Shown here piece by piece: positions 1 through 64,000 of a stretch of 64,000 bases of DNA. The notes below the pieces were generated by a model. It was not told the DNA's origin. It ran no database searches and was given only the letters and a program-made list of their open reading frames with translations. Numbering within the stretch: position 1 is the stretch's first letter; each line of letters begins with the position of its first letter. This stretch comes from Pelomonas cellulosilytica (GTDB lineage: Bacteria; Pseudomonadota; Gammaproteobacteria; Burkholderiales; Burkholderiaceae_C): the NCBI RefSeq assembly GCF_021353265.1, contig NZ_JAJTWU010000008.1, forward strand, positions 144,717 through 208,716, in the 5' to 3' direction. Made by a program: the position numbers and the translations under genes.

Positions 1-1
1 G

Positions 2-904
2 GTGCTGCCGGAGGAGGAGCGCTTTCCGCAGAGCCGCACGGTGCAGTGGCACAACAAGGCCGGTTCGCCCACCGGGCCGGACGGCCACCGCCGCCTGGCC
101 GTGTACCTGGCCGACAACCTGCGCGTCGGGCCGACGCTGGCCGACCATGTCTATGCAACGCAGTTCGTGCAGGCCGAGGCGATGCGCGTGGCCTACCAGG
201 ACTTCCGCCGCCGCTGGCAGCGGCCCGGCGCGCGGGCCGTCAGCGGTGCGCTCGTGTGGCAGCTCAACGACTGCTGGCCCGTGACGAGCTGGGCGCTCAT
301 CGATTCGTCCGGCACCGTCAAGCCCGCGTGGCATGCGGTGCGGCGCGCGCTGGCGCCGCTGGCGGTGGCCGTTCGGCTGGAGGCCGGCCAGGTGCGGCTG
401 GCTGTGATGAACGGCACGGCCCAGGCGCAGGACGTGACGCTGCAGCTGCGCGTCTTCGCGCTGGATGGCCGGCAATTGGCCGACGTTCGCGCGGCACAGC
501 ACGCGCCGGCCGTCAGCAGCGTGGAGACGACGCAAGCGCTGGCGGCGACGGACGAGCCGGTCGTGGCGGAACTGTGCGCGATGGATGCCGATGGACGGGA
601 ACTCGCGCGCGACTGCGCCTGGACCGAGCCGTTCAGGTTCCATCGCCTGGGCGGTGCGCGCATCGAAGTCGGCTGGCAGGACGGTCAGCTGGTGTTGGGA
701 TGCGACCGGCCGGTCAAGGGGTTGTGGCTTGCGGGCGATGGCATCCAGCTCGACGACAACTTCATCGACCTGGTGCCAGGCGCACCGCGCCTCGTGGGTG
801 TGCCGTCGGCGCCAAGGGGTGTGCTGGCGTATCAGGCGCTGGATCACGGGCCGCAACGGATGACCATTTCGACAAGGGAGGCACCGAGCACGGGGAAAGC
901 CTGA
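2..904 (+). CDS. GH2 beta-mannosidase, C-terminal part (cut by window start)
   Basis: This is the C-terminal 300 residues of a glycoside hydrolase family 2 enzyme of beta-mannosidase type, which removes terminal beta-1,4-mannose from manno-oligosaccharides. The visible part starts after the expected nucleophile region. It carries the end of the TIM barrel, including the stretch ALVWQLNDCWPVTSWALID that is typical of GH2 mannosidases, followed by the beta-sandwich domains. The true start lies outside the window. It sits 132 bp upstream of a TonB receptor gene, and the alpha-galactosidase and GH1 genes further right suggest galactomannan use. Beta-mannosidase rather than beta-galactosidase is inferred from the LNDCWP motif; the substrate is not proven. 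Confidence 0.8.
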   Translation: MLPEEERFPQSRTVQWHNKAGSPTGPDGHRRLAVYLADNLRVGPTLADHVYATQFVQAEAMRVAYQDFRRRWQRPGARAVSGALVWQLNDCWPVTSWALIDSSGTVKPAWHAVRRALAPLAVAVRLEAGQVRLAVMNGTAQAQDVTLQLRVFALDGRQLADVRAAQHAPAVSSVETTQALAATDEPVVAELCAMDADGRELARDCAWTEPFRFHRLGGARIEVGWQDGQLVLGCDRPVKGLWLAGDGIQLDDNFIDLVPGAPRLVGVPSAPRGVLAYQALDHGPQRMTISTREAPSTGKA

Positions 905-1036
905 ATCCCCCGACGACCAGGACCCCGGCATCGTTGGGGTTCCTTGAAAAACGAAAGAGACAACCGCTCGGCGCGAGCCGATGCGAGATGCGGCCCGACA
1001 GGGCCAAGGTTTCCCACTCAAGAGGAGCAAACGAGG

Positions 1037-4000
1037 ATGAGACATTTCAAGCAAACCACGCTGTCGCTGGCAGCGGCCCAGGCCTTGCTGGTCTGGGCGG
1101 GGCCTGCAGCGGCGCAGACCGCGCCTGCGGCAGCGGACGGCAAGGGGACGCAGCAACTCGAGACCGTCGTCGTCTCGGGCCAGCGAGCAGCGCTGCAATC
1201 GGCCCAGCGCATCAAGCAGAACTCCGACGAGATCGTCGACTCGATCGTCGCCGACGACATCGGCAAGCTGCCGGACCGTTCCGTCAGCGAAGTGCTGCAG
1301 CGCATCGTCGGCGTCACGATGGATCGCGTCATGGCTCGTGGTGACCCGGCCCACTTCTCGGTCGAGGGCTCGGGCGTCATCATCCGTGGCCTGACCTACG
1401 TGTCCTCGCAGCTCAACGGCCGCGAGAGCTTCTCGGCCAACGGCGGCCGCGGCCTCAGCTTCGAGGACGTGCCGCCCGAACTGATGGCCGGCGTCGACGT
1501 CTACAAGAATCCGTCAGCCGAGCAGATCGAAGGCGCCATCGGCGGCCTGGTGAACCTGCGCACGGCATTGCCGTTCGACTATGGCGGCTTCAAGGCCAGT
1601 TTCGGCGTGCAGATGACCAACGCCAAGCTCGGTGACAAGACCAAGCCGTCTGCGTCCGCGCTGTTGTCCAACACCTGGAACACGCCGCTGGGCAAGGTGG
1701 GCCTGCTGGTCGACGTGGCCTATTCGGAAAGCGCCACGCGCACCGATGGCATCTATGTCGACCCGTATTTCCAGACGGTCGAAAAGTGGGCTGACAAGAC
1801 CGACGGCGACAACAACACGTACTACCGTCCTCTGCCGGGCAACCACTGGTTCCCGAAGGCCGTGGGCTGGCGCACGCTGGAGTTCGACCGCAAGCGTCAG
1901 GGTACCTACATCGCCGGCCAGTGGAAGAAGGACGAGTTCGCCGCGACGGCGACCTACTTCCGCTCGAAGTACCGGTTCTATTGGGATGAAAGCTCGATCG
2001 ACAGTCAGGCCGACCCGTATAACGCCGTCGTCTCGTCCGACGCGAAGTGGGGCAGCAACGGCGCGCTGTTGACCGGCACGATCACCGACCCGGTTCACGG
2101 CGGCATTCCGTTCAACGCCGACACGCGCTTTGCCACGCGCAACTCGCTGACGCAGGAGTCCACGTTCAACTTCGTCTGGACCCCGACGCCGGCACTGCGC
2201 ATCTCGAACGACTTCCAGTTCATCGAGTCCACCACCAGCAGCTTCGACTCCACGGTTGCGACGGGCATCAACATGCCCAAGGAGAGTGTCGATTTCACCG
2301 GCAGCATGCCGCGTCTGAACCTGGACGCTGCCGACATGGCCTATCTCGCCGATCCGTCCAAGTACTACTGGGCGTTCACGATGGAGCACCTGGACCGCAG
2401 CCGCGCGACGCAGAAGGCGTGGAAGGGTGACGTGCGCTACACGTTCGATCATCCGGTGCTGCATGACCTGCGTGTTGGCCTGCGGCTGACGGACCGCGAC
2501 GTGAAGAACGTCGTCAGCAACCCCAGCTACAACTGGAAGGCCGTCACGCAGACATGGCAGTCGGCCGAGTTCGATGCAGGTGCCAAGGATCAGTCTTGGG
2601 ACTGGCACCCGATCCGCAGCCTGGCCTATCTGTCGCGCTTTGGTGGCGACACTCAGGTCAAGCAGTTCAACAACTTCATGAACGGGCGCGGTTCCGTGGC
2701 GTCGCTGGTGTTGCCGAAGATGTCGGTGGCGGCGAATTACCCGAGCTCCTACGCGACGCTGCACAGCTACTACGACACCCTGTGCACCGAGTACAAGCGG
2801 CAGTTGCAAGGTGCGAGCGCGGATCCCTGCCCCGTGTCCTGGTCTCCAGCGGCCTTTGGTGACGATTCGCCCAACAGCAACAAGCAGCACGAGAAGACGC
2901 AAACAGCCTACGCCCAGCTGCGCTTCGGCTTCGACGAGTACAACGTGCCGGTGGACGGCAACGCTGGCCTGCGCGTTGTTGAAACGAAGTACAGCACGAA
3001 TGGCTATCAGTCGCTGACGTTCAACCCGACGACGGCGGCCACCGACCCCAACCTCGTCGGCACGATTCCTTCGTTCGCGCCCTACCTCAAACCCGTCGTT
3101 GCAGACACCAGCTACACCGATGTGCTGCCCAGCCTGAACCTGCGCTGGAAGCTGAACGACAAGATGCAGGTGCGGTTCGCCTTCGCCAAGGCGGTCGCCC
3201 GGCCGGACTTCAGCGACCTGCAGCCCAACATCCAGCTGACGGCGGGTACGGCGACGACGCGTACGGTGGTCGATACGACGGTCACGCCCAACAAGCGCCA
3301 GATCTTCATCGACGATCTGCGCAACGTGGGCACGGCGCTTGGCAATCCGACGCTGAAGCCGGTCAAGTCCGACCAGTTTGACGTGACGGGCGAGTGGTAT
3401 CTGGACAAGACCAGCTCCATCACGATGGCAGTCTTCAACAAGCAGTTGAAGGACGTCATCGTGAACCAAATCGGCGTGGTGTCGGCGGTGGACACGACAG
3501 GCAAGTCCTACGACTTCGCCTACTCCACCAAGGTCAACGGTGCCAAGGGCTGGGCGCGTGGCGTGGAACTGGCCGTGCAGCATTACTTCAACGGGCTGCC
3601 GGGTCTGCTGTCGGGCCTTGGCGTTCAGGCCAACTTCACCTATGTGGATAGCAAGCAGAGTCGCTACAACTCGGTCGACTCGGCCTGGTGCAGCAGCAAC
3701 GCGGATGGCACAAACCTGAACCTGTTCGTCAATGGTTGCGACACCAATGCGCAGTCTTATGGCGGGCTGCCGCTGCCCAACCTGTCGCGCAAAGCGTACA
3801 ACCTGGCAATCCTCTACGACCACGGTCCCCTGTCCGCACGCCTGGCCTATGCCTGGCGCGGCAAGTACCTCAACGGCGTGGCGTTCCCGGACAACACGGG
3901 TCCGAACCAGACCAACGGTCTGAACGGCAACCCCAACAGTCCGCAGTACGGCCGCAACAACATGCCGCTGGGCTTGCCGCTGTGGACGGCTGACTACGGT

Positions 4001-4177
4001 CAGCTGGACCTGGGCGTGTTCTACAAGGTGACCGAGCAGCTGCAACTGGGCTTCGAAGGTCAGAACCTGACTGACTCGGTCTACAAGCAGCTGATGCAGC
4101 AGCACATCGGCCTGATGGGTCGGACCTGGTTCGCTTCGGGTCCGCGCTATACGGTCACGGCGCGCTACACCTTCTGA
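1037..4177 (+). CDS. TonB-dependent receptor, carbohydrate-type
   Basis: This outer-membrane active transporter has 1046 residues. It opens with a signal peptide ending near AAAQ (residues 1-26), then a TonB-box-like ETVVVSG and a plug domain with the conserved stretch SDEIVDSIVADDIGKLPDRSVSEVLQRI. The rest is a 22-strand-type barrel closing with an aromatic C-terminus (ARYTF). The ATG at 1037 is preferred because it begins the signal peptide and follows a purine-rich GAGGAG at about 10 bp; an in-frame ATG at 944 would bury the signal sequence. This plug variant is common in polysaccharide-use loci of Xanthomonas and Caulobacter. The halogenase-like genes follow a terminator, so co-transcription is uncertain. 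The substrate is likely an oligosaccharide, by context. Confidence 0.92.
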   Translation: MRHFKQTTLSLAAAQALLVWAGPAAAQTAPAAADGKGTQQLETVVVSGQRAALQSAQRIKQNSDEIVDSIVADDIGKLPDRSVSEVLQRIVGVTMDRVMARGDPAHFSVEGSGVIIRGLTYVSSQLNGRESFSANGGRGLSFEDVPPELMAGVDVYKNPSAEQIEGAIGGLVNLRTALPFDYGGFKASFGVQMTNAKLGDKTKPSASALLSNTWNTPLGKVGLLVDVAYSESATRTDGIYVDPYFQTVEKWADKTDGDNNTYYRPLPGNHWFPKAVGWRTLEFDRKRQGTYIAGQWKKDEFAATATYFRSKYRFYWDESSIDSQADPYNAVVSSDAKWGSNGALLTGTITDPVHGGIPFNADTRFATRNSLTQESTFNFVWTPTPALRISNDFQFIESTTSSFDSTVATGINMPKESVDFTGSMPRLNLDAADMAYLADPSKYYWAFTMEHLDRSRATQKAWKGDVRYTFDHPVLHDLRVGLRLTDRDVKNVVSNPSYNWKAVTQTWQSAEFDAGAKDQSWDWHPIRSLAYLSRFGGDTQVKQFNNFMNGRGSVASLVLPKMSVAANYPSSYATLHSYYDTLCTEYKRQLQGASADPCPVSWSPAAFGDDSPNSNKQHEKTQTAYAQLRFGFDEYNVPVDGNAGLRVVETKYSTNGYQSLTFNPTTAATDPNLVGTIPSFAPYLKPVVADTSYTDVLPSLNLRWKLNDKMQVRFAFAKAVARPDFSDLQPNIQLTAGTATTRTVVDTTVTPNKRQIFIDDLRNVGTALGNPTLKPVKSDQFDVTGEWYLDKTSSITMAVFNKQLKDVIVNQIGVVSAVDTTGKSYDFAYSTKVNGAKGWARGVELAVQHYFNGLPGLLSGLGVQANFTYVDSKQSRYNSVDSAWCSSNADGTNLNLFVNGCDTNAQSYGGLPLPNLSRKAYNLAILYDHGPLSARLAYAWRGKYLNGVAFPDNTGPNQTNGLNGNPNSPQYGRNNMPLGLPLWTADYGQLDLGVFYKVTEQLQLGFEGQNLTDSVYKQLMQQHIGLMGRTWFASGPRYTVTARYTF

Positions 4178-4182
4178 TCGAC

Positions 4183-4237
4183 AGCCGGGTTTTCCCGGCT
4201 CCGGACGGGCCTGGCGCTCTCGCGTCGGGCCTTTTTT
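4183..4237 (+). terminator. Intrinsic terminator after the TonB receptor gene
   Basis: Two hairpins follow the stop codon. The first is AGCCGGG-TTTT-CCCGGCT at 4183-4200. The second, at 4208-4231, is a 10-bp stem (with two G-U pairs) closed by the loop TCTC and followed directly by TTTTTT at 4232-4237. This is a textbook Rho-independent terminator and separates the receptor gene from the halogenase pair. Confidence 0.88.
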
Positions 4238-4292
4238 GTTAGTGTGCGCAGCAAAGACGCGCCCGTCGCAGGGCGGCTTCAGGAGACACAAC

Positions 4293-5834
4293 ATGCGTGA
4301 GGAGCAGGCCCTGCGCCGTATCGTGATCGTGGGCGGCGGGACGGCGGGATGGATGTCGGCAGCGCCGCTGGCGCAGTTGCTCGGCCTGGGTGACCACGCC
4401 GCCAGCTGCGAGATCGTGCTCGTCGAGTCGCCGGAGATCGGCACGGTGGGCGTCGGCGAGGCGACGCTGCCGACGATCCGCTTCTACAACCGCACGCTGC
4501 AGCTCGACAACGCCGAGTTCATCCGCAAGACGCAGGCGACGTTCAAGCTCGGCATTGAGTTCAAGGACTGGGGGCATCTGGGCAACCGGTTCTTCCACGG
4601 CTTCGGTGATTTCGGCCCAGCGATCGTGAACCGCTCGTCCATCCTGCACTGGCTGCGGTTGAACGTGGACGGTGCGCTGGGAAATCACGAGGACTTGTCG
4701 ACGGCCACCGTCATGGCCCGGCGCAACCGGTTCGTGCCGCCTGCGGGCGATCAGCCGTCGGCCGCCAACGCCTACTCCTACGCCTTCCACTTCGACGCGG
4801 GCCTGTACGCCGCCTACCTGCGCGACTATGCGATTGCGCGCGGCGTGAAGCGGGAGGAGGGCACCATCGTCGACGTGTCGCTGCGGCCGGGCGATGGTTT
4901 CGTGACGGCCGTGACGCTGGCCGACGGCCGGCGCATCGAGGGCGACCTGTTCATCGACTGCTCGGGATTCCGCGGGCTGCTGATCGACGGAGTCTGCCAG
5001 GTGGGCTACCACGACTGGACACACTGGCTGCCGTGCGACAGCGCGCAGGCGGTGCCGTGCGTGCGCGTGGAGCCGCTGACGCCCTACACCACGTCCACGG
5101 CGCGCAGCGCAGGCTGGCAATGGCGCATCCCGCTGCAGCATCGTACCGGCAACGGGCATGTGTACTGCAGCGGCTACACCAGCGACGAAGAGGCCCGGCA
5201 CGTGCTGATGCAGAACCTGGACGGTGCCGCGCTAGGCGAGCCGCGCCAGCTGCGCTTCAAGACCGGCATGCGGCAAAAGGCCTGGGATCGCAATGTCGTG
5301 GCCATCGGGCTGTCGTCGGGCTTCTTGGAGCCGCTGGAGTCCACCAGCATTCAGCTCATCATGGATGGCGTAGGCCGGCTCATTGAGCTGTTGCCCGACC
5401 GGCGCTGCGATCGGCACCTGGCCGACGAATACAACCGCCGTATGGCGCGCCAATACGAATCGATCCGCGACTTCATCGTGCTGCACTACAAGCTCACCCA
5501 ACGGGACGACAGTGAGTTCTGGCGCTATTGCGCCGCGATGTCGATCCCCGATGCTCTGGAGCATCAGATCGAGACCTTCCGCCGCAGCGGCCGCGTCGCG
5601 ATCCTGGACCCGGACAGTTTTTCCGAGCCCTCGTGGGTCTCGCTGTTTCTGGGGCTGGGCTGCCGGCCCGAGCGCCACGATCCCCTGCTGCGCCAGGTGG
5701 ACGACCAGGCGTTGCTCGGCCACTTCGAGCGCTTGCGCCACGCCATCGCCGCCACGGTCAGCGACATGCCGGATCATGCTGCTTTCATCGAGCGGCATGT
5801 TTGCGCTGAACCGCTGGAGGCCGTCACGCCATGA
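4293..5834 (+). CDS. Flavin-dependent tryptophan-halogenase family protein (copy 1)
   Basis: This 513-residue protein belongs to the PrnA/RebH-like FADH2-dependent halogenases, which oxidise halide to attack an indole or another substrate. It has the FAD-binding VIVGGGTAGW at residues 11-20, the active-site Lys at 85 (ATFKLGIEF), the diagnostic WxWxIP motif at 275-280 (WQWRIP) and a Glu at 346 in SGFLEPLEST, all as in characterised halogenases. The ATG at 4293 has AGGAG 7 bp upstream. It overlaps the next halogenase gene by 4 bp. Many relatives next to TonB receptors have unknown substrates, so free tryptophan is not assured. It is a tandem duplicate of the next gene. Confidence 0.9.
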   Translation: MREEQALRRIVIVGGGTAGWMSAAPLAQLLGLGDHAASCEIVLVESPEIGTVGVGEATLPTIRFYNRTLQLDNAEFIRKTQATFKLGIEFKDWGHLGNRFFHGFGDFGPAIVNRSSILHWLRLNVDGALGNHEDLSTATVMARRNRFVPPAGDQPSAANAYSYAFHFDAGLYAAYLRDYAIARGVKREEGTIVDVSLRPGDGFVTAVTLADGRRIEGDLFIDCSGFRGLLIDGVCQVGYHDWTHWLPCDSAQAVPCVRVEPLTPYTTSTARSAGWQWRIPLQHRTGNGHVYCSGYTSDEEARHVLMQNLDGAALGEPRQLRFKTGMRQKAWDRNVVAIGLSSGFLEPLESTSIQLIMDGVGRLIELLPDRRCDRHLADEYNRRMARQYESIRDFIVLHYKLTQRDDSEFWRYCAAMSIPDALEHQIETFRRSGRVAILDPDSFSEPSWVSLFLGLGCRPERHDPLLRQVDDQALLGHFERLRHAIAATVSDMPDHAAFIERHVCAEPLEAVTP

Positions 5835-7390
5835 GTGACGCTGCCATTCGCCGCATCGTCATCGTCGGTGGCGGCTCCGCGGGCTGGATGACGGCCGCGC
5901 CACTGGGCCAGGTGTTCGGCACGCAGCCGGGCGGTCCGCCCAACCCGGTGGGTTGCGAGATCGTGCTGGTCGAGTCGCCCGACATCGGCACGGTGGGCGT
6001 GGGCGAGGCCACGCTCCCGAGCATCCGCCACTACAACGACACGCTGGGGCTGGACAACGCCGAATTCATGCGCAAGACGCAGGCGACGTTCAAGCTCGGC
6101 ATCGAGTTCAACGACTGGGGCCACCTCGGCAACCGCTTCTTCCACGGCTTCGGCGGCTTTGGGCCTGCCATCGTCAACCGCTCTTCAGTGGCCCACTGGC
6201 TGCGGCTGTCGCGCGCGGGCGGCATGCGCAGCTATGAAGAATGGTCGGTCGCGACCCAGATGGCGCGTCGCAACCGTTTCGCGATGCCCGACGCTGGCCC
6301 GCCCTCAGCGGCCAACGCCTACTCCTACGCCTTCCACTTCGACGCGGGGCTGTATGCGGCCTACCTGCGCGACTACGCGATGGCGCGCGGGGTGAAGCGC
6401 GAGGAGGGGACGATCGTCGACGTGTCGGTTCGGCCCGGCGATGGGTTCGTGACGGCCGTGACCCTGGCCGATGGCCGGCGCATCGAGGGCGACCTGTTCA
6501 TCGACTGCTCGGGCTTCCGTGCGCTGCTGATCGATGGTGTATGCCAAGTCGGCTACCACGACTGGACGCACTGGCTGCCGTGCGACAGCGCGCAGGCGGT
6601 GCCCTGCGCGCGGGTGGAGCCACTGACGCCCTACACGATGTCCACGGCGCGCAGTGCGGGCTGGCAATGGCGCATCCCGCTGCAGCACCGCACGGGAAAC
6701 GGGCATGTGTACTGCAGCGGCTACACCAGCGACGAAGAGGCAGGCCGCGTGCTGATGCAGCACGTGGACGGCGCGGCGCTCGGCGAGCCGCGCCAGCTGC
6801 GCTTCAAGACGGGCATGCGCCACAAGATATGGGACCGCAACGTCGTGTCCATCGGCCTCGCCTCGGGTTTCCTGGAGCCCTTGGAGTCGACCAGCCTGTC
6901 GCTTGTCATCCATGGCGTCAGCGCGCTGGTGGAGCTCTTTCCCAACCGCGCCTGCGAGCGGCACCTGGTGCAGGAGTACAACCGCCGCATGGCTCGCCAG
7001 TACGAGTCCATCCGCGACTTCATCATCCTGCACTACAAGCAGACGCGACGCGACGACAGCGACTTCTGGCGCTACTGCGCCCACATGTCCATCCCGGAGA
7101 CGCTGGCGCATCAGATGGCCATCTTCCGCCGCAACGGACGGGTCGCCATCCTGGACCGTGACAGCTTCGGCGAGGACTCCTGGCTGTCGCTGTTCCTGGG
7201 GCTCGGGCTCACGCCCGAAGGCCTGGATCCCTTGCTGGCACAGGTGGATGACGCCCTGCTGCGCCAGCATTTTCAGCGCCTGCATGTCGCCATCGCGCAG
7301 ACGGTGGAAGGTATGCCCGACCATGCGGCCTATCTCGCTCACCTGGGCGCTGATCTGGGTGCTGATCTGGGTGTTCAGCGGGGCCGCTGA
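5831..7390 (+). CDS. Flavin-dependent tryptophan-halogenase family protein (copy 2)
   Basis: This is a 519-residue paralogue of the preceding gene, with GGGSAGW near residues 13-19, Lys88 in ATFKLGIEF, WQWRIP and SGFLEPLEST all kept, so it should be catalytically competent. Its ATG overlaps the previous TGA (ATGA, 5831-5834), which points to translational coupling. The central half (about 4740-5340 against 6300-6900) is far more alike than the two ends, as expected from gene conversion or selection on the substrate pocket. The C-terminus carries a short repeat, LGADLGADLG, that copy 1 lacks. A role in halogenating an aromatic group of a ligand handled by the adjacent receptor is inference. 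Confidence 0.9.
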   Translation: MSDAAIRRIVIVGGGSAGWMTAAPLGQVFGTQPGGPPNPVGCEIVLVESPDIGTVGVGEATLPSIRHYNDTLGLDNAEFMRKTQATFKLGIEFNDWGHLGNRFFHGFGGFGPAIVNRSSVAHWLRLSRAGGMRSYEEWSVATQMARRNRFAMPDAGPPSAANAYSYAFHFDAGLYAAYLRDYAMARGVKREEGTIVDVSVRPGDGFVTAVTLADGRRIEGDLFIDCSGFRALLIDGVCQVGYHDWTHWLPCDSAQAVPCARVEPLTPYTMSTARSAGWQWRIPLQHRTGNGHVYCSGYTSDEEAGRVLMQHVDGAALGEPRQLRFKTGMRHKIWDRNVVSIGLASGFLEPLESTSLSLVIHGVSALVELFPNRACERHLVQEYNRRMARQYESIRDFIILHYKQTRRDDSDFWRYCAHMSIPETLAHQMAIFRRNGRVAILDRDSFGEDSWLSLFLGLGLTPEGLDPLLAQVDDALLRQHFQRLHVAIAQTVEGMPDHAAYLAHLGADLGADLGVQRGR

Positions 7391-7733
7391 GCACCCGCTT
7401 GCTCGGGGCGGAGGCGGCTGGGTGCCGGCCTGACTCCTTGCGTGCTGCTGCATCGGCAGCCCACGACGGCGGGCGGGGGCACGCAGCTGCAGGTGTCTTC
7501 GCCGTCCAAGCTCTCATCGTGAGCCTGCGCCTGTGTCGTTGACACAGGCGCAGGCTCCACGTCAACGCGCGTCGCAAGCCGGCGTCACGTCAGATTGCAC
7601 TCTGAGGCAACAAGCCGTGTCTTGCGGGGCAAGCTGCTGAAGGAGGCGACCCTACATTGACAGCATTGGCCGAGAAGCCAGACGTGACGGTCCCCGCGGC
7701 CTCCATGAATCGACAGCAATAGGTCCCACTCCA
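7391..7733. other. Intergenic region between the halogenase genes and the pmbA operon
   Basis: These 343 bases hold no convincing gene. They contain the long perfect inverted repeat listed separately and a TTGACA -35-like hexamer at 7657-7662, with no good -10 box at the right distance. A leftward open frame (7375-7560) starts with GTG inside the inverted repeat and has a Cys-rich stretch but no ribosome binding site; it is discussed under findings. Confidence 0.6.
7521..7557. terminator. Perfect 17-bp inverted repeat, terminator-like or regulatory
   Basis: The arm GAGCCTGCGCCTGTGTC at 7521-7537, a 3-nt loop GTT, and its exact complement at 7541-7557 form a perfect hairpin. No T-run follows on either strand, so it may be a Rho-independent-like pause site, an mRNA stabiliser for the halogenase transcript, or a protein-binding palindrome upstream of pmbA. 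Confidence 0.55.
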
Positions 7734-9137
7734 ATGAGCGTCAGTAGCCCGAGTCACTCCACCCAAACTGCTTCAACGGCGAGTGGCAATGGCTACCTTC
7801 TCCAGAGCGAGAGCGCGCTTGCCGAGGCGGTGACCTACGCGATCGAGCGCAGCGCCGCTCTGGGCGCCAGCGACGCGATTGCGATGGCCAGCGAACAGGG
7901 GGGGATGACCGTCACCGTCGCCGGCGGCAAGGTCGAGACCGCCGTTCGTGAGGGCAATCAGAGTCTGCGCATCACCGTCTATGCCGAGGGCCGCACCGGC
8001 GTCGCGTCGACAGAATCCCTCAGCCGCAACGCCATCGCCCGTGCCGTTGAGCAGGCGGCCGCGATGGCGCGCCAGCTGGAAGCCGATCCCGATGCAGGCC
8101 TCGCCGACCGTGCGTCTTTGGCGTGGACGACGCCGACCGTCCCGCTCTTCGCACCCTCGGATCTGAGTGCCCAGGATCTGGCCGAGGCTGCCATGGGCAT
8201 CGAAGCTGCCGCACTGTCGACGGCCAACCGCGATGAGCTGCGCGTCTCGGAGGCGGGGGCCGCGAGCCAGGACATGCGCTTCGCGCTGGCGACAAGCCAG
8301 GGGTTCTGCCGGACTGGCAGTGGCTCCATGCAGCAGCGTTGGTGCCAAACCATTGCCCAGCGCGGTGACGAGATGCGCCAAGGCAGTTGGTCGTCGATCG
8401 ATCGCCGCACCGATGGCTTGCGGCCTGGCGCTGATGTCGGTCGCATCGCCGCCAAGAAGTCCCTTGACGTGTTGGGCGCCGAAGGGTTGACCACTCGACG
8501 GGTGCCGGTGCTGGTCGACGCACCGGTAGCGGCGAGCCTGGTGCGTGAGATGTGCTCGCAGCTGAGCGGCGCAGCACAGTTCCGGCGCCTGACGTTCTTG
8601 CCCGATGCCGTTGGACAACAGCTGACCGCTTCGCACCTGACGCTGGAGGAAGACCCTTTCGAGCCGTTTGGACTGGCCAGCAGCACGTTCGATAGTGAAG
8701 GCGTGCCGGGCATTCGCCGTGCGGTTGTGCGTAGCGGGGTGGTCGAGGGGCTGTTCCTGGACACCCGCATGGCGCGCAAGCTGTCTCGGACTTCCACTGG
8801 AAATGCCGGCGGCATGCGCAACCTCACCTTGACCAGCGCCACCACCCAGGCGGGCGATGACTTGCCAGCCATGCTGCGCAAGCTGGGCACCGGCCTGTGG
8901 CTGACCCGCTTCATGGGCGGCGGCAGCAATCCGGCCACCGGCGTCTATTCGCAGGCGGCGGCTGGCTTCTGGGTCGAGAACGGCCAGGTCGTGCGCCCCG
9001 TCCACGGTTTCACGGTCGCCGGCAACCTGCAGGACATGTTGAAGGCCATCGTCGCGGTGGGCGCCGACGTGCACCGTGAGGGCGCGATCCGTGTCGGTTC
9101 GATCCTCTTTCCTGATCTGCAGATCGCCGGACGCTGA
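7734..9137 (+). CDS. pmbA: PmbA/TldE family metalloprotease subunit
   Basis: This 467-residue protein is the TldE/PmbA half of the TldD-TldE heterodimeric protease. In E. coli that complex degrades unfolded peptides such as CcdA and removes the leader of microcin B17. The family pattern is clear: an N-terminal U62 domain (GGKVETAVREGNQSLRITVYAEGRTGVAST) and a C-terminal half with MGGGSNPATGVYSQAAAGFWVENG. As expected for TldE it has no HExxxH zinc motif. The ATG at 7734 has AGG about 10 bp upstream. It is first in an operon with tldD, trxB, trx and a gene of unknown function. A specialised peptide substrate, separate from any housekeeping copy, is inferred from the context. Confidence 0.9.
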   Translation: MSVSSPSHSTQTASTASGNGYLLQSESALAEAVTYAIERSAALGASDAIAMASEQGGMTVTVAGGKVETAVREGNQSLRITVYAEGRTGVASTESLSRNAIARAVEQAAAMARQLEADPDAGLADRASLAWTTPTVPLFAPSDLSAQDLAEAAMGIEAAALSTANRDELRVSEAGAASQDMRFALATSQGFCRTGSGSMQQRWCQTIAQRGDEMRQGSWSSIDRRTDGLRPGADVGRIAAKKSLDVLGAEGLTTRRVPVLVDAPVAASLVREMCSQLSGAAQFRRLTFLPDAVGQQLTASHLTLEEDPFEPFGLASSTFDSEGVPGIRRAVVRSGVVEGLFLDTRMARKLSRTSTGNAGGMRNLTLTSATTQAGDDLPAMLRKLGTGLWLTRFMGGGSNPATGVYSQAAAGFWVENGQVVRPVHGFTVAGNLQDMLKAIVAVGADVHREGAIRVGSILFPDLQIAGR

Positions 9138-9169
9138 TCGAGACCCCACTGCAGAAAGTACCCATCACC

Positions 9170-10636
9170 ATGCCTATGACCGCCTCCCATCGCCTGACGT
9201 TGGCTCAGGACCGGCTGCTCGTCGCCAATGACCTCGACATCCAAAATGTGCAGGAAGGCCTGTCCGGCCTGTGGGCAAGGGGTGCGGACTATGGTGACCT
9301 CTATTTCGAGTTGACGACCCGTGACTCCTGGTCGTTGGAACGCAGCAAGGTGGCGCGCGCGGCTTTCTCCATCTCGCAAGGCGTGGGCGCACGCGCCGTG
9401 AACGGTGACAACACCGCCTTTGCCTATTCCAGCGACATCAGCAGCAAGTCGATCACGGCCATTACCGCCGCGGCCCGGTCAATGCAGGCCCTTGGCCAGG
9501 ATGCGGGCGCGACGGGGCGGGGCGTGGAGATTGCCGGCGTGCCGCGCGATGCAAGTGCCTATGGAACTCTCGAGGCGGCGGGCGGCATGGACAGCATCCA
9601 GAAAGTGGCGATCCTTCAAAGGCTCGACCAGATGACTCGTGCCATGGATGCGCGGATCACAGAGGTTTCGGCCACATTGTCGGTCGAGGACTCGACCGTG
9701 CTGGTGGCGGCCTCCGACGGTACGCTGGCCGGCGATATCCGACCGCTGGTCCGATTGGACCTGTCGGTCGTCGCCGAGAGCAGCGTCAAGCGCTCATCGG
9801 GTTCAGCGGGCGCCGGCGGACGGTTCGCGCTGAGCGAGATCACCGAGGACCGGCTCGAGAAGATGGCGCAAAAGGCCACCTCGATCGCGCTCACGAATCT
9901 GGAGGCCAAACCCTCGCCCGCGGGCGAGATGACCGTGGTGCTGGGTTCGGGCTTTCCGGGGGTGTTGCTGCACGAAGCCATCGGGCACGGCCTGGAAGGC
10001 GACTTCCACCGCAAGCGGGAATCGGTGTTCAACGGCCTGATGGGGGAGCGGATCGCCTCGGCCGGCGTCAATGTGTTCGACGACGCGACGTTGCCCAACG
10101 CGCGCGGCTCACTCAATGTCGACGACGAGGGCGTGATCGGGCAGCGAACATTGCTGATTGAGGATGGTCGCCTGGTCGGGTTGATGCAGGACAAGACCAG
10201 CGCCCGGATCATGCGCGAAGCCGCGACGGGCAATGGGCGCCGTCAGTCTTATTCGGATCTGCCGATGACCCGCATGACCAACACCTTCCTGGAGGCAGGT
10301 CCTTACGACCCACAGGAGATCATCGCATCGGTCCGCCATGGCATCTATGCCGTCGAGTTCAGTGGCGGCACCGTCGACATCACGTCAGGTCAGTTCAATT
10401 TCTCGGCGGAAAAGGCCTTCCTGATCGAGAACGGCAGGGTGACGGCGCCCATCGAAGGAGCCACGCTGATTGGCGTGGGCAACCAGACGCTCAAGTCCAT
10501 TTCGATGATTGGCAACGACCTGGCGTTGGATGCCGGCGTGGCGACTTGTGGCAAGAACGGCCAGATGGTGCCGGTGGGCGTGGGCCAGCCGACGATCCGG
10601 ATCGATAACGTCGTCGTGGGCGGCGCGGAGGGTTAA
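9170..10636 (+). CDS. tldD: TldD family zinc metalloprotease
   Basis: This 488-residue protein is the catalytic TldD subunit. The zinc-binding HEAIGH lies at residues 268-273 in the stretch GVLLHEAIGHGLEGDF, and the family C-terminal region with CGKNGQMVPVGVGQPT is present. With PmbA it should form the TldDE peptidase in the cytoplasm, threading unfolded peptides into a central chamber. It begins 32 bp after pmbA, and trxB follows 3 bp after its stop. An alternative ATG at 9176 is two codons in. The tldE-tldD adjacency is itself unusual for Proteobacteria, where the housekeeping genes are often unlinked, which fits a dedicated locus. Confidence 0.92.
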   Translation: MPMTASHRLTLAQDRLLVANDLDIQNVQEGLSGLWARGADYGDLYFELTTRDSWSLERSKVARAAFSISQGVGARAVNGDNTAFAYSSDISSKSITAITAAARSMQALGQDAGATGRGVEIAGVPRDASAYGTLEAAGGMDSIQKVAILQRLDQMTRAMDARITEVSATLSVEDSTVLVAASDGTLAGDIRPLVRLDLSVVAESSVKRSSGSAGAGGRFALSEITEDRLEKMAQKATSIALTNLEAKPSPAGEMTVVLGSGFPGVLLHEAIGHGLEGDFHRKRESVFNGLMGERIASAGVNVFDDATLPNARGSLNVDDEGVIGQRTLLIEDGRLVGLMQDKTSARIMREAATGNGRRQSYSDLPMTRMTNTFLEAGPYDPQEIIASVRHGIYAVEFSGGTVDITSGQFNFSAEKAFLIENGRVTAPIEGATLIGVGNQTLKSISMIGNDLALDAGVATCGKNGQMVPVGVGQPTIRIDNVVVGGAEG

Positions 10637-11611
<975 letters not shown>

Positions 11612-11658
11612 AGACCCCGCCGGCCCCCTCAGGGGTGCACGGCACACAAGGAAAACAC

Positions 11659-11994
11659 ATGTCCCTCCTCAAGATCACCACCGCCGACCGATTCGAGGAC
11701 GACGTGCTCAGCGCGTCGATTCCGGTTCTGATTGACTTTCATGCCGTCTGGTGCGGCCCATGCAAGGCCTCCGTGCCCGCGCTGGAAGACGCGGCGCGCG
11801 AGTTCGAGGGCGAGATCGCCTTCGTCAAGGTCGACATCGAGCAAGAGCCCAAGCTCGCAGAGACCTACGGCGTGCGAAGCGTGCCGACCTTCATCCTGAT
11901 CAAGGACCGAGAAGAAGTGGAGCGCTTCATCGGCCAGGCCTCGCGCGGCAAGCTGGCATCGGTGCTCGAACCCTATGCCGGGGGCGGCCAATGA
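11659..11994 (+). CDS. Thioredoxin (first copy)
   Basis: This 111-residue classical thioredoxin has WCGPCK (Cys32 and Cys35) and the cis-proline loop SVPTF. It has no signal peptide, so it works in the cytoplasm and is the natural electron acceptor of the adjacent TrxB. The ATG at 11659 is preferred over an in-frame one at 11635 because it gives the normal thioredoxin N-terminus (MSLLKITTADRF). Its stop overlaps the start of the next, unknown gene by 4 bp, so the two products are probably made in fixed ratio. Confidence 0.93.
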   Translation: MSLLKITTADRFEDDVLSASIPVLIDFHAVWCGPCKASVPALEDAAREFEGEIAFVKVDIEQEPKLAETYGVRSVPTFILIKDREEVERFIGQASRGKLASVLEPYAGGGQ

Positions 11995-12851
11995 CCACCT
12001 ATCGTGCCTTTGGCAATGACGCCACCAAGCAGGCTTTGAGGGCCGAGATCCGCACCAGGGGGCCGGTGTACGCCGCGTGGCTGACCACAGCGTCGATCGA
12101 GGGCGATCTGACACCGATCTCGCGGGACTATGGCCTGCACCCGGCGCTGGCCCGGCTGCTGCCTGCGCTGGGCGCCTTTGGCGAGGGCGAAGAAGCGCCC
12201 GCGTTCTATGACGCGTTGCTGGATGCCATCCCAGTCGGCGCCGAGACGGGCAACATCGCGCGCAGAGCGGTGCTTCTGGCCTGGACAGACCCCGTCTATG
12301 GCCGGGCTCAACGCGTCACGGGCGGTGCGGTGCTCGAGGCCTGCGAGGCCGTCATCGGCCTGGTGCGCCAGTCTTTGACCGTGTCGGTGGACAAGCAGAC
12401 CTGGCGGGCGGCGCGCGCGAAGCTGGCGCAGGTCAAGCGCGAAGCATCCGCGCCGGAGAAGGTGGATCTGGTGCTGTCGCTGGCCTGGGATCTTGAGCAG
12501 GCGCCCGGCGCTGTGCAGGATGCGATGGTGGCCTGGACGACGCAGCTGACCGCCGAAGCCGAGGCGGCCGATGAAGATCAGTTCACCGCGGCCGAAGCGG
12601 CGCTGTTCAAGGCGACGATGGATCGCATCAATGAAGAGATCATCGCCACCGTCAGCGACGACAGTGACGCTGAGTTTTCCTACGAAGCGTTCCTGGAAGA
12701 AGTGAACAAACGCTGGGCCGCTGACCCGGCCGGCCAACCCCTGAAGGTGCGAGCGCTGGCTCGGCAGGCTCGCGTCAAAGCCAAGCTTGCCATCTGGCGT
12801 AGCGTTATCCAGCAGAAGGTCCTGGAGGACGGGCGAGCGCTGGCCGTGTAA
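11991..12851 (+). CDS. Unknown protein coupled to thioredoxin (partner 1)
   Basis: I do not recognise this 286-residue protein. It has no signal peptide or membrane segment, looks mostly alpha-helical, and has an acidic C-terminal third rich in D and E (for example DDSDAEFSYEAFLEE). The start ATG at 11991 overlaps the thioredoxin stop (ATGA). Its N-terminus (TYRAFGNDATKQ) and a central stretch (LDAIPVGAETGNIARRAVLLAW, then W-R-A-A-R-A) resemble the protein encoded at 18567-19565 (QYCAFKGDPAHK, LDAIAVGADLGDVV, W-R-T-L-R-A). I infer distant paralogues. Operon position suggests a thioredoxin-dependent or peptide-handling role, but no function can be assigned. Confidence 0.8.
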   Translation: MTTYRAFGNDATKQALRAEIRTRGPVYAAWLTTASIEGDLTPISRDYGLHPALARLLPALGAFGEGEEAPAFYDALLDAIPVGAETGNIARRAVLLAWTDPVYGRAQRVTGGAVLEACEAVIGLVRQSLTVSVDKQTWRAARAKLAQVKREASAPEKVDLVLSLAWDLEQAPGAVQDAMVAWTTQLTAEAEAADEDQFTAAEAALFKATMDRINEEIIATVSDDSDAEFSYEAFLEEVNKRWAADPAGQPLKVRALARQARVKAKLAIWRSVIQQKVLEDGRALAV

Positions 12852-12910
12852 TACGGTTTTGCTAGCCCCAGCAGGCGGTCCGGCGGACAGGCGGGCCGAT
12901 CTCCGAACGT

Positions 12911-13822
12911 ATGTCAGTGATGCCCTCCATCATCGCCGCAGTCTTCGACAGCAACTTTCGCGGTTCACGCGAAGGTGAGGGCTGGCGTATCAGCAGCGTT
13001 CCACGTGACGTCGCGACCGTCTGCCACATCACCACGGGCGCGTTCGCCTGCTCCACCGAAGGTGTCACGAGCGCGGATGGCGGAGGCTTCTGCACGCACA
13101 TCGTCTTCTTGCGTGCCGGAAAGCTGACGGTGGATCAGCACGCCCATCAGCACAGGCTGGTGGCGGGTGACATCTTTGTGGCCTGCGGATGGCAGCCCAT
13201 GGCGCTGGCCGGAACGGGCAGGGTGGACATGCTTGTCATCACGCTGCCCGGCTGGTGGTCGATGCAGCGGTTCCTGGACAACTACCAGATCCTGCCGGAG
13301 CTCTACATCCCCGCAGCGTACTTTGCTGCTCCGATCATTGGCGACCTGGCCCAGCTGATCCTCGACCTCGACGAGAGCGACGCGCTCGCGGCGCCGCAGG
13401 CGTTGACGATGCTCGGGGACCTGCTGCGCACCGCGCTGGCCGCGGGCGCCAAGGCCGATCGCATCATTCCGCGGGCGCGTGGACGAATGGGGGAGATTCT
13501 GTGGTTCATCGCCCAGAATCTGGAGAAGCGGGGGCTCTCCGCCCCGGATGCGGCGAAGAGTCTGAAATGCTCGGTCCGTACGATCTACAACACCTGCGCG
13601 TCGCATGGCACGAGCTTCAGTGCCTTGGTCACGGAGACCCGACTCGTTGCCGCACAGTACCAGCTCATCCGGACCAACGACCGCATTTCGCAGATTGCCT
13701 ATGAAGTGGGGTTTTCGAGCCTTTCCCACTTCTCGCGGCTGTTCCGGGCGCGGTTTGGCGTCACGGCCAAGGCGATGGCCGCCGGCAACCGCGCGGAAGT
13801 CATCGCAAGTCGCTCCGCCTGA
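12911..13822 (+). CDS. AraC-family transcriptional regulator
   Basis: This 303-residue regulator has a C-terminal double helix-turn-helix AraC domain at about residues 200-295, with the second helix pattern RISQIAYEVGFSSLSHFSRLFRARFGVT. Its N-terminal half looks like a cupin-type sensor (FLRAGKLTVDQHAHQHRLVAGDIFVA). It is the last gene of the rightward operon, 59 bp after the unknown gene, and faces the leftward TonB receptor gene. It probably controls one or both operons of this locus. The ATG at 12911 was chosen; a second at 12920 is possible, and neither has a strong Shine-Dalgarno. Confidence 0.9.
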   Translation: MSVMPSIIAAVFDSNFRGSREGEGWRISSVPRDVATVCHITTGAFACSTEGVTSADGGGFCTHIVFLRAGKLTVDQHAHQHRLVAGDIFVACGWQPMALAGTGRVDMLVITLPGWWSMQRFLDNYQILPELYIPAAYFAAPIIGDLAQLILDLDESDALAAPQALTMLGDLLRTALAAGAKADRIIPRARGRMGEILWFIAQNLEKRGLSAPDAAKSLKCSVRTIYNTCASHGTSFSALVTETRLVAAQYQLIRTNDRISQIAYEVGFSSLSHFSRLFRARFGVTAKAMAAGNRAEVIASRSA

Positions 13823-13848
13823 GGGCCGTGCGAGCCGAGGATAGGGTA

Positions 13849-13883
13849 GCGCCCGCGCGGACCGTGTGGTCCGACGCGGGCGC
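13849..13883. terminator. Bidirectional terminator-like hairpin between convergent operons
   Basis: The sequence between the AraC stop (13822) and the TonB receptor stop (13896) forms a 15-bp stem with one bulged A. The left arm is 13849-13863, the loop GTGT is 13864-13867 and the right arm is 13868-13883. T-runs are weak on both sides. Its place between two facing genes supports a shared terminator. Confidence 0.65.
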
Positions 13884-13895
13884 GTTCGCTTTGCG

Positions 13896-16742
13896 TCAGA
13901 AGTGCTTGCGCACGGACAGTGTGTAGCGACGCAGACGCGGATCGAGATACGACGTCGCGCCAACGCTGTAGGCGATGGCGCTGCTGATCGTCGGCCCCTG
14001 GTTGTTGAACAGGTTGTTCACGGCAAAGGTGATGTCAGTGCCGCGCAGGATGCCGCCCGCGGCGAAGAAGTCATAGCTCACGTAAGCGTCGTGATAAAGC
14101 TGGCTCGACACTTTGCCGGCGCCCTGCCACATCTCCCACTGTTTGCAGGAAAAGTCGGAAAGCGTGGACTGGCAGGTCCGATAGCTGCCGTAGTACTGGG
14201 CGTTCCATCCAGCACTCCAGGCGTCACTGCTCCAGTCGACGCCAATGTTGCCCCGCCATTTCAGTGGGCCATCGGAGAAACCGGCACGATCGACCGCCGG
14301 AACGCCGGGCGTCGTGCTGCGGCTCAGCTCCTTCGTATGGGTGGCCGCCGCGTGCAAGCGCAGCTGGCCCAGCGCGTCATTGGTCAATGTGTATTCGGCC
14401 TGGAGGTCGAAGGCCTTGAGCCGGCTGCTTGCCACATTGAACAGCGTCGAGTCGATCTGCGTGATCGGACCAGGCAGTCCGCCCGAACCCGGCCCGCGAA
14501 CGATGCGCCCCGGGAACGCGTCTTCGCTGTCGATGAAGAAGTTCAGCGGCAGCTTGCTGACCTCATCGGTCTTGCGGATGTCTGTGTAATCTACCGACAC
14601 GCGCAGTCCCGGCATGATGCGCGGCGTCAGGATCACGCCCATTGAGGTGCTCTTCGACTTTTCCGGCCTGAGCGACGAGCTGCCGCCGGCGAGCACCGTC
14701 AGCGGCCCGGGAATGAGCGCGTTGCCCAGTTTCGGATCACGCAAGTCAAGCAGCGAGATGAGGAATGATGGGAACAGTGTCGGTGCTGAGCTGCGGATCT
14801 GCCCGAGGTCAGGGGGCAGGAAGCCCGTGCCACGGCTGGCGCGCAACGTGATGTCGCGCGTTGGCGCATAGCGCAGGCCCAGCGTATTGCTGGTGGAGCC
14901 AAAGCTGTTGACCGTGGCCGTTTGAGGTGGGAACGGGCCGCTCGCGCTGTCGACCTCGATAGACGATCCCGAATATTCGGTCCGGTAGCCATCGTGGCGA
15001 ACCGAGACCATCAGTTCCAGCAGGTTCGCAAACGGAACGTCGTTGCGGGCCGAAATGACCGGCGCGCGGAGCTCCAGATACTGGGAGTCGACCTTCCGGC
15101 GGGCTTCAGGCGTCCAGCGGAACGTGCTGGCGCCACCCGTGTCACTGGTGTTCACTGAATCGTCGCTGGTTTCATCGCGTCGTTCCAGAAGGGCGGTGGC
15201 GGTCAGCTTGCCGCCTGGAAGATCAACGACCGGACCGCTCAGCCGCAGCGACAGCGTCTTCAGGGTGTTGCCCATGTCACCGCTCTGCTTGAAGAGCGAT
15301 AACAGAGATTCCGCGTTGCTCAGAGGCGAGGCAAGAAGATCGCGGAACACCGCAGCCTGAAGTGTCTCGTCCGCGGCCGGTGACGCGGCCCCGAGGACCG
15401 TGCTGTTGGTGCTGGAACTGGTGCTGCGCAGCCAGCCATAGTCCACCACGGCGCTCCATTGGTGAGGAAGCCGCGCAATGGCGCCGGCATAGACCCGGGT
15501 ATTCGTCAGCGACTGTCTTTGCGTCTGCTCGCTGGGCAGGGTGAGGTAGGAGAGCACATCCTGCTGGAATGGGTTCACCGATGCGCTGGCCGGCACATAC
15601 TGGAGGATCTGCGACGGCGACGAGAGGACGTCTCTGGAGTGGTCGCGCGCGAAGTCCACATACGCCTCGATGCCGGGGCTGAACTCGCGACGCGCATTGA
15701 CGGTGAATGTGTTGGTCTCGGGCGCGGACCAGATCGGCACGCCAGCTCTGTCGAATTGGAGCTGGCCCGCCTTGTCCGTCAGCGCCGCACCACCGTCGCT
15801 GGCAGCGCCCGTGTATTTGGCAGGAATGCTGGTGAACGCCGAGCCCAAGGAGGCACCGCTCTTGAGCTGCAACGACTGGGTGGAGCATGTGGTGCCGTCC
15901 TCGGTCGAGCAGATATTGGCGCCCCCCAGCATGACACTGGGATCGGTCGGATCGTTGCGCAGCTGCTGCTGCGCGCCCCGACGGGCAAAGTTTCTCTGCG
16001 TCGACAGCAGGAGGTTGCTGTTGGCATGCGACGCAGAGAACAGCACGCGCGTCTTGCCTTCTTCCAAAGAGAATCCGCCACTGATGCCCAGCCTGTTCTG
16101 GCCGACGCCACCATTGAACGCATTGCCGTAGCTGGCTTCGACGTCGAAGCCGGAATAGTCGCGCTTGAGGATGATGTTGATCACACCGCCTGTCGCGCCA
16201 CCGCCATAGATGCCACTCGCCGTCGCCGGCAGGATCTCGATGCGCTCAATCTGCGAGATCGAGATGCCGTTCAGGTTGGCTTGCCTGAAGGAATCACCCG
16301 TCGAGATGCTGGGAAGACGGCGCCCGTCGACCAGGATGAGGGTCTGGTCAGATCCGAGGCCACGCAGGTCGATGCGTCCTTCAGGAGAGACCTGGGGGCC
16401 TAGCTGCGGGTTCGTGGTTTGCTGCGCATTCATCGGTAGATTGGCCTGCAGGAAGCCTTCTATCGTCTGTGCGCCGCTCTTGGCAATCTGCTCCGCATCG
16501 AACACCACGTAGGGTTGGATGTCATCGCGGTTGCGGCGAATGTCCATGTTGAGTGTGCGCTTGCCGCGCACCAGGATCACAGGCATCACTTCGTCGGCGG
16601 TGCGCCCGTCGGCGTCGGCCTTCGACTTGGTCGTACTGGCCTGATCCTGCGCATGCACCGTCGCGCACAGCGCCATTCCCATGGCCAGATTTCCCAATCC
16701 CATCAGCGTCCGAAGACGTCCGCCTTTAACGACAAATCTCAT
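13896..16742 (-). CDS. TonB-dependent receptor of the thioredoxin/TldDE locus
   Basis: This outer-membrane receptor has about 948 residues: a signal peptide (LAMGMALCATVHAQ), a plug with RGLGSDQTLILVDGRRLPS and the IERIEILPATASGIYGGGATGGVINIIL signature, and a barrel ending in a C-terminal Phe (TLSVRKHF). The ATG at 16742 is preferred because AGAGG lies 9 bp upstream; ATG 16751 is also in frame. It is the last gene of the leftward operon, 22 bp after the SbmA/BacA-like transporter gene. That pairing suggests one ligand crossing both membranes. Unlike the receptor at 1037 it has no carbohydrate neighbours; a peptide or cofactor ligand is inferred. Confidence 0.9.
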   Translation of the reverse strand: MRFVVKGGRLRTLMGLGNLAMGMALCATVHAQDQASTTKSKADADGRTADEVMPVILVRGKRTLNMDIRRNRDDIQPYVVFDAEQIAKSGAQTIEGFLQANLPMNAQQTTNPQLGPQVSPEGRIDLRGLGSDQTLILVDGRRLPSISTGDSFRQANLNGISISQIERIEILPATASGIYGGGATGGVINIILKRDYSGFDVEASYGNAFNGGVGQNRLGISGGFSLEEGKTRVLFSASHANSNLLLSTQRNFARRGAQQQLRNDPTDPSVMLGGANICSTEDGTTCSTQSLQLKSGASLGSAFTSIPAKYTGAASDGGAALTDKAGQLQFDRAGVPIWSAPETNTFTVNARREFSPGIEAYVDFARDHSRDVLSSPSQILQYVPASASVNPFQQDVLSYLTLPSEQTQRQSLTNTRVYAGAIARLPHQWSAVVDYGWLRSTSSSTNSTVLGAASPAADETLQAAVFRDLLASPLSNAESLLSLFKQSGDMGNTLKTLSLRLSGPVVDLPGGKLTATALLERRDETSDDSVNTSDTGGASTFRWTPEARRKVDSQYLELRAPVISARNDVPFANLLELMVSVRHDGYRTEYSGSSIEVDSASGPFPPQTATVNSFGSTSNTLGLRYAPTRDITLRASRGTGFLPPDLGQIRSSAPTLFPSFLISLLDLRDPKLGNALIPGPLTVLAGGSSSLRPEKSKSTSMGVILTPRIMPGLRVSVDYTDIRKTDEVSKLPLNFFIDSEDAFPGRIVRGPGSGGLPGPITQIDSTLFNVASSRLKAFDLQAEYTLTNDALGQLRLHAAATHTKELSRSTTPGVPAVDRAGFSDGPLKWRGNIGVDWSSDAWSAGWNAQYYGSYRTCQSTLSDFSCKQWEMWQGAGKVSSQLYHDAYVSYDFFAAGGILRGTDITFAVNNLFNNQGPTISSAIAYSVGATSYLDPRLRRYTLSVRKHF

Positions 16743-16764
16743 CTGCTTCATCCTCTGAAAAGGG

Positions 16765-18540
16765 TTAACTGATTGACGAACTGCTGACTCTGCCTCCCTC
16801 AATCCTCAGCAACTGCTGGTGAAAGGCCGAGACGCTTTCACGGTGAGCCACGGAGATGAGGGCTGCGTTGGGCAAATGGTTGACGATCGTTTGGTAGACC
16901 TTGGCTTCCGACTCGGCATCGAGAGCACTGGTGCCTTCATCGATGAACAGAAAGTCGGGCCGGCCCAGAATGGCGCGCGCTGCTGCAATCCGCTGTTGCT
17001 CGCCGGGCGAAAGGATGCGACTCCACGGCTGATAGTTGTGTAGATCCGGAATGAGCCGCTGCAGACCCAGCGCGTTCAGCAGCTCGATGTATTGCTCGTC
17101 GCTGTGGCGATCCGCCCCATGCGGATAGGCCATCAGGCTCGCGATCGATCCGTTGGGCATGTAGTTGCGCTGCGGGAGGAAGGCGACCGATGCATTGGCT
17201 GGCAGCTCCACGGACCCGCTGCCATACGGCCACAGACCGGCGATGCTGCGCAGCAGCGTGCTTTTCCCGGCGCCGGAAGTCCCTTGAACCAGCACGCGCG
17301 ATCCTGCTGCGACCTCCAGTCTGTCGAGCGTCACCATCGGCTTGCCATCCGGGAAGGTGATGGTCAAGTCATGAGCGGCAATGTGCGACGCCGGCCTTTC
17401 GCTGATGGCAATGCCACTGCCGAACGACTGCTGCGACAACGTGTCGTTCAGCAAGCGCAGACGCGCGATGGACGAGCGCCAGGTCGCGATCTCGGCGTAT
17501 TGCGTAATGAAGGCGCCGATGCCGTTGTAGACCTGGCTGAACGAGTTCCCCACAATCTGGATGTCGCCGATCTGCATGCGTCCGTCGAGCACGAACGGAA
17601 CGCATAGCAGGTAGGGCATCAGCATCAACAGGATGTCGGGAAGACCCGTGGCCACCGCGATCTTCATGTTGGCAAAGGTGTAGGTGCGCCAGTTCATGAC
17701 GATCAGCACGAACGTGTCGGCCAGCCGCCGACGTTCGAGAGGCGCTGCGCGGGCGAAGGCAATCGATTCGCCGTTTTCGCGGACAGCGTGCATCTCGGAG
17801 CGGAATTGCGCTTCGAGTCGCTGTCGAACGACTTCTGCCCGCGTCAACAACGCACCCACCCAATGCACGAGCGCGGTCATCGCCAGCGCGAAGCCAAAGG
17901 CGAGATAGACCAGCAGGCCGGGGATCGGCTCGTTGATGCCGATGGCGGGCATCACCAAGGGCGGTGAGAGCCGCCACAGCTGGCCCGTATAGAGGAACAC
18001 ACCGAACAGTGAAGCGAGGATCGATACGCCGATCAGCGTCAGCTTGTCGACGAACTGGTAGATGTCTTCCTGAATGCGCTGCTCGGGATAGTCGAGTTGC
18101 GCACGCCGCTCCAGGTGGAAGAAGTGGTTGCCATTCATCCACTTGTCCAGCAGCGTGGTGGTCAAGACCCGGCGCATGCGCATGCGAAGTGTCAGGCGCG
18201 ACCACGTGCCGATGGCGGCCAGGATGGTGGTCACGGCGCCGAACATCAGGATCTTGGTGATGATGTCCGGGATGACCGCCGCATTGTGTGCGGCCAGTGC
18301 GTTGATGATGTCCGAAAACGCCAGCTGCATCTTCAGGAAGAAGGACATCGCCAGCCCGCTGTGCGCGAACTGGTAGGCAATCAGCAGCGTGCCCATCAGC
18401 GGATCGGCCTTGACGTATTGCGCGATCAGCGATGCGCAGTACCGAAGATCGGCCCGCAAGGACTTGCCACCGCTTTCCGGCGGCATTTCGGTCTTCACTG
18501 CATCCGCTGCAGCGGGGTCTGTGATGGCGACGTCAGTCAT
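16765..18540 (-). CDS. SbmA/BacA-like ABC transporter (fused membrane and ATPase domains)
   Basis: This is a 591-residue half-transporter of the YddA/Rv1819c type. An SbmA/BacA-like membrane domain of about six segments (residues 30-350) is fused to an ATPase domain with Walker A GTSGAGKST, signature LSPGEQQR and Walker B FLFIDEGTSALD. Relatives carry peptides, cobalamin or bleomycin-like compounds across the inner membrane; SbmA itself imports microcin B17. ATG 18540 has a weak AGG 8 bp upstream. A GTG at 18570 overlaps the previous stop (GTGA) and would add ten residues. With TldDE and a TonB receptor beside it, peptide transport is the natural inference, but direction is not shown. Confidence 0.88.
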   Translation of the reverse strand: MTDVAITDPAAADAVKTEMPPESGGKSLRADLRYCASLIAQYVKADPLMGTLLIAYQFAHSGLAMSFFLKMQLAFSDIINALAAHNAAVIPDIITKILMFGAVTTILAAIGTWSRLTLRMRMRRVLTTTLLDKWMNGNHFFHLERRAQLDYPEQRIQEDIYQFVDKLTLIGVSILASLFGVFLYTGQLWRLSPPLVMPAIGINEPIPGLLVYLAFGFALAMTALVHWVGALLTRAEVVRQRLEAQFRSEMHAVRENGESIAFARAAPLERRRLADTFVLIVMNWRTYTFANMKIAVATGLPDILLMLMPYLLCVPFVLDGRMQIGDIQIVGNSFSQVYNGIGAFITQYAEIATWRSSIARLRLLNDTLSQQSFGSGIAISERPASHIAAHDLTITFPDGKPMVTLDRLEVAAGSRVLVQGTSGAGKSTLLRSIAGLWPYGSGSVELPANASVAFLPQRNYMPNGSIASLMAYPHGADRHSDEQYIELLNALGLQRLIPDLHNYQPWSRILSPGEQQRIAAARAILGRPDFLFIDEGTSALDAESEAKVYQTIVNHLPNAALISVAHRESVSAFHQQLLRIEGGRVSSSSIS

Positions 18541-18566
18541 TGTTTGCACCTGCTGCCGTGCGGCTG

Positions 18567-19565
18567 TCACGCGGCACTGGATGGGGTCGGTCCGGCGGTC
18601 TCGATCAGTCTTTGGAGGCTCTGCATGTGCCGGTGCAGCAAGCTGTCGGATTGCGACTGCGCCTGCGGCCTGGTGGCATTGAAGCGGGCCTGAACGTCCG
18701 CATGCATGAACGCGGTCACCGCCTGCTTCGTTTGCGGGTCACGGTCCAGCAGCGTTTCGGTGGGCAATTGCGACAGCTCGGGATCGCGCTGGGCGCGGAC
18801 CAGTTCTCGAAGCCCGACCAGCGACTTCATCAGGATGTCCCGGTCCTCGCTGGTGAGGAAAGGGGCGACAAGGAACTGCCGCACCTCCTTCATGAATAGC
18901 TGGAAGATCGCCACGAATTCAGGCGCGAGTCCTCGGACCGGCCAGGCCAGCGATTCGACCAACTCGCCGGCGGCGTAGCTCCATGGATCGCTGTCATCTT
19001 CAGCGGCCCGCATCGCGTCGGCTCGAAGGGTGCGCCATTCCTTGGGCGCCACGGGCTCGTCTCGCATCTCGCGCTCCCACAGGGCGAGGATGCGCTCACC
19101 GCACGCGCGCACCGCCGGGCGCACATGGGGGGCCATGACGAAATCGCGTGCCAGAACACCTGACAGGAAGCCGAGCATGAAGCGTGGCACCACATCCCCC
19201 AGGTCGGCCCCCACCGCAATGGCGTCCAGCCACTTCATCGCAAACGCCATCGTGGCATCGCTGCCGCTTATCGCCAGACCCGCAGGTTTGCTCTTGTCCT
19301 CGCTGAAGTCGACACCCGCATAGACGACGCCTTCACACAGCGTCGCAAGCTCCAACGGCAAGCCGGTTCGCTCGACGAACTCGTGCGGAACCTGCGTTTC
19401 GGCCAATGTTCCCGACAGTGAGACCATTCCGCCATCCGTCCGCCATTTCAGATAGGCGAGCGGAAAGGCTCGGCCTTCCGTCCATCTGGCACGGACGCGG
19501 CCCACCATCTCGGCCTTGTGCGCAGGATCGCCCTTGAATGCGCAGTACTGTGTGAGGCCGCTCAT
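18567..19565 (-). CDS. Unknown protein coupled to thioredoxin (partner 2)
   Basis: This 332-residue protein belongs to no family I recognise. It has no signal peptide and appears helical. It resembles partner 1 (11991-12851) at the N-terminus (QYCAFKGDPAHK) and in the middle (LDAIAVGADLGDVVPRFMLGFL followed by EWRTLRADAMRAAEDD). The start ATG at 19565 overlaps the thioredoxin stop by 4 bp, exactly as in the other pair, and its stop touches the ABC transporter start region. The repeated thioredoxin-partner arrangement is the strongest evidence that this is a real functional unit. Possible roles include a thioredoxin client enzyme, a peptide-binding adaptor or a peptide-modifying enzyme. Confidence 0.8.
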   Translation of the reverse strand: MSGLTQYCAFKGDPAHKAEMVGRVRARWTEGRAFPLAYLKWRTDGGMVSLSGTLAETQVPHEFVERTGLPLELATLCEGVVYAGVDFSEDKSKPAGLAISGSDATMAFAMKWLDAIAVGADLGDVVPRFMLGFLSGVLARDFVMAPHVRPAVRACGERILALWEREMRDEPVAPKEWRTLRADAMRAAEDDSDPWSYAAGELVESLAWPVRGLAPEFVAIFQLFMKEVRQFLVAPFLTSEDRDILMKSLVGLRELVRAQRDPELSQLPTETLLDRDPQTKQAVTAFMHADVQARFNATRPQAQSQSDSLLHRHMQSLQRLIETAGPTPSSAA

Positions 19566-19903
19566 GCTTCGCCGTCCTGATCGAGGAGAGCGTCGAGTTC
19601 GCCGGCCAGGCGGGTGCGGCTGCGATCGTGCAACGTGGCCGTGGCTTCCCCCCCTTTGGTCAGAATGAGATGAGGTATTCCCTGCACATCGAACTTTTCC
19701 GCCAGTCCGGGGCATTCGTCGATGTTGACCTTGACGATCTTCAAGCTGCCGTCGTACATCGGCGCCAGCGCCTCGAGCGTCGGTAGGAGGGCCATGCAGG
19801 GACCACACCAGGGAGCCCAGAAGTCGACCAGAACGGGCGTCTCGCTGCGCGCCACTTCGGTCTCGAAGGTCGCGTCGCTGACGGGGATCACTTGTGCAGT
19901 CAT
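19562..19903 (-). CDS. Thioredoxin (second copy)
   Basis: This 113-residue thioredoxin has WAPWCGPCM (Cys33 and Cys36) and the cis-proline loop GIPHL. Met replaces the usual Lys or Arg after the second Cys, and the cis-Pro loop differs from copy 1, so its redox potential or partner may differ. ATG 19903 is chosen because AAGGA lies 8 bp upstream; the open frame runs further but without thioredoxin sequence. It is the first recognisable gene of the leftward operon and overlaps the unknown partner gene (ATGA). Confidence 0.93.
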   Translation of the reverse strand: MTAQVIPVSDATFETEVARSETPVLVDFWAPWCGPCMALLPTLEALAPMYDGSLKIVKVNIDECPGLAEKFDVQGIPHLILTKGGEATATLHDRSRTRLAGELDALLDQDGEA

Positions 19904-20073
19904 TGATGGAATCCTTGCCGTGATGAAGGAGCCGGCGTGACAGGGGACATCGGGCGCGAAGCCGTCGCGGCAGCAGCGCTGCGCGCAGGCTCCACGAGGC
20001 TGTCGGAATTCAAGAGTGCGGTTCCTATGCTCACGAAAGCTCGTCGGATATCGCCTGACTGGCAACGCGTTGC

Positions 20074-20274
20074 TCAGGCTTGAAGGGCCTGGCCGCGCCA
20101 ATCAATCAGGCGTGTGTCTTTCGCGTCCAGCATAAGGATCTGGTCGTTCCACCATTGCCCGGCACGACCTGGTTTCTTGCCTGACAGTGCAAACTGCAAA
20201 TCCGGCGATAGCGCTTGTCGGCGTTTGTGTGCGAGGCGCTCGCGTTGTTCGATTTCGTCGTGGCTGGCAGTCAT
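20074..20274 (-). CDS. Small charged protein, unknown
   Basis: This is a possible 66-residue protein with a very charged N-terminal half (HDEIEQRERLAHKRRQ), a central SGKKPGRAGQWWNDQ and a C-terminus LIDWRGQALQA. Third-position GC is about 62%, clearly below that of the neighbouring genes, and there is no strong Shine-Dalgarno, only CGGG about 8 bp before the ATG. It lies 170 bp upstream of the second thioredoxin gene on the same strand, where a substrate peptide or small regulator of the operon could sit. I do not recognise a family. It could also be a chance open frame. Confidence 0.45.
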   Translation of the reverse strand: MTASHDEIEQRERLAHKRRQALSPDLQFALSGKKPGRAGQWWNDQILMLDAKDTRLIDWRGQALQA

Positions 20275-20334
20275 CGCAACCCGTGGTCGAGAACGCGGCC
20301 GGCTGCGCGCAAGCGTTGATGCGCGGGCGTTATG

Positions 20335-20441
20335 GACGAAGTCGGGCCGGGGCGCCCTTGGGGCACCCGACCGAGTAGCGCGGCGGCGATGCCGTTACTC
20401 GGGGTGCAAAGCGTCGCTGAACGAGCGTGGGCGACGACCGG
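20335..20441. repeat. Degenerate duplicate of the TauE/SafE gene 3' end
   Basis: About 100 bases here align, at roughly three quarters identity by eye, with 20538-20643, which holds the last codons of the TauE/SafE gene. Shared blocks include GATGCC, GCTGAACGAGC and the GACGACCGG/GACAACCGG end. It looks like an old partial tandem duplication with the 14-bp repeats lying between the two copies. Confidence 0.6.
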
Positions 20442-20460
20442 TATGCCCGACCGCGCGCAA

Positions 20461-20530
20461 ACGTTGATGTGCAAACGTGGATGCGCGGACGTGGATGCGC
20501 GGACGTGGATGTGCGGACGTGGATGTGCCA
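20461..20530. repeat. Five tandem copies of a 14-bp repeat
   Basis: The unit ACGTGGATGCGCGG occurs five times in a row, with the first and the last two copies slightly changed (ACGTTGATGTGCAA, ACGTGGATGTGCGG, ACGTGGATGTGCCA). It lies just downstream of the TauE/SafE stop codon. Related fragments (GCGTTGATGCGCGG) appear near 20313. It is too short and gapless to be a CRISPR array. Confidence 0.85.
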
Positions 20531-20545
20531 GCGTTGCGGAGGATG

Positions 20546-21358
20546 TCAGGCCAGGCCGCCCTGGGCCGCCCGAACGAGCAGCGCAGTGGCGATGCCACCA
20601 CTCAGGAGCGCAAAACTCCGCTGAACGAGCCGTGGCGACAACCGGCGCGCCAGCAATCGGGCGCCGATGAGAGCGCCCATGGCTGCCAGCGTGAACGGAA
20701 GCGCTACCTGCCACTGCATGTCCTGCTGGCCGGCAGCTGCCAACGCGCCTGCGGCCGACACCAATGCGATGACGGCCTGTGAGGTGCTGACGATGGCGTC
20801 GACGCGCAGATTGGACAGCCGCGTGAACGCCGGCACCAGCACAAAACCGCCACCAACGCCCAGCAGGCCACTTATCGCACCTGCAACAAGACCGATGCCC
20901 GTGAGCGCTGCGGCGCACGAGCGCGTCCAGACGAAGCGACCGGTTTTCGCACTCCAGTAGCAAACAGGCAAAGCAGGGCGCCCGGCACCGGTTCGTGCAG
21001 GCTGCTCCAGGCTGCGCCGGTACATAGTCAACGCTGACAGCGCCATGACGACCGCGAGGCTCAACGTCAGCGCTGCAGGCGGCGCACGATGCGCGAGCCA
21101 GACGCCGGCAGGCGCGACCAGCATGCCGGCGCCTCCGATCAGTAGCGCTGCGCGGTATCTCACCACGCCGTCACGCAGGCCCAACATGGCTCCCAGGGTC
21201 GCGGCAAGCGAAATGGCCACCAGCGCGATCGGCGCGGCCTGAGTCTGGGACAGGCCGGCGCCGAAGGTCAGCAGCGGGATGGCGAGAATGCCGCCGCCTG
21301 CGCCGGTCAGGCCCAACGCCACGCCCGCCAGCGCCCCGAGCAGAAGGCTGGAGAGCAC
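20546..21358 (-). CDS. TauE/SafE family sulfite/anion exporter
   Basis: This 270-residue polytopic membrane protein has about eight hydrophobic segments and two glycine-rich half-repeats typical of TauE/SafE: GLTGAGGGILAIPLL at residues 16-30 and ISGLLGVGGGFVLVPA in the second half. Family members export sulfite, sulfoacetate or related anions. It starts 6 bp after the stop of the cysteine desulfurase-MBL-rhodanese fusion gene, so it is very likely co-transcribed. Export of sulfite made by that enzyme is a coherent inference. A cytoplasmic loop of about 25 residues carrying CYWSAKTGRFVWTRSC separates the halves. Confidence 0.88.
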   Translation of the reverse strand: MLSSLLLGALAGVALGLTGAGGGILAIPLLTFGAGLSQTQAAPIALVAISLAATLGAMLGLRDGVVRYRAALLIGGAGMLVAPAGVWLAHRAPPAALTLSLAVVMALSALTMYRRSLEQPARTGAGRPALPVCYWSAKTGRFVWTRSCAAALTGIGLVAGAISGLLGVGGGFVLVPAFTRLSNLRVDAIVSTSQAVIALVSAAGALAAAGQQDMQWQVALPFTLAAMGALIGARLLARRLSPRLVQRSFALLSGGIATALLVRAAQGGLA

Positions 21359-21364
21359 GGGAGT

Positions 21365-23638
21365 TCAGGCGGAAACCGCGTGCCTTGAGGCCTGCTTCGG
21401 TTCAGGCCACAGCGCGACGCCGCCAGCCAGACTCACCGTGCGCTCAAGGCCGAGACGGCGCAGCGCCTGCGCCGCCTTAGCGCTGCGGTTGCCGCTGCGG
21501 CAAAACAGCACCAGCGTGGCGTCGGTTTCGGCGGCCAGCCAGCCCGGGATCGCATTGACGATCGACGACAGCGGCACGGCCTCGCGACGCACCTGCTCTC
21601 CAAGTTGCGGCGCGACGCCCAGGCGATGCTCATAGGGCTCGCGCACGTCGACCAGCACGAACCTTTCGCCGCGGTCGATCCGTGCGAACAGCTCGCTGGG
21701 TTTGAGCTCGACCGAAGCTGTCTCGCGGCAGGCGTCCACTCGCGCGCCGCAAGCCAGGGTCTCGTACTCGGTCGGTGCCAGATCTCGTTCCAGGTGGGCC
21801 TTGGCCGCCGCGAACGACTTGGCGTCCATGCTTCCCTTCAGCACCGAAGCCACGAGCGGTTGCCGAGCGATCTCGATGCCCAGCGTGCAAGCGTAGCGTT
21901 CGTCGTAGTCGTGGCCCGGCAACAGCAACGCGTCGCTACCGACGACGGCCAGCAGGTGCTTCAGGGACGGACCGTACTTCTGCGGTTCGCTTACGTCGAA
22001 GTCGCTGCGCCCCAGGGCGCCTGGCATGACGGTGTCTCCGACGAACGCCGCGCACAGTCCATTCGCGTCATGCAGCAGGTAGGCCGTGGAGTCGCGGGTA
22101 TGGCCGGGAATGTGCAGACGGCTCAGGCGCTGTTCGCCCAAGTGGATCTCCTGCGAACCCAACGGCCATCCCAGGCTGTCGCGGTCACGGAAATCGGTCG
22201 TGTCGGCCAGCACGGCGGGGATGCCCCGCCAGATGTCGGTGGCGGACGAGGCGTGGTCGCCGTGGCTGTGCGTGTCGAGCACGGCGGTGAGGATGTAGCT
22301 GCGGCAGCGGATCCATTGCACAAGCTGCTGCGTGAGCTGCGGCAGTGGATCGATGATGACGCAGCGGCGGGAGGATGAATCGGCGATGAGGTAGCAGACC
22401 GATCCGTCGACAACGTAGCGGTTGATTCGTTCCACCGGCATTGCGTTTCGCTGAAACGTCTGCGTGAGGCAGCTGTCGCGCAGCGAAGCTCCGCAGGCAC
22501 GGATGCGTTCGCAGGCCTCGTCGATCAGGCCTGACGGCGTCGCCGGGCCGAAGGACAGCCTCACGGCGGAGGCGCAGCGCCAGGCATCGAGGCCCATCGC
22601 TTCGAGGACGTAACTGGGCTTGGCCTTGGACGCGCCGCAGGCCGAGCCGCCGCTGACGCGGATGTTGGCCGCATCGAACAGGTCCAGCAGCACCTTGGAG
22701 CTGACGCCGGGCACCGAGAAGTTCAGCGTGGTCGGCAGGCACGGTGCCCGGTCGGCGTTGAAGACGATCTGTGGAAAAGCGTCGCGTAGGGCGCTTTTCA
22801 GACGCTCGCCGCAGGCGTGCAGTTCATTGGCGGACTTGAACAAGTCCCCGGTTTCGAGCAGCTCCAGCACGGCGCCCAGCGCGGCGATGCCGGGCATGTT
22901 TTCGGTCCCGGAGCGCAGCGCACCTTCTTGGCCACCGCCGGCCATCAGCGGCGTGATGGGTGCGCCCGCGCGCACGTACAGCAGGCCGATGCCTTTGGGC
23001 GCATAGAGCTTGTGGCCGGAGAAGGGCGCGTAGTCGATCGGCCGGTCTGCCAGGCGAAGGGGTAGCTTGCCCAGAGCCTGCACGCTGTCGACCATCCACA
23101 ATGCCGGGCTGCCTGTGAGCGCCGTCTGGATGCCGTCCAGGTCGCTGATGATGCCGGTCTCGTTGTTGGCCGCCATGGTGCACACCAGGCCCGCACGCGG
23201 CGCGCGTTCGCGCAACCATTGCAGGTCATGGCGGCCGTCAGGACCGACGGGAATGGCCAGAATCTGCAGGTTCAGGCGCAGCAGGTCATTCCAGTGGCGC
23301 AGCGCCTCGGGCACCGCCTTGTGTTCTGTGGCGCCGTACAGCAACAGCTGCGGCATGGGTTCGCCGCTTTCGCGGCGCTTGCGCAGTGCCGTTAGCGCGG
23401 AAAGAACGGCGGTCTGGATGCCTTCGGTGGCCCCGCTCATGAACAGCAGCTCACCGGTGGGCGCGCCCAGCACGCGCCGTGCGCGGGCGCGAACCTCGTC
23501 CATCAGGGCACGCGCCTTCAGGCCGGTGCCGTGGATGCTGCTGGGGTTCCCGTAGTCGGCCGACATGGCGGCGATGGCGGCTGCTCGGGCCTCGGGAAGG
23601 ACCGGCGTCGTGGCATTGGCGTCGAGGTAGATTTCCAT
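21365..23638 (-). CDS. Cysteine desulfurase / MBL persulfide dioxygenase-like / rhodanese fusion
   Basis: One 757-residue polypeptide holds three sulfur enzymes. Residues 1-385 are a NifS/IscS-like PLP enzyme with ATEHKAV, the PLP lysine at 210 (SGHK) and the catalytic Cys334 (GGSACGAS). Residues 400-620 are a metallo-beta-lactamase fold with THSHGDH at 456-462, His513 (PGHT), Asp535 (GDT) and His576 (PGHDY), as in ETHE1-type persulfide dioxygenases. Residues 640-745 are a rhodanese with Cys713 in CRSGNRSA. All key residues are intact. The expected path is cysteine to protein or glutathione persulfide, then sulfite, with the rhodanese relaying sulfur. The TauE/SafE gene follows at 6 bp and an Lrp gene lies upstream. 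Individual activities are inferred from motifs. Confidence 0.88.
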   Translation of the reverse strand: MEIYLDANATTPVLPEARAAAIAAMSADYGNPSSIHGTGLKARALMDEVRARARRVLGAPTGELLFMSGATEGIQTAVLSALTALRKRRESGEPMPQLLLYGATEHKAVPEALRHWNDLLRLNLQILAIPVGPDGRHDLQWLRERAPRAGLVCTMAANNETGIISDLDGIQTALTGSPALWMVDSVQALGKLPLRLADRPIDYAPFSGHKLYAPKGIGLLYVRAGAPITPLMAGGGQEGALRSGTENMPGIAALGAVLELLETGDLFKSANELHACGERLKSALRDAFPQIVFNADRAPCLPTTLNFSVPGVSSKVLLDLFDAANIRVSGGSACGASKAKPSYVLEAMGLDAWRCASAVRLSFGPATPSGLIDEACERIRACGASLRDSCLTQTFQRNAMPVERINRYVVDGSVCYLIADSSSRRCVIIDPLPQLTQQLVQWIRCRSYILTAVLDTHSHGDHASSATDIWRGIPAVLADTTDFRDRDSLGWPLGSQEIHLGEQRLSRLHIPGHTRDSTAYLLHDANGLCAAFVGDTVMPGALGRSDFDVSEPQKYGPSLKHLLAVVGSDALLLPGHDYDERYACTLGIEIARQPLVASVLKGSMDAKSFAAAKAHLERDLAPTEYETLACGARVDACRETASVELKPSELFARIDRGERFVLVDVREPYEHRLGVAPQLGEQVRREAVPLSSIVNAIPGWLAAETDATLVLFCRSGNRSAKAAQALRRLGLERTVSLAGGVALWPEPKQASRHAVSA

Positions 23639-23811
23639 AATTCGCGTCAGGAGAGCTGCCGTGTGGCTTCTTGACGCTCACTGTAGAAATCTTGGTGGAG
23701 ATCAAATTTCTCTTTGCGGTTCCAGCGGGGCTCGGTACGCAAGTGGATTGCGCCGAACCGCGAAAAAATGGAATTCCTCTTCTGGCACCTCCCGGCGGAG
23801 GGCTGCAACCT

Positions 23812-24306
23812 TCATTCGATGTACGCCAACGGCAAGGCTGTCGTGTATTTCAGTTCCTCCATCGCGAAGCTGGAGCTGACGTCCGAGAGTTGTGTGTCGC
23901 TGATGAGGCGTTGATAGACCCGGTCATAGGCCGCGATGTCCGGCACCACGACGCGAAGCAGGTAGTCCACGTCGCCGCTCATCCGGTAGAACTCGACCAC
24001 CTCGGGTATGACCTCGACGGCGGCCTTGAAGCGTTCGAACCAGGCCTTGGTATGCGTGCTGGTGCGCACCGAGACGAACACCGTCACGCCGACGTTGATG
24101 CTGTTGCGATCAACCAGCGAGACGTTCCTGGTGATGACCCCGGCCTCGCGCAGGCGCTGCACGCGCCGCCAGCAGGGGGTCTGGGACAGGCCGACCTCCT
24201 CGGCGAGTGCCGAGATGTGAATGTCGCAGTCCTGCTGCAGGCGTTCGAGGATCTTTCGGTCGATGGCGTCGAGCCTGGCTTTGGATGGATGAGTGATCTT
24301 GCTCAT
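23812..24306 (-). CDS. Lrp/AsnC-family transcriptional regulator
   Basis: This 164-residue protein has an N-terminal winged helix (LDAIDRKILERLQQDCDIHISALAEEVGLSQTPCWRRVQRLREAGVI) and a C-terminal RAM ligand-binding domain with the family pattern VVEFYRMSGDVDYLLRVVVPD. It reads in the same direction as the desulfurase fusion and ends 173 bp before it. Lrp relatives such as DecR/CyuR activate cysteine-degrading genes, so cysteine-responsive control of the downstream module is a reasonable inference. ATG 24306 is chosen because it starts the winged helix domain; upstream codons look non-coding. Confidence 0.9.
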   Translation of the reverse strand: MSKITHPSKARLDAIDRKILERLQQDCDIHISALAEEVGLSQTPCWRRVQRLREAGVITRNVSLVDRNSINVGVTVFVSVRTSTHTKAWFERFKAAVEVIPEVVEFYRMSGDVDYLLRVVVPDIAAYDRVYQRLISDTQLSDVSSSFAMEELKYTTALPLAYIE

Positions 24307-24576
24307 GGTGATGGAAGCGGATGCCCGTCGGTTTGGGGCACCGCGATACCTGCAACGATGTAACGGCGAAAAGCTGTCTGCCGGGTGCAAGGCCTGGAAG
24401 ATAGCGCTCGCGCAGTGGGGCAGCGGCGTGCGGGGTGGCGAGCACCGGCGCGGGCCATGTCGGGAAGTGACGGGGCGCAAATCACGCGGTGTCGAGTGCT
24501 GCAACGCAGCCTTGCATCTCAAGCAACCCGCAGCTCAAGCCGCAGGTCCCTGAAACGGCACGTCCTCTTGGCTGGC

Positions 24577-25107
24577 CTACGGGCAGTCCCACCCGAACCG
24601 GATCACCCCACAATGCCGGCACACGAACTTGTAGAAGGCGTTGTCACCGGCGGGCTCGTAGTCGCGCGTGGCAGCGGCCCATTGCTTCACGGTCTTGCTG
24701 TAACGCTGCATCCAATCCTCCTTTGTGGCATCGCTCGCGTCTTCCACATCCTCTTGCGAGGCGTCGCCGTGGAACTCGCAGGCATCGTTGCAGTGCGCCA
24801 GCCATTGCTCTTGCTGCCAACAGGAGTAGCCGGGCGTGCGCAGGCTGACCTCGTCCACGATGTCGGCGGCCACGCCGGCCTGCGCGAGAGGCTGCGGGTC
24901 CGAGAAGCTCGCGCGCAGTTGGCTGGCCGCAGAACCGTCGGCGATGCACCAGGGGCACAGCTTCTCGTCCAGGTCAGTGGTGGCATAGACCGGTTGCACG
25001 TAGACGAAGTCGCGCGCCTGACCGCAGCAGGCACAGGTGATCTGTCGCGGTTCGATGGCGCCCGTGGCCAGCGGATCGGGGTGGTAGCGGAAGAGAGGCA
25101 GCGTCAT
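24577..25107 (-). CDS. CbrC family protein (UPF0167)
   Basis: This 176-residue protein opens with the CbrC-type FRYHPDPLATGAIE and carries several Cys pairs (CACCGQ, CPWC, CRHCG) that probably bind zinc. E. coli CbrC is linked to colicin E2 tolerance through the CreBC regulon, but the molecular role is unknown. It stands alone between the Lrp gene and the 8-bp repeat tract, separated by a 270-bp gap on the Lrp side in which I see no other feature. Confidence 0.82.
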   Translation of the reverse strand: MTLPLFRYHPDPLATGAIEPRQITCACCGQARDFVYVQPVYATTDLDEKLCPWCIADGSAASQLRASFSDPQPLAQAGVAADIVDEVSLRTPGYSCWQQEQWLAHCNDACEFHGDASQEDVEDASDATKEDWMQRYSKTVKQWAAATRDYEPAGDNAFYKFVCRHCGVIRFGWDCP

Positions 25108-25200
25108 GCCGCCACGCTAACAGAGCGGGGGCCTGTGCCCGTGCCGTGATCCAGGTGAGCGGCGGACATGGGCTTGGGTAACCTGCGTACCATTTCGTCG

Positions 25201-25280
25201 TGGCCGTGTGGCCGTGTGGCCGTGTGGCCGTGTGGCCGTGTGGCCGTGTGGCCGTGTGGCCGTGTGGCCGTGTGGCCGTG
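25201..25280. repeat. Ten perfect tandem copies of the 8-bp unit TGGCCGTG
   Basis: The octamer TGGCCGTG repeats exactly ten times without error and the tract ends 78 bp before the start codon of the secreted isochorismatase-like gene. A perfect array with a unit that is not a multiple of three is prone to slippage. Placed between promoter and gene, or inside the promoter, it could vary expression. It lies on the other side of the divergent CbrC gene start by 93 bp. Confidence 0.95.
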
Positions 25281-25358
25281 TCACGGTAGGCGCGTCGAGC
25301 GAGCCAGCGGTACGCTGTCTGGTCGAGCCTGAACCCATGTTCCCGGAGCACCCCGTCC

Positions 25359-25982
25359 ATGAAGTGTCGACGCCGCCTTCTTGTTGGCCTGCTGGCCGTC
25401 CTGGGCCACGGTATCGCCGTCGCTCAGACGGCAGCGCCACGCCACGATGCCGCCTCGGCATTGCTGGTGGTCGACGCCCAGGTGGGGGTGCTTGCTTCCG
25501 TCTGGCAGGCCGAGCGGGTCACGGCCAATCTGCAGAAACTGGTGGCCAAGGCCAGGGCGGCCGGTGCTCCGGTGATCTGGGTGCAGCATGCCGACAACGA
25601 GCTGAAGTACGGCTCGGACCGCTGGCAACTGGCGCCGGGCTTCGTGCCGGCAGCTTCGGAGAGCGTCGTGCACAAGCAGTACAACTCGGCCTTTGCCAGG
25701 ACGGACCTGGACGCGCGACTGAAGTCGCTCGGCGTGTCGCGCATCGTCCTGGCGGGCGCGGCGACCAACTGGTGCATCCGTGCCACCGCCTACGCGGCGG
25801 TGGACCGCGGCTACCAGCTGACGCTCGTGGGTGACGCGCATTCGACCGAGCCAATCCCGGTGCCAGGGGGCAAGGACATACCTGCCGAGGCCATCGTCAC
25901 GGACCTGAACACCGTCTTCGAATGGCTCAGCGTTCCCGATGTGCGCACCGAAGTGCGCACGACAGCGGACGTGGCGTTCTAA
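25359..25982 (+). CDS. Secreted isochorismatase-like cysteine hydrolase
   Basis: This 207-residue protein has a signal peptide (residues 1-23, ending AVAQ), which is unusual for this mainly cytoplasmic superfamily. The catalytic triad of the family is visible: Asp in LLVVDAQ, Lys in VVHKQYNSAF, and Cys in GAATNWCIRATA with its preceding cis-peptide motif. Such enzymes hydrolyse amides or vinyl ethers (nicotinamide, N-carbamoyl compounds, isochorismate); the substrate here is unknown. It is preceded by the 8-bp repeat tract and converges on the GH1 gene with 23 bp between stops. Confidence 0.88.
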   Translation: MKCRRRLLVGLLAVLGHGIAVAQTAAPRHDAASALLVVDAQVGVLASVWQAERVTANLQKLVAKARAAGAPVIWVQHADNELKYGSDRWQLAPGFVPAASESVVHKQYNSAFARTDLDARLKSLGVSRIVLAGAATNWCIRATAYAAVDRGYQLTLVGDAHSTEPIPVPGGKDIPAEAIVTDLNTVFEWLSVPDVRTEVRTTADVAF

Positions 25983-26005
25983 CCCGGCCCGGTGCCCTGT
26001 GGGCG

Positions 26006-27394
<1,389 letters not shown>

Positions 27395-27490
27395 CAGTGG
27401 GGTGTCTGGGAGGTGAGTGGTCGGCCGTCTCAGTGCAGGAAGGCCGCTCCGTGGCCGGCAGTGCTGGGGAAAACTTCTAGGCAACAATAA

Positions 27491-27505
27491 TTGTTTAGTG
27501 AACAA
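27491..27505. promoter_or_regulatory. LacI-type operator TTGTTTAGTGAACAA
   Basis: This near-palindrome lies in the intergenic region between the divergent GH1 and lacI-type genes. A partial copy (ACTAAACAA, 27603-27611) overlaps the lacI leader, and a degenerate one (CTGTTTACTAAAAAG, 28777-28791) lies upstream of the sugar symporter gene. It also overlaps a second small palindrome (ACAATAATTGT, 27483-27493). Confidence 0.65.
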
Positions 27506-27602
27506 TCGGCAATCGGGGCATCCCTCATCGCCTGGCGGACGGCCTTCGCAGCATTACGGCGCCGCCCAGTAGGCGATGCCACAATCGCGGCGCTGTTGAG
27601 CG

Positions 27603-27611
27603 ACTAAACAA
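27603..27611. promoter_or_regulatory. Operator half-site in front of the lacI-type gene
   Basis: ACTAAACAA matches the right half of the operator at 27491-27505 read on the opposite strand. It lies 16 bp before the repressor start codon, where bound repressor would block its own expression. The other half is poorly conserved. Confidence 0.45.
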
Positions 27612-27627
27612 TGCTGGAGTGGAGGCC

Positions 27628-28686
27628 ATGGCCGAGAAACGGGGAGTGACGATCCGGGAATTGGCCCAGGCTGCGGGGGTGTCCATCGGCACGGTGTCGC
27701 GCGCGCTGAAGGGGCAGCCCGGTTTGTCAGAGCAGACGCGCGGTCAGGTGCTCGAGGTGGCCCAGCAACTCGGCTATGACGTCGGCAAGCTGCGCACGGG
27801 CAAGCCGCGCCGCATGCTGTTCCTGTACAGCCGCCATGTCGGTTCGCTCGCGAACAATCCCTTCTATTCCTATGTGCTGCACGGCGCCGAGACGGTCTGC
27901 CGGGAGGCGGGCGTGCCGCTGAGCCTGCTGTCGGTGCAGTCGGGCGAAGACATCGCCGGGCAGGTGCGCCGCCACGAGGCCGACGCGCTGCTGGGGGCGG
28001 GCTACTTCGATCCCGAGGCGATGGAAGCCATCCGCCGCTGCGAACTGCCGCTGGTGCTGGTGGACCACTTCTACCCCGGCGTGCGCTGCGTCAACGACGA
28101 CAACCAGCTGGGAGGCTGGCTCGCGACGCGCCACCTCATCGAGGGCGGTGCGCAGCGCGTGGCGGCCATCTTCGGCCCGCCGACGCACTACTCCGTGTCC
28201 CTGCGCGCCAAGGGCTTCCGCCGGGCGTTGTTCGAGGCCGGCCGGCTGTTCGATCCGGACTACGAGGTGACGCTGGACCCTGTCATGGACTACCGCGATG
28301 CCGGCCGCGAGGCGATGCGACAACTGTTGGCGCTGCCGCAGCGGCCGGATGCCTTGTTCGCCTACAACGACTCCACGGCGATTTTTGCCATCGAGGTCTG
28401 CCGCGAGCACGGCCTGCGCGTGCCGGAGGACATCCGTGTCATCGGCTACGACGACATCGAGGAAGCTGCCCACTTCAAGCCGCCGCTGTCCACCGTGAAG
28501 ATGGACAAAGAGGCGCTGGGCATCGTCGCGGCGCGGGCGCTCATCGAAGGCGACACCGAGCCCAACGATGCGGCGCTGCCGGTCGAACTGGTCGTTCGCG
28601 ACAGCTCCCGGGTTGCCGCCGCCGAGCCGGCGGCCGGCCGCAAGGGGCGGCGCGCGGCGGCGGCACTGGCGACCGAACGCGGTTGA
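27628..28686 (+). CDS. LacI-family transcriptional repressor
   Basis: This 352-residue protein has an N-terminal LacI helix-turn-helix (TIRELAQAAGVSIGTVSRALKG, residues 8-29), a hinge, and a periplasmic-binding-protein-like sugar-sensing core ending with VIGYDDIEEAAHFKPPLSTVKMDKEALG. The ATG at 27628 follows GGAG at 8 bp; a GTG at 27619 is in frame. It lies between the GH1 gene and the symporter/alpha-galactosidase genes, with operator-like sites in front of all three units. It is therefore very likely the local repressor, with a galactoside or glucoside as inducer by inference. The C-terminus carries a basic tail (GRKGRRAAAA). Confidence 0.92.
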   Translation: MAEKRGVTIRELAQAAGVSIGTVSRALKGQPGLSEQTRGQVLEVAQQLGYDVGKLRTGKPRRMLFLYSRHVGSLANNPFYSYVLHGAETVCREAGVPLSLLSVQSGEDIAGQVRRHEADALLGAGYFDPEAMEAIRRCELPLVLVDHFYPGVRCVNDDNQLGGWLATRHLIEGGAQRVAAIFGPPTHYSVSLRAKGFRRALFEAGRLFDPDYEVTLDPVMDYRDAGREAMRQLLALPQRPDALFAYNDSTAIFAIEVCREHGLRVPEDIRVIGYDDIEEAAHFKPPLSTVKMDKEALGIVAARALIEGDTEPNDAALPVELVVRDSSRVAAAEPAAGRKGRRAAAALATERG

Positions 28687-28776
28687 TGGGTCCTTGCCGC
28701 CCGCCGGGCGGGGATAGCGCCGGTCGCTAGGTGTTTCACCGCGTTCTATTGGTGCAGCGGTCGAACGAAAATCTGG

Positions 28777-28791
28777 CTGTTTACTAAAAAG
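28777..28791. promoter_or_regulatory. Operator-like site before the GPH symporter gene
   Basis: CTGTTTACTAAAAAG shares ten of fifteen positions with the operator at 27491-27505 and lies 32 bp upstream of the symporter start, so the LacI-type repressor may also control transport and alpha-galactosidase. Confidence 0.5.
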
Positions 28792-28822
28792 TTGTCGTCA
28801 TCAGCGACACAAGGAGACAGCC

Positions 28823-30304
28823 GTGCTTGCCGAAAGCGATGGGGCCGCCGTGCCCCTGACGCACCGCCCGAACGCCGCCCCGGCGGCGCAGACCGTGACG
28901 ACGCCGGTGGCCGACCGTGTGCCACTGCCGCAAAAGATCGGCTTCGGCCTGGGGTCCTTCCTCGACATGTGGGGCCACTGGCTCTACCAGTCACTGGCCT
29001 TCCACGTGTTCAACGTGTTCCTTGGCGTGGCGCCCGGGCTGATCTCCATCGTGCTGTTCGCGAAGATCGCGGTGGACGCCGTGTCGGATGCGATGTTCGG
29101 CTGGCTGTCTGACAACGCGCGCTCGCGCTGGGGCCGTCGGCGGCCGTTCATCCTCGTCGGCGGCGTGCTGGCGGGCATCGGGCTGCCGCTGATGTTCGCC
29201 GTCGGCCGAGGCTGGAGCGACACCGAGTACTTCATCTTCATGCTGGTGTCGACCTGCCTCTATGTGCCGGCGATGAGCTGCTTCAACATGCCGTGGAACA
29301 GCCTCGGTACGGAGATGACGCCCGACTACCACGAGCGCACGCGGCTGATGTCGGTGAAGAACGCGATCCAGAAGCTGCCCGAGCTGGCGATGTTCGTCGC
29401 CGCACAGTTCACAACGCTGGCCTTCTTCAACGACGCGTCCGGAAAGCCCGACATCCTGCTGGGCGCACAGGTCTACACGAGCATCCTGGGCGGCATCATG
29501 GTGCTGGTGTCCGTCGCCATCTTCCTGCTGACGCGGGAGCGCTATTACGAGAGCGTCGTCGCGCGCAGCACGCAGCGCGTGCCGTTCAAGGACACGCTCT
29601 ACCGCACGCTGAAGAATCGCCCCTTCCGCCAGATGCTCGGCACGATGCTGACCTACAACATGGCCACGTCCATGGTGGGCCTGCTGGGCTACTACGCGAC
29701 GGTCTACTACGTCTGCGGCGGCAATGTCGTCGAGGCCACGAAGTGGAACTCGCTGATGGGCACGGCCGGCCTGGTGTGCGGCCTCTTGGGCATCAGCTTC
29801 GCCGGTGCCGTGGCCCGGCGCTGGGGCAAGCGCAACGCGTTGATGACGGTGCTGGTGTTGGGCATCGTCGCCTTCATCGGCGACTGGTTCTTCTACAACC
29901 CGCAGCTGCCCTGGCTGCAGCTGTTCGCCAGCGGTGGCGTGGCCTTCGTCGGCGCCGGGTTCTGGACGGTCTATGGCTCGGCGATGGCCGACGTCATCGA
30001 CCATGACGAACTCGACAGCCACCAGCGCCGCGAGGGCTCCTTCGCCGCCTGCGGCTCGTGGATCAGCAAGGTGGGCCTGGCGCTGGGCAACGGCGCGTCC
30101 GGCTGGGTGTTGATGTTCACCGGGTTCGACGCCAAGCTGCCGGTGCAGGGCGAGCAGGCGCTGTTCCTGATCCGCGTGTTCCTGTCCGGCATTCCCATCG
30201 CCGGCCTGCTGGTGGCGCTCTACATCGTGTCGCGCTACTTCCTGACCGAGCAGCGCATGCACGAGATCCGCGCCGCACTCGAAGCCCGCCGTGGCGCCGT
30301 CTGA
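28823..30304 (+). CDS. GPH family sugar:cation symporter (MelB/XylP-like)
   Basis: This 493-residue, 12-helix inner-membrane transporter belongs to the glycoside-pentoside-hexuronide:cation symporter family of the MFS fold. The loop 2-3 motif DNARSRWGRRRPFIL and the late-helix SAMADVIDHDELDSHQRREGSFAA are characteristic. Translation begins at GTG 28823, well supported by AAGGAG 6 bp upstream. The alpha-galactosidase gene starts 35 bp after the stop, suggesting that the imported sugar is an alpha-galactoside or its products. A LacI-type site lies just upstream. Confidence 0.92.
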   Translation: MLAESDGAAVPLTHRPNAAPAAQTVTTPVADRVPLPQKIGFGLGSFLDMWGHWLYQSLAFHVFNVFLGVAPGLISIVLFAKIAVDAVSDAMFGWLSDNARSRWGRRRPFILVGGVLAGIGLPLMFAVGRGWSDTEYFIFMLVSTCLYVPAMSCFNMPWNSLGTEMTPDYHERTRLMSVKNAIQKLPELAMFVAAQFTTLAFFNDASGKPDILLGAQVYTSILGGIMVLVSVAIFLLTRERYYESVVARSTQRVPFKDTLYRTLKNRPFRQMLGTMLTYNMATSMVGLLGYYATVYYVCGGNVVEATKWNSLMGTAGLVCGLLGISFAGAVARRWGKRNALMTVLVLGIVAFIGDWFFYNPQLPWLQLFASGGVAFVGAGFWTVYGSAMADVIDHDELDSHQRREGSFAACGSWISKVGLALGNGASGWVLMFTGFDAKLPVQGEQALFLIRVFLSGIPIAGLLVALYIVSRYFLTEQRMHEIRAALEARRGAV

Positions 30305-30339
30305 CCGGCCGCCATCCTTCCCTCGAACGGAGTTCATCC

Positions 30340-31557
30340 ATGACCTCGACCTGGCTGCGCCGTATGCTGCTGGTGCTGTCGTCTTGCGCCATCGCCTGCT
30401 CGGCGCAGGCGCAGACCGGCCACGAGACGCTCAAGCTCGACGCCCCCAAACCCAACCTCGCCCCCACGCCGCCGATGGGCTGGAACTCGTGGAACAAGTT
30501 TGCCTGCAACGTCAGCGAGCAGTTGATCCGCGAGCAGGCCGACGCGATGGCGGCTTCGGGCCTGAAGGCCGCCGGCTACACCTACCTCGTCATCGATGAC
30601 TGCTGGCAGAAGAGCCGCGACGCCGACGGCAATATCCAGCCTGACCCGGAGCGCTTTCCGAGCGGCATGAAGGCGCTGGCCGACTACGTGCACGGCAAGG
30701 GGCTGAAGTTCGGCCTGTATTCCGATGCCGGCTCGCTGACCTGTGGCGGCCGCCCTGGCAGCGCGGGGCATGAATTCCAGGACGCCCGCCAGTACGCCAG
30801 ATGGGGCGTGGACTGGCTCAAGTACGACTGGTGCTACACCGGTACCCGCAACCCCGAGGCGGCCTACACCCTGATGGCCAAGGCATTGCGCGAATCGGGC
30901 CGCGACATCGTGCTGTCCATCTGCGAGTGGGGCAACAGCAGGCCCGGCCGCTGGGCGCACCCGGTGGGCCACCTGTGGCGCACGACAGGCGACATCTGGG
31001 ACGGCTGGAAGGGCAAGAAGGCCTACTCCCACGGCCTGCTCGACATCATCGACATGAACGCCGAGCTGTGGGCCGAGTCCGCGCCGAACGGCTGGAACGA
31101 CCCCGACATGCTGGAGGTCGGTAACGGCGGCATGACGACCGCCGAGTACGAGAGCCACTTCTCCATCTGGGCCATGCTGGCCGCGCCGCTGATCGCCGGC
31201 AACGACCTGCGCCGCATGGATGCCGACACGCTGCGCATCCTGACCAATGCCGAGGTCATCAAGGTCGACCAGGATCCGCTGGGCCGCCAGGGCCGTCGCG
31301 TCTGGCGCCAGGGTGACCTGGAGGTGTGGGTGCGCACGCTGGCCGGCGGTGACCGCGCGGCCGTGTTGTTCAACCGTGGCGACAAGCCGGCGGACATCGC
31401 CGTCAGCTGGGCGCAGCTCGACCTGCCGGCGCGGCTGAAGGCCGACGTGCTGGACCTGTGGTCCAGCAAAAAGACGAAGGGCGCCACGGGCCGCCATGGG
31501 GGCACCGTGGCGCCGCATGGCGTGCTGATGTTCCGGATCTCGCCGGTCACCCCATGA
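30340..31557 (+). CDS. GH27 alpha-galactosidase, secreted
   Basis: This 405-residue family 27 enzyme has a signal peptide (residues 1-25, SAQAQ) and probably acts in the periplasm or outside, releasing alpha-1,6-galactose from galactomannan or raffinose-type sugars. The nucleophile Asp163 lies in LKYDWCY and the acid/base Asp in WNDPDMLEVGNG near residue 254. The N-terminal PPMGWNSWN and IDDCWQ are hallmarks. ATG 30340 follows GGAG at 7 bp. It is co-directional with the symporter gene. The beta-mannosidase at the window start and the GH1 enzyme could complete galactoglucomannan breakdown. Confidence 0.93.
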   Translation: MTSTWLRRMLLVLSSCAIACSAQAQTGHETLKLDAPKPNLAPTPPMGWNSWNKFACNVSEQLIREQADAMAASGLKAAGYTYLVIDDCWQKSRDADGNIQPDPERFPSGMKALADYVHGKGLKFGLYSDAGSLTCGGRPGSAGHEFQDARQYARWGVDWLKYDWCYTGTRNPEAAYTLMAKALRESGRDIVLSICEWGNSRPGRWAHPVGHLWRTTGDIWDGWKGKKAYSHGLLDIIDMNAELWAESAPNGWNDPDMLEVGNGGMTTAEYESHFSIWAMLAAPLIAGNDLRRMDADTLRILTNAEVIKVDQDPLGRQGRRVWRQGDLEVWVRTLAGGDRAAVLFNRGDKPADIAVSWAQLDLPARLKADVLDLWSSKKTKGATGRHGGTVAPHGVLMFRISPVTP

Positions 31558-31570
31558 GGTTTGTGGCCCG

Positions 31571-31612
31571 TCGGCCGGTCACACCCGCGTTCAGCGGGGC
31601 TTGACCGGCCGA
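31571..31612. terminator. Bidirectional terminator-like nested hairpin
   Basis: TCGGCCGGTCA (31571-31581) pairs perfectly with TGACCGGCCGA (31602-31612) and encloses a second stem, CCCGC (31584-31588) with GCGGG (31594-31598). It sits in the 63-bp gap between the convergent alpha-galactosidase and NmrA-like genes. No long T-run follows. Confidence 0.65.
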
Positions 31613-31620
31613 GAGGCGAA

Positions 31621-32262
31621 TCAATACCCCGCGGTGAAGCGGCCGCGGCGGTGCTGTGGCGCTTCCAGCTCGTTGACGATGGCCACCGCGAGGTCGGCCA
31701 CGCTGATGCGGCTTTCGCCTTGGGCGTCGAACACGGGCGACTCCGTGCCCAGGCGGAACTGGCCAGTGCGCTCGCCCGGCACCAGCATGATCGCGGGCGA
31801 CACGAAGGTCCAGTCCAGCGGCGTGGTGTCGGCGCGCAGGCGGTTCAGCACTTCGCGGGCGGCCAGCGCGCCCGACTTCCATTCGGCCGGGAAGTCCGGT
31901 GAGTCCACCAACTGCTGGCCGGGCGCGATGTAGAGGCTGCCCGCACCGCCGACGACGATGAGTCGCACGCCGGCGTCGCGCGCCGCATTGGCGATCAGCT
32001 CGCTGCCGCGCAGGAAGTCGTCATGCAGGTTGGGGTTGCCCCAGCCCGCGTTGAACGCGCTGACGACCGCGTCCACGCCAGCCAGCGCAGCGGCCAGGTC
32101 GCCGCCGTTCAGCACGTCCACGGCCCGGGCATCCAGACCGGGGCGGGGCGTCAGTTTGGCCGTGTCGCGCTGCAGCGCGCGCACCTGATGGCCGCGGCTC
32201 AGCAGTTCCTGCAGCAGCGGCTGGCCCACAAAGCCGGTGGCGCCGATCAGAGCGATGTTCAT
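31621..32262 (-). CDS. NmrA-like NAD(P)-binding atypical SDR
   Basis: This 213-residue single-domain Rossmann protein has the dinucleotide-binding ALIGATGFVGQPLLQELLSRGHQV at residues 4-28 and matches the YwnB/NmrA-like atypical short-chain dehydrogenases, many of which are redox sensors or reductases of unknown substrate. ATG 32262 has GGAG 6 bp upstream. It is divergent from a LysR-type gene with a 100-bp gap holding a perfect inverted repeat, so it is probably the LysR target. This pairing is common in Proteobacteria. Confidence 0.87.
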   Translation of the reverse strand: MNIALIGATGFVGQPLLQELLSRGHQVRALQRDTAKLTPRPGLDARAVDVLNGGDLAAALAGVDAVVSAFNAGWGNPNLHDDFLRGSELIANAARDAGVRLIVVGGAGSLYIAPGQQLVDSPDFPAEWKSGALAAREVLNRLRADTTPLDWTFVSPAIMLVPGERTGQFRLGTESPVFDAQGESRISVADLAVAIVNELEAPQHRRGRFTAGY

Positions 32263-32292
32263 GAGGTTCTCCAGTCGATCAGTTGTCGATTG

Positions 32293-32319
32293 AGCAATTG
32301 TTCTTGCTTCACAATTGCT
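32293..32319. promoter_or_regulatory. LysR-type operator candidate
   Basis: AGCAATTGT (32293-32301) and its exact complement ACAATTGCT (32311-32319) are separated by 9 bp in the gap between the divergent NmrA-like and LysR genes. The position and symmetry fit the regulatory binding site of the LysR protein. A further CAATTG core lies within each arm. Confidence 0.65.
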
Positions 32320-32362
32320 TGATAAGTCGCCGTCAACCTCTAGGACTGTTTAGAAAAACTTC

Positions 32363-33256
32363 ATGCTTAACCAGCTCAAGCGCATGGCCGTGCTGGCCGC
32401 CGTGGTGCGCCACGGCAGCTTCGCCGCAGCGGCCCGCCAGTTGCGCACCAGCACGTCGGCCGTCAGCCAGCAGGTGAGCGCGCTGGAACGCGACATGGGC
32501 GTCACGCTGCTGCACCGCTCCACGCGCAAGCTTGGCCTGACGCCGGCCGGCGAACGCTTTCACGCCGGTTGTGCGGCCATGGTGGCGGCCGCCGAAGGGG
32601 CGCAGGCGCAGCTGCTGCAGCTGCGCGACGCACCCGAGGGCGAGCTGCGCATCGCGATGACGGTCGGCTTCGCCCGTCGTCTCGGCCCGGCGCTGGCCGC
32701 GTTGCTGGCGGCCCACCCGGGCCTGCGCCTGCACCTGCAGGTGGAGGACGGCTTCACCGACCTTGTCGCCCACCGCATCGACCTGGCCATCCGCTTTGGC
32801 CGCCTGCCCGATAGCACCTGGGTGGCGCAGCGCATCGGCACGCTGCACACCAGCCTGTACGCGTCGCCCGCCTATCTTGCGCAGCGCGGCGTGCCTGCCA
32901 CGCCGGATGCGCTGCGGCAGGCCGACTGGCTGATGCTGCAGGACGGCCCGGACCAGCCACGCCGCCTGCCCGGCACCGAGCTGACCGTGCAGCCGCGCTA
33001 CACCAGCAACAACCAGCTGACCTTGCAGCAGCTTTGCGAGGCCGGCCTGGGCGTGGCCGCGCTGGGCGACGAGGACGTGGCCGAGTCCGTCGCCCGCGGG
33101 CACCTGCTGCGGCTGCACACCGACTTGGCGCTGCCCGACCTGCCCGTCTGGGCGCTGGCGCTGCAGCGTGCCGACGGCAACCCCGGCCAGCCGGCCAAGG
33201 TGCGCCATGCCATCGCCGCGCTGAAGGCGCATCTTCAGGATGGGGGCGCAGCATGA
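32363..33256 (+). CDS. LysR-family transcriptional regulator
   Basis: This 297-residue regulator has the N-terminal winged HTH (MAVLAAVVRHGSFAAAARQLRTSTSAVSQQVSALERDMGVTLLHRSTR) and a type 2 periplasmic-binding-protein-like effector domain. It belongs to the CrgA/AaeR-like branch that often controls a divergent oxidoreductase gene, here the NmrA-like SDR. Its stop overlaps the start of the following cold-shock/DUF1294 gene (ATGA). Confidence 0.92.
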   Translation: MLNQLKRMAVLAAVVRHGSFAAAARQLRTSTSAVSQQVSALERDMGVTLLHRSTRKLGLTPAGERFHAGCAAMVAAAEGAQAQLLQLRDAPEGELRIAMTVGFARRLGPALAALLAAHPGLRLHLQVEDGFTDLVAHRIDLAIRFGRLPDSTWVAQRIGTLHTSLYASPAYLAQRGVPATPDALRQADWLMLQDGPDQPRRLPGTELTVQPRYTSNNQLTLQQLCEAGLGVAALGDEDVAESVARGHLLRLHTDLALPDLPVWALALQRADGNPGQPAKVRHAIAALKAHLQDGGAA

Positions 33257-33843
33257 AGGGCACGTTGACGCAATGGGACGACGCCAAGGGCTATGGCTTC
33301 ATCGCGCCCGACGGCGGCGGCGCTCGCGTGTTCGTGCACATCCAGGCCTTCGGCCTGCGCCCGCACCGACCCTATGTCGGCGAACGGCTGGCCTACCGCG
33401 AGGGGCACGATGCTCAGGGCAAGCGGCGCGCGTTCGACGTCAAGGCGCTCGGCGCGCCGCCGACCCCCGCGGGCCCCCGCCGCGGAGACGGCCAGCGGGT
33501 GCTACTGGTGATCCCGGCGTTCGCCGCGCTGGTGCTCGGCTGCCATCTCGTCTGGGGTCTGCCGAACTGGCTGTGGGGCTTGTACTCGTCCCTCAGCACC
33601 GCCACTTTCATCGTCTACGCGCTGGACAAGCGGGCCGCCGTCAAGGGCGGTGACCGGGTGCCCGAGGCCACGCTGCATGCGCTGGCTGCAGCAGGCGGCT
33701 GGCCGGGGGCGCTGCTGGCCCAGCAGTTGCTGCGGCACAAGAGTGCCAAGCCGCGATTCCGCCGCATCTACGGGCTGACGGTGCTGTTCAACCTGGCTGT
33801 GTTCGCGCTGGTGTTCACACCGCTGTCAGGCGCCTGGCGCTGA
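33253..33843 (+). CDS. Cold-shock domain/DUF1294 membrane protein
   Basis: This 196-residue protein joins an N-terminal cold-shock-like OB fold (residues 1-65, with KGYGFIAPDGGGARVFVHIQAF) to a C-terminal DUF1294 membrane domain of three or four helices (YALDKRAAVKGGDRVPEATLHALAAAGGWPGALLAQQLLRHKSAKPRF). This architecture is widespread in Proteobacteria and has no known biochemical role. The start ATG at 33253 overlaps the LysR stop by 4 bp. The 3' end overlaps the convergent histidine kinase gene by 18 bp. Confidence 0.9.
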   Translation: MKGTLTQWDDAKGYGFIAPDGGGARVFVHIQAFGLRPHRPYVGERLAYREGHDAQGKRRAFDVKALGAPPTPAGPRRGDGQRVLLVIPAFAALVLGCHLVWGLPNWLWGLYSSLSTATFIVYALDKRAAVKGGDRVPEATLHALAAAGGWPGALLAQQLLRHKSAKPRFRRIYGLTVLFNLAVFALVFTPLSGAWR

Positions 33844-36117
33844 GCCGCAACCAGCCCGTGCCAGCAGCGCTTCCAGCGCGCTGAGCTCGACAGGCTTGGT
33901 CAGGTGTACGTCGAAGCCCACTGCCAGGCTCTTGCGCCGGTCTTCATTGGACCCCCAGCCGGTCAGCGCGACGAGCAGGGCCTGCGCCGTGCCGGGCTCG
34001 CTGCGCAGGCGGCGCGCCACCTCGTAGCCGTTCATGCCGGGCAGGCCGATGTCGCATAGCACGATCTGCGGCCGGAAGTCCGCCACCATGCGCAGCGCCT
34101 GCTCGCCGTCGTGGGCCACGTGCGTCTGCTGCCCCAGCATGTCCAGCAGCGCCTGTAGCGCTTCGGCGCCGTCCACGTTGTCGTCGATCACCAGCACACG
34201 GCAGCCGCCCTTCTGCACTGACGCCATGGCCGGTGCAGGGGCAGCTACGAGCGGCACCGGCGCTGCCGCGCCTGCGAGCGGCAGCCGCAGCGTGAAGCAG
34301 GAGCCCTGGCCCAGCCCGCTGCTTGCGGCCTGGACGACGCCGCCATGCAGCTCCACCAGCCGCTTCACCAGCGACAGTCCGATGCCCAGGCCACCCTGGG
34401 CCTGCAGCCGCGCGTCCTCGGCCTGCACGAACAGCTCGAAGATGCGCTCCAGCATGTCCGGCGCCAGGCCCATGCCGCTGTCGCGGATCTCGATGACTGC
34501 CTCGTCCGGCAGCGCGCAGGCACTGACGGTGATGTGGCCGCCGGCCGGCGTGTACTTGCTGGCGTTGTTCAACAGGTTGCCCACCACCTGCGCGAGCCGC
34601 GTCAAGTCGCCGTGTACCCACATCGGCGCGTCAGGCAGGGCCACCTGCATTTGCTGGTCGGCCGCCTCGATGAGCGGCCTTGCCAGCTCGGCCGCCTGCT
34701 CCACCACCTCGGCCAGGTCCAGCGTTTGGCAACGCAGCTCGATCTTGCCGCTGCTGATGCGCGACACGTCGAGCAGGTCGTCCACCAGGCGCACCAGGTG
34801 GCGCAGCTGGCGGTCCATGACGGCCAGCGCGCGCTCGCTGCGCCCGGTGTCCAGCCGGCCGCTGCGCAGTCCCTCCAGCGCGCTGCGCATCGGCGCCAGT
34901 GGGTTGCGCAGCTCATGCGCCAGCGTGGCGAGGAACTCGTCCTTCTGGCGGTCGGCTTGGCGCAGCGCCTGGTCGGCCCACTTGCGCTCGGTGATGTCCA
35001 CGCACGCGCCCGTCATGTAGGCGGGCCGGCCGGCGGCGTCGAGGAAGGTGCGGCCGCGGTCGTAGAGCCAGTGTTCACGGCCGTCGGGCCAGACGACCCG
35101 AAATTCCATCGCGAAGTCGGCGCCGTGCTCGCGGCAGCGGTCGCAGCGTTCAACGACGCCGGCCCGGTCGTCCGGATGCACGCGTGCCAGAAAGGCCGCG
35201 AAGTCATGCACGCTCTCGCCGGGGCGCAGGCCGAACAGGCGATCCAGCGCCTCGTCCCAGTCCAGCCGGTTCGTCTGTATGTCCCAGCGGAAGGTGCCGG
35301 TCTGGCTCGCCTGCAGCGCATCCTGCAGCGCCTGCTCCGCCCGCTTGCGGGCCTGGATGTCCTCCACGATGGAGATGTAGTACAGCGGCTGGCCCGCGGC
35401 ATCGCGGCGGGCCGAGACGGTCAGGTTGATCCACGTCTCCTGGCCGTCCTTGCGCAGGTAGCGCTTCTCCATCGAGTAGGTGTCCAGCTCGCCGCGCGCC
35501 AGCCGCCGGGCCTGCTCCAGATCGGCCGCGAGGTCGTCGGGATGCGTGATGTCCTGGAACGTCATGGCCAGCAACTCATCGCGCCGGTAACCGGTGATGT
35601 CGCAGAGCCGGTCATTCAGCGACAGCCAGCGGCCGTCCAGCCCCACATGCGCGATGCCGACCGCGGCGTTGTCGAATGTCGCTCGGAAGTCCTGTTCACT
35701 TCGCCGCAGCGCCTGCTCTGCGGCCTTTCGGTCGGTGATCTCGGTCACCCAGGCGCCCACCGCCGTCACGTGGCCAGCGTCGTCGCGCACCGGATAGAAA
35801 CCGGTCAGCCAGTTGCGGGTCACGCCGGGCTGCAGCGGCGTCTCGCCCGTCACTTCCAGGTTCGTTACGCCCTCGCCATCGCAGAACACGGCGTCGATCA
35901 CCGGGACCACGGCGGTCGCATTGGCTGGTAGCAGGTCTTCGATGCGCTGGCCGATGTGCGCCTGAATCGGCAAGCCGTTGATGGCGGCCAGCGCCTCGTT
36001 GATGCTGACGTAGCGGTGCTCGCGGTCAAACAGGGCCACGCCGAGCGGCGCGCTCGTCAACAAGGCCATCAGTTCCGCGTGCTGGTCGCGGGCCGGGATG
36101 CTCGGCGTGGAGCTCAT
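33826..36117 (-). CDS. Cytoplasmic PAS hybrid histidine kinase with receiver domain
   Basis: This 763-residue sensor kinase has no membrane segment. It has three PAS/PAC units (about residues 15-130, 140-260, 265-385), then HisKA with LATLAHELRNPLAP (phospho-His), HATPase with NLLNNASKYT, DSGMGL and GLGIGLSLVKRLVELHGG, and a C-terminal receiver (VLVIDDNVDGAEAL, phospho-Asp in LCDIGLPGMNGYE). ATG 36117 was chosen; the frame upstream is low-complexity. No response regulator gene is adjacent, so the output is probably through a phosphorelay encoded elsewhere. The PAS ligand is unknown. It overlaps the convergent DUF1294 gene by 18 bp. Confidence 0.9.
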   Translation of the reverse strand: MSSTPSIPARDQHAELMALLTSAPLGVALFDREHRYVSINEALAAINGLPIQAHIGQRIEDLLPANATAVVPVIDAVFCDGEGVTNLEVTGETPLQPGVTRNWLTGFYPVRDDAGHVTAVGAWVTEITDRKAAEQALRRSEQDFRATFDNAAVGIAHVGLDGRWLSLNDRLCDITGYRRDELLAMTFQDITHPDDLAADLEQARRLARGELDTYSMEKRYLRKDGQETWINLTVSARRDAAGQPLYYISIVEDIQARKRAEQALQDALQASQTGTFRWDIQTNRLDWDEALDRLFGLRPGESVHDFAAFLARVHPDDRAGVVERCDRCREHGADFAMEFRVVWPDGREHWLYDRGRTFLDAAGRPAYMTGACVDITERKWADQALRQADRQKDEFLATLAHELRNPLAPMRSALEGLRSGRLDTGRSERALAVMDRQLRHLVRLVDDLLDVSRISSGKIELRCQTLDLAEVVEQAAELARPLIEAADQQMQVALPDAPMWVHGDLTRLAQVVGNLLNNASKYTPAGGHITVSACALPDEAVIEIRDSGMGLAPDMLERIFELFVQAEDARLQAQGGLGIGLSLVKRLVELHGGVVQAASSGLGQGSCFTLRLPLAGAAAPVPLVAAPAPAMASVQKGGCRVLVIDDNVDGAEALQALLDMLGQQTHVAHDGEQALRMVADFRPQIVLCDIGLPGMNGYEVARRLRSEPGTAQALLVALTGWGSNEDRRKSLAVGFDVHLTKPVELSALEALLARAGCGSAPGA

Positions 36118-36220
36118 GTCGTCGTGGGCGCCGGGCGCCGGCCAAGGGTGACGCAGTGTAGTGCCGGCCCGTCGGCCCCAACGGTGCCGTCGAGCGCAGG
36201 AGCGGCTGTGCCGACTGGGG

Positions 36221-36931
36221 TCAGCGGCCGAAGCTGAACGTACCCAGCCCGTCGATCTGCAGCGAGCCCTGCGGGGCATCGGCGGCGTGCAGGCCGCCCC
36301 AGGCGCCGGTCGTCACGACGGTGCCCGCCTTCACCGTGCGGCCGTCGCGCGTCGCATGACGCAGCCACGCAGGCAGCACGCCGGCGGGGTCACCGAGCGA
36401 ATGGCCGCCCTGGCGCACCAGCACCGGCGCGCCGGCCAGCGACAGGCGCCACGGCAGCCGCGCCCAATCCAGTGCGCGCCACGGCTGCCAGGGCCCCAGC
36501 CACAGGCCGGCATTCGACTGGTGATCGGCCATGCGCAACAGCGCTGGCGCGTCCAGCCCCTCGGTCCAGCGAGACGCGACCAGCTCGACGGCGATGCACA
36601 TCGCGTCGATGACATCGCTCAGTGGACCGAGCGCCTCGGCGGGCGTCACGTCGCGGCCCACGCGCAGCGCCACCTCCGCTTCCACGCCCAGCAGGCGGCC
36701 GTCGGCGAGCGGGTTAACCGGCGAATGGCTGAAAGGCCCCTGAGGACTGGCGCCGCCCGACTTCCAGCGGTCCAGCCGCCAGCCGAGCGCCGCGGCCACG
36801 CCCTCCTGCACGGCATAGGCATCGGCCTCATTGCCAACGGTGTCGGCCCAGTCGGCCGACCGCAGCGGCGTGCCGTGACGGTGGGCGTCGGCGAGGGCGG
36901 TGACTAGGGCTTGCAGCGTGGGCGCAGGCAT
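36221..36931 (-). CDS. 2-keto-4-pentenoate hydratase/FAH-superfamily-like protein
   Basis: This 236-residue protein resembles the MhpD/2-oxopent-4-enoate hydratase branch of the fumarylacetoacetase superfamily: VEAEVALRVGRDV for metal binding, then VELVASRW, NAGLWLGPW, and a C-terminal GTVVTTGAWGG. These enzymes hydrate or decarboxylate 2-oxo acids. It lies 51 bp after the stop of the GH43 gene on the same strand. A role on a 2-oxo-3-deoxy sugar acid downstream of the arabinose/galactose dehydrogenase is possible but speculative. ATG 36931 is chosen over TTG 36946. Confidence 0.75.
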   Translation of the reverse strand: MPAPTLQALVTALADAHRHGTPLRSADWADTVGNEADAYAVQEGVAAALGWRLDRWKSGGASPQGPFSHSPVNPLADGRLLGVEAEVALRVGRDVTPAEALGPLSDVIDAMCIAVELVASRWTEGLDAPALLRMADHQSNAGLWLGPWQPWRALDWARLPWRLSLAGAPVLVRQGGHSLGDPAGVLPAWLRHATRDGRTVKAGTVVTTGAWGGLHAADAPQGSLQIDGLGTFSFGR

Positions 36932-36982
36932 CGTTGGTGGCGGCAAGAGTCGATCACGCCGCCAGTGTCGCCGACGGTACCG

Positions 36983-38092
36983 CTAGGCGGCCGCCGCTTC
37001 CGGCGGCAGTGCGACGACGGCGGCCGTCTCATGCGTGCCGGCTGACGCCATCGTCCGCGTGCCCGACGGCTCCTCCACGCGCACGCCATGGCCGACCGGC
37101 ATGCCGAGCATGGGTATGCCGTCTGCGGTCCAGTCGAAGCGCTGGGCGCGCACGCTGCGCTGGGACCAGCCGCCGCCCGAGCTGTCGATGGCGTGGTAGA
37201 CGATCCAGTCTTCCGTGCCGTCTGGCGATTTGACGAAGCTGTTGTGGCCGGGGCCGAAGACGCGCTGCTCGGGCCGCGCCGCGAACACCGGCGTCGGACT
37301 CTTGTGCCACGCCGCGGCCGACAGGATATCGCCGCCCTGGTAGTGCAGCAGGCCCACGGCGTAGTGGTCCGTCCAGCTCGCGCTGGCCGAGTAGGTGATG
37401 AACAGGCCGCTGTCGCCGTACAGCACGGCCGGGCCTTCCAGCAGCGATGCGCCCTGGCATTCCCACGGCAGGTCGGGCGCGGCGATCTCGTGCCGCTCGC
37501 CGACGATTGTGCAAGGGTCGCTCATCTCCGCGATGTAGAGCACCTGCGGGAAGCCATCGTCCTCGTTGCGCCAGCCGGACCAGACGAAATACAGCCCGCC
37601 CTCGCTCTCCACGGCAATGCCGTCGATGGCCCAGCGGTTCGTGGCGTCGGTGAGCTGGCCCCTGAAGACGTATTCGCCCTGAGGGTCGTCGGTCACGGCT
37701 TCGAGCGCGTACATGCGGTGGTTGCGGTTGTCGCCGTCGCTCGCCGCGAAATAGATGTACCAGCGGCCGCGCACGAACTGCAGCTCCGGGGCCCAGATCT
37801 CGCAGCTCCACGGCGTGCCGACCTCGGGCTCGAAGACGTTGACCATCTCGGCGCGACCGATGTCCTGCAGCCGTTCGGCCCGTGCCACGCCGAGGAAGCG
37901 ATCGCCGACGCTGCGACAGTAGTAGTAATGCCCGTTCACGTGCACGACGGATGGGTCAGCCGAACCGGCCGGCACCGCGGCGGCGACGATAGGGTTCGTG
38001 AAGTGACCCGGCGATGCATGGCCGGCGCGCTGGGCGGCCTTGTCAGCGGCTGTCTGCCGGCGGCGCGAGGAGGGATGGAGTTTGGCGTGCAT
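36983..38092 (-). CDS. GH43 family glycoside hydrolase
   Basis: This 369-residue five-bladed beta-propeller glycosidase is of GH43 type (arabinofuranosidase or beta-xylosidase). The N-terminal ADPSVVHVNGHYYYC supplies the general-base Asp, WAPELQFVRGRWYIYFAA is a blade motif, AIDGIAV holds the second Asp, and ECQGASLLEGPAVL holds the acid Glu. No signal peptide is visible, so it may act in the cytoplasm. It is divergent from an L-arabinose-type dehydrogenase gene, which favours arabinofuranosidase by context. The 287-bp divergent spacer contains no feature I can name. Confidence 0.85.
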   Translation of the reverse strand: MHAKLHPSSRRRQTAADKAAQRAGHASPGHFTNPIVAAAVPAGSADPSVVHVNGHYYYCRSVGDRFLGVARAERLQDIGRAEMVNVFEPEVGTPWSCEIWAPELQFVRGRWYIYFAASDGDNRNHRMYALEAVTDDPQGEYVFRGQLTDATNRWAIDGIAVESEGGLYFVWSGWRNEDDGFPQVLYIAEMSDPCTIVGERHEIAAPDLPWECQGASLLEGPAVLYGDSGLFITYSASASWTDHYAVGLLHYQGGDILSAAAWHKSPTPVFAARPEQRVFGPGHNSFVKSPDGTEDWIVYHAIDSSGGGWSQRSVRAQRFDWTADGIPMLGMPVGHGVRVEEPSGTRTMASAGTHETAAVVALPPEAAAA

Positions 38093-38379
38093 GGCGAGCG
38101 ACGGATCTGATTCCCAAGGCCACCAGCATCGGCGCAACGCCGTCGGCCGGGCGTTGAGAATTGCGCACTCTCCGGCCGCCCACACGCCGGTTTACCGACC
38201 GCCGGGCGCCGGCGGGATTCCTTCACGCCCGCCATGACATTGCCGGACTCGCCCGACCACCGGCCGTCTCCGGGGCGGTCCCAGGAGCCCCACTTAAGAT
38301 GGTCGCTGTTCACACCTGGCACGCCGGTGGAGCGAGACCCAGGCGCACGGCGCAATCGACAGCATTTCGTGGAAGCAGC

Positions 38380-39309
38380 ATGGCACTGAAGTTAGGCTTG
38401 GTGGGCATCGGCAAGATTGCCCGCGATCAACACATCCCGGCGCTGTCGGGCGACCCGCGTTTCGAGCTGGTGGCCTGCGCCAGCCGCAATGCGCGGGTGG
38501 ACGGCGTCGCGAACTTTCCCGACGTGGCCACGATGCTGGCTGAGGTGCCGGCGCTGGACGCCATTTCCATCTGCACGCCCCCGCAGGCGCATTTCGATGC
38601 CGCGCTGGCCGCGCTGCGCGCCGGCAAGCACGTCATGCTGGAAAAGCCCCCGGCCGCGACGACGCGGCAGATCGGGCTGCTGCAGGCCGAGGCCGCGCGC
38701 CATGGCCGCACGCTGTTCCAGACCTGGCACTCTCGGTTTGCCGGGGGTGTGGACGCCGCGCGCGACTGGCTCAAGGGCCGCACGCTGACTGGCGGCACGA
38801 TCACGTGGAAGGAAGACGTGCACCACTGGCACCCGGGCCAGCAGTGGATCTTCGATGCGGGCGGCCTCGGCGTGTTCGACCCGGGCATCAATGCGCTGTC
38901 GGTGCTGACCGAGGTGCTGGCCGAGGAGGCTGTCGTCCACAAGGCTGTGCTGGAGTTCCCCGAGAACCAGCAGGCGCCCATCGCCGCGCAGCTGGACCTG
39001 CGCACCGAGTCCGGCGTGCGCATCGATGCTGACTTCGACTTCCGCCAGAAGGGCGAGCAGACCTGGGACGTCGAACTGGTCACGACGACTGGCCGGCTGC
39101 GCCTGTCGCATGGCGGTGGCGCGCTGGAGATCGACGGCCAGCCGGTGGCCGCCGACGACGCGCTGGCAGGCGAATACCCGCGCCTTTACGCCCGCTTCGC
39201 GGAGCTCTGCGCGGCAGGCCGCTCGGAGGTCGACTGGCGCCCGTTCCAGCTCGTGGCCGACGCCTTCCTGATCGGCGAGCGGCGCACGGTGGCCGCTCAT
39301 CACGTCTGA
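38380..39309 (+). CDS. L-arabinose/D-galactose 1-dehydrogenase (Gfo/Idh/MocA family)
   Basis: This 309-residue NAD(P)-dependent dehydrogenase oxidises the C1 of L-arabinose or D-galactose to the lactone in the non-phosphorylative route. It matches the Azospirillum AraA-type enzyme closely in length and motifs: LGLVGIGKIARDQHIPAL, HVMLEKPPAAT, TWHSRFAGGV, WKEDVHHWHPGQQWIFDAGGLGVFDPGINALS. Released sugar could come from the GH43 and GH27 enzymes nearby. ATG 38380 follows GGAAG at 5 bp. It precedes the sigma factor gene by 28 bp, although a functional link between them is not evident. Confidence 0.9.
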   Translation: MALKLGLVGIGKIARDQHIPALSGDPRFELVACASRNARVDGVANFPDVATMLAEVPALDAISICTPPQAHFDAALAALRAGKHVMLEKPPAATTRQIGLLQAEAARHGRTLFQTWHSRFAGGVDAARDWLKGRTLTGGTITWKEDVHHWHPGQQWIFDAGGLGVFDPGINALSVLTEVLAEEAVVHKAVLEFPENQQAPIAAQLDLRTESGVRIDADFDFRQKGEQTWDVELVTTTGRLRLSHGGGALEIDGQPVAADDALAGEYPRLYARFAELCAAGRSEVDWRPFQLVADAFLIGERRTVAAHHV

Positions 39310-39337
39310 ACGGCAGCCGCCGCGCCCAGGGTGATTC

Positions 39338-39892
39338 ATGGGTGACGTGACCCAGCTCATCGAGCAGGCCCGCGCGGGCGACCGCGGGGCGCTCGACCGC
39401 ATCTTCGGTCTGCTGTACCCGGAGCTGCGCGGCATCGCGCATCGCCGTCTCGCGCCGCATGAACGCAACGTTCTGCTCGATACGACGGCGCTCGTCAACG
39501 AGTGCTACCTGCGCTTCGTGCAGCGCGAGGGTCTGCGGCCCGAAGACCGGGCGCACTTTCTCGCCTACGCGGCGGCGGTCATGCGCTCCATCATCGTCGA
39601 CGCGGCGCGGCAGTCGCTCGCCGAGCGCCGTGGCGGCGATGTGCAGCACCAGCCGCTGGACACGGCGGCGGCCGACTCGCTGGCTGCGCCGGCCGAGGAA
39701 ATCATGGACGTTGACAGTGCGCTGCAGCAACTCGCCAAGCTGGACGCGCGGCTCGCGCAGGTCGTGGAGATGCGCTACTTCGGCGGCATGAAGGATGCCG
39801 AGATCGCCGAGGCGTTGTCGTTGTCGACCCGCAGCGTGCAGCGCGCGTGGGACAAGGCACGGCTGCTGCTGGCGCACACGCTGCGCGGCTGA
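39338..39892 (+). CDS. ECF-like sigma factor (Sig-70_X6 type)
   Basis: This 184-residue RNA polymerase sigma factor has region 2 (VTQLIEQARAGDRGALDRIFGLLYPELRGIAHRRL, then NECYLRFVQRE and FLAYAAAVMRSIIVDAARQ) and region 4 (VVEMRYFGGMKDAEIAEALSLSTRSVQRAWDKARLLLAHTL). It belongs to the subgroup often found next to TPR-bearing Ser/Thr kinases rather than classical anti-sigma factors. The facing gene here is exactly such a kinase. The two stop codons abut with no base between them. Phosphorylation control of the sigma factor is an inference from that recurring pairing. Confidence 0.9.
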   Translation: MGDVTQLIEQARAGDRGALDRIFGLLYPELRGIAHRRLAPHERNVLLDTTALVNECYLRFVQREGLRPEDRAHFLAYAAAVMRSIIVDAARQSLAERRGGDVQHQPLDTAAADSLAAPAEEIMDVDSALQQLAKLDARLAQVVEMRYFGGMKDAEIAEALSLSTRSVQRAWDKARLLLAHTLRG

Positions 39893-42736
39893 TCAACCGC
39901 TTGCGGCGCTGAGCCGTCGCGCCAGCGCCAGCCGCGGGCTTTGCGCATGCTGCGTCTGCAGACCGGGCAGCACGGCTCGCGCGATCGCCGCCGCTTCGGC
40001 GGCACGCCCGAGCAGCGCCAGCGCCTGGGCCCGTCGCAGCTCGACGTCGGCCCGTTCCGCCGCGGACGGGTAGGGCGGCTCCTCCAACCGGGCCAAGTGG
40101 TCCAGCGCCTGGCCGGCGCCGCGGGAATCGCCCGCTCGGGCCGCGGCGAGCGCGACGACCGACAGCGCGGCCCGGTAGCCCAGGCTGTGGCGGCCTTGCG
40201 CGGCGTCGATCATGTCGGCGAGCGCCTGCGCTGCGGCGCGAGCGGCGTCGGCGGCGCCGGCGGCCAGCTGCGCCTCGGCGATGACCTGCTCCATGCGCAG
40301 CCGTGTGCGCTTGGGGATGTGCCCGTCGGGCCAGTGCTTGAGCAGCGCCTCCATCAGCGGCAACATCCGCGTCGCGCGCCCGTCCTGCGTGCTGGCCTGG
40401 GTGGCATGGACGATCAACACCTGGTTGTTGCGCAGTACCGAGGGGGACTTCAGCATCGCCTCGTCCGGCAGCGCGATGGCCTGGGAGGCGGCCACGTTGC
40501 CGGCCAGCCACGCCGCTTCGAACTCCCGCGCCTGCAGCAGCGCGTCCGATGGCGCCGGCAGCCCCCCCGGCCGCTGGCCGAGCGCCTGGCGTTCGGCGGC
40601 AATCAGCTGGGCCGCGCGCGCCGGGTCGAGCCGCGCCGTGGCCGCCATGCTGCGCCCGAAGGCGCGCACCGCGCTGCGGCTGTCGCGCCCATAGGCACGA
40701 CGGTAGCCGGCGAGGGACTCATTCAGCGCTTCCTCGGCCTCCGTGAGGCGCCCGTTGGCCAGCAGCGCGTCACCCAGCTGCCATTGCAGCTGGCCCACCG
40801 TGTCGTCGTCGGCCAAGCCGTTGGCCCTCAGCTCGAAGCGGGCCTGCTGCAGCAGCTCAAGCGCCTTCGCATCGTCGAAGGACAGGTAGTACATGCCGAG
40901 CGGGATCAGCGACTCGTAGCGCAGGTGCTGGTCGGCGCCGTGCTGCGTGGCGAGCCGGTCGGCGCGGGTCAGCACGGTGAGTGCCTCGTCGCGGCGGCCC
41001 CTGTTGGTCAACAGGTCGCCCAGGTCCGCCGCGATCGTCATGCGCCTGAGCTCGGTTTCGCTGTCGTGCGCGTCGGCGGCCCAGTCCAGGCCGGCGCGGC
41101 GCATGGCCTCGCTGTCATCCAGCCGCCCCAGCTGGAACAGCGTGCGGCCGAGCGAGGCATAGGTGTTGATGACCTGCGACGGCGGCGCGTCGTGGGCCTT
41201 CAGATGCGCCAGGTACTGTTCGCCGATCGTGAGGGACTCGGCGAAGCGCTGGTCGTAGTTCAACTGCACCATGACCGCTTCGAGCTGCGCGCCGCGGTCG
41301 TCGGGGCGCTCAGCAAGGTGCGGCGCCATCTCATTGAGCTTGTCCACCAGCACCGAGGTCACGGCGCCCGGGCGGGTCAGCGCCTGCGGCTCCTCGGCGG
41401 CCAGCACCGACAGGCGCGACAGCGTCTCGATGTACAGGTCCTGCGTCGCGCGCTGGCGCCGCACTTCGGCAGAGGCGCGCTGCTCTTGCAGGCGCGCCAC
41501 ATGCGCCTGCCACAGCGATACGCCGCTGCCCGCCAGCACGGTCAGCGTCAGTGCAACGCCCAGGCCCACTGCCAGCCGGTGCCGGCCGACGAACTTGGCG
41601 AGCCGGTAGCCCGCGCCGTCGGGCCGCGCCAGCACCGGCTCGCCGCGCAGGTGGCGCTGCAGGTCGTCGGCGAAGGCGTCGACGCCGGCATAGCGCCCGG
41701 CCACGGCCTTCTTCAGCGCGCGGGCGAGGATGGCGTCGAGGTCGCCGCGCAAGGCCTTCTTCAGCGCCGGATCCGTCGCAGCGTCGCTGGCGCGCGGCGG
41801 CTCGGCCCGCATGATGGCCTCCTCGAGCTCGGCTGCCGTGCCGCGGCTCAGCCGGTAGGGCTTGGCTTCGGTGAGCAGTTCGAAGGCCAGCACGCCCAGG
41901 CTGTATACGTCACTGGCCGTGCCCAGCGGCTCGCCGCGGATCTGCTCGGGGCTGGCGTAGTTAGGCGTCAGCGCGCGGCCGGCGAACTCCGTCACCGCGG
42001 TCGCACCGGCCTGCTCACCGTCAATCAGCTTGGCCAGGCCGAAGTCCAGCAGCGTGACGCAGCCGTCGGCATCCACCAGCACGTTGCCCGGCTTCAGGTC
42101 CCGGTGCACAACCAGCCGTGCATGCGCATGCGCGACGGCCGCCATCGCCTGCAGCAGTAGGCCGATGCGCGCGACGGCCGGCAGCCGGTGGCGCCGGCAG
42201 TAGGCGTCGATGGGTTCGCCCTCCACGTACTGCATCGCGATGAATGGGCGGCCCTGGGCATCGACGCCGGCGTCGTAGAGCCGGGCGATGTGCTCATGTT
42301 CCAGGCCGGCCAGGATCTCGCGCTCGCGCGCCAGCCGCTCGGCCAGCCCCTGGCCCCAGGCCAGCCGCGGCAGCTTCAGCGCCACGTGCCGCGCGGCAAG
42401 CCCGTCATGGCGCTCTGCCAGCCATACCAGGCCCATGCCGCCGCGGCCCAGTTCGCGGATCAGCCGGTACGGGCCCACGAGCTCTCCCGCGCGCGGCTCC
42501 GCTCCGGCAAGTAGGGCGGCCGGCGGCCGCAGCGGCGGCAGCGTGTGCAGAAAATCGTCGGTTTCCAGGCGAGCCTGCGTGGCCAGCAGCGCCCGAAGCG
42601 TCTCACGGTGCAGGGCCGCTTCGCCGCTCAGCGTCGCCAGCCAGTCGTCCCGCGCGCGCGGGGCCAGCGCCAGCGCCTCGTCGAGCAGCCCGTCGACGGC
42701 GGACCATTGCTCGGCAATGCGGGACAGCGGCGTCAT
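39893..42736 (-). CDS. Hanks-type Ser/Thr protein kinase with TPR-like C-terminus
   Basis: This 947-residue membrane kinase has a helical N-terminus (1-85), a kinase domain at about 88-360 with ELGRGGMG, HRDLKPGN, LDFGLAK and an activation-loop TPNYASPEQ, one transmembrane helix (LAVGLGVALTLTVLAGSGVSLW), and a long helical TPR-like region to the end. It converges on the ECF-like sigma gene, the common partner of this kinase type. Its ATG overlaps the stop of the upstream membrane-protein gene (ATGA at 42733-42736). All catalytic residues I could check are intact. Confidence 0.9.
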   Translation of the reverse strand: MTPLSRIAEQWSAVDGLLDEALALAPRARDDWLATLSGEAALHRETLRALLATQARLETDDFLHTLPPLRPPAALLAGAEPRAGELVGPYRLIRELGRGGMGLVWLAERHDGLAARHVALKLPRLAWGQGLAERLAREREILAGLEHEHIARLYDAGVDAQGRPFIAMQYVEGEPIDAYCRRHRLPAVARIGLLLQAMAAVAHAHARLVVHRDLKPGNVLVDADGCVTLLDFGLAKLIDGEQAGATAVTEFAGRALTPNYASPEQIRGEPLGTASDVYSLGVLAFELLTEAKPYRLSRGTAAELEEAIMRAEPPRASDAATDPALKKALRGDLDAILARALKKAVAGRYAGVDAFADDLQRHLRGEPVLARPDGAGYRLAKFVGRHRLAVGLGVALTLTVLAGSGVSLWQAHVARLQEQRASAEVRRQRATQDLYIETLSRLSVLAAEEPQALTRPGAVTSVLVDKLNEMAPHLAERPDDRGAQLEAVMVQLNYDQRFAESLTIGEQYLAHLKAHDAPPSQVINTYASLGRTLFQLGRLDDSEAMRRAGLDWAADAHDSETELRRMTIAADLGDLLTNRGRRDEALTVLTRADRLATQHGADQHLRYESLIPLGMYYLSFDDAKALELLQQARFELRANGLADDDTVGQLQWQLGDALLANGRLTEAEEALNESLAGYRRAYGRDSRSAVRAFGRSMAATARLDPARAAQLIAAERQALGQRPGGLPAPSDALLQAREFEAAWLAGNVAASQAIALPDEAMLKSPSVLRNNQVLIVHATQASTQDGRATRMLPLMEALLKHWPDGHIPKRTRLRMEQVIAEAQLAAGAADAARAAAQALADMIDAAQGRHSLGYRAALSVVALAAARAGDSRGAGQALDHLARLEEPPYPSAAERADVELRRAQALALLGRAAEAAAIARAVLPGLQTQHAQSPRLALARRLSAASG

Positions 42737-43521
42737 CGTGGCGGCGAGTTTAGGCGGGGCAGGGCGGCACGGACGCTCTGCGGGCGCAGCGTCATCAGTG
42801 CCGTGACGGCCACTGCCGCGGCCAGCGCCGTCAGCACGCCGCTGCCCGGCGCCAGCAGCACGAACACCGTGCCGAAGGCAGCCTTGCCGAACAGGCCGCG
42901 CACGTAGCCGCGTAGGAATTCGGTGGAGGCCTGGTGACCCGCGCCGGCATGCTCGGCCATGGCCAGCGGCCCGCTCACCAGCGGCAGCGACGCGAGCAGC
43001 CCGGTGGCCAGCGGCCCCAGCACCGGGGCCAGCAGCGTGACGAGCACCGTCAGCATGGCGGCGATGCAGGCCGCGCCGATGCCCGGCAGCACCTGCCGGC
43101 CCGACCGCAGGGCGCCCGCCGCAGCCGGCGCAGGCGTCGGAAGCGCGGCCCGGGCCGCGAGCGTCACGCTGACGGCCAGCACCAGCGCGGCGGTCAGGCT
43201 GTCGGCGGCCTGCAACGCCGGCAGGGCGGCGAGCGCCGCGGCACCGGCACCGCAGGCGAGGGCCCCGGCAGCGCGCAGGCTGCGTGACGCGTGCACATAG
43301 GCCAGCGCGAAGACCGCCAGCGCGGCGCAGGAGGCCACGCTGCCGATGGCGGCATGGACCGCGAAGCCCGTGCCCTGCTCCAGCGCCGTCCAGGCCAGCG
43401 TGGGCGCCGTGATGGTGGGCAGGCCGGCCAGCAGTCCACCCAGGCGCCGTCCGCCCATGTGCAGGGCCGCCGTCACCAGCAGCATCCCCGCCATCGTCAG
43501 GGCCAGCTTCTCCCACAGCAT
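42733..43521 (-). CDS. Polytopic membrane protein, unknown
   Basis: This 262-residue protein is almost entirely hydrophobic, with about eight predicted helices (for example LTMAGMLLVTAALHMGG, ALAVFALAYVH and MLTVLVTLLAPVLGPLATGLLASLPLVSGPLAMAEHAGAG). The two halves each contain a G-L-L-A-S/G-L-P-T/L motif, suggesting an internal repeat like small transporters of the GlpM type. ATG 43521 has GAGG 5 bp upstream. It overlaps the kinase gene by 4 bp, so it may be functionally tied to the kinase. I cannot assign a function. Confidence 0.75.
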   Translation of the reverse strand: MLWEKLALTMAGMLLVTAALHMGGRRLGGLLAGLPTITAPTLAWTALEQGTGFAVHAAIGSVASCAALAVFALAYVHASRSLRAAGALACGAGAAALAALPALQAADSLTAALVLAVSVTLAARAALPTPAPAAAGALRSGRQVLPGIGAACIAAMLTVLVTLLAPVLGPLATGLLASLPLVSGPLAMAEHAGAGHQASTEFLRGYVRGLFGKAAFGTVFVLLAPGSGVLTALAAAVAVTALMTLRPQSVRAALPRLNSPPR

Positions 43522-43709
43522 CGCCACCTCACCGGGGGGCCGAACGCGGCCCCATACCGGCAGGTACGCAGTGGCGGGCGGTATCACGACACGCGCGGCA
43601 GCCGGTGTGATCCCCAAGTCAGGGGGGCGTCGCATGGCGGAACCAGCCCACCGGATGCGTACAGCTGATCAGAACCGTTCTTGTCCCGACTCCCCCTAAA
43701 GGTTGGCCC

Positions 43710-44741
43710 ATGGCTGTACTTCACCGACATCCCTCCTGCCTCGCCGTGGCTGCGGCGCTGGCGGCCTCGCTCGCCGCCCCGGCCCACGCCGGCAGCCTCG
43801 ACACCTACGCCGGCGGCGTGGGAGGAATCGCCCGAGGCTCCGTCGATTCCGGTTGCTACACCAGCGGCACGCCGGACGCGCTGAAGCCCTTCTTCAGCGG
43901 CGGTAGTTTTCCCGCCGGCGGTATTGCCGCCTGCGGCCTGACCGGCGGGCTGGACCAGGACAGCGGCAGCTCGGGCCGTGTCGCCAGCACCTACGCGGTC
44001 GGTCCCGTGAAGCTGGGCATCCCCGAGGGGCATGCCGCCGTGTATTCGGGTCAGGCCGATGCTTTCGCCCGATATGGCTGGGTGGGGGTGTCGGCGGCAG
44101 GCCAATTCGCCGGCGGCGTGGCCAACGGCGGACCCGGCACCTACGACTCGATGGTGGCCGCGGCCAAGTTCACCGACACGCTGACGGCCACCAGCGCCAG
44201 CGTCGCCCAGGGCAGCAAGGGCTACGTGCGCTATGCCTTCGAGCTCAGCGGCTCGGCCAGTGCGCCGGGTGCACTGGCACCTTACTTCACCGGCAGCACC
44301 GTGCTAGACCTGCTCTACATGAACTCCTACCAGCCGGTGAAGTACGGCTGGAGCGCACAGCTCACCCGTGGGTCAACGGGCTTCTTTTCCTATCGCCTGG
44401 TGCCTGATGGCTGGACCACGACGCCCGGCATGCTCAGCGGCAGCAGCACGTTCTACAGCGAGGACCTGCCCATTGTCTGGGGCCAGTCCTGGGACCTGAC
44501 CGTCGGCCTCGTCGCCTCGGCGTACGGCGACGTGACGTCCAACTTCATGAGCGGCGCGCGGTTGGTTGGCGTGCAGCTGTTCGACAGCCAGCACCAGGCG
44601 GTGGGGGATTCCCGCCTGCTGTCCGCTTCCGGCACCGACTACCTCGCGCCCGTGCCCGAGGCCGCCAGCGGCTGGATGATGCTGGCCGGCCTGGGCGGGC
44701 TGCTGGCCGCCTCCCGCCGCCGGTCGTCGTGCGCGGCGTGA
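43710..44741 (+). CDS. PEP-CTERM-like exported protein
   Basis: This 343-residue secreted protein has a signal peptide ending AHAG (residues 1-28). The C-terminal sorting signal starts with VPEAAS, followed by a hydrophobic stretch (GWMMLAGLGGLLAAS) and the basic tail RRRSS. That is the PEP-CTERM/exosortase arrangement of Burkholderiales, although VPEAA departs slightly from canonical PEP. The body is rich in Gly, Ser and Thr and beta-like, typical of biofilm or surface PEP-CTERM proteins. No exosortase gene is visible here, so processing would rely on one elsewhere. The next gene overlaps it by 13 bp. Confidence 0.82.
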   Translation: MAVLHRHPSCLAVAAALAASLAAPAHAGSLDTYAGGVGGIARGSVDSGCYTSGTPDALKPFFSGGSFPAGGIAACGLTGGLDQDSGSSGRVASTYAVGPVKLGIPEGHAAVYSGQADAFARYGWVGVSAAGQFAGGVANGGPGTYDSMVAAAKFTDTLTATSASVAQGSKGYVRYAFELSGSASAPGALAPYFTGSTVLDLLYMNSYQPVKYGWSAQLTRGSTGFFSYRLVPDGWTTTPGMLSGSSTFYSEDLPIVWGQSWDLTVGLVASAYGDVTSNFMSGARLVGVQLFDSQHQAVGDSRLLSASGTDYLAPVPEAASGWMMLAGLGGLLAASRRRSSCAA

Positions 44742-46069
44742 CCCGCGCGGCCGGCCTGGTGCTGGCCGGCAGCCTTGGCGCGGCCCAAGCTCAAGCTGCG
44801 CCGCTGCTGCGCTGCGAGCTCGTGCAGGGGGGCAGTCGCACGACGGTGGAGGCGCGGCCCGTGGCCGACCCGTACACGGTGGCGCGGGTGCCGCTGGGCC
44901 GCTTCGGCTTCCGCGCGATGTGGGTGGACGATGGCACGCAACCGGCCTACATCCGCCTCGCCACCTATGCCGGGGACGCGCTGGTTCACCAGGCCACGGT
45001 CCAGGTGCCCGCAGCCGGTTCGACGCTGCCGGCCGATGGCCTGCAGCGCGTCTACGCGCCGGGCCTCGGCCAGGAGCTGAGCTACCGCTGCGAGGTGCGG
45101 GACGATGCCGTCACGCGCACGTCGAGCCCGCCGGCGCGCGACGTGAGCCTGGCCTTCGTAGGCGACGTGTTACTGGACGACACGCCGGGCCGCGTCATCC
45201 GCGAGGGTCGCGACCCCTTCGAGCCGTTCGCACCGTGGCTGGCGCTCGCCGACGTGCGCGTGGCCAACCTGGAGTGCGTCGTGGCCACCGGCGGGCGTGC
45301 CGAGCCGGTCAAGCCGTTCACGTTCCGTGCGCATCCGCGTGTGCTGCCGGTGCTGGCCCGGCATGTCGACGTCGTGGGCCTGGCCAACAATCACTCGGGC
45401 GACTTCGGCCCCGACGCCTTCGCCGAGATGCTGGACCGCCTGCGCCGCCAGGGCCTGCGTCATTTCGGCGGCGGTAGCACGCTGGCCCAGGCGCACGCGC
45501 CGCTTATCGTCGAGCGCGGTGGCCTGCGCATCGCGCTGCTGGGCTACAACGAGTTCATGCCGCGTCATTTCGAGGCCGACGTGGACCGCCCCGGCATTGC
45601 CTGGAGCGAGGACGAGCAGGTGTGGCTGGACATCCAGCGCGCCCGCCGCGTGGCGGACGTGGTGATCCCCGTCATGCACTGGGGTCAGGAGCACGAGCCG
45701 CTGGCCAATGACCGGCAGCGATCGCTGGCGCGCCACATGATCGACGCGGGCGCCGACGCCGTCGTCGGCGGCCATCCGCATTTAACGCAGGATGTGGAGG
45801 TCTACCGCGGCCGGCCCATCGTCTACAGCCTTGGAAACTTCGTCTTCGACGGTTTCAAGGACGATGACAACAACACTGCCTGGCTGCTGCAGCTGGACGT
45901 CGACGCGCAAGGGGTGAAGGGCTTCCATGTCGTGTCCGGCCACATCGACCGCGAAGGTGTGCCGCATCCGCGGCCGACGCAGGAGGCCCCGTGCTGGCAG
46001 CGCGGGCAGGTGCAGCCGTCGATGTGCCGGCCGGCGGCGCTGCTGCAAGCTGCACGGGCGCCGGACTAG
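44729..46069 (+). CDS. CapA-family (poly-gamma-glutamate synthesis-like) metallophosphatase
   Basis: This 446-residue exported protein has a signal peptide (LAGSLGAAQAQA), an N-terminal region of about 130 residues without clear homology, and a CapA-type metallophosphatase domain with FVGDVLLDD, NLECVV, LANNHSGDFG, MHWGQEHE and GGHPHLTQDVE. CapA proteins take part in anchoring or releasing poly-gamma-glutamate in Bacillus; in Proteobacteria without the cap operon the role is unclear. It starts with GTG 44729 inside the PEP-CTERM gene, so the two are coupled. It converges on the MerR gene. Confidence 0.82.
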   Translation: MRGVTRAAGLVLAGSLGAAQAQAAPLLRCELVQGGSRTTVEARPVADPYTVARVPLGRFGFRAMWVDDGTQPAYIRLATYAGDALVHQATVQVPAAGSTLPADGLQRVYAPGLGQELSYRCEVRDDAVTRTSSPPARDVSLAFVGDVLLDDTPGRVIREGRDPFEPFAPWLALADVRVANLECVVATGGRAEPVKPFTFRAHPRVLPVLARHVDVVGLANNHSGDFGPDAFAEMLDRLRRQGLRHFGGGSTLAQAHAPLIVERGGLRIALLGYNEFMPRHFEADVDRPGIAWSEDEQVWLDIQRARRVADVVIPVMHWGQEHEPLANDRQRSLARHMIDAGADAVVGGHPHLTQDVEVYRGRPIVYSLGNFVFDGFKDDDNNTAWLLQLDVDAQGVKGFHVVSGHIDREGVPHPRPTQEAPCWQRGQVQPSMCRPAALLQAARAPD

Positions 46070-46091
46070 CAAGTTCGCTTCGCCAGCCCGC

Positions 46092-46619
46092 TCATGTCGC
46101 GCGTCGGATGCCGGCCACCTCGGCCGGTCGCAGCCCCAACGAGCGCAGGAAGGCCGCGTGCTGCGCCGGTGCCGACGCCTCGAAGGCGGCGTGCCAGCGG
46201 CGCATGTCGTCGTCGCTGAACCCGGCCCGGCGCAGCAGCGCCACCCAGGCGGCCTTGCCTCGCGCCTGGCGACGGGCGTGGAACTCGGGCATGGCCAACA
46301 GGCGCGCCAGGCCCTGCTGCTGCTCGCGCAGCCGGTCCACCTCCTCGCCGAGGGACAGCAGCCGTTGCTCGAGCAGCCCTGCAGGCCCGTCGGCGGGTGG
46401 GCCCGCGAGCAGGTCCCGGATCGCGTGCAGCGACAACCCGGCCTCGCGGTAGCGGCGGATGGCTTGAAGCCGCTGGACTTCAGCTTCGCCATAGAGCCTG
46501 TAGCCGGCCTCACTGCGGTCACGCGGCTGCAGCAGGCCCAGCGATTCGTAGTGCAGCAGCGAAGAGCGCGCCAGCCGCGTCGCGCGGGCAAGCCGGCCGA
46601 GGGTGAGGAGGGGCTTCAT
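46092..46619 (-). CDS. MerR-family transcriptional regulator
   Basis: This 175-residue regulator has an N-terminal MerR winged helix (TLGRLARATRLARSSLLHYESLGLLQPRDRSEAGYRLYGEAEVQRLQAIRRYREAGLSLHAIRDLL), a dimer coiled coil, and a C-terminal region with an additional helical domain (MRRWHAAFEASAPAQHAAFLRSLGL) as in TipA-like antibiotic-sensing members. No Cys metal-binding motif is present, so an organic ligand is more likely. It overlaps the upstream small gene by 4 bp. Confidence 0.9.
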   Translation of the reverse strand: MKPLLTLGRLARATRLARSSLLHYESLGLLQPRDRSEAGYRLYGEAEVQRLQAIRRYREAGLSLHAIRDLLAGPPADGPAGLLEQRLLSLGEEVDRLREQQQGLARLLAMPEFHARRQARGKAAWVALLRRAGFSDDDMRRWHAAFEASAPAQHAAFLRSLGLRPAEVAGIRRAT

Positions 46620-47023
46620 GCGGGCAGGGGCAGCCGGTCGGGCGGCTGGAACTGCCGCCGCGCCTCGGCACTGGCCAGCAGTGTCGGCGAATAGTGCCGC
46701 GCCAGCAGCCCGGCTGCATCGCGGACGAGGTCAGCGTTGCGGTGCTGGAACCCGGCCCAGTCCAACGTCGCCTGGGTCGCGCCGCGGCCGGCCATCAGCC
46801 GAACCAGGGCTTCCGTCAGCGTGCGGTTGAACTTGTCGCGGGCGCCGTGGTGGCGGGCAAACCGGTCGATGTCGGTGCAGGTGCGCTCGATGGCTTCCGG
46901 CAGCGTCGTGCGGCGCAGGTGCAGCCAGGCGAGCCACAGGTGCTGCAGGTGGCCGAAGTCCGCGGGTGGCAGGTCGCAGCGCGTGATGGCGCTCAAGAAA
47001 GCTTCGTCATCGTTCGGGCTCAT
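46616..47023 (-). CDS. Conserved hypothetical protein with His-rich helical start
   Basis: This 135-residue protein is not assigned to a named family. It has the pattern DFGHLQHLWLAWLHL near residue 22 and FARHHGARDKFNRTLTEALVRL in the middle; the spaced His residues suggest metal binding in a helical bundle. ATG 47023 has GGAG 5 bp upstream. It forms a coupled pair with the MerR gene (ATGA overlap), as its effector or target. It lies 69 bp downstream of the dioxygenase gene on the same strand. Confidence 0.75.
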   Translation of the reverse strand: MSPNDDEAFLSAITRCDLPPADFGHLQHLWLAWLHLRRTTLPEAIERTCTDIDRFARHHGARDKFNRTLTEALVRLMAGRGATQATLDWAGFQHRNADLVRDAAGLLARHYSPTLLASAEARRQFQPPDRLPLPA

Positions 47024-47092
47024 GGCATCTCCGAGGCGGAAAGCCGTGAGCATCAACCTGACGGCGGCCGTCAGGTCAAGCCGCTTGCCCCT

Positions 47093-47896
47093 TCAACCGA
47101 ATCTGAAGCTCGACGCCGTCAGCCCGCCCAGGTAGTCGGTCTGGTGGTAGTCGCAGCTGCCGGCCTCGCCTTCGGCCGCGCCGGCCGCGACCATCAGCGG
47201 CAGCAGATGCTCCTCGCGCGCATGGGCCAGCCGCGCGGCGGGGGCCTGTTCCCAGTCCTTCAGCCGTTCGGCGCGGCCCTCGGGCGCGGGCACGGCGGCC
47301 TGCAGCCAGGCGTCGAAGGCGATGGACGGCGCCTGGCCGCGGCCGTTGAACATCAGCCCCAGGTTGTGGAAGCTGAAGCCGCTGCCGAGGATCAGCACGC
47401 CTTCGTCGCGCAGCGGGGCCAGGGCGCGGCCGAGCGCCAGGTGCTCGGCCGGGTCCAGCCCCTGGCGCAGCGACAGCTGCACGACGGGCACGTCCGCGTC
47501 CGGGTACATCGGCGCCAGGGTGCAGAAGGCGCCGTGGTCGAAGCCGCGTGCGGCATCGCGCGCCACGGGCAGGCCAGCGGCCTGGATCAGCGCGACGACA
47601 CGCTCGGCCAGCGCCGGGTCGCCCGGGGCGGGGTAGACCACCTCGTAGGTGTGCGCCGGGAAGCCGCCGTAGTCGTACAGCATGCCGGGGGTCGGGGACG
47701 TCATCACCGTGAAGGCCGAGGCTTCCCAGTGCGCCGAGATCATCAGGATGGCCTTCGGGCGCGCCGGCAGCGAAGCCGGCAGCGCCTGCAGCGAGGCTTC
47801 CAGCTTCGCGTGGGCATGGCGGAACTCGCCGTCCATGTAGGGCCAGGGGCCGCCGCCGTGGGACAGGAAGAAGGTGGGTTGTCTCATGATGAGCAT
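47093..47896 (-). CDS. DODA-type extradiol aromatic ring-opening dioxygenase (YgiD-like)
   Basis: This 267-residue member of the class III extradiol dioxygenases resembles 4,5-DOPA dioxygenase and E. coli YgiD. Metal-binding His residues are visible in FFLSHGGGPWPYMD, ISAHWE, FDHGAFCTL and FSFHNLG, and the C-terminal FRFG is as in the family. It may cleave a catechol, and the physiological substrate is usually unknown. ATG 47887 is an alternative start three codons in. It is divergent from the Wadjet operon by 91 bp. Confidence 0.9.
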   Translation of the reverse strand: MLIMRQPTFFLSHGGGPWPYMDGEFRHAHAKLEASLQALPASLPARPKAILMISAHWEASAFTVMTSPTPGMLYDYGGFPAHTYEVVYPAPGDPALAERVVALIQAAGLPVARDAARGFDHGAFCTLAPMYPDADVPVVQLSLRQGLDPAEHLALGRALAPLRDEGVLILGSGFSFHNLGLMFNGRGQAPSIAFDAWLQAAVPAPEGRAERLKDWEQAPAARLAHAREEHLLPLMVAAGAAEGEAGSCDYHQTDYLGGLTASSFRFG

Positions 47897-47987
47897 CAGT
47901 GTGGACCTGCATCGCCCTTCGGAGGTTCAAGCCGGCCGGTGGCAGCGCTCAAAGCGGCTGAATGCCGCCGACGATAATCCTGGCCCC

Positions 47988-49295
47988 ATGGCCGACCTCC
48001 GCCCCACGCCCACCCCCGACGACCCGCGCTCGCCCGACGAGTTCTTCCGCGACGGCGGCGCGCCGGTGGACTCGCTGCTGTGGTGGCAGCTGGACCGCCA
48101 TGAGGCGCTGATGGCCGCGCAGCGTGCGCTGTTCGGTGGCGAGGCGGCCTGGGTGCGGCTGCGGGTGTGGGTGTTCCTGGAGCTGATGGCGCTGCCCGCC
48201 GCGCGACTGGCCCGTGACGAGCTGAACCGCCACTTCCATCACGTCAAGGAAGACGCGCTGGAGACGGTGCTCAAGCGCCTGCGCGACGCCGGCCTGCTGC
48301 ACTGGGAAGCCTCCACGCAGACCTACGCCATCACGCCGCTGGCACAGTCGGTCGTCGGCATGCTGCAGCCGCTGACGGCCGACACAGCCGGCCCCGACGA
48401 CGACCTCGCCGCGCTGCTGGCCGGCGTGGCCGGCGCTCACCAGTTGGGCCTGCTGGAGCCGCAGCAGCTCAACATGCTGCACGCACAGCTGGCGCGGCTG
48501 CGCGAGGAGTTCGCTGACGCGATGGCCAGCGGCAGCGAGTTCGAGCTGCGCCGCGCCAATGCCCGGTTCGAGCGCGCGATGGCGCTCGTGGATCGTGCAA
48601 GCGACGCCGTCAAGGCCATCATCGAGCAGGCCCAGGCCAGCGGCCACGCGCGGCTGGAGCGGTTGGCGCGCGACTTGGCCAGTGCCCAGGCCAGTCTGCT
48701 GGTCATGGCCAGCCAGTTCAACCGCGCGCTGCAGCAGGCGGACCGCCAGCGCGTGACGCTGGGCTCCACCGGCGTGACGACGACCGACCTGCGCCAGTGG
48801 CTGCAGCGCCAAGCCGGCGCCGGCGAGCTGCACGCGCTGCTGGGCGACGCGCTGTCCACCGGCGTGCACCCGGTCATCGTCGCCGCGCAGGAGCTGGTGG
48901 ACGGCGCCGAGGCCGAGTTCGAGCGTGACCGACCCAAGCCCGCCGACGTGGCCGGCCTGCCCGCCGCCCAGGCCGCGCCGGATGGTCGGCTGGAGGTGCT
49001 GAGCCTGCCGCCCGAACTGGGCGCGCTGCAGCTGCTGCTAGACGGCTGGACGGCCGAGGGCCGCGGCGCCCAGCCGGTGGCGCCGGCCGTGCTGGGCGGC
49101 AGCTACGCGTCGGCCGCCTACCGTGCCCAACTGCTGCCGCTGCTGGGCGACCCGCAGGCCCGCCACCTGAAGGGCGCGACTGGTGACATGGCCCGCCAGC
49201 CCTGGCGCGTGCGCTGGAGCGCCGAGCAGGGCGCTGTGGACGACGAAGCCGTGGCCTGGATGAGCCGCGGCGACCTCCTGAGCGAATCCGAATGA
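47988..49295 (+). CDS. jetA: Wadjet JetA (MukF/kleisin-like)
   Basis: This 435-residue protein is the first of four genes in the order JetA-JetB-JetC-JetD. It has an N-terminal winged-helix-like region (LDRHEALMAAQRALFGGEAAWVRLRVWVFLELMALPAARLARDELNRHFHHVKEDALETVLKRLRDAGLL) and a long helical middle, the expected kleisin-type organisation. Sequence similarity to MukF is low, so the call rests on architecture and on the downstream SMC, JetB and toprim-like genes. Wadjet complexes recognise and cleave closed-circular plasmids. It overlaps jetB by 4 bp (ATGA 49292-49295). Confidence 0.82.
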   Translation: MADLRPTPTPDDPRSPDEFFRDGGAPVDSLLWWQLDRHEALMAAQRALFGGEAAWVRLRVWVFLELMALPAARLARDELNRHFHHVKEDALETVLKRLRDAGLLHWEASTQTYAITPLAQSVVGMLQPLTADTAGPDDDLAALLAGVAGAHQLGLLEPQQLNMLHAQLARLREEFADAMASGSEFELRRANARFERAMALVDRASDAVKAIIEQAQASGHARLERLARDLASAQASLLVMASQFNRALQQADRQRVTLGSTGVTTTDLRQWLQRQAGAGELHALLGDALSTGVHPVIVAAQELVDGAEAEFERDRPKPADVAGLPAAQAAPDGRLEVLSLPPELGALQLLLDGWTAEGRGAQPVAPAVLGGSYASAAYRAQLLPLLGDPQARHLKGATGDMARQPWRVRWSAEQGAVDDEAVAWMSRGDLLSESE

Positions 49296-50005
49296 ACAAC
49301 TTCGATGATGCCGCCAACCTGGCGGCCCAACTGCTGGCTCGCCGCTGGCTGCCGCGCACCCACCCGCTGGTCAAGCGGGCGCTGATCGACGCCGACCTGT
49401 GGGCCGCCGTCACCGCGCGGCTGGCCGGCGTGGGGCTGAAGCTCGTCGACAACGTCTACGCCGAGCATGTATCGGTCGCGCTGCTGAGGCCGGCCGAGAC
49501 CGCGGTGTTTGGCGAGTCGGGCCTGGCGGCCAACAACAACCTGGAGCTGCCGCGCGATGGCGTGTCGCTGCTTGTGGTGCTGTGGAGTCTGATCGTGCTG
49601 CCCAAGCGCCAGCGCCAGCTCAACCGGGCCGACGCCGATGGCGACCAGCAGGGCGAGATGTTCGCCGCTGACAAGCCGCTGCCTGCCGCCGCCAGCGTGT
49701 CGCCGGTACTGAGCTACCGCAGCCTGCTGGCCGACTTCGGCGACCAGCTCGGCAAGAAGGTGCGGCTGGACGGCAACCTGAAAGCGCTGGAGCGCCACGG
49801 CTTCATCACGCGGCGCGGCGAAGACATTGCCGAGGGCCCGCTGCTGGACCTGCTGCTGGACTACGACCAGCTCGCGCCGCGCATCCTCGACGGCGCGCTG
49901 GCTGACGTGCTGGCCCGCGCGACCGATGCGGTCGCCGGCCCGGCGATTCAACAGATCCAGGCCGCTCGCCAGGAACAAGAAGAACCCGCTGACGACGCCG
50001 CCTGA
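49292..50005 (+). CDS. jetB: Wadjet JetB (MukE-like)
   Basis: This 237-residue protein matches the expected length and winged-helix character of JetB/MukE/MksE subunits that bridge kleisin and SMC heads (LVKRALIDADLWAAVTARLAGVGLKLVDN, LSYRSLLADFGDQLGKKVRLDGNLKALERHGFITRRGE). It sits between the kleisin and SMC genes and its stop overlaps jetC by 1 bp (TGATG). The acidic C-terminal tail (QEQEEPADDAA) is probably disordered. Confidence 0.82.
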   Translation: MNNFDDAANLAAQLLARRWLPRTHPLVKRALIDADLWAAVTARLAGVGLKLVDNVYAEHVSVALLRPAETAVFGESGLAANNNLELPRDGVSLLVVLWSLIVLPKRQRQLNRADADGDQQGEMFAADKPLPAAASVSPVLSYRSLLADFGDQLGKKVRLDGNLKALERHGFITRRGEDIAEGPLLDLLLDYDQLAPRILDGALADVLARATDAVAGPAIQQIQAARQEQEEPADDAA

Positions 50006-52821
50006 TGTTCCACCTCCAAACCCTCGAACTGCTGCACTGGGACTACTGCCAGCGCGTTACGCTGCCGCTGGACGGCAACATCATCACCATCGCCGGCCCC
50101 AACGGGTCGGGCAAGACCACGCTGCTGGACGCGCTGCGTACGCTGCTGGGACTGGAATGCTCGGGTGGCCGCACCTTCCGCACCTACGCCCGCCACGCCA
50201 ATGCCGAGACGGCCTGGCTGCGCGCGCTGGTGGACAACCGACCGCGCGGCCGGCAGAACAGCAGCCGTCCTTTCGCCAGCTCGCTGATCTACGCCGACCA
50301 GGTCACGCTGGCTTGCCGCATCGAGCGCCAGGGCGGTGACTGGGTGCGGCGTTATGCCATCGTGGAAGGCGTTGTCGAGATCGAGCAGCTGGCCGAGAAG
50401 AGCGACCGCGACTGGCTGGGCATCGAGGCCTGGAGAAAACGTCTTGAAGCTGCAGGTCTCACGCGCGCGATCGGCCGAGTGCTGGCACTGGAGCAGGGGC
50501 AGACCGACCGGCTCTGCGAGCTGTCGCCGAAGGAGCTGCTGCGCCTCGTGTTCGAGGTGTTCGGCGACCAGGAGGTGCTGGACCGTTACGAGCAGGCGCG
50601 CAGCCACCAGCAGCAGCTGGCCAAGGAGGTGCAGGCCGCCGAGGGCGAGCTGGCGCGCACGCAGGCCCAGCTGGCCGAGCTGGCCAACCGCGTGACGAGC
50701 TACCGCCAGTGGCAGCTGAAGGTCCAGGAGCGCGAGCGCCTGGCCACCGAGGTGCTGCCCGTCATGCAGTGGAGCGAAGCCCGTGAAAGGCTGGCGCGTG
50801 ACGGCCGAGAGCTGCACCGCGCGCGGCTCTTTGCCGCCGCCGATGCGCGCGCCATGTCGACCAAGCGGGCCGGCCTGCACGAGCTGTTCAAGGAGCACGA
50901 GGCCACCAAGGCCAGGCTTGTCGCGCTTGAAGGCGAGCGCCGCGAGGCCCGCGCCGCGTTCGATCAGGCCCGCGAGGCCGAGAAGCCGGTGGAGCAGACC
51001 GTCAAGCGCGAGGACGAGCTGCGCGCGCTGGCCGATGTGGAAGCCGATGCTGCCGCACTCGCGGCCCGCACGCAGCAGCTGGCCGCCGACAAGGACAGGC
51101 TGCGCGGCGAGTACACCCGCGCCGACGACAAGCTGCGCCATGTGCAGGGGCTGCTCGCCGAGCTGAAGGACAAGCGCCTGCCGCCGCCGCCACCCGAGGT
51201 GAGGCCTCTGCGTCAGGCGTTGGACGACGCCGGCATCGCCCACCATGTCGTGGCCGACAGCATCGACATCGCCGACGAGCGCTGGCGCGAGGCCGCCGAG
51301 GGCGTGCTGCGCGGCTCGCGCTGGGTGGTCGTGCTGAAGCATCGCAGTGACGAGGCGCGCGCCTTCGCCATCGCGTCCAAGCAGAAGTACCGCCATTACG
51401 TCGTGTCCGATGCCGCGCCCGTGCCGCAGGCCAAGTCTGGCTCGCTGCTGGCCGCGCTGAAGGTCAGCGCGCCGCTGCCGACGTGGCTGGCGCGCCAGCT
51501 CGATGGCATCCGCTGCGTCGCCAGCACGGAAGAGGGCAGTGGCACGGGCGGCGAATGGATCACGCCCGATGCCTACTACCGCGATGGCCGCGGCGGCCGC
51601 AGCGTCGCTATACCGGCGTCGGACCACCAGTTCGGCGCCAATGCCGTGGCCGGCCGCCGCGCGTCGCTCGAAGGCGAGCTGTCCCGCATCGACGCCGAGC
51701 TGACCCGCGTCGCCAAGGCCCAGGCCGAGGTGGACCGCCAGCTCAAGGACGCTCAGCGCGCCGCGCAGGGCCACAAGGCGGCGATGGAACTCTCCGAGCG
51801 CGCCGACGAGTTCGCCGAGGCCCGCGCCCGGCTACCGGCGCTCAAGCAGGCCCGCGCCGAGGCGTCCACGCGCATGACGGCCGTGGAGGCCGAGCACGAC
51901 CGGCTGCTGAAGGCCTCCGGCGTGCACGAGCAGAACTACGAGCGTGCGCAGCGGGAACTAGCCGACGGCGAGGAGCGCCAGGCGCGCACCGCGCGCGAGC
52001 ATGCCGAGCGCCGCAAGACGCTGCAAGCGGCGGCGCGCGTCTCGCGCGAGGCCGGCGCCAAGTTCCCGCCGCGCTGGATTACGCCCATCGCGCTCACGGC
52101 GCTGAAGAATGAGTTCGAGAACGCCCGCCAGGCCGAGATCCGCGCCAATCATGTGGACCAGGAGCTTGAGAAAGGCGTCTGGGAGACGGACGCCACCGTG
52201 CTGGACCGCCATGTGCGCATGACCCAGCAGGTGCGTGACGAGGAGGAACAGCTGTCCAACCGCAAGGCCAGCAACGCGCTAGCCGCCACGGCGGCCGGCA
52301 ACGCCCGCGAGCGCTACATCGACGTGCTGCGCGCCACCGTGCGCCGCTACAAGAAGAACGTCGCCGAGCTGGGCGAGCTGGCTGGGGTGGCCGCCGAGGC
52401 GCAATTGCCCCATCTGGACAACGACGACATCGTGCTGGCCCAGGCCGGCCTGCAGGTCAAGTTCAACTTCGACGGCAAGGGTGAGGTGGGACTGAATGAC
52501 GGCGAGGCCTCGGGCGGGCAGCAGGTGCTGAAGAGCCTGATCCTGCTGGTGGGCCTGATGAAGGACGACGAGACGCCCGGCGGCTTCGTCTTCATTGACG
52601 AGCCCTTCGCCCACCTGGACGTGCGCAACATCCAGCTCGTCGGCCACTTCCTGCGCAGCACCCGCGCGCAATACCTGCTGACGACGCCGATCACGCACAA
52701 CGTCGAGGTCTTCGAGCCCAGCGAAATCACGCTGGTGACGAGCAAGAAGCCGCGCGGCGAACGCTGGGCGCCGCCGATTGCGGTGCTGGCGCGGCGGCCT
52801 GAGGTCAGTGACTACGCGTGA
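50005..52821 (+). CDS. jetC: Wadjet JetC (SMC/MukB-like ATPase)
   Basis: This 938-residue SMC-type ATPase has Walker A GPNGSGKT at residues 31-38, two long charged coiled-coil arms around a hinge (about 395-560) and the C-terminal ABC signature region GEASGGQQVLKSLILLVGLM followed by Walker B GGFVFIDEPFAHLD. It drives DNA loop extrusion in the Wadjet complex. It seems shorter than many MukB/JetC proteins, so its arms are probably short, which may indicate a Wadjet subtype. The jetD gene overlaps its 3' end by 14 bp. Confidence 0.88.
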   Translation: MFHLQTLELLHWDYCQRVTLPLDGNIITIAGPNGSGKTTLLDALRTLLGLECSGGRTFRTYARHANAETAWLRALVDNRPRGRQNSSRPFASSLIYADQVTLACRIERQGGDWVRRYAIVEGVVEIEQLAEKSDRDWLGIEAWRKRLEAAGLTRAIGRVLALEQGQTDRLCELSPKELLRLVFEVFGDQEVLDRYEQARSHQQQLAKEVQAAEGELARTQAQLAELANRVTSYRQWQLKVQERERLATEVLPVMQWSEARERLARDGRELHRARLFAAADARAMSTKRAGLHELFKEHEATKARLVALEGERREARAAFDQAREAEKPVEQTVKREDELRALADVEADAAALAARTQQLAADKDRLRGEYTRADDKLRHVQGLLAELKDKRLPPPPPEVRPLRQALDDAGIAHHVVADSIDIADERWREAAEGVLRGSRWVVVLKHRSDEARAFAIASKQKYRHYVVSDAAPVPQAKSGSLLAALKVSAPLPTWLARQLDGIRCVASTEEGSGTGGEWITPDAYYRDGRGGRSVAIPASDHQFGANAVAGRRASLEGELSRIDAELTRVAKAQAEVDRQLKDAQRAAQGHKAAMELSERADEFAEARARLPALKQARAEASTRMTAVEAEHDRLLKASGVHEQNYERAQRELADGEERQARTAREHAERRKTLQAAARVSREAGAKFPPRWITPIALTALKNEFENARQAEIRANHVDQELEKGVWETDATVLDRHVRMTQQVRDEEEQLSNRKASNALAATAAGNARERYIDVLRATVRRYKKNVAELGELAGVAAEAQLPHLDNDDIVLAQAGLQVKFNFDGKGEVGLNDGEASGGQQVLKSLILLVGLMKDDETPGGFVFIDEPFAHLDVRNIQLVGHFLRSTRAQYLLTTPITHNVEVFEPSEITLVTSKKPRGERWAPPIAVLARRPEVSDYA

Positions 52822-53980
52822 GCTGACTGCCAGCCGCACGCGCCGCCACCTGGCGGCGGCGCGGGCGGTGTGGCCCGGACGGCTGCCGACACTGAGCGCC
52901 GAGGAGCGCGAGCTGCTGATCGACTGGCTGCGCGGCAGCGCCGACACGCGGCCCTGGCAGAGCCTGCTGCAGGCCGCCGGGCCCGGGCGCATTGAGCTGG
53001 CCGACGCGCTGTCGCAGAGGGCGTTGGAGGCCGGGCTGGCCACGCGCCACGAGCGCAGCGAACACGGCCGCTGGTGGCCCGTGAAGCTCTGCTGGGTCGA
53101 GCTGGAGGCCTTGCAGGCCGCGCTGGGCCTGGCCACCCGCAGCGACCGCGAGGCGCGCACGGCGGTGCTGGCGCAGCGCCTGGAAACGCTGATGGCGGAC
53201 GACCTCGTCGGAGAAGCCGCGCAGGCGCTGGCCGAGGCGCGCATGGCTACGGCTGCCGTTGAGGCGCGGGCGGCCCTGCTGGAAGCGCTGCGCCGCTGGG
53301 CGGCCGAGGGGCGCTCGGGTTTGCGTCGCGACTTCGCGCTGCATCTGGGCCACACGAAGGCCATCTCCGCCGGCGAATGGGGCTGGTTGGAACGGCACTT
53401 CGACCTGCCGGCGCTGGGCATCGACGCCTTCGCGCCGACGCTGGCGCTCGCGGGCGATGCCCGCCTGTGCTGGCCCGGCGAGCGCCTGCTGGACCTGGGC
53501 GTGGCCCCGTTCCTCACGCTGCCGGTCGATGCGCTGCAGGTCCTGCAGCGCGTGGACGCGCCACCGGCCCGCTGGTGGCTCATCGAAAACCGTGCCAGCT
53601 TCGAAAAGCAGGCGGCACGTCGCGTGGCGGGCGATGCGCTCGTGTGGATTGCTGGCCGGCCGACGCGCGCCTGGGGCGAGGCCATGGCTCGGCTGCTTGC
53701 TCTGGCGCCGGCCCCGGCCGCCATCAGCGCCGATGCCGACCCTGCCGGCATCGAGATCGCGTTGGCTGCCGCCGAACCCTGGGAGCGTGCGGGGCTGCCG
53801 TGGGCCGCCGTCGCGATGGAGCCCGAGCGGCTGGACCGCAGCGGCCTGCAGCCGCTGGGCCGTTATGACTACAGCGTGCTCCAACGCCTGGCTTTACGTG
53901 ACCTGCCGCTCGAGCTCGCTGCTCTGCGCGACGCGCTGGCCGCGCGCGGCGTGAAGGCCGAGCAAGAGGGCTGGCTGTGA
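52808..53980 (+). CDS. jetD: Wadjet JetD (toprim-like nuclease)
   Basis: This 390-residue protein fits JetD (DUF3322/DUF2220), the nuclease that cuts plasmid DNA after SMC-driven extrusion. The N-terminal half is helical and DNA-binding-like; the C-terminal half has a topoisomerase VI/toprim-type core with LIENRASFE, ISADADPAGIEIA (metal-binding acids) and the typical ending AEQEGWL. The GTG at 52808 has GAGG only 3 bp upstream; an in-frame start at 52778 is possible. No phage or transposon is visible nearby. Confidence 0.85.
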   Translation: MTTRELTASRTRRHLAAARAVWPGRLPTLSAEERELLIDWLRGSADTRPWQSLLQAAGPGRIELADALSQRALEAGLATRHERSEHGRWWPVKLCWVELEALQAALGLATRSDREARTAVLAQRLETLMADDLVGEAAQALAEARMATAAVEARAALLEALRRWAAEGRSGLRRDFALHLGHTKAISAGEWGWLERHFDLPALGIDAFAPTLALAGDARLCWPGERLLDLGVAPFLTLPVDALQVLQRVDAPPARWWLIENRASFEKQAARRVAGDALVWIAGRPTRAWGEAMARLLALAPAPAAISADADPAGIEIALAAAEPWERAGLPWAAVAMEPERLDRSGLQPLGRYDYSVLQRLALRDLPLELAALRDALAARGVKAEQEGWL

Positions 53981-53990
53981 TGGTGGCGTT

Positions 53991-54014
53991 ATACGGTTCG
54001 TATACGAATCGTAT
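53991..54014. promoter_or_regulatory. 24-bp palindromic operator overlapping promoter of the parD-like gene
   Basis: ATACGGTTCG at 53991-54000 and its near-complement CGAATCGTAT at 54005-54014 surround a TATA core, forming an almost perfect 24-bp palindrome with one mismatched pair. It overlaps the probable -10 box (TATAGT, 54014-54019). A ribbon-helix-helix protein such as the adjacent ParD-like product would bind such a site and repress its own operon. Confidence 0.75.
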
Positions 54015-54025
54015 ATAGTGCCCGC

Positions 54026-54286
54026 ATGGGCATCGTCAAAATCTCCGACCCGCTCCACGAGAGCCTCCGCGTGGCCAGCCAGGCGCTGTCACGCTCCATC
54101 AACGCGCAGGCCGAGCACTGGATGCGCATCGGCATGCTGGCCGAGCTGCATCCGCAGCTGAACCACAGCGAGATCTGCCAGCTGCTGATCCGCGCCGAGC
54201 AGGAGGGCGGGCTGGACCTGACGCGCCTGGCCGGCTGGGCTCAAGCCCCCAAGGCCAGGGCGAATGTCAAAGGAGGACGCGCATGA
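54026..54286 (+). CDS. ParD-like antitoxin/RHH family protein
   Basis: This 86-residue protein begins MGIVKISDPLHESLRVASQALSRSINAQAEHWMRIGMLAEL, the ParD-like family pattern of a ribbon-helix-helix DNA-binding dimer. No ParE toxin follows; the gene instead overlaps a methionine aminopeptidase gene by 4 bp. The -10-like TATAGT ends 6 bp before the ATG and there is no Shine-Dalgarno, so the mRNA is probably leaderless. The palindrome upstream points to autoregulation. Whether it regulates the peptidase or counters a toxin-like effect is unknown. Confidence 0.85.
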   Translation: MGIVKISDPLHESLRVASQALSRSINAQAEHWMRIGMLAELHPQLNHSEICQLLIRAEQEGGLDLTRLAGWAQAPKARANVKGGRA

Positions 54287-55077
54287 AGAGCCTGAAGCTG
54301 CGCACCCCCGAGGAGGTCGCCAAGGCCCGCGAGGCGGGGCATCTGATCGCCGAGGTGCTGGCCCAGCTGAAGCCGCTGGTGCAGCCGGGGGTGACGACGG
54401 AGGAACTGGACGACTTCTGCCACGACTACATCGTCAACAAGCTCAAGTGCGTGCCGTCCAACGTCGGCTACCACGGCTACCCCAAGACGGCCTGCATCTC
54501 GCCCAACCACGTCGTCTGCCATGGCATCCCGAGCAAGGACAAGCGGCTGAAGAAGGGCGACATCGTCAACGTGGACGTGACGCTGACGACGCCCGACGGC
54601 TGGTTTGGCGACAGCAGCCGCATGTTCATCGTCGGCGAGGCAAACGTGCTGGCGCGCCGGCTGGTGACGACCACCTATGAGGCGCTGCGCGCCGGCATCC
54701 GCCAGGTGCGCCCCGGCGCGACGCTGGGCGACGTGGGTCATGCCATCCAGAAGGTCGCGCATGCGGCCGGCTTCAGCGTCGTGCGCGAGTACGGCGGGCA
54801 TGGCATCGGCACGGTCTACCACGACGAGCCGCACGTCAACCACTTTGGCCGGCCCGGCGAAGGCCTGAAGCTGCAGGAGGGCATGATCTTCACGATCGAG
54901 CCCATGCTGAATGCCGGTGGCGCCGGCATCCGCGAACTGAACGACGGCTGGACGGTCGTCACGCGCGACCACTCGCTGTCAGCGCAGTGGGAACACATGG
55001 TGACGGTGACGAAGGACGGCTTCGAGATCCTGACGCCGTGGCCGGATGGGGTGGGGGAATATCCGGCGATTGAGTGA
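54283..55077 (+). CDS. map: Type I methionine aminopeptidase
   Basis: This 264-residue enzyme removes the initiator methionine from new proteins. The metal ligands of the family are visible in order: Asp in VNVDVTLTTPDGWFGDSSRMF (two Asp), His in GHGIGTVYHDEP, Glu in FTIEPML and Glu in HMVTVTKDGFEI context (SAQWEHMV). It is coupled (ATGA, 54283-54286) to the ParD-like gene and thus under its palindromic promoter, which suggests a regulated second copy and not the housekeeping map gene usually linked to rpsB. It converges on a small secreted-protein gene. Confidence 0.93.
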   Translation: MKSLKLRTPEEVAKAREAGHLIAEVLAQLKPLVQPGVTTEELDDFCHDYIVNKLKCVPSNVGYHGYPKTACISPNHVVCHGIPSKDKRLKKGDIVNVDVTLTTPDGWFGDSSRMFIVGEANVLARRLVTTTYEALRAGIRQVRPGATLGDVGHAIQKVAHAAGFSVVREYGGHGIGTVYHDEPHVNHFGRPGEGLKLQEGMIFTIEPMLNAGGAGIRELNDGWTVVTRDHSLSAQWEHMVTVTKDGFEILTPWPDGVGEYPAIE

Positions 55078-55162
55078 GGCGGCTGATTGGGTTTTGACTT
55101 GCGAACGCCGACGTCGCCGGAGACGGGGGAGGGAAGGCTCGAAGCGTTCACCCTCCTGTGCT

Positions 55163-55672
55163 CTATCGATAAGGTTTGACACGCGACAGCGGCGCGAAAT
55201 CGAACCTGCGCTGCGCGGCCAGCCATTGCAAGGGTCGCCAGCAGGCCTGCATGGCACTGTGCGACATGTTGTCGGTCACCTGCTGGCCACAGAGCGGGCC
55301 GCCGACGGCGAGCCAGAGGGCGCCGCCTTCCACGCGCAGGCCGTCCGCCCCATGCTCGAAGGCGAGCGCGGCGTTGCCGTCTGCCGCGGTGACGAAGACC
55401 TGCATGTGGCCGCCGCCGGCGCCGGTGAACAGCGAGGCGGCACCTTCGCAGTCGAACGCGGCCTCATCGATCACATGGTCGACACGGCCATCGCCATTCA
55501 GGTCGGCGCTCAATACCAGGCCGGGTGACGCGCCCGGCTGGCCACCGGCGGCGCGGCACACGGCCTTCATGTCGTTGACGATGTTGAGCACCTGAGGCGG
55601 CAGCGGCATGGCCGTCGGTGCGGCGGGGCTGGCGGCCAGGGCCAGCGTCAGCGAGATCAGCGCAATCTTCAT
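55163..55672 (-). CDS. Small secreted protein with EF-hand-like loop
   Basis: This 169-residue exported protein has a signal peptide (ALISLTLALAASPAAPTA) and an EF-hand-type calcium loop DLNGDGRVDHV near residue 57. Several Cys pairs (CRAAGG, FDCEGA, LCGQQ, ACWRP) suggest disulfides. I do not recognise its family; similar short proteins with one dockerin-like D-x-N-x-D-G loop are common among secreted hypothetical proteins of Burkholderiales. It is monocistronic between map and cheB. Confidence 0.75.
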   Translation of the reverse strand: MKIALISLTLALAASPAAPTAMPLPPQVLNIVNDMKAVCRAAGGQPGASPGLVLSADLNGDGRVDHVIDEAAFDCEGAASLFTGAGGGHMQVFVTAADGNAALAFEHGADGLRVEGGALWLAVGGPLCGQQVTDNMSHSAMQACWRPLQWLAAQRRFDFAPLSRVKPYR

Positions 55673-55769
55673 GGGCGCCGACTGTAGGGGCGCAGGCAGC
55701 GGCCCGTCGGAGCGCGTTGAGCGCTACTGCAGCGCCCACGCGAGGGGGCAGCCAGGGAAGGGCGAGCCC

Positions 55770-56813
55770 TCAGCCCCTTGCGTCGAAGCGCATCAGCGCC
55801 TCGGCCATCGCATCCAGCGGCAGCACCTCGTCGACGGCGCCGCGCTTGATGGCTTCCATCGGCATGCCGAAGACGACGCAGCTGGCTTCGTCCTGCGCGA
55901 GCGTGCGCACGCCCAGTTGGTGCAGCTGCTGCATGCCGCGGGCGCCGTCGTCGCCCATGCCGGTGAGCATGATGGCCAGCGCGTCGCCGTTGGTGTGTTC
56001 GGCCAGGCTGCGGAACAGCACGTCCACCGAGGGCTTGTGGCGGTTGACGGGCGGGCCGTCCAGCACGACGGCGTGGTACTGCGCGCCGTTCTTGCGCAGC
56101 TTCATGTGCTTGCCGCCGGGGGCGATGAGCACGACGCCGCGCTCCAGCCGGTCGCCGTCGCGGGCTTCCTTCACCTGCATCGCACAGACGCCGTTGAGCC
56201 GCTCGGCATACATGGCCGTGAAGCGCTCTGGCATGTGCTGCACGATGGCGATGCCGGGCGCATCGGCCGGCAGCGCGCTGATGATCTGCTCGATGGCCTG
56301 GGTGCCGCCGGTGGAGCTGCCGATGACGACGGGCTTGTTGACCGACAGCGCATGCAGGCCGGCCACGGTGTTTTGCCGCAGCGATGGCCGTGGCGGCGAC
56401 AGGCGCGCCAGCCGGGGCTTGGCCAGTGCCGCCGCCTTCAGCGTCGTCAGCAGCTCGCGGCGCGAGTCCTCCAGAAACTGGCGCAGCCCCAGCCGTGGCT
56501 TGGCGACGATGGCCACGGCGCCGGCGGCCAGCGCATCCAGCGCGACACGGCTGCCTTCGGTGCTCAGCGACGAGCAGATGACCGTGGGGATGGGCAGTTC
56601 GGCCATCTGCTGCCGCAGGAAGGTCAGGCCGTCCATGCCGGGCATCTCGATGTCCAGCAGCAGTACGTCTGGCCGGTGCTTGCGCACCAGCGGTGCGGCG
56701 AGGATGGGGTTGGGCGCACAGCCGGCCAACTCGATGTCAGGGTCGCCCTGGAGCAGGGCGGTCATCGTCTGGCGGACGACGGCGGAGTCGTCGATGACGA
56801 AGACGCGGGTCAT
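55770..56813 (-). CDS. cheB: Chemotaxis protein-glutamate methylesterase/deamidase CheB
   Basis: This 347-residue CheB removes methyl groups from chemoreceptors after phosphorylation. The receiver domain (1-120) has VIDDSAVVR and phospho-Asp in LLLDIEMPGMDG. The methylesterase domain (from about 155) has the catalytic Ser in GSSTGGTQAI, His in VQHMPERF and Asp in LTGMGDDGA. It is the last gene of the leftward chemotaxis operon and overlaps cheD by 4 bp. Confidence 0.95.
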   Translation of the reverse strand: MTRVFVIDDSAVVRQTMTALLQGDPDIELAGCAPNPILAAPLVRKHRPDVLLLDIEMPGMDGLTFLRQQMAELPIPTVICSSLSTEGSRVALDALAAGAVAIVAKPRLGLRQFLEDSRRELLTTLKAAALAKPRLARLSPPRPSLRQNTVAGLHALSVNKPVVIGSSTGGTQAIEQIISALPADAPGIAIVQHMPERFTAMYAERLNGVCAMQVKEARDGDRLERGVVLIAPGGKHMKLRKNGAQYHAVVLDGPPVNRHKPSVDVLFRSLAEHTNGDALAIMLTGMGDDGARGMQQLHQLGVRTLAQDEASCVVFGMPMEAIKRGAVDEVLPLDAMAEALMRFDARG

Positions 56814-57319
56814 GCGGTGGGCTCCCTTGCCACGCGACGACGGGACGGGATGGCGGTGGCTTCCACCTCGGGGGCGCCCCGGCCGACGGTCCAGCGCAGT
56901 TTGCGGTAGGCGTGGCCGCCGAGGTCGGCCCCCAGCAGCTGGATGCCGGCCTGTTGCAGCGCGGCCAGCGCCCACTCGGCGTTGGACGCGCCGACATGGC
57001 CGTAGTCGGCCGCGGCGCCCGGCTGGTCGGGGAACATGTGGCCGCCGCCGTAAACCCAGGCCAGGCACTGGCCCGCGTCGATGCTGCGCAGCCGTAGCAG
57101 CCGGCGCATTTCGGCCAGCGCCGACGCGCCGTAGGCGGTGTCCCGCCCGGCCCAGGGCTTGGGCGCGCCGGCATGCACGATGTGGCACATCGCGCCGACG
57201 GTGCGCCGCGGGTCGGTCAGCACGATGGCCACGCAGGAGCCCAGCAGCGTCTCCATGCGCTGCCCGCTGTCCACGCAGGCCACATCGCCGGGATGCAGGG
57301 CCACGGTGGCGTGTTTCAT
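56810..57319 (-). CDS. cheD: Chemoreceptor glutamine deamidase CheD
   Basis: This 169-residue CheD has the catalytic Cys in LLGSCVAIVLTD and the His in GAMCHIVH, which convert receptor Gln to Glu. CheD is absent from E. coli but usual in Betaproteobacteria. It is tightly packed: ATGA overlaps on both sides, with cheR upstream and cheB downstream. The basic C-terminal tail (IPSRRRVAREPTA) extends beyond the core domain. Confidence 0.94.
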   Translation of the reverse strand: MKHATVALHPGDVACVDSGQRMETLLGSCVAIVLTDPRRTVGAMCHIVHAGAPKPWAGRDTAYGASALAEMRRLLRLRSIDAGQCLAWVYGGGHMFPDQPGAAADYGHVGASNAEWALAALQQAGIQLLGADLGGHAYRKLRWTVGRGAPEVEATAIPSRRRVAREPTA

Positions 57320-58137
57320 CGCTCGTTTCCTTTGCGGTAGGCGCTGGGCGCCAGCACCGTCAGCGGGGTGCTGCAGGGCACGCGGCCTTCGGCCGTGCCG
57401 AGGAACAGCAGGCCGCCCGGCCGCAGCTGGCTCAGCACGCGGTCGACGACGGCGCTCTTGGTCGGCGGGTCGAAGTAGATGAGCACGTTGCGCAAAAAGA
57501 TCACGTCGAACGGGCCCAGGTTGTCGATGGGGGCGCACAGGTTGAGCTGACCGAAGCGCACCCGCTCGCGCAGCGATTCGCGCACCTGCACGAAGCCCTC
57601 GCTCTCGGCCTCGCCACGCAAGCAGTAGCGCTTCAGGCGCTGCGGGGACACCTCGCGCAGCCGCTCTGCCGGATAGATGCCCTGCACGGCGCTCTGCAGC
57701 ACGCGTTCGCTGATGTCGGTGCCGAGGATGGACCAGTCCGCCCCGAGCGTGCCCTGGGCCTGCAGGTCGGCCAGCAGCATGGCAGTGCTGTAGGCCTCGT
57801 CGCCGAAGGACGATGCGGCGCTCCACACGGCCAGCTTCTGCGGGCGGGTGCGTTGCAGCTCCGCCTGCAGCAGGGCGAAATGGGCCGGCTCGCGGAAGAA
57901 GTAGGTCTCGTTGGTGGTCAGCAGGTCCACGGCCATCTGGAACTCGCCGCCGTCGTCGGCGCCTTCCAGCAGGTCGGCGTAGTCCTCGAAGCCGGTCAGG
58001 CCCAGCTGTTGCACGCGGTTGGTGAGCCGGGCGCTGACGAGGGCCTTCTTGCTGCGGGTGAACGACAGGCCGACGGCCTCGTGCATCAACCCGGTGATGC
58101 GGCCGAAGCTGCGGTCGTTGAGCTGAGGCGTGGACAT
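57316..58137 (-). CDS. cheR: Chemotaxis methyltransferase CheR
   Basis: This 273-residue SAM-dependent methyltransferase has the helical N-terminal domain (DRSFGRITGLMHEAVGLSFTRSKKALVSARLTNRVQQLGL) and the SAM-binding core with TNETYFFREPAHF, AASSFGDEAYSTAMLL and DVIFLRNVLIYFD. The glycine-rich SAM loop reads SAASSFGDEAYS instead of the usual SAxCSTGEEPYS, a small but clear departure. It overlaps cheD by 4 bp and follows cheW by 7 bp. Confidence 0.94.
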   Translation of the reverse strand: MSTPQLNDRSFGRITGLMHEAVGLSFTRSKKALVSARLTNRVQQLGLTGFEDYADLLEGADDGGEFQMAVDLLTTNETYFFREPAHFALLQAELQRTRPQKLAVWSAASSFGDEAYSTAMLLADLQAQGTLGADWSILGTDISERVLQSAVQGIYPAERLREVSPQRLKRYCLRGEAESEGFVQVRESLRERVRFGQLNLCAPIDNLGPFDVIFLRNVLIYFDPPTKSAVVDRVLSQLRPGGLLFLGTAEGRVPCSTPLTVLAPSAYRKGNER

Positions 58138-58144
58138 GCCGGTC

Positions 58145-58651
58145 TCAGGCGGCCAGGGCCAGCTGGCTGGCCTCGCACAACGACGCCATCTCGCCGATGT
58201 CGAAGGCGCGGTCGGGGTCCAGCAGCACGAGGAAGCGCTCGCCGCGGCGGCCCATGCCGGCGATGAAGTCGCGGCGGGCCGCGCCACCGAACTGCGGCGG
58301 CGGCTCGGTGTCGCCGGCCTCCAGCGCAACGACCTCGCTGACCGCATCCACCATCATGCCCAGCTCGACGCGCTCGCCATCGCGCTGGCCGTCGAAGATG
58401 ATGATGCAGGTCTTCTTGCCGACGCTGGCGGGCCCGCGGCCGAAGCGGGCCTGCAGGTCGATGACGGGCACGACCGCGCCGCGCAAGTTGATGACGCCGC
58501 GGACGAAGTCCGGCATCAGCGGCACCGGCGTGATGGCACCGTGCTGGATGATCTCGCGCACGGTGCGGATGTCCATGCCGAACAGCTCGCTGCCCAGCGT
58601 GAAGCTCAGGAATTGGCGGGCGTTGCCCGCGGTGTCGGGAGAAGTGCTCAT
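58145..58651 (-). CDS. cheW: Chemotaxis adaptor CheW
   Basis: This 168-residue CheW links receptors to CheA. The full SH3-like fold is visible with FLSFTLGSELFGMDIRTVREI, FVRGVINLRGAVVPVIDLQARFG and VDAVSEVVAL. The start ATG at 58651 has GAGG 5 bp upstream. It follows the first receptor gene by 14 bp in the leftward operon. Confidence 0.95.
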   Translation of the reverse strand: MSTSPDTAGNARQFLSFTLGSELFGMDIRTVREIIQHGAITPVPLMPDFVRGVINLRGAVVPVIDLQARFGRGPASVGKKTCIIIFDGQRDGERVELGMMVDAVSEVVALEAGDTEPPPQFGGAARRDFIAGMGRRGERFLVLLDPDRAFDIGEMASLCEASQLALAA

Positions 58652-58665
58652 GCCGGCCTCGCGTT

Positions 58666-60840
58666 TCAGAAGGGGCGGAAGTTGCCGTGCGTGCCGGTGG
58701 CCTGCAGCCGCGGCTGGCTGGTCCGCTGGCCGCGCATCGGCGAGTTGGGCGCGCGCCGCTCGACGAAGGGTGGGTTGTTGTTGTCTTGCCGGCGCGGCGC
58801 ATGGCTGCGACCGCCTGCCTCGGCGGTGTTGAAGAAGGCGACCGACTGCTGCAGCTGTTCGGCCTGGCCGGAGAGCTCCTCCGACGTCGCGGCGAGTTCC
58901 TCGGACGCGCTGGCGTTCTGCTGCGTGGCCTTGCTGAGCTGGCCCATCGCGCCGCCGATCTGCGACGCCTGCTGGCTCTGCTCCTGCGAGGCGGCGGCGA
59001 TCTCCTGCACGAGCTCGCTGGTCTTCTGGATGCTGGGCACGATCTCGTCGAGCAGCTTGCCGGCGCGCTCGGCGGTGCTGACGCTGTTGCCGGCGAGGTC
59101 GCCGATCTCCTTGGCGGCCTCCTGGCTGCGCTCGGCCAGCTTGCGCACCTCGGCGGCGACGACGGCGAAGCCCTTGCCGTGTTCGCCGGCGCGCGCTGCC
59201 TCGATGGCGGCGTTCAGCGCCAGCAGGTTGGTCTGGTAGGCGATGTCGTCGATGATGCCGATCTTCTGCGCGATCTGCTTCATCGCGAGGACGGTCTGCG
59301 TGACGGCCGTGCCGCCGTCGCCGGCCTCCTTGCTGGCTTTGGTGGCCATGCCGTCGGTGATCTTGGCGTTGTCGCTGTTCTGGCTGATGCTGGCCGAGAT
59401 CATGTCCATGGACGCGGTCGTCTGCTCCACGGAGGCGGCCTGCTCGCTGGCGGACTGCGACAGGCTCTGCGCGGTGGCGCTGACCTGGTTGGCCGCGCCG
59501 GTCAGCGCGTCGGCCGCGGAGCGCACCTCTTCGATGATGGTGCCGAGCTTTTCGCAAGTGCTGTTGGCGTCGTCCTTCACCTGCTCGAAGACGCCGGAGG
59601 CGTCGGCCTCGACGCGCTGCGTCAGGTCGCCGGCCGCCATGCCGCTGAAGACGCGGCCGACGTCCTGGATGATGGCCGCGAGCTTCTCGCTCGTCGCATT
59701 CGCATCGCGCTGCACCTGGGCGAACACGCCATGGCAGTCCCGCGTGATGCGCTGCGACAGGTCGCCCTCGGAAAGCGCGCCGAACACGCGGCCGACGTCA
59801 TCGAAGATCGCCGCGGTGTTCTCCATCAGCGCGTTGACACCCTCGCACAGTGTCGCGATGGGACCGCTCTTGCCCTCCATCGGAATGCGGCGGCCGAGGT
59901 CGCCGCTGCGGGCCGCGGTCGTCACCTGCTCGGCCTGCGCGACGGCGTCCTCCAGCATGCGCGAGGCGGTGATCTGCGCGGTCACGTCGGTGGCGATCTT
60001 GACGACCTTCACGACACGGCCCAGCTCGTCCTTCACCGGGGCGTAGACGGCCTGGATCCACACGTCGCGGCCAGCCCTGTCGATGCGACGGAAGACGTCG
60101 TTCTGCGGCTGCCCGGCATTGAGGTCGCGCCAGAACTGCGCATAGGCCATGCTTGCGACCTGCTCGGCCGTGCAGAACATGCGGTGGTGGTGACCCTTCA
60201 CCTCGTCGAGGCGGTAACCCAGCGTCCGCAGAAAGTTGTCGTTGGCGTGCAGCACATGGCCGCTGAGGTCGAACTCGATGTAAGCGTAGCTCTGGTCGAT
60301 GGCGGCGAGGATGCCGCGGGCGTTCTGGCGCTCGATCTCCTGCTCGGTGATGTCGTAGCGGACGCCGAGGTACTTCATCGGCTTGCCGTTGTCGCCGAGG
60401 ATGGGGGCGATGACGGCGTCGACGTAATAGGGCGTGCCGTCCTTGGCGCGGTTCTTCACGACACCGCGGAAGATGTCGCCGCGGCCGATGGTGGCCCACA
60501 TCTGCTTGAACACCTCCTTGGGCATGTCGGGGTGCCGGGTGGTGTTGTGGCCATGGCCGATGAGCTCCTGGCGGCTGTACTTGGACACCTCCAGGAACTT
60601 CTCGTTGATGCTCAGGATGTCGCCCTTCTTGTCGGCCTCCGAGACGATGCTCGTGACATTCATGATGTCGGTGCGCACCTTCAGCTCGGCCTCGGCGGCC
60701 TTGAGCCTGGCCTGCAGTTCGTCGCGCTCGGCCTGCAGGGCATCGCGGGCCTGTTCAGCGTCGACACGGGCTTCGTCGGCTGCGTCGATCTGGGGGCCGG
60801 CGAGCAGGCGAACCAGCCAGGGGGTCGGTTGGGTTTGCAT
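58666..60840 (-). CDS. Cytoplasmic two-PAS methyl-accepting chemotaxis protein
   Basis: This 724-residue soluble receptor has no membrane helix. A short coiled coil (20-55) is followed by an Aer-like PAS (about 55-165, [43 protein letters not shown]), a second PAS (170-285), HAMP-like linkers (around 305-430) and the signalling hairpin with [43 protein letters not shown]. The C-terminus ends in NFRPF and lacks a CheR-docking pentapeptide. AGAGG lies 8 bp before the ATG. Its 3' 0.7 kb is about 99% identical to the next receptor gene. The Aer-like PAS suggests flavin-based energy or redox sensing. Confidence 0.93.
58825..59539. repeat. 715-bp near-identical repeat, copy in the two-PAS receptor gene
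   Basis: This block matches 61014-61728 with only seven differences that I counted, about 99% identity, and encodes the receptor signalling domain. A further 96 bp at each gene's 3' end (58666-58761 and 60864-60959) is identical, while the stretch between differs. That is the pattern of gene conversion and not a simple duplication. Confidence 0.9.
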
Positions 60841-60863
60841 GGGGTTGACCTCTGGAGTGGGCG

Positions 60864-63638
60864 TCAGAAGGGGCGGAAGTTGCCGTGCGTGCCGGTGGCC
60901 TGCAGCCGCGGCTGGCTGGTCCGCTGGCCGCGCATCGGCGAGTTGGGCGCGCGCCGCTCAACGAAGGACTGGCTCTCGTGCCGGGTGGTCGCCGCGTCGC
61001 GTCCCTGGCCTGTGGTGTTGAAGAAGGCGACCGACTGCTGCAGCTGTTCGGCCTGGCCGGAGAGTTCCTCCGACGTCGCGGCGAGTTCCTCGGACGCGCT
61101 GGCGTTCTGCTGCGTGGCCTTGCTGAGCTGGCCCATCGCGCCGCCGATCTGCGACGCCTGCTGGCTCTGCTCCTGCGAGGCGGCGGCGATCTCCTGCACG
61201 AGCTCGCTGGTCTTCTGGATGCTGGGCACGATCTCGTCGAGCAGCTTGCCGGCGCGCTCGGCGGTGCTGACGCTGTTGCCGGCGAGGTCGCCGATCTCCT
61301 TGGCGGCCTCCTGGCTGCGCTCGGCCAGCTTGCGCACCTCGGCGGCGACGACGGCGAAGCCCTTGCCGTGCTCGCCGGCGCGCGCTGCCTCGATGGCGGC
61401 GTTCAGCGCCAGCAGGTTGGTCTGGTAGGCGATGTCGTCGATGATGCCGATCTTCTGCGCGATCTGCTTCATCGCGAGGACGGTCTGCGTGACGGCCGCG
61501 CCGCCGTCGCCGGCCTCCTTGCTGGCTTTGGTGGCCATGCCGTCGGTGATCTTGGCGTTGTCGCTGTTCTGGCTGATGCTGGCCGAGATCATGTCCATGG
61601 ACGCGGTGGTCTGCTCCACGGAGGCGGCCTGCTCGCTGGCGGACTGCGACAGGCTCTGCGCGGTGGCGCTGACCTGGTTGGCCGCACCGGTCAGCGCATC
61701 GGCCGCGGAGCGCACCTCCTCGATGATGTGCGAGAGGCGGTCGCAGGTCTTGTTGGCGTCCTCCTTGATGCGGGCGAAGGCGCCGGCATAGTCGCGTTCG
61801 ATGCGGCGGTTTAGGTCGCCCTCGGACAGCGCGTTGAACACGCTGCCGATGTCCTCGAAGATCACCGAGGTCGTATTCAGCAGCGAGTTGATGCCTTCGC
61901 ACAAGTGCAGCGTGTTGCCCTGTCGGCCGTCTGTGCCCAGGCGCTGGTCGAGATCGCCGTCCTGCGCGGCGGCGGCGATGCTGCGTGCCTCGGCCACGAC
62001 CTGTGCCAGCGCCTTGGCCTCGTTGACTTCAACGGTAACGTCGGCCGCGTACTTGACGACCTTGAACGGCTGGCCGTTGAGGTCGAGGATGGGGTTGTAC
62101 GAGGCCTGGATCCAAACCTGCCTGCCGCCCTTGCCGAGGCGCAGATAGCGACCGGTGTCGTACTCGCCGCGCCCCAGGCGCTCCCAGAACTGACGGTACT
62201 CGGGCGCGGAGCGGTACTCCGGCTCGACGAAGATGCTGTGATGCTGGCCCTTCACCTCGTCGAGGGTGTAGCCGAGCGTGCGCAGGAAGTTGTCGTTGGC
62301 GTTCAGGATGCGGCCGTCCATGCCGAACTCGATGACCGCCTGGGACTTGGAGATGGCGGCGATCTGGCCGCTCCAGTCGGCGGCCTGGAGCCGCGCTGCA
62401 GTGATGTCGGTGGCGTACTTGACCACCTTGAACGGACGGCCCTCCAGGTCGAGGATGGGGTTGTAGGACGCCTGGATCCAAACCTCGCGCCCACCCTTGC
62501 CGAGCCGCTTGTAGACGCCCGCGTCGTATTCGCCGCGGCCCAGGCGGTCCCAGAACAGGCGGTACTCCGCGGTCTCGCGGTGCGCCGGGTCCACGAACAT
62601 GCTGTGGTGCTGTCCCTTGATGTCCTCAAGCGTGTAGCCCAGCGTGCGCAGGAAGTTCTCGTTGGCGTGCAGCACGCGCCCCTTCAGGTCGAACTCGATG
62701 ACGGCCTGCGAGCGCGAGATGGCCTGCACCTGGCCGTTCCATTCGGCAGCTTCGGTCTTGGCAGCCGTGATGTCGGTGGCGATCTTGAGTACCTTGACGA
62801 CCTGCCCGTGCTCATCTTTGACGGGCGCATAGGTGCCCTGGATCCACACGACCTTGCCGTCGCGGTTCAGCCGCTTGAAGATGCCCACCTGCGACTCGCC
62901 TGCTTTCAGCGCCGCCCAGAACTGGCCGTACGCCGCGCTGCCACGGTGCTCCGCGTCGACGAACCGGCTGTGATGGCCGCCCACAATCTCCGCCTCGGTG
63001 TAGCCCATCAGCCGGCAGAAGTTGGCGTTGGCGCTCAGCACCGTGCCGTCGGGTTGGAACTCGATGTAGCCGTAGCTCGTGTCTATGGCCTTCAGGATGC
63101 CGGAGGCCGTGGCCTGGCTGGCCTGGCGCGCTAGCTCCGCCTGCGTGACGTCGTAGCGTACGCCCAGGTACTTGCGCGGCTTGCCGTCCTCACCCATCAC
63201 CGGGGCAATGACCGCATCGACGTAGTAGGGACTGCCGTCCTTCGCGCGGTTCTTGATCGTGCCGCGGAAGGTCTGGCCGCGGCCGATGGTCTGCCACATC
63301 TCGCGGAAAGTCTCTCTGGACTCGTCGGGATGTCGGGTGATGCTGTGTGGCCGACCGATCAGTTCGTCGCGCCGGTACTGCGACACCTCGCAGAACTTGT
63401 CGTTGACGGCGACGATGTCGCCCCGCGCGTCTGCTTCGGACACGATGCACGTCGTGTCCAGGATGTGCTGGCGCAATGCCAGCTCGGCCTGCGCCTCGGC
63501 CAGCTGACGTTGGGTGTCGGCCAGCCGCTGCTCCAGCTCGCGCCGGCCGGCTTCTTCGCGTTGCAGAGAAGACTGGGCTTCGTCGAGTGCCTGACCCGCG
63601 ACAAGCCGGGCGATCCATGAGGTCTGTGACGGGTTCAT
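60864..63638 (-). CDS. Cytoplasmic four-PAS methyl-accepting chemotaxis protein
   Basis: This 924-residue soluble receptor has four PAS units (about 40-160, 165-285, 295-415, 420-540), a HAMP-like linker and a signalling domain almost identical to that of the neighbour. The first PAS is Aer-like. The third and fourth PAS units are close tandem duplicates of each other, both with [20 protein letters not shown] and [10 protein letters not shown]-type endings. The start ATG at 63638 overlaps the cheA stop (ATGA) and has no Shine-Dalgarno, so it depends on translational coupling. The ligand or cofactor is unknown. Confidence 0.93.
61014..61728. repeat. 715-bp near-identical repeat, copy in the four-PAS receptor gene
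   Basis: This is the partner of 58825-59539, spaced 2189 bp apart in direct orientation. Recombination between the copies would delete the gap and fuse the receptors into one chimera carrying the four-PAS input with the same output domain. Confidence 0.9.
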
Positions 63639-64000
63639 ACGGAGGTCTCGAGGGTTGGGTTGGAGGAGCGACCGGCGGTGCCGCGGGCATGCCCGCGCGG
63701 CTCCTCGGCTAGCTGGGCCAGGGAGGGGACGTCGAAGATCAGGGCCACGTCGCCGTTGCCGAGGATGGTGGAGCCGGCCATGCCGCGCAGGCTGCCGAGC
63801 AGCCGGCCGAGTGGCTTGATGACGGTCTGGTGGTGGCCGAGAAGCGAGTCCACCAGAACGCCGAAGCGCCCGCGGCCGGACTTCAGCACCACGATGCTGC
63901 TGCGGGCGGCCGAAGGCCCTTCGATGCCGTAGAGCGCACGCAGGCTGACGACGGGCAGCACCTGGCCGCGCAGTTCGACGACGCCGCGGCCGCGGGCGTC
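63635..64000 (-). CDS. cheA: CheA C-terminal CheW-like domain (cut by window end)
   Basis: The last 121 codons of a protein are visible. [14 protein letters not shown], then [32 protein letters not shown] and [22 protein letters not shown] match the C-terminal regulatory domain of the histidine kinase CheA. Position at the head of a cheA-mcp-mcp-cheW-cheR-cheD-cheB operon supports this; a CheW or CheV paralogue is a weaker alternative. The tail after the domain ([23 protein letters not shown]) is variable. Its TGA overlaps the receptor start by 4 bp. Confidence 0.85.

Follow-up and report, generated by a model that had tools for sequence, protein, structure and literature searches.

The 64,000-nucleotide stretch of Pelomonas cellulosilytica DNA analysed here (the window) carries a minus-strand gene for a fusion of three enzyme domains, in the order NifS/IscS-like cysteine desulfurase, ETHE1-type persulfide dioxygenase (PDO) and rhodanese, and its product is probably a cysteine-induced, O2-dependent enzyme for the disposal of cysteine sulfur, taking persulfide to sulfite. 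The initial annotation, which gave no strand, had described three enzyme domains in one chain of 757 residues, and this proves correct: the open frame lies on the minus strand, with stops interrupting the plus-strand reading, and it matches Aminotran_5 (residues 3–368, E = 1.8e-53), Lactamase_B (411–571, E = 1.3e-9) and Rhodanese (648–744, E = 3.8e-8), all three above the curated Pfam cut-offs; none of the NCBIfam equivalog cut-offs is reached. The AlphaFold2 model of the whole chain has a pLDDT of 85.0 and a pTM of 0.83. The residue numbers given initially (K210, C334, THSHGDH from T456, H513, D535, H576 and C713) are also right, and a residue check finds all three active sites intact. Because all 86 aligned family members keep the desulfurase and rhodanese catalytic residues and 66 keep the checked MBL motif residues, the fusion is a real gene and neither a chance reading nor an assembly join.

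Table 1. Features of the fusion locus in window coordinates.
Feature	Coordinates	Strand	Basis
Three-domain fusion protein, 757 aa	21365–23638	-	Open frame; Pfam; AlphaFold2 model
Cysteine desulfurase domain, residues 1–388	22475–23638	-	PF00266; PDB matches; structural comparison; residue conservation
Persulfide-dioxygenase-type metallo-beta-lactamase (MBL) domain, residues ~405–600	21839–22426	-	PF00753; alignment to PDOs; structural Z
Linker, residues 601–645, contains C630	21704–21838	-	86-member alignment
Rhodanese domain, residues 646–747, loop C713-RSGNR-S	21398–21703	-	PF00581; conservation
Regulator-fusion intergenic region, presumed promoter/operator	23639–23811		Sequence reading; inverted repeats
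Lrp/AsnC regulator, DecR/CyuR-like, 164 aa	23812–24306	-	Identity to E. coli proteins
TauE/SafE-family permease, GTG start	20546–21358	-	PF01925, E = 4e-40, 138.4 bits (cut-off 32.6)
Thioredoxin (WCGPC)	19562–19903	-	PF00085, E = 1.5e-26; start 19903 is a chosen reading within a longer frame
SbmA/BacA-like ABC transporter	16765–18570	-	PF06472, PF05992, PF00005
Thioredoxin reductase	10640–11611	+	TIGR01292, 381.6 bits (cut-off 343.45)

The desulfurase domain contains the residues that we take to mark the NifS/IscS class, namely the PLP lysine (K210), an active-site histidine and aspartate (H106 and D184) and a persulfide cysteine (C334) on a NifS/IscS-type loop. It has the fold and catalytic residues of these desulfurases, its PDB matches are headed by the NifS-like 1ecx, and the 50 matches listed in the structural comparison (Z 33.7–39.2) are desulfurases and selenocysteine lyases. 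It differs from them in being joined to two extra enzyme domains and in scoring below the NCBIfam equivalog cut-offs (264.5 against 530.75 for NifS, 186.0 against 643.2 for IscS), and since neither cut-off is reached we call it NifS/IscS-like only, not a NifS or IscS equivalog. Eleven checked residues of this domain are invariant in all 86 aligned members. Three more desulfurase-like genes are present in the host genome, with 33–35% identity over nearly the whole domain.

The second domain had been likened to persulfide dioxygenases in the initial annotation, and both sequence alignment and predicted fold support this. Its motifs align with those of MxPDO, BpPRF and the Beggiatoa PDO, GR-S/T-DF and HDY lining up with PDOs, and besides R544 and H576-D577-Y578 it contains H457, H513 and D535, a putative 2-His-1-carboxylate iron triad whose pairing with the His71/His146/Asp163 triad of PaPDO is read from the motifs. 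In comparisons with the predicted model, PDOs and PDO-like entries have Z scores of 19.7–22.3 and the best glyoxalase II one of 17.9; the first 12 matches are all PDOs or differently named PDO-like entries, with glyoxalase II ranking later. A glyoxalase II-like hydrolase of glutathione thioesters, with no dioxygenase activity, would have this same general fold, and there is a weak match to the NCBIfam GloB model (59.5 bits, cut-off 200.8); with the top matches in both sequence and structure being PDOs, and with the two motifs aligning as they do, we consider such an identity scarcely credible and have set it aside. Elsewhere the host genome encodes a separate type II-like PDO, a further PDO candidate besides the fusion.

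Residues 413–745 of the fusion are collinear with BpPRF of Paraburkholderia phytofirmans (PDB 5ve3–5ve5), in which a PDO is likewise followed by one rhodanese with a catalytic cysteine (C713 in the fusion). BpPRF is the top structural match of the fusion, heading with other PDOs the matches of its C-terminal half; in such lists the matches of one domain crowd in, and the absence of a family there proves nothing. BpPRF differs in having no desulfurase domain, the fusion possessing a further catalytic domain at its N-terminus, and is only about 22–26% identical to the fusion in structural alignments. Its place is reportedly in sulfur assimilation, to judge by the title of Motl 2017. Two other proteins are comparable, as far as the accessible parts of their descriptions go: CstB of S. 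aureus, a PDO joined to sulfurtransferase domains, and Blh of the bigR operon, a PDO-sulfurtransferase fusion, although the Blh model (NF040641) scores the fusion at 48.6 against a cut-off of 625. We know of no desulfurase in either CstB or Blh. A search of the accessible literature found no description of the three-domain fusion.

The host genome contains two copies of the fusion, and the architecture is also present beyond it. A scan with a pair of desulfurase-domain patterns yielded at least 596 stretches and at least 560 confirmed matches; among the best 80 of these, a choice that favours full-length relatives, full-length fusions are found in Burkholderiales and Alteromonadales. Samples of 100 related genomes and of 398 Pseudomonadota genomes were not chosen in this way, and 10 of the 398 have a full-length fusion, the host genome counted. 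The initial annotation had allowed that the architecture might be common and already assigned another role; it does occur outside the host genome, and no assigned role for a desulfurase-MBL-rhodanese protein was found in the literature searched.

It had likewise allowed for loss of activity in the PLP or MBL domain, and here the two domains part company. In the alignment (86 members, window included) K210, C334, C713 and R718 are kept throughout, and the six MBL residues checked (H457, H459, D461, H462, H513 and D535, failure at any of which we score as defective) are kept in 66; in the other 20, either motif residues of the dioxygenase or the entire domain has been lost, and the desulfurase and rhodanese residues remain. 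By the iron triad alone 19 members are defective: in L118 only H462 of the six fails and the triad is kept. In the separate analysis of the related genomes, L165 and L167 likewise keep the triad. In L071 all six are present, yet R544, F547 and Y578 are gone. Because these 20 members pair a decayed or missing dioxygenase with an intact desulfurase and rhodanese, we read the latter two as the constant core and the dioxygenase as a losable third step. The linker cysteine C630 follows the MBL domain, being present in 64 of the 66 intact members versus 2 of the 20 defective ones. Mean pairwise identity among the intact members is 68.9% for the desulfurase, 56.2% for the MBL domain and 51.4% for the rhodanese. 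That the desulfurase is the best-conserved part, and that the adjoining regulator (below) points toward cysteine, argue against a thiosulfate or glutathione-persulfide enzyme of the BpPRF kind with the desulfurase as a minor second input, a reading that the collinearity with BpPRF and its rank among the structural matches would favour and that we consider very unlikely.

Loss of the MBL domain mostly coincides with a separate dioxygenase-rhodanese in the genome, although this is suggestive only: a stand-alone PDO-rhodanese is present in 14 of 18 MBL-defective rows versus 8 of 46 intact rows, at a cut-off (E = 1e-40) picked after the first results, the fusion matches reaching 3.6e-30 there and 7.4e-34 in a second search. 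The second search took 50 of 66 loci, the 16 left out all having intact MBL motif residues (L051, L059, L066, L070, L074, L078, L086, L090, L098, L101, L102, L104, L107, L111, L113 and L116). The resulting 64 rows, to which the host genome and G010 contribute two intact rows each, exclude L118 (represented by a plasmid record alone), the pair L063 and L094 (a single genome that has an intact copy, a defective copy and the PDO-rhodanese), L085 (ending at a contig edge) and rows from genomes outside the PDO-rhodanese search. The complementarity is not independent of phylogeny: among four supported pairs that are independent, an average of 3.2 agree with it, 0.1 run opposite and 0.7 show no difference, and a sign test on the four is not significant; scoring L071 as defective adds one more pair without difference.

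The gene upstream of the fusion encodes a regulator with 50% identity to the E. coli cysteine sensor DecR (also named CyuR), 37% to Lrp and 27% to AsnC. Nine Lrp/AsnC genes are present in the host genome, and the two best matches of DecR (50% and 49%; the next is 39%) adjoin the two fusion copies, the window gene being the top match. In the 100 related genomes, 20 of 22 regulator-like genes sit 90–293 bp from a fusion match; G066 lacks a fusion, and there the regulator adjoins a PLP enzyme of Cys/Met metabolism. The linkage is not universal: at E = 1e-38 the regulator is absent beside 7 of 27 fusion genes in these relatives (G008, G009, G026, G032, G040, G047 and G052), 37 of the 82 loci in the larger set have no neighbouring regulator and 3 end too early to tell, and among 16 loci of Alteromonadales and other gammaproteobacteria it adjoins one (L116), three of them beginning near a contig end. 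CyuR, in the accessible parts of two reports, is activated by cysteine and controls a cysteine desulfidase (PMC9040844, PMC11408624), and its likeness to the neighbouring gene suggests a tie between the fusion gene and cysteine. The region between the two genes has three imperfect inverted repeats; reading the upstream regions by eye and an inverted-repeat scan found only imperfect repeats and no operator, automated extraction giving only 11 intergenic regions owing to its start-finding rule. The idea of an operator common to all fusion loci was set aside; upstream regions differ from clade to clade.

Downstream, the TauE/SafE-family permease, possibly a sulfite exporter, starts 6 bp past the fusion stop. 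Of 82 other loci, only L074 has a TauE match next to its fusion gene, and none was seen around the second host copy; a sulfite exporter as conserved partner was thus rejected, with the proviso that phmmer was run with the window TauE alone and divergent TauE genes could escape it. Thioredoxin matches occur near the fusion in L169, L171, L043, L072 and L095, a thioredoxin reductase homologue lies directly downstream of it at the second host copy and in L038, L043, L072 and L095, and SbmA/BacA-like homologues are found near several other copies. The window locus also contains TonB receptors, two Trp_halogenase-family flavoenzymes and PmbA/TldD. No homology was found between the uncharacterised genes at 18567–19808 of the window and 9697–11010 of L125.

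TonB receptors, Trp_halogenase-family flavoenzymes and PmbA/TldD also occur in natural-product settings. Their presence, together with a core kept in every member while the dioxygenase has decayed or gone in 20, would fit an assimilatory or biosynthetic sulfur donor, in which the desulfurase-rhodanese core would supply persulfide sulfur for some product or cofactor, with the dioxygenase limited to burning off persulfide that leaks. The accessible part of one report places BpPRF in sulfur assimilation (PMC7785958), and the metallopterin-dependent ergothioneine synthase MES offers a precedent, being, from what its partial description gives, a desulfurase fused to a sulfur-using enzyme with intramolecular persulfide transfer proposed, although it serves biosynthesis in anaerobes and differs in partner module and domain order. 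We nevertheless think a donor role unlikely, given the three further desulfurase-like genes in the genome, a regulator resembling one of cysteine catabolism, and the lack of any sulfur-accepting biosynthetic enzyme recognised by eye among the recurring neighbours listed.

For disposal of cysteine sulfur, the domains, residues, predicted folds, regulator linkage and gene order are observed, and from them we infer three reactions, their order as a relay, cysteine induction and the products. The initial annotation's idea, that the added desulfurase would let cysteine sulfur be channelled to sulfite or thiosulfate with no free sulfide, is partly supported: the intact domains and sites, the PDO-type MBL and the link to cysteine agree with it, and activity, channelling and avoidance of sulfide are its predictions. 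Cysteine would be sensed by the adjoining DecR/CyuR-like regulator; the desulfurase, with PLP on K210, would convert L-cysteine to alanine and leave a persulfide on C334, whose mobile loop would deliver the sulfane sulfur to rhodanese C713, to glutathione (giving glutathione persulfide), or to both; and the iron site at H457/H513/D535 would use O2 to oxidise glutathione persulfide to sulfite, freeing glutathione. The rhodanese may combine sulfite and persulfide to thiosulfate, and in the window locus the permease may export sulfite and the thioredoxin system recycle thiols.

In E. coli the regulator CyuR (DecR) is likewise linked to a cysteine-degrading enzyme, CyuA, although there decR does not adjoin cyuPA, whereas in the window the regulator adjoins the fusion. 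CyuA, in the accessible part of its description, yields sulfide, pyruvate and ammonium and is inactive in air (PMC9040844), whereas the fusion is predicted to yield alanine and sulfite and to need O2. A search for CyuA matches gave none in 22 genomes, a weak result, as it was run without any genome of known CyuA. We tentatively suggest, as a possibility that is itself somewhat doubtful, that the fusion is an aerobic equivalent of CyuR-CyuA that releases no sulfide, a single enzyme that converts the sulfur of cysteine to sulfite and is controlled by a cysteine sensor, and that in the window it forms the sulfur-disposal end of a locus for importing and dismantling cysteine or disulfide peptides, whose other parts might be the TonB receptors, SbmA/BacA-like transporter, PmbA/TldD proteases, thioredoxin, thioredoxin reductase and TauE. 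Excess cysteine is toxic, and CyuA, a well-studied degrader under CyuR control, produces sulfide and fails in air; if our reading is true, the fusion would give aerobic bacteria a sulfide-free outlet for it. The single chain makes intramolecular persulfide transfer testable one cysteine mutation at a time, and the family, whose dioxygenase domains range from intact through decayed to missing, offers ready-made natural controls.

The fusion gene lies on the minus strand (the plus-strand reading of the same interval is not open and has stops inside it), and its three domains, together with the other features discussed here, are listed in the table. The initial annotation had described a cysteine desulfurase, a persulfide dioxygenase-like metallo-β-lactamase (MBL) domain and a rhodanese in one chain, and this observation is confirmed: the frame, the three Pfam domains and the named residues (K210, C334, HxHxDH from H457, H513, D535, H576 and C713) are all in place. 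For the N-terminal part, the closest solved structures by sequence are desulfurases of the NifS/IscS type, with 1ecx first (E 8.3e-56), and sequence matches to the C-terminal half are led by persulfide dioxygenases (PDOs), namely MxPDO (4ysb), the PDO-rhodanese fusion BpPRF of Paraburkholderia phytofirmans (5ve3) and a Beggiatoa PDO (8zbd). BpPRF aligns collinearly with the C-terminal half across both PDO and rhodanese; known PDO-rhodanese fusions have the same two domains, whereas the window protein is extended by a desulfurase. All NCBIfam equivalog cut-offs are missed, and the fusion is therefore not a curated equivalog there.

Features of the fusion and associated genes
Feature	Location	Strand	Basis or remark
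Fusion gene	window 21365-23638	minus	757 aa
Aminotran_5	residues 3-368 of fusion		Pfam, above curated cut-off
Lactamase_B	residues 411-571 of fusion		Pfam, above curated cut-off
Rhodanese	residues 648-744 of fusion		Pfam, above curated cut-off
Lrp/AsnC regulator	window 23812-24306		Pfam family match
UPF0167/CbrC-family gene	window 24577-25107		upstream of regulator; 130 bits, CbrC cut-off 300 missed
TonB receptors, two Trp_halogenase-family proteins, PmbA/TldD, thioredoxin reductase, SbmA/BacA-like transporter	window 944-18570		next to fusion
Separate type II-like PDO	L154 (G000:C24:486500-489000), 764-1642	+	406 bits to Blh model, cut-off 625 missed
TusA-family sulfurtransferase	L118 6448-6666		second gene upstream of Pseudoalteromonas THAF3 fusion

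Structural comparison agrees in both halves. AlphaFold2 modelled the full-length protein with mean pLDDT 85.0 and pTM 0.83, and the N-terminal portion of that model resembles desulfurases and selenocysteine lyases, with Z of 33.7-39.2 among the 50 matches listed. With the C-terminal half modelled alone (pLDDT 88.6, pTM 0.89), BpPRF and other PDOs rank at the top (Z 19.7-22.3 in the first 12 rows, including PDO-like entries otherwise named), followed by glyoxalase II at Z 17.9. The BpPRF superposition gives an rmsd of about 15, presumably reflecting a different angle between the two domains. Fusion of pdo to other sulfur-metabolism genes in some bacteria is described in PMC12856154, which cites three references for it, the BpPRF and CstB papers among them. 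Judging by titles and abstract openings of full-text search results, we found no description of a desulfurase-PDO-rhodanese chain, and as far as we have seen this architecture is uncharacterised (comparison literature: PMC9774590, PMC6060420, PMC12856154, PMC9516567, PMC7785958, PMC9040844, PMC11408624).

The window genome carries two copies of the fusion, 70% identical, and 27 such genes are present in 25 of 100 related genomes (E 1e-140 or better). A scan of one genome per species (84,980 species, best 80 matches kept) placed among those 80 both Burkholderiales (among others Roseateles, Variovorax, Acidovorax, Ramlibacter and Comamonas) and Alteromonadales (Pseudoalteromonas, Colwellia, Shewanella). 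Of 398 genomes evenly sampled from the phylum Pseudomonadota, 10 match with E 1e-100 or better, counting the window genome; three plasmid records, all from Pseudoalteromonas, reach that limit too. We note that in the desulfurase-domain tree a copy labelled Pantoea sp. 18069 (L100) groups with Comamonadaceae and one labelled Methylotenera sp. (L062) with Roseateles copies, which points either to horizontal transfer or to mislabelling of the contigs.

Alignment of 86 family members, both copies from the window genome among them, reveals which parts are constant and which are lost. The 11 desulfurase residues checked, K210 and C334 included, are present in all 86, as are C713 and R718 of the rhodanese, whereas 66 members have all six MBL motif residues (H457, H459, D461, H462, H513, D535) and 20 lack at least one. 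Three of these 20 (L030-L032, 508-531 aa) have no MBL domain, and Pfam finds only desulfurase and rhodanese in L030 and L032. A linker cysteine, C630, tracks the MBL state, being present in 64 of the 66 intact members and two of the 20 defective ones. Nine additional members from the 398-genome sample all have K210, C334, C713 and R718, and six of them keep the six MBL residues; in L165 and L167 the motif is changed with the putative iron triad (H457, H513, D535) kept, and L168 has lost the site. On the desulfurase-domain tree the MBL state requires seven changes, at least five of them forced by well supported branches. Because desulfurase and rhodanese residues are kept while the MBL is lost, these two domains form, by sequence, the constant core of the family, and we infer that the rhodanese is likely the first acceptor of the C334 persulfide, despite the dioxygenase that lies between them in the chain. 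A conserved gene, TrhO-like as judged by eye, lies downstream of ten MBL-defective members (L087-L089, L092, L093, L097, L103, L105, L106, L115) and of one intact member, L084.

A dioxygenase acting in trans could replace the fused one where the MBL is lost. Searching with a stand-alone PDO-rhodanese (L120) from a different genome in the order, and counting matches of E 1e-40 or better (the threshold was set after the first result), we found none in 18 genomes with an intact fusion and one in three of four with a defective or absent MBL; the fourth, G052, had none at that threshold. With a second search of 49 genomes or records, and 64 rows merged on the tree, the gene is present for 14 of the 18 defective rows and for 8 of the 46 intact ones (Fisher p 1e-5, descent ignored). 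Only four independent supported pairs are available, of which on average 3.2 agree, 0.1 oppose and 0.7 show no difference, so that significance is unreachable for this complementarity and replacement in trans is suggestive. The window genome itself encodes a separate type II-like PDO in addition to the fusion.

The neighbouring genes vary. In the window a TauE-family permease starts 6 bp past the fusion end. Next on that strand come genes for a thioredoxin, for an unknown protein, for an SbmA/BacA-like ABC transporter and for a TonB receptor. The opposite strand has another TonB receptor, together with two Trp_halogenase-family proteins, both PmbA and TldD, and a thioredoxin reductase that scores above its equivalog cut-off. 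A TauE match adjoins the fusion in just one of 82 loci, and a thioredoxin reductase match lies directly behind it at the second copy and in six of the 82 (L038, L043, L072 and L095; L063, where the match is a short fragment; and L074, where it is a partial gene read as behind TauE; the distance of 3307 for L072 is an artefact of measuring overlapping frames). SbmA-like transporters and thioredoxins occur near the second copy (L169/L170), L038 (as L171/L172), L072 and L095, a thioredoxin also near the L043 fusion, and PmbA/TldD near that of L095. Since such redox and transport neighbours occur in a minority of loci, a dedicated thiol-recycling system is plausible in those loci and is not general.

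The Lrp/AsnC regulator beside the fusion shares 50% identity with E. coli DecR across 150 residues, compared with 37% for Lrp and 27% for AsnC, and a DecR search of the window genome, which has nine Lrp/AsnC genes, returned the regulators beside the two fusion copies as its two top matches (50% and 49%; the next is 39%). At E 1e-38 or better there are 22 matches to the window regulator in 20 of the 100 related genomes. For 20 of these matches a fusion match is 90-293 bp away, and 20 of the 27 fusion genes have such a regulator; by genome, 18 have both, seven the fusion alone, two the regulator alone and 73 neither. In one exception (G066) the regulator is tail-to-tail with a Cys/Met-metabolism PLP enzyme; in the other (G054), within the first 6 kb of the contig, four neighbouring frames tested included no known sulfur gene. 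Among the 82 loci of the wider set a regulator lies within 900 bp upstream in 42 (38 divergent, four on the same strand), 37 are without one, and three end too soon to tell. In several Alteromonadales and in L114 (the loci are L096, L098, L099, L101, L102, L104, L108, L112 and L114), an AT-rich and roughly palindromic sequence with TATA-like halves can be seen by eye upstream of the fusion; it is a candidate operator for a different regulator. DecR (CyuR, YbaO) is reported to be a cysteine-activated activator of an operon for a cysteine importer and a desulfidase (PMC9040844, PMC11408624), and that desulfidase, CyuA, is inactive in air (PMC9040844).

From established knowledge of these enzyme families, the desulfurase domain would convert cysteine to alanine and leave a persulfide on C334, whose sulfane sulfur would pass to C713, to glutathione or to both; the iron site, with O2, would then oxidise glutathione persulfide to sulfite (PDO reaction equation in PMC12856154). 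The initial annotation's interpretation, under which cysteine sulfur might be channelled to sulfite or thiosulfate without free sulfide, is partly supported as a whole, and the DecR-like neighbour now adds a regulatory argument to it. Channelling within the fusion, its products and its induction are proposed features of this mechanism, for which the strongest independent support is the linkage to a regulator resembling a cysteine sensor.
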